Positions 1-33,492 of a stretch of 33,492 nt of DNA are shown here, piece by piece; within the stretch, counting starts at the first letter, position 1; each line of letters starts with the position of its first letter. The stretch spans positions 1-33,492 of the forward strand of contig JAOQAG010000023.1 of the NCBI GenBank assembly GCA_025963715.1, given 5' to 3'. The DNA comes from Bacteroidota bacterium. GTDB lineage: Bacteria > Bacteroidota > Bacteroidia > 2-12-FULL-35-15. Position numbers and translations under genes: made by a program. A model generated the notes under the pieces. The model searched no databases, was not told the DNA's origin, and saw only the letters and a list, made by a program, of their open reading frames with translations.

Positions 1-150
1 TTGCGAGGGCTTTTCGCCCGAAGCAATCTCATTCTAGTTCATAATCTGGTGTGAGATTGCTTCGGGCGAAAAGCCCTCGCAATGACGTTCTTAAAATAAT
101 TTCTTTTCATGGTGCAAAGTTCCGGATCCTCACTTTATTATTTAGCAATG
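1..150. repeat. Family A interspersed palindromic element, copy A1 (left edge cut)
   Basis: A perfect 31-bp inverted repeat (arms 1-31 and 52-82, core GAGATTGCTTCGGGCG) is followed by a tail containing CATGGTGCAAAGTTCCGGAT. The same palindrome and tail occur in reverse orientation at 18800-19005. The end TTCCGGATnCTCA matches the right end of the copies at 24.8 and 31.4 kb. The left terminus lies outside the window. It has no coding capacity. The arms could form a long hairpin in RNA, but there is no T-run, so I do not call it a terminator. Confidence 0.85.
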
Positions 151-190
151 CCTTGAATTAGGCAGGTAAAAAAGGATTTATTGATAAAAA

Positions 191-221
191 TTTGCGGCGC
201 TCCCCAGAAAACTTATATTTG
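191..221 (+). promoter_or_regulatory. Bacteroidota-type promoter for the first OmpA/PD40 gene
   Basis: TTTG at 191-194 and TATATTTG at 214-221 are separated by 19 bases. This fits the Bacteroidota primary sigma factor consensus (TTG, about 17-23 bases, TAnnTTTG). It lies 28 bases ahead of the ATG at 249, which supports that start over the GTG at 225, since the GTG would leave almost no leader. Confidence 0.6.
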
Positions 222-248
222 TAAGTGTTTTTATGTCTAATTAAATCT

Positions 249-2528
249 ATGAAGTCAAAACTGTTCCTTTTGTGTATATGCGTGTGTATTTTTAATACCG
301 TTTATTCGCAGGGAAACAAAGCCGATTATCGCGATAATTTCACCCAGGGAAACTTACTCATCCTGGAACAAAATTATCCGATGGCATTAAAGCATTTTCT
401 GGATGCTTACCGCATCGACTCCAGCAACGCCAACATCAACTATAAATTAGGAGTTTGTTACCTTAATTCGGCCAACGAAAAAAATAAAGCACTTCCCTAT
501 CTCCAAAAAGCAGTATTGAATATCGGCCGTAATTATGACGATACCGACCCTCTCGAAAAAAAGGCGCCTGAAATGGCTTATTATTCATTGGGTACAGCTT
601 ATCGCCTGGCCTACCGCTTTCAGGAATCCAATACTTATTTTAATAAGTTCAAAGACATTGTCGGAAATCACAACAAAGACCTGACCGCCGATCTTGACAA
701 ACAAATTGAAACAAATTTTAATGCCGTTGACCTTACCAAAGACAGCGCACTGGTAACCATTACCAACCTTGGCGATAGCGTAAACAGCCCGTATCCGGAT
801 TACAGCCCGGTAATTTCGGCGGATGAATCCACACTAATCTTTACCTCGCGCAGGCCGGGAAGCACCGGTGGCGAAAAAACCGACAATGACCAGTACTACG
901 AGGACATTTATGTGTGTGAGAAAAAAAAGGATGGTAGCTGGGGTTCCGCGAAATCCATTGGCCCCAATATTAATTCCTACGATAATGAAGCAGACATTGG
1001 CCTTTCGGCAGACGGACAGCAATTATTTGTATACCGCGGTGTGAACGGCGGCGATATTTATTACAGTTTGCTGGATGGCGATACCTGGGGGGGATTGATC
1101 GCGATGAACACCAACATCAATTCAAAAGCATGGGAGCCCAGCGCTACCATGAGTGTGGATGGTAATACACTTTATTTTGTAAGTGACCGTGAAGGTGGAT
1201 TCGGCGGCCGCGACATCTGGCGTTGTGTAAAATTACCAAACGGACAATGGAGCATGCCTTTAAATCTTGGACCAACTATCAACACAAAGTTTGATGAAGA
1301 TGCACCTTTCATTCACCCTGATGGTGTTACGTTATTTTTTAGCTCCACAGGCCACAAAAACATGGGCGGATTTGATATTTTCAAATCTGTAAAAGACGAT
1401 GACGGAAAATGGTCGGAGCCGGAGAATTTAAAAGCACCGATCAACACGCCGGACGATGATATTTTTTATGTACAATCCGTAGACGGTAAACGCGGTTATT
1501 TTTCGTCGGCAAGAGCCGGTGGCAAAGGAGAAAAAGATCTGTACATGATCAATTTTGATCAAACAATTGTAGAGCCACTGACTTTATTGAAAGGATATTT
1601 GACATTTGACGGATCCACAAAAGTGCCTGCCAGTGTGCAGATCACAGCGACTGATATGGAAAGCGGACTGGTGGTACAGGATGTAAAACCAAATTCGGCT
1701 ACGGGTAAATATTTATTGATCCTGAATCCGGGCAACGAAGGAAAAACATACACCATCAGCTATGAAGCAGAAGGGTACCAGCCGATCAGCGAAACGATCA
1801 TTATTCCTCCCAACTCTTCTTACCAGGAAATTGAAAAAGAATTATTGCTGAAAGGCATTAATTTCGAAAGCAAGGTATTGGGTACCATCAGCATTGCTGG
1901 AACGGTTAAAAACCAGGAAGACAAGATCATTCCGGGAACAAAAATTATTGTGAAGGATAATCTTACCGGGAAACTGATCGATACGTATTACACCTCTTCC
2001 GATTCCGGCTCGTATTATTTTGTATTGAACCGCGGACAAAATTACAACCTGTCGTACGAAGCGGAAGGTTATTTATTCCAGTCCGAAAATGTGAACGTTC
2101 CTAAACAACCGGAGTTTTCGGCACTGACCAAAAACATTATGCTGGAAAAAGTAAAAGTCGGTGCGAAGATCGCACTGAACAACATTTTCTTTGATCCGAA
2201 CAAAGCGACTTTACGGAAAGAATCCAACCTGGAAATTGAAAAAGTGATCAAATTAATGAAGGACTATCCAACTCTTAAAATTGAGGTGGCCGGGCATACC
2301 GATAGCAAAGGAAACGATGCTGCCAATTTGAAATTATCGCAGATGCGCTCACAGGCAGTAGTAGCTGCACTGGTAAAAAAGGGAATTGACAAAAACCGCC
2401 TTGTGGCAAAAGGATACGGCGAAACCATGCCTGTTGCACCCAACACTTTACCTAACGGAAAGCCTGACCTGAAAGGGATGCAGCTGAACCGAAGAGTGGA
2501 ATTAAAAATCCTCGAAGGCGGTAAATAA
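249..2528 (+). CDS. PorE-like OmpA family protein (TPR, PD40 propeller, regulatory-like domains, OmpA)
   Basis: A 759-aa exported envelope protein. The order is a signal peptide (about 1-21, ending VYSQ), TPR-like helices (about 25-150), a PD40/WD40-like beta-propeller with repeated SxDGxTLxFxS blades (about 165-430), two carboxypeptidase-regulatory-like beta domains (about 440-530 and 545-630) and a C-terminal OmpA domain (641-759). In the OmpA domain the GHTD Asp685 and the LSQMR Arg700 are 15 residues apart, the spacing of the diaminopimelate-binding pair in OmpA, so peptidoglycan binding is likely. This is the domain order described for PorE of the type IX secretion system. PorE-like proteins are numerous in this phylum, so I infer an envelope-anchoring role rather than proven T9SS membership. 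No PorP/SprF-like partner is visible. I use ATG 249 because it begins a normal signal peptide; a GTG-initiated form from 225 would add 8 residues before it. It is the first of three paralogues here. Confidence 0.85.
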   Translation: MKSKLFLLCICVCIFNTVYSQGNKADYRDNFTQGNLLILEQNYPMALKHFLDAYRIDSSNANINYKLGVCYLNSANEKNKALPYLQKAVLNIGRNYDDTDPLEKKAPEMAYYSLGTAYRLAYRFQESNTYFNKFKDIVGNHNKDLTADLDKQIETNFNAVDLTKDSALVTITNLGDSVNSPYPDYSPVISADESTLIFTSRRPGSTGGEKTDNDQYYEDIYVCEKKKDGSWGSAKSIGPNINSYDNEADIGLSADGQQLFVYRGVNGGDIYYSLLDGDTWGGLIAMNTNINSKAWEPSATMSVDGNTLYFVSDREGGFGGRDIWRCVKLPNGQWSMPLNLGPTINTKFDEDAPFIHPDGVTLFFSSTGHKNMGGFDIFKSVKDDDGKWSEPENLKAPINTPDDDIFYVQSVDGKRGYFSSARAGGKGEKDLYMINFDQTIVEPLTLLKGYLTFDGSTKVPASVQITATDMESGLVVQDVKPNSATGKYLLILNPGNEGKTYTISYEAEGYQPISETIIIPPNSSYQEIEKELLLKGINFESKVLGTISIAGTVKNQEDKIIPGTKIIVKDNLTGKLIDTYYTSSDSGSYYFVLNRGQNYNLSYEAEGYLFQSENVNVPKQPEFSALTKNIMLEKVKVGAKIALNNIFFDPNKATLRKESNLEIEKVIKLMKDYPTLKIEVAGHTDSKGNDAANLKLSQMRSQAVVAALVKKGIDKNRLVAKGYGETMPVAPNTLPNGKPDLKGMQLNRRVELKILEGGK

Positions 2529-2536
2529 TCTTCCCT

Positions 2537-2656
2537 GCTACACAGTCTGCACACAGTATACGAATGAACCGATGAACAGGTAAACCACTGAACAATCCTA
2601 CTGCATCTGCGCACAGCACACGAATAAACCATTGAATAACTGAACCATTGAACACA
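2537..2656. repeat. Two-copy tandem repeat, 60-bp period (family F)
   Basis: The units share the pattern CACAG, CGAAT, AACC, TGAA and CTGAACA, with CGAAT at 2561 and again at 2621, exactly 60 bases apart. A related stretch in reverse orientation lies at 31925-31980 (AACCATTGAACTAATTAACC on the minus strand). It is non-coding and fills most of the 269-base gap between the first two PD40 genes. Confidence 0.7.
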
Positions 2657-2725
2657 CGGTTTTCAATTCAACTTTCATTGTTAATTTCTTTTTCCCCCGC
2701 AAAGAAAAGCGACACTTAAATTTGA

Positions 2726-2733
2726 TATTTTTG
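2726..2733 (+). promoter_or_regulatory. Possible -7 box upstream of the second PD40 gene
   Basis: TATTTTTG fits TAnnTTTG and lies 64 bases ahead of the ATG at 2798. An overlapping second match, TAAATTTG, is at 2717-2724. I find no clear TTG at the expected -33 distance from either, so this is a weak call. Confidence 0.35.
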
Positions 2734-2797
2734 CTTGAATTTTAACCTTTTAGAATACTAAATTAGGCTATAAAACAAGGCAATTTATCTACTTCAA

Positions 2798-5485
2798 ATG
2801 CAAAAATATACTTCTCTGTTTCTAATTCTTCTACTGTTCAACTTATCAACAAAGGGACAGGATAAGGCGGATTACCGCAGCAAATTTACAGAAGGGAATT
2901 ACCTTGTTTTGGAAGGAAATTATCCGCTGGCACTCCGTAACTTCCTGGAGGCATACGCAATCGATTCTACCAGCGCCAATATCAACTATAAAGTAGGCTT
3001 TTGTTATTTGAAAAGCGGTGCCGACAGAGGCAAAGCATTGTATTACCTTGAGAAAGCGGTAACCAATACTTCTAAGAAATACGTAGATATGGAGCCCCGC
3101 GAAAAAGCAGCCCCGATCAATGCCTATTACTATTATGGAGAAGCGCTGCATTTCAATTATAAGTTTGATGATGCCATTGCCAATTACGAAAAATTCAAAT
3201 CCTTTTTAAAACCCGGGCAGGAAGACCTGATCAAAGACATTGACCGCCACATTGAAGTAAGCAACAATGCAAAAATACTGGTATCTGCACCCATCAATGT
3301 AAAGATCACCAATCTTGGCGACAGCATCAACTCGCCTTACCCGGATTATACGCCGGTGATTTCGGCAGATGAGAACACACTGATCTTTACCTCGCGCAGG
3401 CCGGGAAGCACTGGTGGCGACAGAGCGGATGACGGCGGTTTTTTCGAGGATATTTACATCTCGCACCGCAAAGCCGACAGTACCTGGACCACACCGGTAT
3501 CCATCAGCCCGAATATTAACACCATTACCTTTGAATCCAACGTAGGCTTAACAGCCGATGCACAAACCCTGCTGATCTATAAAGACAGTAACGGCGGCGA
3601 TATTTATTCCAGTACGCTGGATGGCGAAAACTGGACTTTCCCGATGCCAATGGAATCGGACATTAACAGCCCGAGCCGCGAAACAAGCGCTTGTTTAAGT
3701 CCCGACGGAAATACGCTTTATTTTGTAAGCGACCGTAAAGAAGGCGGCATGGGTGGCCGCGACATCTGGAAATGCGTAAAATTGCCAAACGGAAAATGGA
3801 GCAGGGCAATAAACCTGGGTGCGCCTATCAATACACAATATGATGAAGAATCACCCTTCATTCACCCGAGCGGAAACGTATTGTTTTTTAGCTCCAACGG
3901 CCACCAGAGCATTGGAGGTTTTGATATTTTTTTCTCCACCAAAAACGACGAAGGAAAATGGGAAGAGCCGCTTAACATCGGTTACCCGATCAACACCACG
4001 GATGATGATGTATTTTATGTAACATCACCGGATGGAAAAAGAGGTTATTACTCTTCTTCTTCCCGTGCTGAAGGTTACGGCGAAAAAGATATTTACGTAG
4101 TAAGCATTCCCGAGCGTAAAGAACAGCCACTGGTGCTGATCAAAGGGGTGATCATTCCGGCAGAAGGAACCAAGCTGCCAGCCGATCTCGAAATTGTAGC
4201 TACCAATAATGAATCAGGCATTGTAACCGGTGTGTACAAACCAATGCAGCGCGACGGAAGCTTTACCATCATCATTCCTCCGGGAAGTAACTACACGCTT
4301 TCTTATCAGCAGGATGGACAGGAATTTTATTCCGAAGTAATGGATGTACCTGCAGATGCTGCTTACCAGGAGATCAACCGGGAAGTGCGTTTAAAAGGGG
4401 TAAATTTCGGGCAACCGGTAACAGTAAACTCAACGCCTCCCAAGGATACAACTGCAGCTGTTGCAAAAACAAATGTAACGCCTAAGAAAAATGCAGGTAA
4501 AAATACCCCGGAACCTAAAATTGCTTCGCCGAAAACAGATCAAACGGTAGCTTATATCTCCGTTGCAGGCCGCTTGTACGACCAGAATGATCAGCCAATG
4601 CACAGCCTGACGGTAAACCTGATGAATGCAGCGGGTGAAGTGATCAAAAGCACTACCAGCGATTCACTTGGCTGGTTTTTGTTTGAAGAGCTTCCGCAGA
4701 ATGAAAGCTATGTAGTGGCAATGGATGACGATGATACTGATCTTGGCAAACAATCCTTTGTTGAGTTCCGCGACAGCAGTGGCAAAGTATTGAAAACAAA
4801 AAGTCTTGGTTCGGGAAAATACAAAATGGCAACGTCCAATACTTCTGTAAAATTTAAAAAAGTACCAAAAGCAAAACCTGCCGATAATACTGCTGTAGCT
4901 GCTAAAACACCAGCCAATACTAAAGAAACACCGGTTGCCAGCACGGAAACAAAAAAACCGAAACAAATACTGGTAACCAAAAGCACCAAAACAAAAACAC
5001 AGCAGAAAGAAATACCGGTAATCAAAGACACCGCAACTGTTGCAAATACAGCTAATAAGCCTGCGCATGAGAAACCAAAGCAGGCACACGAACAGCTGGC
5101 AAGTGTTGACAAGCTGGATTTTAAAATGAATTTTAAATACAACGTTACCGAAACCGATGTAACCGATGCGCCATTTAAAGATTACATCGATCACGTGATG
5201 GAATTATACAACAAAAACGGATCGGTGAGCATTATACTTATTTCAAGCGCTTCGCAGGTGCCAACAAGAGCATACGGCGGCTCAAATAAAAAACTGGCAG
5301 TGGCGAGAGCAGAAAAGGGTAAGGAACAATTGCTCACTGCTTTAAAAGAAAAAGGTGTGGACGAATCGAAGATCAAATTTGTGAAAGTTACTTCCACCGT
5401 AGGCGGCCCTACTTATGATATTGATTATTTGCTGAACAGGGACAAATACGAACAATACCAATTCATCAAAATAAAAGTGTACTAA
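2798..5485 (+). CDS. PorE-like TPR/PD40 protein with diverged OmpA-like C-terminus
   Basis: An 895-aa exported paralogue of the preceding gene, with a signal peptide about 1-20 (ending STKGQ). The TPR region (about 25-160) and PD40 propeller (about 170-435) align closely with it, sharing for example TSRRPGSTGG and SDR...GGRDIW. After the propeller come a first regulatory-like beta domain (about 445-545), a Thr/Lys/Pro-rich linker, a second beta domain (about 585-660) and a long Lys/Thr/Ala-rich linker (about 690-765). The last 125 residues keep the OmpA-like pattern (LAVARAEKG, then LKEKGVDESKI), but GHTD is replaced by SSAS, so the Asp of the diaminopimelate pair is missing. It may no longer bind peptidoglycan in the usual way. 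It probably shares an envelope role with its neighbours; its own leader has a possible -7 box. Confidence 0.8.
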   Translation: MQKYTSLFLILLLFNLSTKGQDKADYRSKFTEGNYLVLEGNYPLALRNFLEAYAIDSTSANINYKVGFCYLKSGADRGKALYYLEKAVTNTSKKYVDMEPREKAAPINAYYYYGEALHFNYKFDDAIANYEKFKSFLKPGQEDLIKDIDRHIEVSNNAKILVSAPINVKITNLGDSINSPYPDYTPVISADENTLIFTSRRPGSTGGDRADDGGFFEDIYISHRKADSTWTTPVSISPNINTITFESNVGLTADAQTLLIYKDSNGGDIYSSTLDGENWTFPMPMESDINSPSRETSACLSPDGNTLYFVSDRKEGGMGGRDIWKCVKLPNGKWSRAINLGAPINTQYDEESPFIHPSGNVLFFSSNGHQSIGGFDIFFSTKNDEGKWEEPLNIGYPINTTDDDVFYVTSPDGKRGYYSSSSRAEGYGEKDIYVVSIPERKEQPLVLIKGVIIPAEGTKLPADLEIVATNNESGIVTGVYKPMQRDGSFTIIIPPGSNYTLSYQQDGQEFYSEVMDVPADAAYQEINREVRLKGVNFGQPVTVNSTPPKDTTAAVAKTNVTPKKNAGKNTPEPKIASPKTDQTVAYISVAGRLYDQNDQPMHSLTVNLMNAAGEVIKSTTSDSLGWFLFEELPQNESYVVAMDDDDTDLGKQSFVEFRDSSGKVLKTKSLGSGKYKMATSNTSVKFKKVPKAKPADNTAVAAKTPANTKETPVASTETKKPKQILVTKSTKTKTQQKEIPVIKDTATVANTANKPAHEKPKQAHEQLASVDKLDFKMNFKYNVTETDVTDAPFKDYIDHVMELYNKNGSVSIILISSASQVPTRAYGGSNKKLAVARAEKGKEQLLTALKEKGVDESKIKFVKVTSTVGGPTYDIDYLLNRDKYEQYQFIKIKVY

Positions 5486-5537
5486 ACGTAATTCTGTATT
5501 TTACAGGATCAGAATGTTCAGGGAACGGTTTAATAAC

Positions 5538-5545
5538 TAACTTTG
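5538..5545 (+). promoter_or_regulatory. Possible -7 box for the 63/187-aa gene pair
   Basis: TAACTTTG fits TAnnTTTG, 16 bases ahead of the ATG at 5562. No clean TTG is found 17-23 bases further upstream. Its presence suggests the small pair has its own transcript. Confidence 0.35.
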
Positions 5546-5561
5546 TATAAAATATACGGTT

Positions 5562-5753
5562 ATGAAAGTCAAAGATTCAGTTAAACAACTTACCAAAAAC
5601 GCAATGGCGGAAGTAAGAGTGGATATTGATATTGAATACTGTAAAAAGTATGGCATCAAGTACAATAACCATGAAATAGATGCTGCTACTGTTGATTTAT
5701 TTAATACTAAATCAAACAAAGCCGCGTTTGATTTTCTTACAAAAAATCGTTAG
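5562..5753 (+). CDS. Small orphan protein, 63 aa
   Basis: I do not recognise a family. The 63-residue product is soluble, with no signal peptide or membrane segment. It is charged, with a probable N-terminal helix (residues 1-18, KVKDSVKQLTKNAMAEV) and a central DIDIEYCKKYGIKYNN stretch. It lies 76 bases after the 895-aa gene and 25 bases before a 187-aa orphan gene on the same strand, so the two are probably co-transcribed. A -7 box-like sequence just upstream and plausible amino-acid composition support coding. A small partner or antitoxin-like role is only a guess from size and pairing. Confidence 0.55.
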   Translation: MKVKDSVKQLTKNAMAEVRVDIDIEYCKKYGIKYNNHEIDAATVDLFNTKSNKAAFDFLTKNR

Positions 5754-5778
5754 ATCCAGGCATTCTTGTTGATTTTTT

Positions 5779-6342
5779 ATGGGGTATAAAGAGCTTGTTG
5801 ATATAGAAGATGGATTAGACCTTGACCCACTCATTCTGGAAAGAACCCCTTGCATTCAAAAATTAGTAGATGATTTCATCCGGTTTTATGAAAATAAATA
5901 CAAGATCACGGTATCAACCACCCCGGATACTGCAGAGATAATTTCCTCCATCTACTTTTCATTGTTTTATAAAGATGTTAAACCTGCTGTTAATAATAAG
6001 GCGAACAGGTTTAAAATGGCTTCCCTTATGGAATTGGTAATTATTAAAACACAATTATTAATTTGTCCCGGTGATGAAGCAGAAAACAAAAAACTAAACG
6101 CCCTGTTTGCTATGAACGCAGCGCTGAGCCTGATTGATTGCATGATCAATAACGCTGAGCAGGAATTTTTTTGTGATACTAAGAACACGGCAGTAGACAA
6201 AGAAATAGAAAAAATACTGGATGATCATAGATTGTGGCTGGAAACCAAACAAGTAAATGAAATGCCCGTTTTCATCAATGCACAATTTTATGAGCTGATT
6301 GAATTCCTGCATAAAATACCCATTCAGATACACGCATTTTAG
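5779..6342 (+). CDS. Orphan cytoplasmic protein, 187 aa
   Basis: No family recognised. The product is acidic and looks mostly helical (LILERTPCIQKLVDDFIRFY, then LMELVIIKTQLLI, LFAMNAALSLIDCMINNAEQ and KEIEKILDDHRLWL). It has no signal peptide and no clear membrane span. The ATG at 5779 is fixed by an in-frame TGA only 9 bases upstream. A good hairpin terminator follows, closing a two-gene unit with the 63-aa gene. The unit interrupts an array of envelope-protein paralogues. I can assign no function. Confidence 0.65.
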   Translation: MGYKELVDIEDGLDLDPLILERTPCIQKLVDDFIRFYENKYKITVSTTPDTAEIISSIYFSLFYKDVKPAVNNKANRFKMASLMELVIIKTQLLICPGDEAENKKLNALFAMNAALSLIDCMINNAEQEFFCDTKNTAVDKEIEKILDDHRLWLETKQVNEMPVFINAQFYELIEFLHKIPIQIHAF

Positions 6343-6348
6343 CTAAAC

Positions 6349-6375
6349 AATGCCGTTGAATTCAATGGCATTTTT
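6349..6375 (+). terminator. Rho-independent terminator after the 187-aa gene
   Basis: A 10-bp stem AATGCCGTTG/CAATGGCATT with one G-U pair and an AATT loop is followed by TTTTTG and a further T-run. It begins 7 bases after the stop codon. Confidence 0.8.
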
Positions 6376-6512
6376 GCTTTTTATACACTTCCCGTATACT
6401 TCCCCAATGAAGGCTAAAAACGGGGATTTTTTTTTCCACATTTTGCCTAAAAGAGCAAGCTTTTTTGTACTTTGGTACCAAACTGGAATTATAGCCACAA
6501 AGAAATAGTAGC

Positions 6513-8099
6513 GTGAAAAAGCATTTATATCGATTTAGAGTTCAAGCATTTATCGTCTTCCTTGCTTTTTCGTACGCCAGCAATGTAATTGCTCAGTCTA
6601 AAACAGAAAAGTTTGTTGATCCCCGCGAAGCAAAAGAACATTTTTCCCACAATAACTTTTTTGCAGCGATCCCGGTTTACAAACAACTGCTCAAGCAGGA
6701 ACCCACCAATGCCGATTACAACCACAAATTAGGTTTGTGCTACCTCTATACCAATATTAACAAAGCACTGGCGATCCCTTACCTGGAAACAGCCAGCAAG
6801 CAGGAAAAAGTAGACAAACAAGTTTGGTTTGACCTCGGAATGGCCTACCAGTATGCGGCACGTTTTGACGATGCCATCAAAGCATTTACAAAATACAAAG
6901 CAGGCTTAACGCCGAAAGACAAAGAGTACGAACGGACCGAACACCAGATCGAAACCTGCAACAATGGTAAGGAATTCATCAAACATCCGGTAGATGTTAC
7001 TTTTCAGAATTTAGGAAAAGAGATCAACTCGGAATACCCCGATTATTATCCTTTTGTTACTCCGAATGAATCCTTCATTATTTTTACTTCCCGCAGGAAA
7101 GACAACATTGGCGGGCAAGTGGAAGTGGATGGTTATTACTCTTCGGATATTTACATGTCGACTCCACAAGGCGACATATGGACCAGGCCAAAGAACATGG
7201 GCGCGTTGGTAAATACCCGTTACGATGAGCAAGCTGTGAGCTTAACTCCCGACGGACAAATGATGCTGATGTACGTTGATCACATCGACAGCTTTGGAAA
7301 CATTTATTCATCCATCAGCAAAGCCGGTGTTTTTCAGCGTATGCGGAAGCTCAACAGTACTGTGAATTCCGATTTTGAAACTGCCGGTTCCATTTCACCG
7401 GATGGCAACATCATTTTTTTTGCCAGCAAGCGTGATGGCGGCCTGGGTGAAACTGACATTTACATGGCTCGCAAGCTGCCGAACGGATCATGGGCGATGC
7501 CTCAGAATTTAGGCAATGTGGTGAATACAAAATACAAGGAAGATTTTCCGGAAATAGCACCGGATGGAAAAACACTTTATTTTTCGTCGCAGGGGCATGA
7601 TGGCATGGGCGATTACGACCTGTTTCAAACCACCTGGAATGAAGAGGACAATACCTGGAGCAACCCGAAAAATCTGGGCTACCCGATCAACTCGGCTGGC
7701 GACGACCGCTGTATTTCCTTTACACAGGATAACCGCGTGGCGTATCTTTCCACTGTGCGTGACGGTGGTTTTGGCGACCTGGACCTGTACCGCGTAAAAT
7801 TTAATGATGTGGAAGATAAATATACCGTGCTGCAGGGATTTGTAAAAACAGCAGACAGCACCAGCAGCAAACCGGTGGATGCAATTGTAACGATTGAAGA
7901 TTTGAAAAATAAAGATGTTGCGCCATACACCTACACGCCGAATCCGAAGAATGGAAAATTTATTATGGCGCTGGCTCCCGGCAAATACCAGGTAACCATT
8001 GAATCGGCAGGGTATAAAACACTGACCGATGTATTTTTTATTTTTGATATCGGTGTGGCGCAAAACGATACCAAAAAAGTATTTATCCTGCAAAAGTAG
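6513..8099 (+). CDS. TPR/PD40 propeller protein without OmpA domain
   Basis: A 528-aa exported protein, the third PD40 paralogue. It starts at GTG 6513, giving a signal peptide about 1-27 (ending NVIAQ). TPR-like helices (about 35-135) carry the same LGLCYLY and LGMAYQYAARF motifs as the two upstream genes. A PD40 propeller follows (about 155-420, blades such as SPDGNIIFFASKRDGGLGETDIY) and then one regulatory-like beta domain (about 425-515). It stops there, without linker or OmpA domain, so it cannot anchor to peptidoglycan as the first paralogue can. A terminator separates it from the genes upstream, and TACTTTG (6468-6474) is a loose -7 match. It may be a soluble or complex-bound partner of its paralogues. 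Confidence 0.8.
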   Translation: MKKHLYRFRVQAFIVFLAFSYASNVIAQSKTEKFVDPREAKEHFSHNNFFAAIPVYKQLLKQEPTNADYNHKLGLCYLYTNINKALAIPYLETASKQEKVDKQVWFDLGMAYQYAARFDDAIKAFTKYKAGLTPKDKEYERTEHQIETCNNGKEFIKHPVDVTFQNLGKEINSEYPDYYPFVTPNESFIIFTSRRKDNIGGQVEVDGYYSSDIYMSTPQGDIWTRPKNMGALVNTRYDEQAVSLTPDGQMMLMYVDHIDSFGNIYSSISKAGVFQRMRKLNSTVNSDFETAGSISPDGNIIFFASKRDGGLGETDIYMARKLPNGSWAMPQNLGNVVNTKYKEDFPEIAPDGKTLYFSSQGHDGMGDYDLFQTTWNEEDNTWSNPKNLGYPINSAGDDRCISFTQDNRVAYLSTVRDGGFGDLDLYRVKFNDVEDKYTVLQGFVKTADSTSSKPVDAIVTIEDLKNKDVAPYTYTPNPKNGKFIMALAPGKYQVTIESAGYKTLTDVFFIFDIGVAQNDTKKVFILQK

Positions 8100-8149
8100 T
8101 TGCCGCTGCTCTTGCTTTTTTATTTATTTACTATCCTTAAATTACTGAA

Positions 8150-8962
8150 ATGATCACACCCAATTTAACACGTCCTATTGCTTTTTTTGATCTTGAAACA
8201 ACCGGGGTAAATGTTGCTTCCGACCGCATCGTGGAAATTTCCATTCTGAAAATTTCGCCCGACGGAACCCGCGAAGTAAAAACCAAACGGATCAATCCGG
8301 GCATGCCTATTCCGCTTGCTTCTTCATTGATCCATGGAATTTACGATGCGGACGTAGCCAACGAACCGACGTTTAAAGGCATCGCGAAAAGTCTTTCCGA
8401 ATTTTTAAAAAATTGCGACCTCGCAGGTTACAATTCCAACAAGTTTGACATTCCCGTTTTAGTGGAAGAGTTTTTACGTGCCGAAGTGGATTTTGATGTT
8501 TCGAACAGGCGTTTTGTGGATGTGCAGAATATCTTTCACCAGATGGAGCAACGCACGCTGAAAGCCGCATATAAATTTTATTGTGGGAAACAGATCATCA
8601 ATGCACACAGCGCTCAGGCGGATATTGAAGCGACGTACGAAGTGTTTTTAGCGCAGCTGGAAAAATACCAGGGTGTGGAATTTGAAGATAAAAAAGGAAA
8701 TAAAAGTTTTCCGGTGGTAAACGATATCAAAGCGCTGCATGATTTTACCAACATTAATAAAAATGCAGATCTTGCCGGGCGGATTATTTTTAACGAGCAG
8801 AATGTGGAAGTTTTTAATTTTGGAAAACACACCGGCAAACCAGTAGAACAAGTGCTGAAAGAAGAACCATCCTATTACGCATGGATGATGAATGGTGATT
8901 TTCCATTGTATACAAAAAAAATATTGACGGATATTAAATTGCGGATGGCGTTTAACAGATAG
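8150..8962 (+). CDS. DnaQ-like 3'-5' exonuclease with ExoX-like C-terminal domain
   Basis: A 270-aa cytoplasmic exonuclease of the DEDD superfamily. The Exo I motif FFDLETTG supplies Asp14 and Glu16. Exo II is NSNKFD with Asp100. Exo III is NAHSAQAD with His153 and Asp158, the DEDDh pattern of polymerase III epsilon and its relatives. Residues 222-260 (NFGKHTGKPVEQV, then YYAWMM) look like the small C-terminal domain found on ExoX-type exonucleases. This suggests a DNA repair or mismatch-processing enzyme, or a standalone proofreading-like subunit, rather than replicative epsilon itself. The ATG follows the previous stop by 50 bases. No terminator is visible on either side. Confidence 0.85.
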   Translation: MITPNLTRPIAFFDLETTGVNVASDRIVEISILKISPDGTREVKTKRINPGMPIPLASSLIHGIYDADVANEPTFKGIAKSLSEFLKNCDLAGYNSNKFDIPVLVEEFLRAEVDFDVSNRRFVDVQNIFHQMEQRTLKAAYKFYCGKQIINAHSAQADIEATYEVFLAQLEKYQGVEFEDKKGNKSFPVVNDIKALHDFTNINKNADLAGRIIFNEQNVEVFNFGKHTGKPVEQVLKEEPSYYAWMMNGDFPLYTKKILTDIKLRMAFNR

Positions 8963-9142
8963 TAACTAGTAATTAGTCGTTAGTAATTAGATGGTTTTGC
9001 ACAGATAGCTAATAGGAACGAAATTACGAATCTGTGAACTAATAGAACTGTGTGCAGGATCAATTCCCCTCTTGAGAGGGGCCAGGGGTGTGTTTAGCGT
9101 TTAGGATTTTTGTTTTAGAGTTTATAATTTAGATTTTTTTTC
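8963..9142. other. Repeat-rich spacer with short hairpin
   Basis: The 180-base gap holds direct-repeat-like TAATTAG runs (8966-8990), an imperfect inverted pair around GCACAGATAGC and GAACTGTGTGC (8999-9056), and a CCCCTCT/AGAGGGG hairpin with a 2-base loop (9066-9081). The hairpin has no T-run directly behind it, so terminator function is unlikely. No small gene is evident. Confidence 0.45.
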
Positions 9143-9754
9143 ATGAAAATAATATGTATCGGCCGCAATTATGCGGAGCACGCAAAAGAAATGAATGCAG
9201 CGGTACCTACCGAGCCTGTATTTTTTTTAAAACCGGATACGGCATTGATCAAAGATGATCAGCCGTTTTATTATCCTGATTTTTCGAAAGAGATCCACCA
9301 TGAAGTGGAGCTGGTTTTAAAGATAAACAAAGCAGGCAAAAACATTGATCCGGCCTTCGCACACAAGTACTATGATGAAATTGGCATAGGAATTGATTTT
9401 ACTGCCCGCGACATCCAGGCGAAATGTAAAGAAAAAGGATTGCCATGGGAAAAAGCAAAAGCATTTGACGGCTCTGCTCCTATCGGAAATTTTATTCAGA
9501 AAAAAGAACTGGCGGACATTGCGGATATTAATTTTCATTTAACAGTAAATGGAAAAGAAGTACAAAAAGGCACAACAAAAGACCTGCTTTTTTCCTTTGA
9601 TGCAGTGATCGCGTATGTATCGAAATTTTTTACATTAAAAACCGGTGACCTTATTTATACAGGAACGCCGGAAGGAGTTGGCCCGGTAAACATCGGCGAT
9701 AAGCTGGAAGCATACATTGAGAATAAAAAATTATTGAGCTTTGAAATTAAATAA
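9143..9754 (+). CDS. Fumarylacetoacetate hydrolase family protein (FAHD1-like)
   Basis: A 203-aa cytoplasmic enzyme, full length for the short FAHD1-type subgroup. It opens with KIICIGRNYAEHAKE. Metal ligands are expected at Glu54 and Glu56 (HHEVELVLK) and Asp85 (GIDFTARD), with the same spacing as in human FAHD1. The conserved KAFDGSAPIG and TGTPEGVGP loops are present. Family members hydrolyse acylpyruvates or decarboxylate oxaloacetate; which applies here cannot be told from sequence. The DUF4197 gene follows by 17 bases and is probably in the same transcript. Confidence 0.85.
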   Translation: MKIICIGRNYAEHAKEMNAAVPTEPVFFLKPDTALIKDDQPFYYPDFSKEIHHEVELVLKINKAGKNIDPAFAHKYYDEIGIGIDFTARDIQAKCKEKGLPWEKAKAFDGSAPIGNFIQKKELADIADINFHLTVNGKEVQKGTTKDLLFSFDAVIAYVSKFFTLKTGDLIYTGTPEGVGPVNIGDKLEAYIENKKLLSFEIK

Positions 9755-9771
9755 CATCTAAACGAACGAAC

Positions 9772-10566
9772 ATGAAAACATCTGCTCTATCCTTCATTGC
9801 AATTGCATTTTTTACTGTACACACAGTATCGGCACAAACCGGCAAAGGCGATGCAACTGGCACTACTCCTGAAAACACTATAAAAAGCGGCCAGGGTAAA
9901 GGCGGCACCACGCCAAGCGTACCACCCAGCGTACAAAACACAACCAAATCGACGGTTTCCAACGATGATGTGGTAAGCGGACTGAAAGAAGCGTTGACGA
10001 TCGGGACGAATAATTCCACTTCGCTGGCATCAAAAGTAGACGGCTTTTATAAAAATCCGGCTTTATTTATTCCTTTTCCAACACAGGCGCAAAAGGTAAA
10101 AGATTATGCAAAGCAAGTGGGAATGAGCTCACAGGTTGATAAATTTGAAATGACACTGAACCGTGCTGCGGAAGAAGCCGCAAAAAATGCAGCTCCCATA
10201 TTTATTAATGCAGTGAAAGGCATGAGCATTACCGATGGTTTTTCCATTCTTAAAGGAGGCGACAATGCAGCAACATTATACCTGAAAGATAAAACTACGG
10301 CAGAGCTTACTGCGAAGTTCAGACCGATCGTGCAAGCAGCGATTGATAAAGTGCAGCTGACAAAATATTGGAATCCACTGGTAACAAAATATAACAAGAT
10401 CCCAATGGTGCAGAAACAAAATCCGGATCTGACGGCGTATGTTACCGGTAAAGCAATTGACGGATTATTTAAATTAATTGCAGACGAAGAATTAAAGATC
10501 CGCAAAGATCCGGCAGCGCAGGTTACTACGTTGCTGCAGAATGTATTTGGCAGCCTGCTTCATTAA
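9772..10566 (+). CDS. DUF4197 secreted protein
   Basis: A 264-aa exported protein. The signal peptide is about 1-22 (ending TVSAQ), followed by a Gly/Thr/Pro-rich linker (about 23-60) and then a DUF4197 domain to the end. Typical features are VVSGLKEALTIGTNNS, the YKNPALFIPFP segment and KTTAELTAKFRP. DUF4197 is a helical family of unknown function with exported members in several Gram-negative phyla. It lies 17 bases after the FAH gene and ahead of a strong terminator, closing that unit. Confidence 0.8.
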   Translation: MKTSALSFIAIAFFTVHTVSAQTGKGDATGTTPENTIKSGQGKGGTTPSVPPSVQNTTKSTVSNDDVVSGLKEALTIGTNNSTSLASKVDGFYKNPALFIPFPTQAQKVKDYAKQVGMSSQVDKFEMTLNRAAEEAAKNAAPIFINAVKGMSITDGFSILKGGDNAATLYLKDKTTAELTAKFRPIVQAAIDKVQLTKYWNPLVTKYNKIPMVQKQNPDLTAYVTGKAIDGLFKLIADEELKIRKDPAAQVTTLLQNVFGSLLH

Positions 10567-10592
10567 CCTGTATTTTATAAAAAGTGTATATT

Positions 10593-10619
10593 AAAAGTTG
10601 CCTCCGGGCAGCTTTTTTT
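10593..10619 (+). terminator. Rho-independent terminator after DUF4197 gene
   Basis: The stem AAAAGTTGCC/GGCAGCTTTT (one G-U pair) with a TCCG tetraloop is followed by a run of T. It lies 27 bases after the stop codon. Confidence 0.85.
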
Positions 10620-10687
10620 ATGCCCGTTTTTGGCTAACGGAAAACCGTGATTTTCAAATAATTACTTCTCCGGGTTGTTTTATTTAA

Positions 10688-10695
10688 TACATTTG
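10688..10695 (+). promoter_or_regulatory. Possible -7 box for the repeat protein gene
   Basis: TACATTTG fits TAnnTTTG and is 18 bases ahead of ATG 10713. The nearest TTG (10675) is too close to be a -33 element. Confidence 0.4.
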
Positions 10696-10712
10696 GCGCC
10701 TAACTACTTAAA

Positions 10713-12665
10713 ATGAAATCTACTACTCCTAGATTTCTCCTGAAACATGCATTTGTACTTGTTGGTTTTTGGGGACTTTTTACGTCCAATTCATACGGGC
10801 AAACCTATGTGAACGGCGACTATCAATCGGTTGCAACCGGCACCTGGGCAACAGCAGCTACCTGGCAAAAATTTGTGGGCGGCGTGTGGGCGGCTACTGG
10901 TGTAAATGTGGCGCCTCCAAGCGGTTATACTGCAGGAACGATCTATATCCAGACCGGTACAACAGTAACCGTTGCGGCAACACCTCTTTCGGAAGGCTAT
11001 TTGTATATCAACGGAGGAAGTCTTTCGATCAATCCGGGCGTTACATTTACAGTAGCAAACGGAACAAATGCCAACGATCTTAATATTGTGAGCGGAAGCG
11101 TGATCAACAATGGAACGCTTTCATTAGCAACTACCTCCATAGGCGTTTCCAACTCGGGTACACTTACCAACAACCTGGGTGGAACGGTGAATATGAATGG
11201 CGCCACTACTACGATCACCAATAATGCAGGCGCCGTGCTGACCAACTCGGGCACCATGCTCAATGGCGGTACAAACGTGCTGACTAACAACGGAACGATC
11301 AACAACAATTTAACATTTACCAACAACGGCACGATCACAAATAACAATGCCATTAACAATGCCGGAACGTTTATACAAAGCTCTACTGCATTTACCAATG
11401 CTGCTGCGGGAGTGCTAACCAACTACAGTATACTTACCATCAGTTCCACAAAAACACTGGTAAACAACGGAACCATTGTGAATGCAACTGCCGGTGTGAT
11501 CAACAGTGGACCGATTACATACGGCACACTACTATTTAACAACGGTAGTTTGTATCAGCATAATTTCAACAGCGCAGCAGGCACTGTTCCGAATGCAACC
11601 TGGGCTGCGGGCTCTACCTGCGAGATCCTTGCCTGTGGCAATTCCGGGAACGGGCCTACTAACCTTTCGCAAACATTCAGTGATTTTACATGGAACAACA
11701 GCACGCAAACGCCGGATATAAGCCTGAATGCACAACTGGGAACGGTGCGCAACCTGACGATCAAAAACACAAACACTTTTAATGTGGTGCTGAGAACTTC
11801 TTCCAATGGAATTCCGGCTGTAACAACGGTAACCGGAGATCTGATCATTTTACCAGGCGGTAATTTAGTACTCACCAACGGCGATGCCGAATATTCGACT
11901 TCCAACCATACGCTGAACGTTGCCGGGAATTACACACAAACCGGTGGCAAATGTGCACTTACTAACTGCAGCGCCAACACAAGTACACCGGTTACTGGTG
12001 GAACGGGAACACTTAACATTGCCGGAAATCTGAACTTCAACGCGGGTACATTGAACATCTGCGCCAGCACGGCTGCAGCCGGATGCGTTACAGGAACAGC
12101 AAGCGGGATCCTTAACCTTACCGGAAATTGTAATATTTCGGGCGGAACGGTAAGTGTTTGTTCCTCTACTGTAACGGGTGGCGGAGGAACCGGAACGATG
12201 AACATTGCAGGATCATTTACGCACATTGCAGGAACGGTTACAAAAACAGGCGCAAACACGGGTGTGATCAACATTAACGGAACGGCACTGCAAACTATTG
12301 AAAGTATTGGCTTTTCGGCGACCAGTAACCTTGGATTTAATATACAACAAAGCGGAGCGGGCACCACCACGATCGTGGCCAATAAAACATTTGTACTGAA
12401 CAGCAACACTATCTTTACTTTGTATGATAATACATCGGTAACAACCGATTTTACGATCAACGGAACCTTTACCACCAATACCAATACATGGATGCTTAAC
12501 ACGGCTCCTGCACCGGCATCACAAACGGAAGTATCCGGGCGTTTTAAAAACACCTCCGCCACTATCGGGACATCCGACAGCATAACGCTTACAAACGGTG
12601 TGTACATTATTAAAGCGCTAAGCGCGGATGGAATGATTGTGCAGAAACGGTTTGTGAAGCAGTAA
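10713..12665 (+). CDS. Secreted Asn/Thr/Gly-rich beta-repeat protein
   Basis: A 650-aa exported protein with a signal peptide about 1-30 (ending NSYGQ). Most of the chain is short repeats rich in Asn, Thr and Gly (NNGTINNNLTFTNNGTITNN, LTNSGTM), the pattern of a parallel beta-helix adhesin or surface filament. Residues about 395-520 hold three related units of roughly 40 residues, each with a TGTLNIAGNLNFNAGTL-like core and short-spaced cysteines (ICASTAAAGC, VCSS). The last 25 residues (NGVYIIKALSADGMIVQKRF) resemble the end of a type A T9SS sorting domain, but the usual YPNP opening is absent, so export by T9SS is uncertain. A surface or adhesion role is inferred from composition only. Confidence 0.7.
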   Translation: MKSTTPRFLLKHAFVLVGFWGLFTSNSYGQTYVNGDYQSVATGTWATAATWQKFVGGVWAATGVNVAPPSGYTAGTIYIQTGTTVTVAATPLSEGYLYINGGSLSINPGVTFTVANGTNANDLNIVSGSVINNGTLSLATTSIGVSNSGTLTNNLGGTVNMNGATTTITNNAGAVLTNSGTMLNGGTNVLTNNGTINNNLTFTNNGTITNNNAINNAGTFIQSSTAFTNAAAGVLTNYSILTISSTKTLVNNGTIVNATAGVINSGPITYGTLLFNNGSLYQHNFNSAAGTVPNATWAAGSTCEILACGNSGNGPTNLSQTFSDFTWNNSTQTPDISLNAQLGTVRNLTIKNTNTFNVVLRTSSNGIPAVTTVTGDLIILPGGNLVLTNGDAEYSTSNHTLNVAGNYTQTGGKCALTNCSANTSTPVTGGTGTLNIAGNLNFNAGTLNICASTAAAGCVTGTASGILNLTGNCNISGGTVSVCSSTVTGGGGTGTMNIAGSFTHIAGTVTKTGANTGVININGTALQTIESIGFSATSNLGFNIQQSGAGTTTIVANKTFVLNSNTIFTLYDNTSVTTDFTINGTFTTNTNTWMLNTAPAPASQTEVSGRFKNTSATIGTSDSITLTNGVYIIKALSADGMIVQKRFVKQ

Positions 12666-12700
12666 AAATTGAGGATTTATTTATTCAGGAATAAGGATTT
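12666..12700. repeat. Short 3' flanking repeat, copy 1
   Basis: AAAATTGAGGATTT followed by ATTCAGGAATAAGGATT begins at the stop codon of the 650-aa gene. A near-identical copy begins directly after the next gene at 13733. It may be a duplicated 3' untranslated piece or a tiny interspersed repeat. Confidence 0.55.
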
Positions 12701-12859
12701 GCTGTGTTTATTTACCACGAAGACGCAACCGCACAAAAATCCGGTAAAAAATAATTATAGATTTCGTTAAAAACCGATCCAACGGTAATCACCATAACGA
12801 ATAAAATAAGTATCTTTTGATTGCATTATTGATGATCACTATATTTTAACAGAAAGCCT

Positions 12860-13732
12860 ATGAAAAAACTACTACTTCTTTTATCTGTTTGTTCTTGTTG
12901 TGAGCTGTCCGCTCAAACACTTACCAATGCGCAGGTATATGATTATATGCCGGGCGATATTTTCCAATATACCTATACGGATTATTATGATATGGGAATG
13001 CCTTGTTATTTTCCCTGGATTGCGAGTTATTATACGGATTCTGTGACTTCCAAACATTATTCTGCTGTAGGCGATACAGTTTTTTATACATTCAGTTATA
13101 CAAAATTTACTCCAAGCGATTGTTCTCCAACGCCGTTGAATGCACACTCATCCGGCACATTCAGTGAGTATCATACAGACCTGTCATCTCCGGCTACTCA
13201 TTATTCGACATGGAGCTGCGCGGTAGTGGATACTTTTTATACCAGCAGCACGTATTGTGGAAAAAATGTTTGGGATAATCATAGTATATACACTGGCGAC
13301 AGCTGTTTTGAAGAACCGCTTTGGTCTTCTTTACTTATAGAGGGATGCGGCAGCTATATCAGCTATCATGGTGGATATGGAGGTGAGCCGCATTATTCAA
13401 ACGTATTGACTTACTACAAAAAAGGAGGAGTTGCCTGCGGCACGCCCACAATGCTGGGAATAAAAGAAGAAACTATTCAGGCGGATATTCACCTGTATCC
13501 AAATCCCAGCAACGGAATGATGAATTTTAATTATTTCATCACGGGAGCATCGGTTGGCGAACTGGCAATTTATGACCTTGCCGGTAAGGAGATCATCCAC
13601 TATAAGCTGGAAGCAGGTACGGGCAAAAACCTGAAGATCGATGAAACAATGTTATGCAACGGAATTTACTTTTATAAAATGATCGTGAATAAGGAAGTGA
13701 AAGCGAGCGATAAAATGGTGATTATTAAATAA
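12860..13732 (+). CDS. Secreted protein with T9SS type A sorting domain
   Basis: A 290-aa exported protein. The signal peptide is about 1-18 (ending CELSAQ). The middle (about 20-195) is rich in Tyr, Ser and Asp, holds several cysteines, and matches no family I know. Residues 210-290 are a type A T9SS sorting domain: LYPNPSNG, then ELAIYDLAGKEI, ending NGIYFYKMIVNKEV and KMVIIK. The protein should cross the outer membrane by T9SS and be anchored or released after C-terminal cleavage. A bidirectional terminator follows. Confidence 0.8.
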   Translation: MKKLLLLLSVCSCCELSAQTLTNAQVYDYMPGDIFQYTYTDYYDMGMPCYFPWIASYYTDSVTSKHYSAVGDTVFYTFSYTKFTPSDCSPTPLNAHSSGTFSEYHTDLSSPATHYSTWSCAVVDTFYTSSTYCGKNVWDNHSIYTGDSCFEEPLWSSLLIEGCGSYISYHGGYGGEPHYSNVLTYYKKGGVACGTPTMLGIKEETIQADIHLYPNPSNGMMNFNYFITGASVGELAIYDLAGKEIIHYKLEAGTGKNLKIDETMLCNGIYFYKMIVNKEVKASDKMVIIK

Positions 13733-13766
13733 AAATTCAGGATTTTTTGATTCAAGAATAAGGATT
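13733..13766. repeat. Short 3' flanking repeat, copy 2
   Basis: AAAATTCAGGATTTTTTGAT followed by TCAAGAATAAGGATT matches the stretch after the stop codon of the 650-aa gene at 12666-12700. Confidence 0.55.
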
Positions 13767-13786
13767 AATGAAGCGTATTGCTGGTA

Positions 13787-13816
13787 TGAGATTGCTTCGC
13801 TATCGCTCGCAATGAC
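13787..13816. repeat. Minimal family A palindrome
   Basis: TGAGATTGCTTCGCTATCGC followed by TCGCAATGACG is the core of the family A palindrome without its long arms or terminal repeats. Confidence 0.7.
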
Positions 13817-13840
13817 GTACGGTGTGAAACTCTTTTAAAT

Positions 13841-13874
13841 AAAAAACTCAGATCAATGTTGATCTGAGTTTTTT
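13841..13874. terminator. Bidirectional terminator between convergent genes
   Basis: A perfect 15-bp stem AAAAAACTCAGATCA with a 4-base ATGT loop has A-runs and T-runs at both ends, so it can stop transcription from either side. It lies between the T9SS cargo gene on + and the stress-protein genes on -. Confidence 0.9.
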
Positions 13875-13925
13875 ATTATTGCTATTTGACTACTGCCAAT
13901 TGCCTTTTTAACAAACACTGTACAT

Positions 13926-14825
13926 TTATCCTGCGTGATAACCACCGCTTAGGCTTGGGAAATCAATCCGCCCCTGTACCGGCTGAATGCTCATTATCGG
14001 AATTTTAGAATGGTTGACCAATTGTTGTGCATAGGTTCCCATTAAGCGTCCGGTAATGTTTTCGTCCTGGTCGGTCATGATCACGATCAGGTCTGCTGCC
14101 ACTGATTTTGCATATTCATAAGTTACTTTTGCCTGGTTGCCTCCGTTCACCGTTGTACGGGAATAGCTGATGTCGGCTTGTTTCAGGTGTTCTTCGATTT
14201 GATCGAGTTTAAATTCAAATTTTTTCAGGGTAGTTTCATCTTTAGAATCTACTAATCCTAAAATATGAATTTTTGCTGCAAAATGTTTTGCCAATACGGA
14301 TGCATAATCTACTTTTTGGCGGGAATGCATGGAATCGTCGATCGGCAATACAATGTTTTTAAATCCAACTTTATCGGCCAGTACTCTCACGGAAATCACC
14401 GGGCAGGTAGCTTCGGTAGCGACTCTAAAAGTATTGCTTCCTGCAAAAAATTCAACAACGCCGGAAGTACCGTGTGTTCCCATCACGATCAGGTCGATGT
14501 GGTGCTCTTCCGAAATAGTGATCACTTCCGAAAAAATATTTCCATCGGATGTAATGCAGGTAGAAGTTACACCATATTCGCTGCGGATGCTGGCTGCAAT
14601 TTCTTCTAATCTCTTTTCAATTAAGTTGGTCAGGTCGTTTGGTGCTTCCACTCTTATTTCGGGAGCAACGATGCTGAAATTTTCCCAGTGATTTTCCACC
14701 ACGTGCAGCAATACCAGTTCGGCTTTAAATAATTGCGCTGTAAAAGCCCCGTGTTTAACCGCGATCATGGAAGTTTCAGAAAAATCTATAGGGATGAGGA
14801 TTTTTTGTGGGTTGAAGGTTTTCAT
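13926..14825 (-). CDS. Universal stress protein, two UspA domains
   Basis: A 299-aa cytoplasmic protein. The N-terminal UspA domain (about 6-150) starts KILIPIDFSETS and keeps the ATP-binding signature G-x2-G-x9-G-S (GTHG...GSN). The C-terminal domain (about 155-285) keeps the fold pattern (NIVLPIDDSMHSRQK) but its equivalent motif reads MTDQDENITGRLMGTYA and lacks the first glycines, so nucleotide binding there is doubtful. It lies 62 bases downstream of a paralogue of the same design and is probably co-transcribed with it. Confidence 0.9.
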   Translation of the reverse strand: MKTFNPQKILIPIDFSETSMIAVKHGAFTAQLFKAELVLLHVVENHWENFSIVAPEIRVEAPNDLTNLIEKRLEEIAASIRSEYGVTSTCITSDGNIFSEVITISEEHHIDLIVMGTHGTSGVVEFFAGSNTFRVATEATCPVISVRVLADKVGFKNIVLPIDDSMHSRQKVDYASVLAKHFAAKIHILGLVDSKDETTLKKFEFKLDQIEEHLKQADISYSRTTVNGGNQAKVTYEYAKSVAADLIVIMTDQDENITGRLMGTYAQQLVNHSKIPIMSIQPVQGRIDFPSLSGGYHAG

Positions 14826-14887
14826 AAAAATAGGTTTTAGAGTTTATTATATATTATCATTAAAAAAAATATGCCAATGCAAGCCTG

Positions 14888-15775
14888 TTAATACGGGTTT
14901 GGAAATGCCGTTGTATCCTTTTTTACGGAAGGACGGATGCTAAGTACCGGAATTTTCGAATTATTTATGATTTCCTGTGCCGATGACCCGATAAAATAGT
15001 GTGTAAAATCCACTTCCTGCTGGGTCATCACCATGATCAGGTCGCCATCCACCTTGATCGCATATTCCAGGATATTTTCGGCCAGGGTTTCTTCTCCTTT
15101 AATTCCTTTGATGATCTCGGCGGTGCATTCCACATTTTCTTTTTCAAGAAATGCTTTTACCTGTCCCAGCTGACGGGTGATGCGGTTGACCACAAACTCA
15201 TCTGTTGTAAATAAAACAGAAACCACCCGGATCACAGCGCCGCCGAACAAACGCGACAGCTCGATGGCATAACTTACTTTTTCGCGTGTTTCTTTGGAAA
15301 GATCCAGCGGCAATACAATATTTTTACACCCGTTGCGGTGTGCTTTTCCTTTGATGGTGATCACCGGAATTTTGGATTCGCGGATCACACGCAATGCGTT
15401 GGAACCGATGAATTTTTTTTTGAGTCCCTGCTCGCCGTTAGTTCCCATCACAATCATGCTGGCATTGATGAGCTCGGCTACTTCATTTATTTTTTCGTAC
15501 ACCGCACCTTTTGCGATGAATGTATTGATAGTGATCTTGTGTTTTTTGGTAATGTCGGCAGCCAGCTTGTCGAGTTGTTTCTGGATATCTTTTTTCATAG
15601 TGTCGTGCTGCTCTTTTGAAAAGAACTTGATCAGCATTCCCACTTCTTCGATCACATACAGTAAACTTATTTCGGCTTTATACTCTTTTGCTAAATTATA
15701 AGATTGCTCTAATGCGATAAGTGATTGCTCAGAAAAATCAATAGGAACTAAAATTTTATTCGTGGATTGAATCAT
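14888..15775 (-). CDS. Universal stress protein, two UspA domains
   Basis: A 295-aa cytoplasmic paralogue of the neighbouring gene. The N-terminal domain begins KILVPIDFSEQS and holds an intact ATP motif (GTNGEQGLKKKFIGS). The second domain starts NIVLPLDLSKETREK and has a degenerate motif (MTQQEVDFTHYFIGSSA). As with its partner, one ATP-binding and one degenerate half suggests an asymmetric dimer-like monomer. A TAnnTTTG box on the minus strand lies 60 bases upstream and may drive both genes. Confidence 0.9.
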   Translation of the reverse strand: MIQSTNKILVPIDFSEQSLIALEQSYNLAKEYKAEISLLYVIEEVGMLIKFFSKEQHDTMKKDIQKQLDKLAADITKKHKITINTFIAKGAVYEKINEVAELINASMIVMGTNGEQGLKKKFIGSNALRVIRESKIPVITIKGKAHRNGCKNIVLPLDLSKETREKVSYAIELSRLFGGAVIRVVSVLFTTDEFVVNRITRQLGQVKAFLEKENVECTAEIIKGIKGEETLAENILEYAIKVDGDLIMVMTQQEVDFTHYFIGSSAQEIINNSKIPVLSIRPSVKKDTTAFPNPY

Positions 15776-15834
15776 AAATTTTGAATACTTTTGATTTGGA
15801 GATTCACAAATTAAACTATTTATTTGATATTTAA

Positions 15835-15842
15835 CAAATATA
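15835..15842 (-). promoter_or_regulatory. Possible -7 box for the stress-protein pair
   Basis: On the minus strand this reads TATATTTG, matching TAnnTTTG, about 60 bases ahead of the start at 15775. No clear -33 TTG is seen. The 95-base region also serves the divergent phosphorylase gene. Confidence 0.4.
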
Positions 15843-15870
15843 CGTTGTCCTTCTTTTAAAACCTATAGAA

Positions 15871-16746
15871 ATGAGTACGATCATACCAGAAACCGAATTG
15901 ATACTGAATGCAAACGGAAGTGTTTATCACCTGCAATTATTACCGGAGCACATCGCCGAAAACATTATTATTGTTGGCGACCAGGGAAGAGTGGAAACGG
16001 TTTCTTCGTTTTTTGACACGGTGGACCTGAAGATCCAGAACCGCGAATTTGTAACACACGGCGGCACGTATAAAGGCAAGCGCGTGATGGTGATCTCATC
16101 GGGCATTGGCACCGATAATATTGATATTTTAATGAACGAGCTGGATGCTGCGGTAAACATTGACCTGAACACCCGCACGATCAAAAAAGAGCATACAAAA
16201 CTGAACATTGTGCGTATCGGAACATCGGGTGCGCTGCAGCAGGATATTGGTGTGGACAGCTTTGTGGTTTCGAAATACGGATTAGGGTTCGACGGCTTGC
16301 TGAATTATTACCTGGACATGCCGAAAGTGAACCAAAATGATATTTCGGAAGCGTTTATCCAACAAACCAACTGGAACAAGAACCTGCCTTATCCGTATGC
16401 GGTAAAAGGCTCGGAAATGCTGATCAATAAGATCGGATTTGACCTTACACAAGGGATCACCGCCACAGCACCGGGATTTTATGGGCCACAGGGACGCAAA
16501 TTGCGCCTGACGCCCTGGGTGGAAGATTTTAATCAACAATTGACCGATTTTAGCTTCAAAAATAACCGCATCACAAACTTCGAAATGGAGACCTCGGCGC
16601 TGTACGGCTTAGGCGCTTTGCTTGGGCACGAAACCTGCACCGTTTGTGCCATTATCGCCAACCGCGTGGCAAAAAGATACAGCAAGAATTACCACTCCGC
16701 AGTGGAGCAATTAATACAGCTTGTACTGGAGAGATTAACAAAGTAA
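15871..16746 (+). CDS. Nucleoside phosphorylase (PNP/UDP family)
   Basis: A 291-aa cytoplasmic enzyme of nucleoside salvage, full length. The phosphate-binding GDQGR (36-40) and RIGTSGALQ (116-123) motifs and the ribose/base-contact NFEMETSALYGLG segment (Glu238, Met239, Glu240) identify the trimeric or hexameric PNP/uridine phosphorylase family. The sequence resembles the uridine-phosphorylase side more than adenosine-specific members, but substrate preference is not settled. It is divergent from the stress-protein pair and followed 75 bases later by the SirB1-like gene, which has its own promoter-like sequence. Confidence 0.85.
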   Translation: MSTIIPETELILNANGSVYHLQLLPEHIAENIIIVGDQGRVETVSSFFDTVDLKIQNREFVTHGGTYKGKRVMVISSGIGTDNIDILMNELDAAVNIDLNTRTIKKEHTKLNIVRIGTSGALQQDIGVDSFVVSKYGLGFDGLLNYYLDMPKVNQNDISEAFIQQTNWNKNLPYPYAVKGSEMLINKIGFDLTQGITATAPGFYGPQGRKLRLTPWVEDFNQQLTDFSFKNNRITNFEMETSALYGLGALLGHETCTVCAIIANRVAKRYSKNYHSAVEQLIQLVLERLTK

Positions 16747-16768
16747 GGTTGAAATCTTCCTGGGCGGG

Positions 16769-16802
16769 TTGATAAATAGCCGCTGGCCAGCATCTATTTT
16801 TG
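16769..16802 (+). promoter_or_regulatory. Promoter for the SirB1-like gene
   Basis: TTG (16769-16771) and TATTTTTG (16795-16802) are 23 bases apart, at the long end of the Bacteroidota range, and end 19 bases before ATG 16822. Confidence 0.5.
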
Positions 16803-16821
16803 TGCAAACAGTTTCCAATTT

Positions 16822-17697
16822 ATGAACAAACAGGAGCTTAGTGCGCTTATTAGCTTGCTTGACGACCCGGACGAATCCGTTTACCAGGAGATCAGCAGCA
16901 AATTGTTATCGATGGGGCCAATGGTTATTCCTGAGCTGGAAGCTGCCTGGGAGCATTGTTTTGATACGCTGATCCAAAACCGGATCGAGAACATTATTCA
17001 CAAGATCCAGTTTGACCTGATTTCCAATGAATTAAAAAAATGGTCGGCGCCCGATAACCAAAACCTATTGGATGGCGCTTTGCTGGTGGCGCGTTACCAG
17101 TATCCTGATATTGATTTCGACAAGGTAAAAAAGCAGATCAACCAGATCAAGCAGGACATCTGGCTGGAGCTGAACGACGAGCTGACGGCTTTGGAAAAAG
17201 TGAAGATCATCAATCATATTTTGTTTGATGTACATAATTTCAGCGGAAATACCACCAATTATCACGCACCTCAAAATTCCTACATCAACAATGTGCTGGA
17301 AAGTAAAAAGGGAAATCCTTTATTGCTTTCTATTATTTATACCATTGTGGCGCAGATCCTGGAAATTCCGATCTACGGAGTGAACCTGCCGGAGCATTTT
17401 ATTTTATGCTACACCAATGCCGATCACGATGTGCTGCCGGAGATGATCGATGACAGCAACAGCAATGTTTTATTTTACATTAATCCGTTCAGTAAAGGCG
17501 CGGTGTTTAGCCGGAAAGAAATCGATGCATTTTTACGCCAGCTGAAATTAGAGCCGCTGGCAAGTTTTTACGAACCGTGTTCCAATCTGGAGATCATCAA
17601 ACGTTTGTTACGGAATTTGGTTTCTTCGTATGAAAAGCTCGGTTACCCGGATAAAAGCGAGGAGTTGAAAGCGCTGCTGGGTTCGCTGGGAGAATAA
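16822..17697 (+). CDS. SirB1/transglutaminase-like family protein
   Basis: A 291-aa cytoplasmic protein. The N-terminal 70 residues look like HEAT-type helical pairs (ALISLLDDPDESVYQEISSK, then MGPMVIPELEAAW). The central region (about 130-210) is the transglutaminase-like core of the SirB1 family, with SYINNVLESKKGNPLLLSII and GVNLPEHFILCY. The usual catalytic Cys is replaced by Gly/Asn at the GNP turn, as is common in this family, so enzymatic activity is doubtful. Its role in Bacteroidota is not established. A strong bidirectional terminator follows. Confidence 0.8.
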   Translation: MNKQELSALISLLDDPDESVYQEISSKLLSMGPMVIPELEAAWEHCFDTLIQNRIENIIHKIQFDLISNELKKWSAPDNQNLLDGALLVARYQYPDIDFDKVKKQINQIKQDIWLELNDELTALEKVKIINHILFDVHNFSGNTTNYHAPQNSYINNVLESKKGNPLLLSIIYTIVAQILEIPIYGVNLPEHFILCYTNADHDVLPEMIDDSNSNVLFYINPFSKGAVFSRKEIDAFLRQLKLEPLASFYEPCSNLEIIKRLLRNLVSSYEKLGYPDKSEELKALLGSLGE

Positions 17698-17746
17698 CGG
17701 ATGTTGGATATTGGATTTTAGATATTGGACTGTGTATAAAATATTC

Positions 17747-17802
17747 TAAAATGAAACCGCCGCTGAGTGCAAAATATCTGCATCAGCGGCGGTTTCATTT
17801 TA
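17747..17802. terminator. Bidirectional terminator, perfect 20-bp stem
   Basis: Arms TAAAATGAAACCGCCGCTGA (17747-17766) and its exact complement (17783-17802) enclose a 16-base loop. The ends are AAAAT and ATTTT. It lies between the convergent SirB1-like and beta-flower genes. Confidence 0.85.
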
Positions 17803-17813
17803 TACCCTCCTGA

Positions 17814-18188
17814 TTATTTATTTCCTTTTACAATAAACCACCACAAAGCTACATACGCAGCTTCCGCTTTTGCTCCGCTGATGGCGCTGGTAACATCACT
17901 CATGTGGCCTACGGTACTGTTGTGTGAATCGTTGATGACATCACCATCGATGCGCAATACCGTTGAGTTGTGAGAATCGCTGATGGTTTTTCCATCGCTG
18001 TCCACTTTTGCAATGGTGCTGTTGTGCTCGTCGTCAATGGTTTTTCCATCGCTTTCGATCTTACCAACGGTGCTGTTGCTGGAATTTACCAGTGTGTTGC
18101 CATCCATTTTGTATTGTTGTGCCGAAGCAAATGTGGCAATGGAAGTGAATGCAGCCACTGCAAAAAATTTGATAAATGATTTTTTCAT
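17814..18188 (-). CDS. Small secreted repeat protein (5-fold beta-flower-like)
   Basis: A 124-aa exported protein with a signal peptide about 1-23 (ending TFASAQ). The mature part has four successive units of 16-18 residues built on DGKTIxDxHNSTVxKI (variants DGNTLVNSSNSTVGKI, DGKTISDSHNSTVLRI, DGDVINDSHNSTVGHM), then a short hydrophobic tail AAYVALWWFI. This pattern resembles small Bacteroidota proteins annotated as 5-fold beta-flower, where repeats close into a radial beta fold. I make that link from memory and no function is known. It has its own upstream region and ends at the bidirectional terminator. Confidence 0.7.
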   Translation of the reverse strand: MKKSFIKFFAVAAFTSIATFASAQQYKMDGNTLVNSSNSTVGKIESDGKTIDDEHNSTIAKVDSDGKTISDSHNSTVLRIDGDVINDSHNSTVGHMSDVTSAISGAKAEAAYVALWWFIVKGNK

Positions 18189-18268
18189 GTTGATTTGTTT
18201 TTTTAGATTGAATTTGTAAAATAAATATACACCAATTAAGGGAAGATTGTATAAAGCAAATGTTAATT

Positions 18269-18736
18269 TTAATGAACATCCGCAAGCATTTTTTCCAGCT
18301 GCTCTAAAATCCCTAATTGTCCGGTGTTGATCTTTTCTTTTGCTTCCGCGATGGAGAACCAGGCAGCCTTATCAATTTCCGGAAATGATTTTTTGCTGCC
18401 CGATTTTGGCGGCCATTCCATTTCAAAAGTATTGCTTACAACCTGCGCAGGATCAAGATCTCCTTTGAGCGCCCATACAAACACTTTTTTACCGCTTTTT
18501 AATTTTACGGGAGTCAATTCAAAAAAATCGCCGTTCACATCCATTCCTGTTTCTTCTTTAAATTCGCGCTTTGCAGCGGCAAACGGCACTTCATTTTCTT
18601 CAAATTCGCCTTTGGGTACCGACCATGCGCCTGTATCTTTTTTTGCAAAAAACGGTCCACCGGGATGCACCAGCAATACTTCCACTCCACTTGCCGTGTG
18701 TTTGTATAATAGTATTCCTGCGCTTTGTTTGGACAT
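18269..18736 (-). CDS. NUDIX hydrolase
   Basis: A 155-aa cytoplasmic hydrolase of nucleoside-diphosphate-linked substrates. The Nudix box is complete at 43-65 (G-x5-E-x7-REFKEETGM). It opens SKQSAGILLYKHTASGVEVL and has AWSVPKGE before the box, typical of the NUDIX subgroup that handles dinucleoside polyphosphates or mutagenic nucleotides; the exact substrate is unknown. I start at the ATG at 18736 because an in-frame extension to 18832 would add 32 residues that run into repeat element A2 and resemble no Nudix N-terminus. Confidence 0.9.
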   Translation of the reverse strand: MSKQSAGILLYKHTASGVEVLLVHPGGPFFAKKDTGAWSVPKGEFEENEVPFAAAKREFKEETGMDVNGDFFELTPVKLKSGKKVFVWALKGDLDPAQVVSNTFEMEWPPKSGSKKSFPEIDKAAWFSIAEAKEKINTGQLGILEQLEKMLADVH

Positions 18737-18799
18737 GGGTTGTTTGTTTGTTGGATTATAAAATTCGGGATTTAAATTGAGGGATAATGCTGAATGATT

Positions 18800-19005
18800 A
18801 ATTTTTTTGAGTATCCGGATACTTTTCACCATGAAAAGAAATTATTTTAAGAACGTCATTGCGAGGGCTTTTCGCCCGAAGCAATCTCACACCAGAATAT
18901 AAACGAGAATGAGATTGCTTCGGGCGAAAAGCCCTCGCAATGACGCACAAATTAAGATTTTTTCAATTAAAACAGTATAAGCTTGATATAAACTTTCGGA
19001 TTTCA
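18800..19005. repeat. Family A element, copy A2 (reverse orientation)
   Basis: Contains a perfect 36-bp inverted repeat (18854-18889 and 18910-18945). The left flank GAGTATCCGGATAC...CACCATGAAAAGAAATT matches the tail of A1 reversed. The right end GATATAAACTTTCGGATTTC is the complement of the left terminus seen at 31371. It fills most of the 380-base gap between the NUDIX and signal peptidase genes. No small gene is seen in the rest. Confidence 0.85.
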
Positions 19006-19086
19006 ATTAATTTTTATATAAATAAATTAAAAACCACATCTCCCCCGCTTCCGTATCTAAAAACAAAATTTTTACAAAAAATACAT

Positions 19087-19094
19087 TAGTTTTG
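19087..19094 (+). promoter_or_regulatory. Possible -7 box for signal peptidase gene
   Basis: TAGTTTTG fits TAnnTTTG and is 23 bases ahead of the TTG start at 19117. No clear -33 TTG. Confidence 0.4.
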
Positions 19095-19116
19095 TTTTCA
19101 TTAAATACGCAGCCGT

Positions 19117-20058
19117 TTGTTTACCACATACCTTAACAAAGCTTTCCGCATTTTTTTCTGGTCATTTATTTTATGGCTGTTCTCGCATATTTTTCTTTTT
19201 CAAACATCCCGCGTTCCCACCGCATCCATGCATCACACACTGAATGAAGGCGATTATATTTTCATTAATAAGCTCGCTTATGGCGCACGCATTCCCATCA
19301 CGCCGCTGTCGATGCCTATTGGCAACACCTATGTGGACTGGCGCTTACCTTACTTACGCATTCCCGGGTACACCAGCGTAAAGCACAACGATGTGATCGT
19401 TTTTAATTTTCCGCTGGAGGATGATCTGCCAATCGATCAGCGCAAAAGCTACGTAAAACGCTGCATTGGTTTGCCCGGTGATACGATTAAGATCACAAAT
19501 GGAATTGTTTCCATCAATAATAAAAATATCGTGGAAGCAGCACAGATCCAATTGCGTTACCTGGTGCAAACGGCCAACAACAACAGCTTTTTAAAAAACG
19601 ACGAAGGGTATAACGAAAAACCGGTAACCAATTACACGTACTTTTTTCTGACCAAACAACACGCGGATAGTCTGCAAAAAAATAAGAACATCAGCTCCAT
19701 TACCAAAAACACCATCGACAGTGCGGTGTATTCTCCCAGCGTTTTCCCGAATGCTTCGCAGATAAAATGGAATGCCGATAATTTTGGCCCGTTATACATT
19801 CCTGCAAAAGGACAACACGTTGTACTGAACAGTAAAACGGTATTATTATATAAGCGGGTGATCGAAAATTACGAGCACAACACGATCACGCAAAAAAACG
19901 ATTCGGTTTTTATCAACGGCATTTACCGCAAAACGTATAGGTTTAAAATGAATTACTATTTTGCAATGGGCGATAACCGCTACAATTCCATCGATTCGCG
20001 TTTTTGGGGATTTGTGCCGGAAGATCACCTGATCGGAAAAGCATCGTTTGTTTTATAA
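19117..20058 (+). CDS. lepB: Signal peptidase I
   Basis: A 313-aa inner-membrane serine protease that removes signal peptides from exported proteins. One N-terminal membrane segment (about 12-28) is followed by box B RVPTASM with catalytic Ser37, box D YVKRCIGLPGD with general-base Lys114, and box E FAMGDNRYNSIDSRFWGFVP near the C-terminus. About 150 residues of less conserved sequence lie between boxes D and E, a long beta insertion. The start is TTG 19117; an in-frame stop at 19102 bars longer forms and the next ATG would fall inside box B, removing the membrane anchor. It plausibly serves the many secreted proteins around it. Confidence 0.9.
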   Translation: MFTTYLNKAFRIFFWSFILWLFSHIFLFQTSRVPTASMHHTLNEGDYIFINKLAYGARIPITPLSMPIGNTYVDWRLPYLRIPGYTSVKHNDVIVFNFPLEDDLPIDQRKSYVKRCIGLPGDTIKITNGIVSINNKNIVEAAQIQLRYLVQTANNNSFLKNDEGYNEKPVTNYTYFFLTKQHADSLQKNKNISSITKNTIDSAVYSPSVFPNASQIKWNADNFGPLYIPAKGQHVVLNSKTVLLYKRVIENYEHNTITQKNDSVFINGIYRKTYRFKMNYYFAMGDNRYNSIDSRFWGFVPEDHLIGKASFVL

Positions 20059-20571
20059 TCCAAAATCATCCCCCCGATTTCTACCACATAAGGAACAAAG
20101 GAACACATAAGGCGAAGCCCGGAGCTGCGTGTTTTTTTCACCACAAAAGAAACAAAAGGAAACAAAAGGACGAAGCTCACTATTGTTGCTCTTGTTTTAT
20201 GCGGGTTACCCCTCTGCGAAAGCGAAGCCTCAAAAAACACACAGAAAAAATATAGTAAACACATTGCCTCTGCGAGCTCTGCGTCTCTGCGAGAAAAAAA
20301 CACAAAGCATACACAATCCTTTGCGAACTCTGCGCCTCCTCTGCGTTCTTTGCGGTAAAATAACAACCTGCTTCAAATGCAGCTTTACCATTCGCACATT
20401 ATTGTAGATTTCTCTTCCCAATATTCTAATCACCTGATCTTCAAATTTATTAATATAAAAAAATGTTAAATCCAAGGCTGTTATTTTATCGTAAGTAATA
20501 ATCAGTTTATAGAAAATATAAACACTTTGGGCGACAGCAGACTGAAGAAGACAAATAAACCGTAACAAATC
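20059..20571. repeat. Non-coding spacer with degraded repeats
   Basis: This 513-base gap holds family D fragments (ACCACATAAGGAACAAAG at 20083-20100 and CACCACAAAAGAAACAAAAG at 20139-20158) and a run of related CTCTGCGnnCTCTGCG units at 20268-20362, a pattern of decayed tandem repeats. The last 170 bases are AT-rich and should contain the promoter of the DUF4331 genes, but I find no exact TAnnTTTG. No small gene is supported. Confidence 0.6.
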
Positions 20572-22326
20572 ATGAGAAAAACTACAAAAACAATCCTGGC
20601 TGTATCCGGTGTTATAGCAACTGCTATGGCAATAGGTATCTGGGATTCTCAGAAATCCACTGTGGAAGCATCCAGCCACAGGGAGGCGCCATTGATCGCA
20701 AACGATCCATTGGCCGACAACACGGACCTCTACGCATTCAGGAGTCCGGATGACACCAACACTGTTACCATCCTTGCCAATTATGTTCCCCTGCAAGTAG
20801 CGCAGGGCGGACCTAATTACGCTTCGTTTGGTGAAAACATCCGCTATGAAATCCACGTCGAAAACGATGGGGTTGCAGGCGATGACATTACCTATCGTTT
20901 TACTTTTACAAAAGTAAACGAAGATCCTACAACGTTTTTCAACATCCGTTTAGGACAGCAAAATTTGAAAACCACCTATGTGGCTGAAAAAAGTGTGAAC
21001 GGTGGCCCGTTTATGACCATTGTTACTGCAGGTGTTGTTCCTCCTCCGAACATTGGGCCACGCTCTATCAGCGATCCTACTGTAGGTTTAGGCGCAGCTA
21101 ATTACAATGCATTGGTTACTTCTTCTATCGCTAACGCAACAGGTGGTGGCGGAGAAACTATTTATTGCGGTCCGGCCGATGACCCCTTCTTTGTGGACCT
21201 GGGCGGAATCTTCGACTTAGGCCAAACACGCGGAAGTGCATCTGCCGGTGCGGTTGACGGTTTAAGCCACCGGAACATCCACACCATCGCGATCAAAGTT
21301 CCGATTGCTACGTTGCAAAAAAACGGGCAACCGGTTAGCGCTGCTGTGAATATTCTTGATGCGGACTATGTAATCGGTGTATGGGCTTCTGCAAGCAGAC
21401 CGGCTACACGCACATTGAGCACAACAGGCGGAAATCCGAATGATGCAGGCTCATGGGTACAGGTATCCCGCATTGGCATGCCGTTGACAAACGAAGCAAT
21501 TATTCCTATCGGCATGAAAGACAAATGGAATTCATTGACTCCTTATACAGAAGATCCGGCAATGGAAGCGTATTTCTGTAATCCGGAGTTAGGATTATAC
21601 ATGGATGCTTCTTTGTTTGGCAATGCAGTTCCTGCGATGTCGGCTTTGAGGATCCAACGCAACTCTTTACAATCATTTGATTTTGGAAATACACACGATG
21701 GTTTATGGCCGATCCGTGCTACTAACGGTGGTGCCGGTACAGCGCTGGATACCAACTTGTTTGGCAACTACCTGCTTCGCCAGGGACAGCCACGCTCTGT
21801 GGATCTGTTACCAATTTTTTACACAGGAGTTCCTAATTTAGCTCCTTACCAACTGGCTACCGGAAAAGGTGGAAACCCACTTGCTAACGGTAAACCATTT
21901 ATCAATAATTTTTTACCAACGTTTGGCGATATGTTGCGTTTGAACATGGCTGTGCCTGTTACGCCGCGTAACGATCCTAACTTCAGCTCACTGGGAATTA
22001 TCCAGGCATGTGTGTTAGGCTTAACAAATCCAGCTTACAACTCAAATGCATCATTGCAATTTATCCCTAACATGGATGGTTTCCCGAACGGACGCCGTTT
22101 AGAGGATGATGTAACGCGCATTGAATTGCAAGCGGTGAGCGGTGCTGCATTAGCGGCTATCGGATTGTGGTATGATGATTACACAACGGGGAACCCCGTA
22201 ACACCTGATTTGTTAGGCGTATTGGGTTATACTACCGGTGTGGAACATAACGATACTACGTTCAAAGCTGCTTTCCCTTATGTACAAACACCTTGGGAAG
22301 GGTATGCAAATCACCAGAAACAATAA
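20572..22326 (+). CDS. DUF4331 protein, copy 1 (no sorting domain)
   Basis: A 584-aa exported protein. The N-terminal hydrophobic segment is about 7-25, with a possible cleavage after TVEA, just before the family hallmark SSHREAPLIANDP. Residues 35-575 are a DUF4331 domain (NTDLYAFRSPDDTNTV, GPNYASFGENIRYEI, FDFGNTHDGLWPIRATN, DMLRLNMAVP). The function of DUF4331 is unknown. The protein ends after TPWEGYANHQKQ, exactly where its tandem paralogue continues into a T9SS tail, so this copy probably stays periplasmic or is exported another way. The second copy starts 31 bases downstream. Confidence 0.85.
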   Translation: MRKTTKTILAVSGVIATAMAIGIWDSQKSTVEASSHREAPLIANDPLADNTDLYAFRSPDDTNTVTILANYVPLQVAQGGPNYASFGENIRYEIHVENDGVAGDDITYRFTFTKVNEDPTTFFNIRLGQQNLKTTYVAEKSVNGGPFMTIVTAGVVPPPNIGPRSISDPTVGLGAANYNALVTSSIANATGGGGETIYCGPADDPFFVDLGGIFDLGQTRGSASAGAVDGLSHRNIHTIAIKVPIATLQKNGQPVSAAVNILDADYVIGVWASASRPATRTLSTTGGNPNDAGSWVQVSRIGMPLTNEAIIPIGMKDKWNSLTPYTEDPAMEAYFCNPELGLYMDASLFGNAVPAMSALRIQRNSLQSFDFGNTHDGLWPIRATNGGAGTALDTNLFGNYLLRQGQPRSVDLLPIFYTGVPNLAPYQLATGKGGNPLANGKPFINNFLPTFGDMLRLNMAVPVTPRNDPNFSSLGIIQACVLGLTNPAYNSNASLQFIPNMDGFPNGRRLEDDVTRIELQAVSGAALAAIGLWYDDYTTGNPVTPDLLGVLGYTTGVEHNDTTFKAAFPYVQTPWEGYANHQKQ

Positions 22327-22357
22327 GTTGAGTAGAAACTATTAAACAGAAAAAATC

Positions 22358-24430
22358 ATGAAAAAGATATCAACCGGAAAAATCCTTTCCATCGCAGGTA
22401 TTGTGGCTGTAGCCGCAGGATTTGGGATCTGGGATTCTCAAAAATCCACTGTGGAGGCATCCAGCCACAGGGAAGCGCCATTGATCGCAAATGATCCACT
22501 GGCGGATAATACGGACTTATATGCATTCAGAAGTCCTGATGATACCAACACGGTTACCATCCTTGCCAACTACGTTCCTTTGCAAACACCGCAGGGCGGA
22601 CCAAACTATGCATCCTTCGGTGAAAACATCCGTTACGAAATTCACATTGAAAACAATGGTGTTTCAGGCGATGACATCACTTACCGTTTTACATTTACAA
22701 AAACAAACCAGGATCCAACAACGTTTTTCAACATCCGTTTAGGACAACAAAATCTGAAAACGACCTACATTGCTGAAAAAAGCGTGAACGGCGGAACGTT
22801 CTCAACCATCGTAAGCAATGGTATTGTTCCTCCTCCGAATATCGGGCCACGCTCTATCAGCGATCCTACCGTAGGTTTAGGTGCATCCAATTATGCTGCA
22901 TTAATGACAGCAGCCATTACACCTGCAACAGGTGGCGGCGGAGAAGTTGTTTATTGCGGACCGGCTGACGACCCTTTTTTTGTTGACTTAGGCGGGATCT
23001 TCGACCTTGGACAAACACGCGCAGGCGGAACAGGTGTGAATGCACCGGTGGATGGTGTTGCATGTAAAAATGTACATACGATCGCACTGAAAATCCCAAT
23101 TGCTACTTTGCAGAAAAACGGAAACCCTGTTTCAATGGCTACCAGTATTCTTGATGGTAACTACGTGATCGGTGTGTGGGCTTCTGCAAGCAGACAACAG
23201 ATCAGAACGCTGAATGGCGATGGTACTGAAGCTTATTCAGGATCATGGGTACAGGTTTCACGTATCGGTATGCCGTTAACAAACGAAGCGGTGATCCCTA
23301 TCGGTTCAAAAGACAAATGGAACTCGTTGACTCCTTACAACGAAGATCCTTCCATGGAAGCGTATTTCTGTAATCCTGAATTAGGATTGTACATGGATAA
23401 CTCTTTGTTCGGCGGTGCAGTTCCTGCAATGTCGGCTTTGAGAATTCAACGCAACTCTTTACAATCATTCGATTTTGGAAATACACACGATGGTTTATGG
23501 CCGATCCGCGCTACTAACGGTGGTGCAGGTACAGCGTTGGATACCAACTTATTTGGTAACTACCTGCTTCGCCAGGGGCAGCCACGTTCGGTGGATTTGT
23601 TACCGATCTTTTATACAGGTGTTCCAAACTTAGCGCCTTACCAATTGGCTACCGGCAAAGCCGGAAACCCATTGGCGAATGGTAAACCATTTATCAATAA
23701 CTTCTTACCAACGTTTGGCGATATGCTGCGTTTGAACATGGCAGTGCCGGTTACGCCGCGTAACGATCCAAAATTCAGCTCACTTGGCTTGGTTCAGGCT
23801 TGTGTATTAGGATTAACAGATCCTGCTTACAACTCAAATGCTTCGTTGCAGTTTATTCCTAACATGGATGGTTTCCCGAACGGGCGCCGTTTAGAGGATG
23901 ACGTTACACGTATTGAATTACAGGCAGTGAGCGGTGTGGTTTTAGCTGCTGTTGGTTTGTGGTATGATGATTACACAACAGGAAGCCCTGTTACACCTGA
24001 TTTATTAGGCGTATTGGGTTACACTACCGGTGTGGAAGCAAACGACACTACTTTCCAATCCGGCTTCCCGTACGTGCAGGCACCATGGAGCGGTTACGGA
24101 AAATGCGGCGGCCCTACTCCATTACCTACCGGGATCAACGGTTACGGAATTGGTGTAGCTGCACCTGAAATGAACATGATGAACTATCCTAATCCTGTGA
24201 AAGACAATACTACTTTCAAATACAGATTAACGGAAAACGCAGTAGTGAACATTTCGATCTTTGACCTTACCGGTAAAAAAGTGGCAACGATTGTAAGCAG
24301 CCAAATGAAACAGGCTGGTACATACGAAGTGGTATGGAATGCTGAGAATGTAAGCAATGGTACATACATCGCTTCTTTATCAACCGGACAACGGATCATT
24401 CAAACAATTAAAGTATCTGTTTCCAGGTAA
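22358..24430 (+). CDS. DUF4331 protein, copy 2, with T9SS sorting domain
   Basis: A 690-aa protein. Residues 1-570 are nearly the same as copy 1, including the SSHREAPL hallmark; most nucleotide differences are at third codon positions, so it is an older tandem duplication under selection. It then adds a linker (YGKCGGPTPLPTG) and a type A T9SS sorting domain at about 607-690 (MMNYPNPVKDNTTF, then VNISIFDLTGKKVATI, ending NGTYIASLSTGQRIIQT). It should be exported across the outer membrane by T9SS and held at the surface. It is co-oriented with copy 1 and closes at a strong terminator. Role unknown; context suggests a surface part of the TonB/HupE locus downstream. Confidence 0.9.
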   Translation: MKKISTGKILSIAGIVAVAAGFGIWDSQKSTVEASSHREAPLIANDPLADNTDLYAFRSPDDTNTVTILANYVPLQTPQGGPNYASFGENIRYEIHIENNGVSGDDITYRFTFTKTNQDPTTFFNIRLGQQNLKTTYIAEKSVNGGTFSTIVSNGIVPPPNIGPRSISDPTVGLGASNYAALMTAAITPATGGGGEVVYCGPADDPFFVDLGGIFDLGQTRAGGTGVNAPVDGVACKNVHTIALKIPIATLQKNGNPVSMATSILDGNYVIGVWASASRQQIRTLNGDGTEAYSGSWVQVSRIGMPLTNEAVIPIGSKDKWNSLTPYNEDPSMEAYFCNPELGLYMDNSLFGGAVPAMSALRIQRNSLQSFDFGNTHDGLWPIRATNGGAGTALDTNLFGNYLLRQGQPRSVDLLPIFYTGVPNLAPYQLATGKAGNPLANGKPFINNFLPTFGDMLRLNMAVPVTPRNDPKFSSLGLVQACVLGLTDPAYNSNASLQFIPNMDGFPNGRRLEDDVTRIELQAVSGVVLAAVGLWYDDYTTGSPVTPDLLGVLGYTTGVEANDTTFQSGFPYVQAPWSGYGKCGGPTPLPTGINGYGIGVAAPEMNMMNYPNPVKDNTTFKYRLTENAVVNISIFDLTGKKVATIVSSQMKQAGTYEVVWNAENVSNGTYIASLSTGQRIIQTIKVSVSR

Positions 24431-24458
24431 TTTTAATTGATAATAAATTGGTTATCAA

Positions 24459-24490
24459 AAAAAGCCGGGCAGCTTTGTCCGGCTTTTTTT
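24459..24490 (+). terminator. Rho-independent terminator after DUF4331 pair
   Basis: Stem AAAAAGCCGG/CCGGCTTTTT with a 10-base loop and a following T-run, 28 bases after the stop. Confidence 0.9.
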
Positions 24491-24516
24491 AAACTGTTTT
24501 TGTGTACTTTTAAATA

Positions 24517-24823
24517 AAATGAAGCAGGAAAGTTTATACCAACTTTTTCGATCTGAGTAATCTCATTTATAGCCTGTGTTAGATTAGTTTTTTGCCACAG
24601 ATGCACAGATTAAAAATTACAAAAAGATTGCACGGATTGTAAAAATCGCTTTGCGATTTTGTCTGTGAAAATTAAATTTTTATTTAAAAATCTGTGAATC
24701 TGTGGCTTTATTTTGTTTAGATAACACGTATTGGTGTGAGATTGCTTCGTCCACCCAGGCGGACTCGCAATGACGTTCTTAAACTATTTTTTTACAATAC
24801 AAAATTCCGGATACTTCATTTAA
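24517..24823. repeat. Family A element, copy A3, carrying family B
   Basis: The left end AAATGAAGCAGGAAAGTTTA and the reverse complement of the right end (AAATGAAGTATCCGGAATTT) form imperfect terminal inverted repeats. Inside are a full family B element (24594-24706) and a family A palindrome core TGAGATTGCTTCG...CTCGCAATGACG (24736-24775). The flanks are AT-rich with TTAAAT at both ends. No transposase. It fills the gap between the DUF4331 terminator and the TPR gene. Confidence 0.8.
24594..24706. repeat. Family B inverted-repeat element, copy B1
   Basis: The ends GCCACAGATGCACAGATTAA and, complementary, AATCTGTGAATCTGTGGC enclose a central hairpin AAAATCGC/GCGATTTT. Copy B2 at 32060-32172 is very similar. 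Confidence 0.8.
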
Positions 24824-24835
24824 ATTAAAGAAACC

Positions 24836-26170
24836 ATGCGTAAAAATTTATACACCATTTTAGTTGTTGCAACAATTATTATTTTCGGATTGATTTTACT
24901 TTTTGCAAAAAAGCCTAAGAAAACGGTTGCAGGTTTAAAAGAGCGTACCGGCTCCATCGCGTTAAACGCAGAATGGCTGGATACAAAAAAAGCGATTGAA
25001 GGATTGCTGGCTGCCATAGCTGCAAATCCACAAAATTACAAAGCAAAATTAAACCTGGCGCAGGCCTATATCCAGGAAGCACGCGTAACGGGCGATCACG
25101 GATATTATGATAAAGCGGCGCTGGACCTGCTGGATGATGTGATCCAGAATGAACCCAAGAATTTTGATGCCCTGTGCTGCAAAGCAACGGTGCTGTTATC
25201 ACAGCATCATTTTGCAGATGGACTGGCGGTTGCACAACAGGCATTACCATTGAATCCGAACAGTGCATTTATTTACGGACTGATGTGCGACTCGTATGTA
25301 GAATTGGGAAATTATCAGGAAGCAGTAAAAATGTCGGACAAGATGGTTTCCATTCGCCCCGACAACCGCTCCTATGCACGCATCTCTTACCTGCGCGAAA
25401 TTCACGGCGATCTGCCGGGAGCGATTTCCGCAGCAAAACTGGCAGTATCTGCAGGCTATCCGGGATTGGAACAAACGGAATGGTCGCGCACGATCTTAGC
25501 CCATTTATATGAAAACACCGGCCACCTTGATAGTGCCGAGCAACAATATAGAATTGCCTTACAGGAACGTCCTGATTATGCTTTTGCGATAGCCGGGCTC
25601 GGGCGATTGGAAAAAGCAAAAGGCAATTACAAAGAAGCGATCGCGGATTATGAAAAAGCAAAAGGCATCATCAAGGAATATTCCTTTACGGATGAGTTAA
25701 CCGACCTGTACCGTTTGACCAATCAACCGGATAAAGCCAACCAATCGGCACAGGAAGTGATTGACATGCTGAGCCCGCTTTCCAATGCGGATGAAAGCAG
25801 CAGCTCACACGGCCATTACGCCGATAAAGAATTAGCTTATGCGTATTTAAAAACCGGCGATACCGATAATGCATATAAACACGCCATGCTGGAATACGAC
25901 AGAAGGCCTGATAACATTGATGTATGCGAAACTGTTGCCTGGGTAGATTATAAAAAAGGCAATTTTGCCGAAGCCAATAAAATGATGAACACTGCATTGC
26001 GCACGCATTGCCAAAATCCGGTATTCCTTTGCCATGCCGGATTAATAAAAATAAAAGCAGGCGAAACAGCAGCGGGAAAAGCAATGATCCAAAAAGCATT
26101 TACCACCAATCCCTTCATCACGGATGTTGACCTGAAAAATGAAGCATCGAAATACTTAATTGCACTTTAA
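24836..26170 (+). CDS. Membrane-anchored TPR protein
   Basis: A 444-aa protein with one N-terminal membrane segment (about 5-23, TILVVATIIIFGLILLF) and no cleavage site, so the rest probably faces the periplasm. Residues about 45-440 are TPR-type helical pairs (LDLLDDVIQNEPKNFDALCC, LPLNPNSAFIYGLMCDSYVE, YRIALQERPDYAFAIAGLGR). A HupE-family gene begins one base after its stop, so the two are translationally linked and likely form one unit. The TPR part may scaffold partners of that permease or of the DUF4331/TonB proteins nearby; this is inferred from context only. Confidence 0.8.
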   Translation: MRKNLYTILVVATIIIFGLILLFAKKPKKTVAGLKERTGSIALNAEWLDTKKAIEGLLAAIAANPQNYKAKLNLAQAYIQEARVTGDHGYYDKAALDLLDDVIQNEPKNFDALCCKATVLLSQHHFADGLAVAQQALPLNPNSAFIYGLMCDSYVELGNYQEAVKMSDKMVSIRPDNRSYARISYLREIHGDLPGAISAAKLAVSAGYPGLEQTEWSRTILAHLYENTGHLDSAEQQYRIALQERPDYAFAIAGLGRLEKAKGNYKEAIADYEKAKGIIKEYSFTDELTDLYRLTNQPDKANQSAQEVIDMLSPLSNADESSSSHGHYADKELAYAYLKTGDTDNAYKHAMLEYDRRPDNIDVCETVAWVDYKKGNFAEANKMMNTALRTHCQNPVFLCHAGLIKIKAGETAAGKAMIQKAFTTNPFITDVDLKNEASKYLIAL

Positions 26171-26171
26171 T

Positions 26172-26849
26172 ATGACGCTCTCCACCAATAAACGCATTGC
26201 ATATTTTGTTACCTGCTTCGTTTTATTATTGCTTCCGCAGATGCTGTCGGCACACGCGATTGCTGCCGATATGAGTAAATTTTCACGTACGGATGTGGCG
26301 CTTATTTATTTAAAATTCGGTTATACGCACATCATTCCGCTGGGTATTGACCATATTTTATTTGTACTCAGTTTGTTTTTCCTGAACCCAAAATTAAAAG
26401 TGGTGATCTGGCAGGCAACTGCATTTACGGTGGCGCATTCCATCACACTGGGTTTGGCGCTGTACGGATTAATTTCGCCGCCAACGTACATTGTGGAGCC
26501 GGTAATTGCATTATCCATTATGTTTGTAGCCATCGAAAATATTATTTCCGATAAATTAAGGCCATCACGCGTATTGGTGGTGTTCGGTTTTGGTTTGATC
26601 CACGGAATGGGATTTGCAAGCGCGCTTACCGATCTCGGCTTACCGAAAAACGAATTTTTAACATCATTGCTTACGTTTAATTTAGGTGTGGAACTGGGGC
26701 AGCTTACCATCATTTTGTTAGCCTGGTTCCTGATCGGGAAATGGTTCCATAACAAACCCTGGTACCGCAAACGCATTGTGATCCCAATATCGGCGGTGAT
26801 TGCGGCCGTTGCTTTGTACTGGACAATTCAGCGGACTTTTTTTCCGTAA
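26172..26849 (+). CDS. HupE/UreJ family membrane protein
   Basis: A 225-aa inner-membrane protein. A signal-like first segment (ending MLSAHA, so the N-terminus may be processed) is followed by about six further membrane segments. Family motifs include HIIPLGIDHILFVLSLFFL and TAFTVAHSITLGLALY, FGLIHGMGFASAL and NLGVELGQL; the conserved His residues are those thought to bind metal in HupE/UreJ nickel permeases. The metal is not proven, as the broad HupE/UreJ_2 subfamily is found without nickel enzymes. I start at the ATG at 26172 rather than the in-frame TTG at 26160 that overlaps the TPR gene, since the ATG sits one base after that stop. No hydrogenase or urease gene is in view. Confidence 0.8.
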   Translation: MTLSTNKRIAYFVTCFVLLLLPQMLSAHAIAADMSKFSRTDVALIYLKFGYTHIIPLGIDHILFVLSLFFLNPKLKVVIWQATAFTVAHSITLGLALYGLISPPTYIVEPVIALSIMFVAIENIISDKLRPSRVLVVFGFGLIHGMGFASALTDLGLPKNEFLTSLLTFNLGVELGQLTIILLAWFLIGKWFHNKPWYRKRIVIPISAVIAAVALYWTIQRTFFP

Positions 26850-27469
26850 AGAGATTTTTATTTCAAAAGTACAGTTCATCTATATGTTTACTTTTTGAAG
26901 GCAAAAAGTAACAAAAACCTTTTCTGGCCTGTAATGTAATTTTTCCTTCCGCTGACGCTGCAGGAAAACCGCGGTTAATTTCGCGGATGCGGATTGTCAC
27001 TTCGTAGCTTTAATTTTTCTGCCGCTCATTTCCGCTATTACTGAACAGGCCGAAAGAGTCTGCAGAATGAGTATCCTGTTTCTTTTACATAGTGGCAGCA
27101 GAATGTTTGAGAAGCGAAGTACGATTTTAATTCATCCCGATCCGAAGGGAGTATGAAAAAGAAGTTCAGAAGGGCGCGGTGGCCGGAATAAGTAGCGGGG
27201 AGGCTTCGGATGGTGCGTGGTGCGCCGCGGCGGATTGTTCTTGTCCCGCAGGTGCGGGATTGTTTCTTTTTGTTTCAAGACAAAAAGAAAAAAGGATATG
27301 ATAAGACTCAAATTCATTTTCCATACTTTGAGATCAAAATAAACCCACATTTTCTAACGTAGAACTATTCGATATTAATTTTCCAATAATCATTTAAAAA
27401 TAAATCCAAAAACAAAAACACACCGTAAATACAGCGTAAATAAATCGCAGATCCACATAAATAAACCGT
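26850..27469. repeat. Family E interspersed element (about 26889-27295) and AT-rich leader
   Basis: Bases 26889-27295 have a distinct, GC-richer middle bounded by matching hairpins CTTTTTGAAGGCAAAAAG (26891-26908) and CTTTTTGTTTCAAGACAAAAAG-like (27266-27287), which are themselves related as inverted repeats. Similar elements recur in other Bacteroidota genomes, as far as I recall. The remaining bases are AT-rich with ACACCGTAAATACAGCGTAA near 27420-27440. I see no supported gene. Confidence 0.55.
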
Positions 27470-27853
27470 ATGATTATCAACAGGTACATAAAAAAAGTAA
27501 TAGTATACACATTCCTGTGTATCTATTCTTTTGCCCTGTTGAAACCGGTCATGCCGATTGTGGATGACGTGATTGCACATACTTTTTATAAAATGCAGCA
27601 TTTGGCAACGGTGCATTTCGAGAATGGAAAATACCACGTGCATACGGAATTAGCCAATGATGCCAACCAGCAAAAAGGCGATACAAAAGGCTTGCCGTCC
27701 GGCGTGTATGAAACGCTTGCCAATCACATTACCAGCAGCGGTGTATTTGAATTCAATACTTATTCTACCGTACAATCCACCAACATTTTATACAAAGCAC
27801 AACATCCTGTTGCAGTTTTTATAAAAGATCCCACGCCTCCGCCCGAGGTATAA
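27470..27853 (+). CDS. Small His-rich exported protein
   Basis: A 127-aa protein of no family I can name. An N-terminal hydrophobic segment (about 10-28) without a strong cleavage site is followed by a short His-rich stretch, with His37, 44, 49, 56 and 58 among 22 residues (HTFYKMQHLATVHFENGKYH). Glu51 and Glu60 lie nearby. The remainder is polar and ends in PTPPPEV. It lies between a HupE-family permease and a TonB-dependent receptor, so a periplasmic metal-binding or chaperone role is an attractive inference. I recall similar HxENGKxHxHxE proteins beside TonB receptors in related genomes but cannot check. Confidence 0.65.
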   Translation: MIINRYIKKVIVYTFLCIYSFALLKPVMPIVDDVIAHTFYKMQHLATVHFENGKYHVHTELANDANQQKGDTKGLPSGVYETLANHITSSGVFEFNTYSTVQSTNILYKAQHPVAVFIKDPTPPPEV

Positions 27854-27859
27854 ATCCTA

Positions 27860-28043
27860 TTGGTACTGTTGTTAAGAATGTTTTTTCTTTACAATATTCA
27901 CATACAATATTGTCATCCCGGGCTTGACCCGGGATCTCATGAATGGTAGCAGTATTTAATTGGCAGATCCCGGGTCAGGCCCGGGATGACAGCTCAGTAA
28001 AATATTTCTGTTTCCATAGCAACATTGTTCTACAACATAACCA
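27860..28043. repeat. Family C MITE-like element, copy C1
   Basis: Imperfect terminal inverted repeats of about 22 bp (27860-27882 and 28022-28043, core TGGTnnnGTTGTnnnnAATGTT) enclose a palindromic core, TGTCATCCCGGGCTTGACCC at 27911 and its inverted partner ending at 27991. The right half, with flank, recurs at 33406-33492. The 415-base spacer otherwise holds only AT-rich sequence and the leader of the TonB receptor. Confidence 0.8.
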
Positions 28044-28268
28044 TCTCCTTTAATTATCTTATTTAAAGAAAAGTTTAAGCGCTGTTTGAACTGATTCCTG
28101 CTATTCACATTCGTAAAATTTCAAGGGATTGGAAGCATTGAGTTTTTGTAGTCTCATTTGCCGGATCATACACAGGAAAAAGCGAACAGGATTTAAACTT
28201 TTCTTCCTGCACAATTATCATTGGCATTCACCGGGAAAAATCCTTCTCCTTAATTCCTATTGCATAAT

Positions 28269-30584
28269 ATGAAGATAACGCTACTTAACAAAAAATACAT
28301 TTTCCTTTTTTTATCATTACTTAGCGGGCTTGGCCTGATGGCGCAAACTGCTGCCATTAAAGGAACAGTGAAAGATAAAGAAACCAGTCAGCCGGTGGAA
28401 GATGTAGTAGTAAGCATCGAAAAAACAAACACGCACTTCCACACCGATGCCGCCGGAAATTTTAATTTTGAAGCAATGCCCGCAGGTATTTACGAACTCG
28501 ATTTTAATAAATTCGGATACGAAAAACAAACGATAAGCATCACACTTGCAGAGAATCAAACACAGGAAGTAAACATCCTGCTGGTGTTCAATGCAAAATC
28601 ATTAAAAGTGGTGGATGTACAATCGGATCGCCCGACATCAGCTGCTTCTTCCAAATTTTTAAGCCAGGTGGATTTTGAGAACCGCCCGAAAAACTCCGCG
28701 CAGGACATGCTGCGTTTGGTTCCCGGATTATTTATTGCACAACATGCAGGCGGCGGAAAAGCAGAACAGATCTTTATCCGCGGCTTTGATTGCGATCATG
28801 GAACCGACGTAGCAACATTTGTGGATGGAATGCCGGTAAATATGCCGAGTCACGGACACGGACAAGGTTACGAAGACCTGCATTTCCTGATCCCGGAAGT
28901 GGTACAGGGAATGGACGTTTTTAAAGGTCCGTATGCACCGCAATACGGCAATTTTGCAACCGGTGCTGCCGTGCAATTCAATACAGTGGATACACTCGAT
29001 CATAATTTAGTGCAATTAGAAACCGGCTATGTACCCAATGTGTCCAACATTACAGCAAAACGCGGTTTGGGATTATTACAGTTGCCTGATCTTGGATCCA
29101 GGATAACTTCGTATGTAGCGGTGGATGTTTTAAACAACCGCGGCTATTTCCAGAATAGCCAGGACTTTAACCGCATCAGCGTATTTTCCAAAACCGTATT
29201 TAATTTAAATGATCACAGCACCATTAAATTTTCCGCAGGCGGATTTGGCTCGTCATGGAATGCATCCGGGCAAGTACCGGAGCGTGCCGTAAATTCCGGT
29301 TACATCAGCCGGTTTGGAAGCATTGATAATTCCGAAGGCGGAACCACACAACGCAATAATTTTAATCTGACCTACAACACCAAATTACCGAAAGGATCGG
29401 AGTTTGAAACACAAGTATATGCAGCCACTTATCGCTTTAAATTATTTTCCGATTTTACATTTTACCTCGAAGATCCCATACACGGCGATGAGATCGAGCA
29501 GGATGATAACCGCAGCATTCGCGGCCTGAATGCACATTACACCGTTCCGCATAAATTGGGGAACATGAATAATAAATTCACACTTGGAACTTCTTTTCGT
29601 GCCGATGATATTGAGAACCAATTATGGCATGCCGAAAAACGTACCCGTTTGGAGATCCGTGCAAACGCTATTATTCACGAACGTTCCACCGGTGTGTATG
29701 CCAACGAGGTATTTCGTTTCAGCGAGCATTTCCGCGCGGAATTAGGTTTACGCTACGATTATTTTATTTTTGATGTAGATGATCTGTTGAAAACCGATTC
29801 CACGCACACCAATTATTCGGGATACAATTATCAAACGTTATTAAGCCCCAAATTAAACCTGATCTATACGGCAACCGATCACTTACAATTATTTTTTAAT
29901 GCCGGAAGCGGTTATCATTCCAATGATGCACGCTCGGTGGTGCAACAGCCGAACGTACATACATTGCCACGTGCTGTGGGTGCAGAAGTGGGTGCGCTGG
30001 CACATTTAGGAAACAAATTTGTGGTTTCTGCTGCTGCATGGTGGATGGACCTCGAAAACGAACTGGTGTATGTGGGTGATGATGGTACAACCGAAAATCA
30101 CGGCCCGAGCCGCCGCATGGGAATCGACCTGAGCGCACGCCTGCAGCTTACCAGCTGGCTGTATGCCGATGTGGATGTGAACCTTGCAAAAAACAGGTTC
30201 ATTGATACCTTGTTCGGGGTGCAATTAAAAACAGATTATTATTTGCCGCTGGCGCCTATCGCAACATCCGCAGGCGGCTTAACAATAAAATTAAAAAACG
30301 GATTTGAAGCGGGCATCCGCTACCGCTACATGGCTGCGCGTCCGGCCAACGAAAGCAACAGCGTTACCGCACGCGGATATAATGTAGTGGATCTGACTGC
30401 GAATTATAAAATCAGGAAAATAAAAATTGGTTTGGTGATCGAAAATTTATTGAATACAGAATGGAATGAAGCGCAGTTTGATACAGAAAGCCGTTTACCG
30501 TTTGAGAGTAAATCCGTGGATGAATTGAATTTTACGCCGGGAACACCGTTTGCAGCGAAAATTATTTTGGGGTATATATTTTAG
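28269..30584 (+). CDS. TonB-dependent outer-membrane receptor
   Basis: A 771-aa receptor. The signal peptide is about 1-25 (ending GLMAQ), then a carboxypeptidase-regulatory-like domain (about 28-110, IKGTVKDKETSQPVEDVVVS), a plug (about 120-235, AQDMLRLVPGLFIAQHAGGG and IFIRGFDCDHGTD), and a 22-strand-type barrel to the C-terminus, which ends in IILGYIF with the terminal Phe expected of outer-membrane barrels. The plug has a His-rich turn NMPSHGHGQGYEDLHF that is conserved in a subgroup of such receptors. The substrate is unknown; the His-rich turn and the neighbouring His-rich and HupE-type proteins make a metal or metal complex plausible. I chose ATG 28269 over the TTG at 28260 because it begins a standard signal peptide. 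Confidence 0.9.
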   Translation: MKITLLNKKYIFLFLSLLSGLGLMAQTAAIKGTVKDKETSQPVEDVVVSIEKTNTHFHTDAAGNFNFEAMPAGIYELDFNKFGYEKQTISITLAENQTQEVNILLVFNAKSLKVVDVQSDRPTSAASSKFLSQVDFENRPKNSAQDMLRLVPGLFIAQHAGGGKAEQIFIRGFDCDHGTDVATFVDGMPVNMPSHGHGQGYEDLHFLIPEVVQGMDVFKGPYAPQYGNFATGAAVQFNTVDTLDHNLVQLETGYVPNVSNITAKRGLGLLQLPDLGSRITSYVAVDVLNNRGYFQNSQDFNRISVFSKTVFNLNDHSTIKFSAGGFGSSWNASGQVPERAVNSGYISRFGSIDNSEGGTTQRNNFNLTYNTKLPKGSEFETQVYAATYRFKLFSDFTFYLEDPIHGDEIEQDDNRSIRGLNAHYTVPHKLGNMNNKFTLGTSFRADDIENQLWHAEKRTRLEIRANAIIHERSTGVYANEVFRFSEHFRAELGLRYDYFIFDVDDLLKTDSTHTNYSGYNYQTLLSPKLNLIYTATDHLQLFFNAGSGYHSNDARSVVQQPNVHTLPRAVGAEVGALAHLGNKFVVSAAAWWMDLENELVYVGDDGTTENHGPSRRMGIDLSARLQLTSWLYADVDVNLAKNRFIDTLFGVQLKTDYYLPLAPIATSAGGLTIKLKNGFEAGIRYRYMAARPANESNSVTARGYNVVDLTANYKIRKIKIGLVIENLLNTEWNEAQFDTESRLPFESKSVDELNFTPGTPFAAKIILGYIF

Positions 30585-30635
30585 AAGTCACAACACCGAT
30601 TTTATCGCTTGCGATTGATACGGAACAATAAAATT

Positions 30636-30742
30636 CACCACAAAAGGAACAAAAGAAAACATAAGGGATGATGTAACATGCTAATGTTTATTATGTATTT
30701 AACAGGCCCGGCCTTATGTTTTCTTTTGTTCCTTTTGTGGTG
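30636..30742. repeat. Family D element with perfect 31-bp inverted repeat
   Basis: Arms 30636-30666 (CACCACAAAAGGAACAAAAG...) and 30712-30742 are exact complements around a 45-base loop. Fragments recur at 20083-20170. It lies between the convergent TonB receptor and DUF1569 genes. Its AT-rich hairpin could slow transcription, but there is no classical terminator. Confidence 0.8.
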
Positions 30743-30810
30743 AAAAAATGGCAAGATGCCATTGAATAGAGAGGCACGAGTGGGACAACGCGCCTGCAAA
30801 GGATTTAAAT

Positions 30811-30856
30811 GATCTGTGTAATTCTTTTTTAATTTTTTAATCTGTGAATCTGTGGC
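30811..30856. repeat. Family B fragment (B3)
   Basis: The right half of family B, ending AATCTGTGAATCTGTGGC, abuts the stop codon of the DUF1569 gene. Confidence 0.6.
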
Positions 30857-30866
30857 GAAATTACAT

Positions 30867-31322
30867 TTACATCAACCCAAATTGTTTCAAATGATGCACC
30901 GAATGTTTGTGCAATAAATGCGTCCATTCTTCAAAATTAAGCTCACCGAAAAATGAATTCATCAGTGTAGCGCCTTTGTTGTTTTCAAAATACGTTACAA
31001 AATCCGCGATCTCTTTTCTCACTTCTGCGATCGCTTCCTCCATGTTTGCTTTCGTAACCGGAGCAGCAATTTCCGGCATCAGCGCATTTTTTGTATTGGG
31101 TTTGAATTCTTTATCGCTCATCGCAAATTCTTTTGCCTTTGCAACATATTCCGGTGGTGTGTGCAGTGCCTGGTTATTTTTTCCGGTTGCATAGCTGATT
31201 GATTCCGCCATGTGCTCCACCATTTGTTGTCCGTTCATAACGCCCCATGCGCCTTTTGCATCTGGTTTTAAATTTTGCAGCAATGCAGGAAAATCGGTTT
31301 TGAGGAATTCAAGTTTATTCAT
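30867..31322 (-). CDS. DUF1569/DinB-like protein
   Basis: A 151-aa cytoplasmic four-helix protein. NGQQMVEHMAES and the C-terminal FGELNFEEWTHLLHKHSVHH segment, then LKQFGLM, fit the DUF1569 branch of the DinB/YfiT superfamily, whose conserved His residues (in VEHM and HKHSVHH) usually bind a metal. Members are linked to thiol-dependent reactions in some bacteria, but this branch has no settled role. It is convergent with the TonB receptor gene and preceded on its own strand by repeat A4. Confidence 0.7.
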   Translation of the reverse strand: MNKLEFLKTDFPALLQNLKPDAKGAWGVMNGQQMVEHMAESISYATGKNNQALHTPPEYVAKAKEFAMSDKEFKPNTKNALMPEIAAPVTKANMEEAIAEVRKEIADFVTYFENNKGATLMNSFFGELNFEEWTHLLHKHSVHHLKQFGLM

Positions 31323-31357
31323 CTCGGTTTTTATTTTAATGTCTTAGAAAAATAAAA

Positions 31358-31466
31358 TTTAATGACTGTCGGAAAGTTTATATCAAGCTTATTTTATCGA
31401 AAATCATTTTAATTAACGCGTCATTGCGAGGGCTTTTATGATACAAAATTCCGGAAACTCATTTAA
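31358..31466. repeat. Family A element, copy A4 (short form)
   Basis: The left terminus AATGACTGTCGGAAAGTTTA and the complement of the right terminus AATGAGTTTCCGGAATTTTG are imperfect inverted repeats only about 108 bases apart. Only one palindrome arm remains (GTCATTGCGAGGGCTTTT). This compact copy defines the element's ends best. Confidence 0.8.
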
Positions 31467-31471
31467 AATTT

Positions 31472-31921
31472 CTAATCTTCTTTTTTAGCCTTTCTCAATT
31501 CTTTCGGAAAATCTGTTTTTAAAATGTACACGCCATTCATCGGGTTTTCCATCGGCAAACTATCTTTCAGATAAAAATACATGTGCGTCTCCTCTTTGTT
31601 TTCGCTCATGGTTTTTTCCGTTTTTTTTACCAGTTTTTTCGATACGGCAAACAGCATTCGTTCGCCGCTTTCGGTAAGGCAATCGCATACCGACATTTCA
31701 TCGATCTCAAAACTGAAAGCAGTTTCATCCGGAAAATAACCGGCAAGTGTATACGTGCTGTTATTTTTAATTTTAAATTCTTTTACCGGCTGCGACACTT
31801 TAAATTCGTCTTCCCAGAGGTATTTGATATTGTCTTCCGATTCCTCTCCCTCGTAAAGATCATCCGCCAATCCCTGGCTGAATTCGGAGTTCACAAGTAT
31901 AAAATGTAAGTATAGATCCAT
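31472..31921 (-). CDS. Orphan acidic protein, 149 aa
   Basis: No family recognised. The product is acidic and soluble, with no signal peptide or membrane span. It starts MDLYLHFILVNSEFSQGLAD, has a Glu/Asp-rich stretch (YEGEESEDNIKYLWEDEF), two cysteines in SVCDCLTESG and a Lys/Glu-rich end. The pattern of alternating strands (TYTLAGYFPDETAFSFEIDE, HMYFYLKDSLP) suggests a mixed alpha/beta fold. It lies between two family A repeats on a small island with the DUF1569 gene; a shared transcript with the latter is possible but interrupted by A4. Confidence 0.6.
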   Translation of the reverse strand: MDLYLHFILVNSEFSQGLADDLYEGEESEDNIKYLWEDEFKVSQPVKEFKIKNNSTYTLAGYFPDETAFSFEIDEMSVCDCLTESGERMLFAVSKKLVKKTEKTMSENKEETHMYFYLKDSLPMENPMNGVYILKTDFPKELRKAKKED

Positions 31922-31924
31922 GTT

Positions 31925-31980
31925 AGTTCATTGGTTAATTAGTTCAATGGTTTGCTGGTTTGCTGTGTGTATTCTGCTTA
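31925..31980. repeat. Family F repeat, reverse orientation
   Basis: On the minus strand this reads ACACACAGC, then AACCATTGAACTAATTAACC and AATGAAC, a single-unit relative of the tandem repeat at 2537-2656. Confidence 0.5.
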
Positions 31981-32015
31981 ATGCCTGTAACGTAGTGCAA
32001 AGTTAATATAAAACT

Positions 32016-32216
32016 TAAATGGCTATAAGGAAGTTTATACTATAAAGATTAATTTTTTTGCCACAGATTCACGGATCAAAAAATCATAAAAAATTACACG
32101 AATTTGTAAAAATCGCTTTGCGATTTTATCTGTGAAATAAAATTTCTATTTAAAAATCCGTGAATCTGTGGCTTCATTTATTTAGATGGTATATGCTGGT
32201 GTGAGATTATTTCTTC
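32016..32216. repeat. Family A element, copy A5, carrying family B (right end lost)
   Basis: The left terminus AAATGGCTATAAGGAAGTTT is followed by family B (32060-32172) and then the start of the palindrome, GGTGTGAGATTATTTCTTCA, which decays before any right terminus. The internal order is the same as in A3. With the family F unit it fills the 379-base gap before the GldL-like gene; the rest is AT-rich leader. Confidence 0.7.
32060..32172. repeat. Family B element, copy B2
   Basis: Ends GCCACAGATTCACGGAT and complementary ATCCGTGAATCTGTGGC, with the same central AAAATCGC/GCGATTTT hairpin as B1. The arms are more perfect than in B1. Confidence 0.8.
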
Positions 32217-32300
32217 ACTTGGTGTATCCCAATAACGTGTACAACTTTAACTGGTTTATTGCAAAAATTAAATATATTTACATATCTAAAACCCACTACT

Positions 32301-33344
32301 ATGAAAAAAGCCCTCATCATTATCGGTTATTTTGTTTTATTCCTGATTTGTTTTGCCACATTATTCAAGATGATGCATTGGCCGGGTGCCGGTCCATTAT
32401 TCGTGCTTGGGGATTTCTTTTTCTGCATCGTTTTTCTTCCCTTATTTTTTATCCAGCGGATGATTTCTCAAAAAACAGCGCTCAATACTATTACTAATAT
32501 TTTCGGGCTTTTAACCACCTGGATGATCTTCATGGGCATCATGTTCAAAATGATGCACTGGCCGGGTGCCGGACCGATGCTGGTTTTAGGGACCATTTTA
32601 TTTGTGGCTCCTACGCTTATTCTTTATGTGGTCCAGCAATTCAAAGAATACGACCGTAAATTTTCCGAATTCTGGAAACTGGTGGCAGGTACCATCCTGA
32701 TTTGCGTATTCCTGATTTTTTGGGGACTAAAACCTTCCCTCAATTTAATCACAGGTTATTTAAAAGTGGAAGATGAAACATTAAAAGCAAATAAAAGCAT
32801 GGAAATTGCAAATGACCGCATGCATGCAATGGTTATCAGGACTTCTGATCCGGCGATCATAAGATTTGCCGACGAGCTGCACGCATCCACCAGCGAAGTT
32901 GTAACCACCATCGAGAACATTAAAACCGGTTTAATTTCTACCGTAGAACATAATCCCGAAGCACCAAAGGATCACTGGCAAATTAATTCCCTCGACAATT
33001 ATGACATTCCATCACACATACTTGGAAACGCTGAAAGCCACGAAGGAATAGAGCTGCATGATCAACTCGTGAATTACAAAAAAGAGATCCTGGAGAAAAT
33101 AAGCACACTCTCGTTTGCAGATAAAGAAAAAATGATCGCCGATTTGGGAGATCTTGGAATCTCAACGGAAGCAAGGAATATGCCCGAAGGTTACGAAGGG
33201 TTTGGAACCTGGCAGGAAAACATGTTTTATGAAAACACATTGGCCAGTGCCCTTGCCACGCTTTCGAGCCTGCAAAACCAGGTATTAAATGCAGAATTCA
33301 CAACGCTTGGCGCTGTTGCAGACCGGGAAGCAGGAACGAAATAA
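32301..33344 (+). CDS. GldL-like membrane protein with duplicated FKMMHWPGAG
   Basis: A 347-aa inner-membrane protein. Five membrane segments are likely (about 5-21, 33-52, 66-81, 93-112, 121-142), followed by a soluble, mostly helical domain of about 200 residues. The sequence FKMMHWPGAG occurs twice, at 22-31 and 82-91, exactly 60 residues apart. It is the hallmark at the end of the first helix of GldL, the proton-driven motor subunit of T9SS/gliding (FKxxHWPGAG). GldL has one such hairpin; this protein has two in tandem plus an extra helix, and there is no GldK, GldM or GldN beside it. I infer a GldL-derived membrane protein, perhaps a separate ion-driven unit. I start at the ATG at 32301; the alternative at 32259 would add 14 polar residues before the first helix. 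Confidence 0.75.
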   Translation: MKKALIIIGYFVLFLICFATLFKMMHWPGAGPLFVLGDFFFCIVFLPLFFIQRMISQKTALNTITNIFGLLTTWMIFMGIMFKMMHWPGAGPMLVLGTILFVAPTLILYVVQQFKEYDRKFSEFWKLVAGTILICVFLIFWGLKPSLNLITGYLKVEDETLKANKSMEIANDRMHAMVIRTSDPAIIRFADELHASTSEVVTTIENIKTGLISTVEHNPEAPKDHWQINSLDNYDIPSHILGNAESHEGIELHDQLVNYKKEILEKISTLSFADKEKMIADLGDLGISTEARNMPEGYEGFGTWQENMFYENTLASALATLSSLQNQVLNAEFTTLGAVADREAGTK

Positions 33345-33362
33345 AATAGTGAGAAATTAATT

Positions 33363-33396
33363 TTAAATGACTATCGGGAAGTTTATACCAAATGCT
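33363..33396. repeat. Family A left terminus (A6)
   Basis: AAATGACTATCGGGAAGTTT followed by ATACC is the left end of family A without any palindrome. It runs straight into a family C copy. Confidence 0.65.
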
Positions 33397-33405
33397 TTTA
33401 TTTTG

Positions 33406-33492
33406 TATGGTTATGTTGCAGAACATTATTGTTTATGGAAACAGAAATACTTTCTTAAGCTGTCATCCCGGGCTTGACCCGAGATCTGTCAA
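33406..33492. repeat. Family C element, copy C2 (cut by right edge)
   Basis: TGGTTATGTTGCAGAACATT, then GGAAACAGAAATA and TGTCATCCCGGGCTTGACCC, match the reverse complement of 27970-28043. The element leaves the window. Confidence 0.75.

Follow-up and report, generated by a model that had tools for sequence, protein, structure and literature searches.

A conserved DUF4331 gene group in Bacteroidota as a candidate route for metal uptake from cell surface to cytoplasm

The window, i.e. the whole stretch of Bacteroidota DNA analysed here (33,492 nucleotides), contains between positions 20572 and 30584 six open reading frames in a single orientation (Table 1), each at the position named in the original prediction, which had described them as a DUF4331 pair, a TPR protein, a HupE-type permease, a small His-rich protein and a TonB receptor. 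Pfam matches support the DUF4331 pair, the TPR protein, HupE_UreJ_2 and the TonB receptor. The HupE ATG (26172) lies one base past the TPR stop (26170), as had also been reported, and the intergenic gaps, in gene order, are 31, 405, 1, 620 and 406 bases. Non-coding repeats, previously noted between several of the genes, were indeed located there, together with a terminator-like hairpin whose stem is the longest among the terminator-like sites listed (24 in the scan, compared with a mean of 12.2 in shuffles); the hairpin and the intergenic repeats indicate that the six genes are probably not one transcript.

Table 1. Positions in the window of the genes and features discussed in the text.
Feature	Position	Strand	Description
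DUF4331 protein a	20572..22326	+	584 aa, signal peptide, without sorting tail; PF14224 E 3.8e-129
Predicted mature start of DUF4331a	20671..20691		NH2-SSHREAP
DUF4331 protein b	22358..24430	+	690 aa; PF14224 E 2.3e-130; PF18962 7.8e-10; TIGR04183
Predicted mature start of DUF4331b	22460..22480		NH2-SSHREAP
Terminator-like hairpin with T run, 3' of DUF4331b	24457..24490	+	15 pairs, 6 G-C
TPR protein	24836..26170	+	444 aa, N-terminal membrane anchor; TPR_19 5.8e-19
HupE/UreJ_2 permease	26172..26849	+	signal peptide; PF13795 1.1e-46
Predicted mature N-terminal His codon of HupE	26253..26255		rule-based; cleavage between LSA and HAIAADM
Small protein	27470..27853	+	127 aa, membrane-type N-terminus, His cluster at residues 37-58
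TonB-dependent receptor	28260..30584	+	CarbopepD_reg_2, plug, barrel; alternative ATG 28269
Plug turn of the receptor	28797..28886		residues 180-209

A neighbourhood comparison set out beforehand showed these genes to be kept together elsewhere. In Bacteroidota the TPR gene mostly comes next after DUF4331, often followed by a TonB receptor and sometimes by HupE, with gaps that are usually operon-like: TPR is the next same-strand gene after DUF4331 in 56/70 loci of the genome_contigs set and in 14/18 whole-genome loci with the long form of DUF4331, and median gaps elsewhere are 27 (DUF4331 to DUF4331), 94 (DUF4331 to TPR), 2 (TPR to HupE) and 32 bases (TPR to receptor). Hits near DUF4331 (<=5 kb) and far from it on the same contigs numbered 65 and 0 for TPR, 27 and 0 for HupE and 41 and 2 for the receptor (79 of the 80 fetched genome_contigs loci, the remaining one being dropped because no DUF4331 was scored in it). 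Of the 80 loci, 33 had less than 6 kb on one side or the other and were set aside; among the remaining 47, a TonB receptor is present in 31 and HupE, within 6 kb of DUF4331, in only 16, indicating that another permease must often serve. The order DUF4331-TPR-HupE also occurs in Gamma- and Alphaproteobacteria, the TPR match being weak in the latter, and Streptomyces has DUF4331-TPR-NicO, its permease being a NicO protein with a His-rich loop; 34 plasmid records matched DUF4331b, ten of which were fetched, and two Salinibacter records matched by the T9SS tail only. Neutral clustering of genes with no common function would accord with the hairpin and repeats that part the genes in the window, but the near/far contrast within the same contigs, the short gaps at other loci and the retention of the core in other phyla make it very improbable.

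Both DUF4331 proteins match the Pfam profile at full length (1-421 of 421), at 432.1 (DUF4331a) and 436 bits (DUF4331b) against a cut-off of 27. Of the two, only DUF4331b has a C-terminal sorting domain, of T9SS type A (residues 610-682; PF18962, i.e. Por_Secre_tail, 39.4 bits, cut-off 27; TIGR04183 37.4 bits, cut-off 23), in keeping with its earlier description as a protein of the T9SS-exported type. Por_Secre_tail matches 69/71 DUF4331 tails (E <= 0.01), and in 39/41 two-copy loci a tail-less DUF4331 comes first and a T9SS-tailed one second; the tail rule overlooked at least two tailed proteins (the second copy of L086, and L091). In the three Rhodobacterales records fetched, DUF4331 is surrounded by genes for type II secretion (T2SS), and this placement, with the T9SS tails, suggests that DUF4331 is probably secreted or surface-bound. 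A PDB sequence search with DUF4331a returned a single chance match (E 1.1), and Foldseek gave nothing at E <= 0.001 for either the whole DUF4331 model or its N-terminal half. Residues 1-10 were modelled with lowered confidence (mean pLDDT 70 and 56). The best VIA-align Z scores were 5.3 for the whole model (122 aligned, rmsd 3.0) and 8.0 for the N-terminal half (120 aligned, rmsd 3.6), and the matches listed, nearly all immunoglobulin chains, would point at most to a common beta-sandwich arrangement.

An ATCUN motif consists of an unblocked N-terminus and a His at position 3; this His, the terminal amine and two amides of the backbone form a chelate that suits square-planar Ni(II) or Cu(II). 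We lean towards reading the predicted NH2-x-x-His start of DUF4331 as a Cu(II)/Ni(II) site of this type, and it is probably through the mature N-terminus that the protein would bind metal, a view based on the predicted signal-peptide cleavage. If the mature protein is taken to begin at SSH, all 129 long forms obey the (-3,-1) rule and 116 of them have Ala at -1, compared with 2 and 23 of the 129 that obey it when the start is shifted by one residue to either side; a start at ADH satisfies the rule in 18/19 split forms. Cleavage would leave NH2-Ser-Ser-His in all scored long forms, while the divergent split form would begin with NH2-Ala-Asp-His. The +2 register (NH2-HREAP) passes in 129/129 long forms, trivially because the two Ser and mostly Ala ahead are fixed, and in 0/19 split forms; in the latter, +1 passes in 10/19 and -5, which falls within the hydrophobic core, in 19/19 (Ala at -1 in two). 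This register comes from a rule-based, column-by-column (-3,-1) comparison, with which both automatic predictors mostly disagreed. A first-match cleavage rule, dropped as a predictor, placed His at +3 in just 30/101 DUF4331 proteins, a low yield thought to arise because the rule stops in the Ala-rich core. An unsupervised cleavage profile was also dropped, having drifted to hydrophobic and lipobox patterns: it cut most long forms elsewhere than at SSH, the split forms at +1 (NH2-DH) in 15/19, and the two window proteins at neither SSH nor the His. Fragments below 800 bits were excluded from N-terminus scoring. Its first round left out three ORFs that were incomplete at the N-terminus, as well as L056, which begins with ADHIDTP and was not caught by the pattern, and the (-3,-1) comparison covers long forms with at least 16 residues ahead of the motif.

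SSHREAP is invariant in 16/16 sequences from three phyla and occurs in 101/101 of a DUF4331 set selected by that motif; elsewhere in the same loci, His at +3 was found by a crude rule in 5/360 signal-peptide-like proteins. R4-E5-A6-P7 are conserved equally with His3; an ATCUN site by itself would make no such demand, and the pattern counts against the ATCUN step. Both this conservation and the R, D and N positions that are invariant across three phyla, of which there are many (GFPNGRR..DD among them), would fit a protein whose SSHREAP start serves structure and not metal binding, be it an enzyme or a receptor of adhesin-like type for some organic ligand or a metal chelate. However, comparison with the very divergent split form leaves roughly His-x-(D/E)-Ala-Pro as the shared letters of the start, the His keeping its place after predicted cleavage, and metal-permease and receptor neighbours recur, so that we consider this explanation unlikely.

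The window permease (PF13795, 158.8 bits, cut-off 24.5) is itself predicted to start with His once mature, and among the HupE proteins of the loci the signal peptide likewise ends in Ala with His next after the predicted cut in 32/36 (30 by the strict rule and two with Met at -3), the signal peptide being absent in 4/36. It resembles the HupE/UreJ-2 kind with N-terminal His already described (PMC12537917); for this part the label 'undescribed' in the original prediction does not stand, although it does for DUF4331 and the cassette within the open-licence PMC literature, where no paper was found on DUF4331 or PF14224, nor on HupE with a TonB-dependent receptor and tetratricopeptide in Bacteroidetes. 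Anglerases, as presented in a 2025 Nat Commun article (PMC12537917), are Ang-1/Ang-2 domains on HupE/UreJ-2 permeases and share with the window protein a predicted N-terminal His after the signal peptide; the main text of that article contains no occurrence of DUF4331, ATCUN or TPR. In contrast, the window HupE has no folded periplasmic Ang domain: PF13795 begins at residue 50 of 229, 18 residues past the predicted His1 (residue 32), and with so short a segment ahead of the membrane part it falls outside the strict definition of an anglerase. The putative capture protein in the window is instead a separate secreted DUF4331 with a predicted His at position 3, accompanied by a TPR protein and a TonB receptor. 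A long N-terminal region is present in the permease of the Pseudoalteromonas DUF4331 cassette (PF13795 from residue 178 of 366), and by eye this region opens with His next to the signal peptide; the Lichenicola and Marinobacter permeases resemble this form, again by eye. The nickel-binding DUF4198 proteins, for which PMC12537917 reports mostly N-terminal His and TonB receptors and NikR among the neighbours, are like DUF4331 secreted and near TonB receptors, but belong to another Pfam family, carry the His at position 1 and are mostly from Pseudomonadota.

Many relatives of the TPR protein have, by eye, a lipoprotein-type N-terminal signal. The small protein, which has no Pfam or NCBIfam family and relatives in 8/80 genome_contigs loci, contains seven His, five of them clustered within residues 37-58, so that 'His-rich' is a modest description for 127 aa.

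The window receptor combines CarbopepD_reg_2 with a plug (PF07715, 9.9e-18) and a barrel (PF00593, 5.8e-31), and the His-rich plug turn noted earlier, HGTD...PVNMPSHGHGQGYEDLHF, is present in 61/62 receptors of the loci examined. Relatives of this receptor occur in 47 plasmid records, of which 14 were fetched, hand-chosen for variety (one Hymenobacter and 13 proteobacterial); the regions of two Adhaeribacter records among the relatives had been fetched previously. NikR and/or HoxN adjoin the relatives in 8/13 proteobacterial records, and some relatives adjoin hydrogenase genes; identity between the window receptor and three of these relatives (L159, L160 and L163) is about 31-32%. The group to which the window receptor belongs is in part linked to NikR/HoxN. 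Neither gene was found in 118 DUF4331 loci of the Bacteroidota sets by tblastn, which was used because the ORF caller, with its preference for long reading frames, missed genuine genes in records of high G+C content. TonB-dependent nickel receptors named in PMC11247825 include FrpB4, FecA3, CntO and Bll6948; whereas relatives of the window receptor adjoin NikR, HoxN or hydrogenase genes, the receptor itself is linked to DUF4331, and NikR was not found in the source genome.

Reading gene association, export signals, N-terminal register and family membership from the sequences, we infer metal binding, transport, regulation, hand-over order and uptake direction as follows. The type IX system would fix the tailed DUF4331 to the outside of the cell, the tail-less copy being periplasmic or released, and the signal-peptidase cut would expose NH2-Ser-Ser-His, chelating Ni(II) or Cu(II), with which DUF4331 may capture or present the ion (or an ion complex). 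The TonB receptor, with its HGTD...HGHGQGYxDLHF plug turn, would carry the metal across the outer membrane, a step in which the small His protein may help; the envelope-anchored TPR protein would dock partners, and the HupE/UreJ_2 permease, with its predicted N-terminal His, would move the metal into the cytoplasm. We regard it as likely that the locus is a transition-metal uptake unit, and slightly favour the more specific reading as a metal-capture and uptake cassette in which a surface hook works with a TonB gate and a permease tipped with His. The surface-to-inner-membrane metal route of the original prediction fits the components better than the alternatives considered and agrees with a gene group kept across Bacteroidota and a DUF4331-TPR-permease core in some other phyla, although we infer its binding and transport.

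Whether the cargo is nickel we judge evenly balanced, and we would rank nickel first and copper second. HupE of Rhizobium leguminosarum is reportedly a nickel transporter; the likeness to the window permease is at the level of type, and hydrogenase was not found in the source genome. Against nickel, that genome yielded no [NiFe] hydrogenase, urease, LarA or NikR, and no match to Ni-SOD in a search that matched in no control genome either. Hydrogenase was found in 3/38 DUF4331 genomes at E < 1e-50, with two more weak (E > 1e-4), and in 107/296 genomes of the whole sample over the cut-off, counts that differ in threshold and are confounded by lineage; urease (E < 1e-50) was found in 4/38 versus 10/296 overall, with lineage not controlled. 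The same route and parts carrying copper (or cobalt) is a real possibility, if a doubtful one: the source genome has heme-copper oxidase subunit I, and hydrogenase, urease and LarA were not found there, but the proteobacterial receptor relatives are in 8/13 records linked to NikR and the nickel permease HoxN, and PMC2667541 describes HupE/UreJ and NiCoT as Ni/Co transporters. According to PMC12537917, N-terminal-His domains of HupE/UreJ-2 proteins bind Cu, and one also Ni. Against cobalt, weakly, an Rfam scan of the window and five loci gave no match, including no B12 riboswitch.

Regulatory neighbours would fit another function. ECF sigma factors occur in 14/38 and RskA-type anti-sigma factors in 12/38 whole-genome loci (families confirmed on examples), such a pair also lies upstream in Pseudoalteromonas, and a CzcC/TolC-like protein (assigned by eye) follows in three split-form loci, L063, L064 and L068, as might be expected were DUF4331 a surface metal sink or envelope-stress sensor switched by ECF factors against toxic metal, with HupE and the receptor serving homeostasis and not nutrition. 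Nevertheless, the TonB-dependent receptor is an import component and recurs at most of the well-covered loci, and the window genes scanned with Pfam include no ECF factor; we hold this reading to be improbable.

To our knowledge, little is known of how Bacteroidota take nickel, copper and other trace metals through their two membranes. Extending the uptake reading beyond the window, we tentatively propose, as somewhat short of an even call, that DUF4331 proteins are phylum-spanning secreted Ni(II)/Cu(II) hooks with an ATCUN start, exported by the host's terminal system (T9SS or T2SS) and relaying the ion through the TonB receptor to a HupE/NicO permease that is often itself His-first, i.e. an N-terminal-His relay from surface to cytoplasm. 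If true, this would be a first function for DUF4331 as far as the open-licence PMC literature extends, and would mean that N-terminal-His metal capture is found not only in domains fused to permeases but also in free-standing proteins of the cell surface; the reading hinges on one residue, His3 of mature DUF4331. One family is found in three export settings, i.e. T9SS tail, T2SS cluster and plain signal peptide, around a recurring core.

All six open reading frames of the original prediction proved real and co-oriented when the window was checked, and the HupE_UreJ_2 frame does begin one base past the TPR stop codon, as had been claimed. DUF4331a and DUF4331b are 84% identical, the latter bearing a type IX sorting domain; no family was assigned to the 127-aa protein, and the last frame is a TonB-dependent receptor. 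The source genome (4.9 Mb, 51 contigs, 98.5% complete) contains no DUF4331 besides this pair, and one second HupE_UreJ_2 outside the locus, which by eye adjoins genes for an M1-type peptidase and a DUF6702-like protein. To its left the locus is bordered by genes of unrelated types. The intergenic gaps (31, 405, 1, 620 and 406 bases) are looser than in most loci and harbour repeats, with a terminator-like hairpin 3' of DUF4331b; the CTGTGAATCTGTGG repeat has five window matches (at most two mismatches) against 0.08 expected.

An HMM search found DUF4331 in 38 of 296 genomes of the phylum, 19 with the long, one-piece form (source genome included) and 19 with the protein broken up into short pieces that lie side by side. 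From the other 37 genomes, up to 20 kb surrounding DUF4331 was taken and the locus genes were grouped by clustering; a relative of the TPR protein was present in 35 of the 38 loci, window included, one of the receptor in 18 and one of HupE in 8. ECF sigma factors occurred in 14 of these loci and RskA-type anti-sigma factors in 12 (families confirmed on examples). A scan of named genomes retained as loci the best 80 of at least 579 relatives, so that close relatives are over-represented, and these come almost entirely from Bacteroidota, the remainder being a few Ignavibacteria and a single Calditrichaceae assembly. Among the 47 of these best 80 that are flanked on either side by 6 kb or more, TPR occurred in 43, the receptor in 31, HupE in 16, ECF in 7 and RskA in 4. 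As an internal control on the same contigs of the best 80 loci, 648 kb within 5 kb of DUF4331 were compared with 468 kb beyond, giving near/far counts of 65/0 for TPR, 27/0 for HupE and 41/2 for the receptor. Median gaps between same-strand neighbours were 27 bases for DUF4331-DUF4331 (at most 150 in 51/52), 94 for DUF4331-TPR (58/72), 2 for TPR-HupE (28/29) and 32 for TPR-receptor (20/24). The neighbourhood search for which the original prediction had called found the group kept, and the cassette is real and widely conserved. In six Hymenobacter loci (L122, L126, L142, L148, L152, L154) another kind of small protein, marked by a YVHS/YMHS...C...CFxxCNGxQ-like pattern, is found close to the position of the window's 127-aa His protein.

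DUF4331b matched 34 plasmid records, of which ten were examined, eight of them outside Bacteroidota. In Pseudoalteromonas the row comprises ECF sigma, anti-sigma, DUF4331, an Ig-like protein, TPR (by Pfam) and HupE/UreJ; Lichenicola and Marinobacter combine DUF4331 and HupE/UreJ with a TPR-like protein (in Lichenicola only weakly so). In Streptomyces anulatus, DUF4331 and TPR are accompanied by NicO, a nickel transporter that contains a His-rich loop, and Miltoncostaea has DUF4331 with an annotated TPR protein. HupE is absent from the displayed stretch of the Jannaschia, Paracoccus and Sulfitobacter records, where DUF4331 is flanked by a gene for an A24 prepilin peptidase on one side and by type II secretion genes on the other; to judge from this position, the Rhodobacterales protein would be T2SS cargo. 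The small type II secretion cluster that encloses DUF4331 on these three Rhodobacterales plasmids (L074, L075, L078) may be a secretion system dedicated to it. A tail-less first copy precedes a C-terminally extended second in 39 of 41 two-copy loci; one of the two exceptions (L086) has a tail that the tail rule overlooked, and 69 of 71 extensions match Por_Secre_tail at E <= 0.01. Since T9SS tails and a T2SS neighbourhood represent two unrelated terminal secretion systems, they point to DUF4331 being a cell-surface or extracellular protein. In most split loci the C-half is a protein of its own, with a signal that by eye is of lipoprotein type.

The best-conserved stretch of DUF4331, SSHREAP, lies where the signal peptide ends and is invariant in 16/16 sequences from Bacteroidota, Proteobacteria and Actinomycetota. 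The named-genome loci were gathered partly with SSHREAP as search pattern and a set of 101 sequences was chosen by it; the HMM-found set (38/296 genomes) was chosen without it. A mature start at SSH obeys the (-3,-1) rule of signal peptidase I in 129/129 long forms anchored on SSH (Ala at -1 in 116), as against 2/129 one residue earlier and 23/129 one later. The split form has ADHxD(A/T)P at the equivalent place, keeping little else of the motif, and obeys the rule in 18/19 cases at ADH and 10/19 one residue later. An X-X-His start, the ATCUN arrangement, is therefore predicted by this rule for nearly every N-terminally complete member scored; two purpose-written automatic cleavage-site predictors mostly picked other sites. 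Among 360 other signal-peptide-like proteins from these loci, a cruder rule placed His at +3 in 5. The AlphaFold2 model of DUF4331 is confident (pLDDT 90.8, pTM 0.93), with a strand-rich first half and a mainly helical remainder, and fold comparison with known structures recognised no solved relative. In the N-half model, residues 1-10 (pLDDT 56) belong to the least certain parts, an observation compatible with, and no proof of, a flexible N-terminal tip.

His directly follows the signal peptide in 32 of the loci's 36 HupE proteins (two with Met at -3), the other four having no signal peptide. This resembles the HupE/UreJ-2 proteins named for their metal-fishing N-terminal domains (PMC12537917). 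Of the two domains purified there, Ang-1 bound Ni(II) as well as Cu(II), and Ang-2 bound Cu(II). No domain of this sort is present in the window's HupE. N-terminal-His metal capture feeding HupE is already known; new here are a separate, predicted surface protein with His3, T9SS/T2SS export, the TonB receptor and TPR. The envelope metal route originally proposed is still the best reading, now narrowed to a mechanism that can be tested. The plug turn is conserved in 61/62 receptors, and its HGTD turn is shared by four of five proteobacterial relatives compared, L161 lacking it. By sequence the closest solved receptors are PqqU/YncD and BtuB (49.5 and 41.5 bits, phmmer), far below the 290-308 bits (BLASTP) between the window receptor and comparison records L159, L160 and L163.

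As cargo, nickel would stand slightly ahead of copper. In 13 proteobacterial plasmid records with receptor relatives, NikR adjoins in six records and HoxN in three, together eight of the 13, and ATCUN chemistry also suits nickel, as do the HupE and NicO families; however, neither NikR nor HoxN was found in 118 DUF4331 loci, nor NikR, hydrogenase, urease or LarA in the source genome. Organisms with nickel transporters yet no known nickel enzyme have been met by others (PMC2667541). Copper fits as well, given the ATCUN arrangement and the Cu preference of the Ang domains. Further features are collected below; the DUF3500 proteins may be analogues of DUF4331.

Coordinates of repeats and further features in the window and in comparison loci
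Feature	Record	Coordinates	Remarks
Palindromic intergenic repeat around CTGTGAATCTGTGG	window	24588-24713, 30819-30863, 32054-32179	
Other intergenic repeats: TTCACCACAAAAGG..., CCCGGG-rich inverted	window	20133-20172, 30634-30666, 30709-30748; 27911-27991, 33434-33492	flanking locus and 5' of receptor gene
Split DUF4331 (L050-L068)	e.g. L052	9350-10627	secreted N-half starts ADHIDAP
ChrR cupin-like domain protein	L043	11162-11788	5' of DUF4331, where other loci have RskA-type anti-sigma
Three DUF3500 proteins	L162 (Hymenobacter plasmid)	3145-12672	replace DUF4331 beside HupE/UreJ and same receptor type
361-aa ORF	window	32259-33344	two GldL-type FKMMHWPGAGP membrane motifs and GldM-like region; resembles hybrid of two T9SS motor proteins (GldL, GldM)
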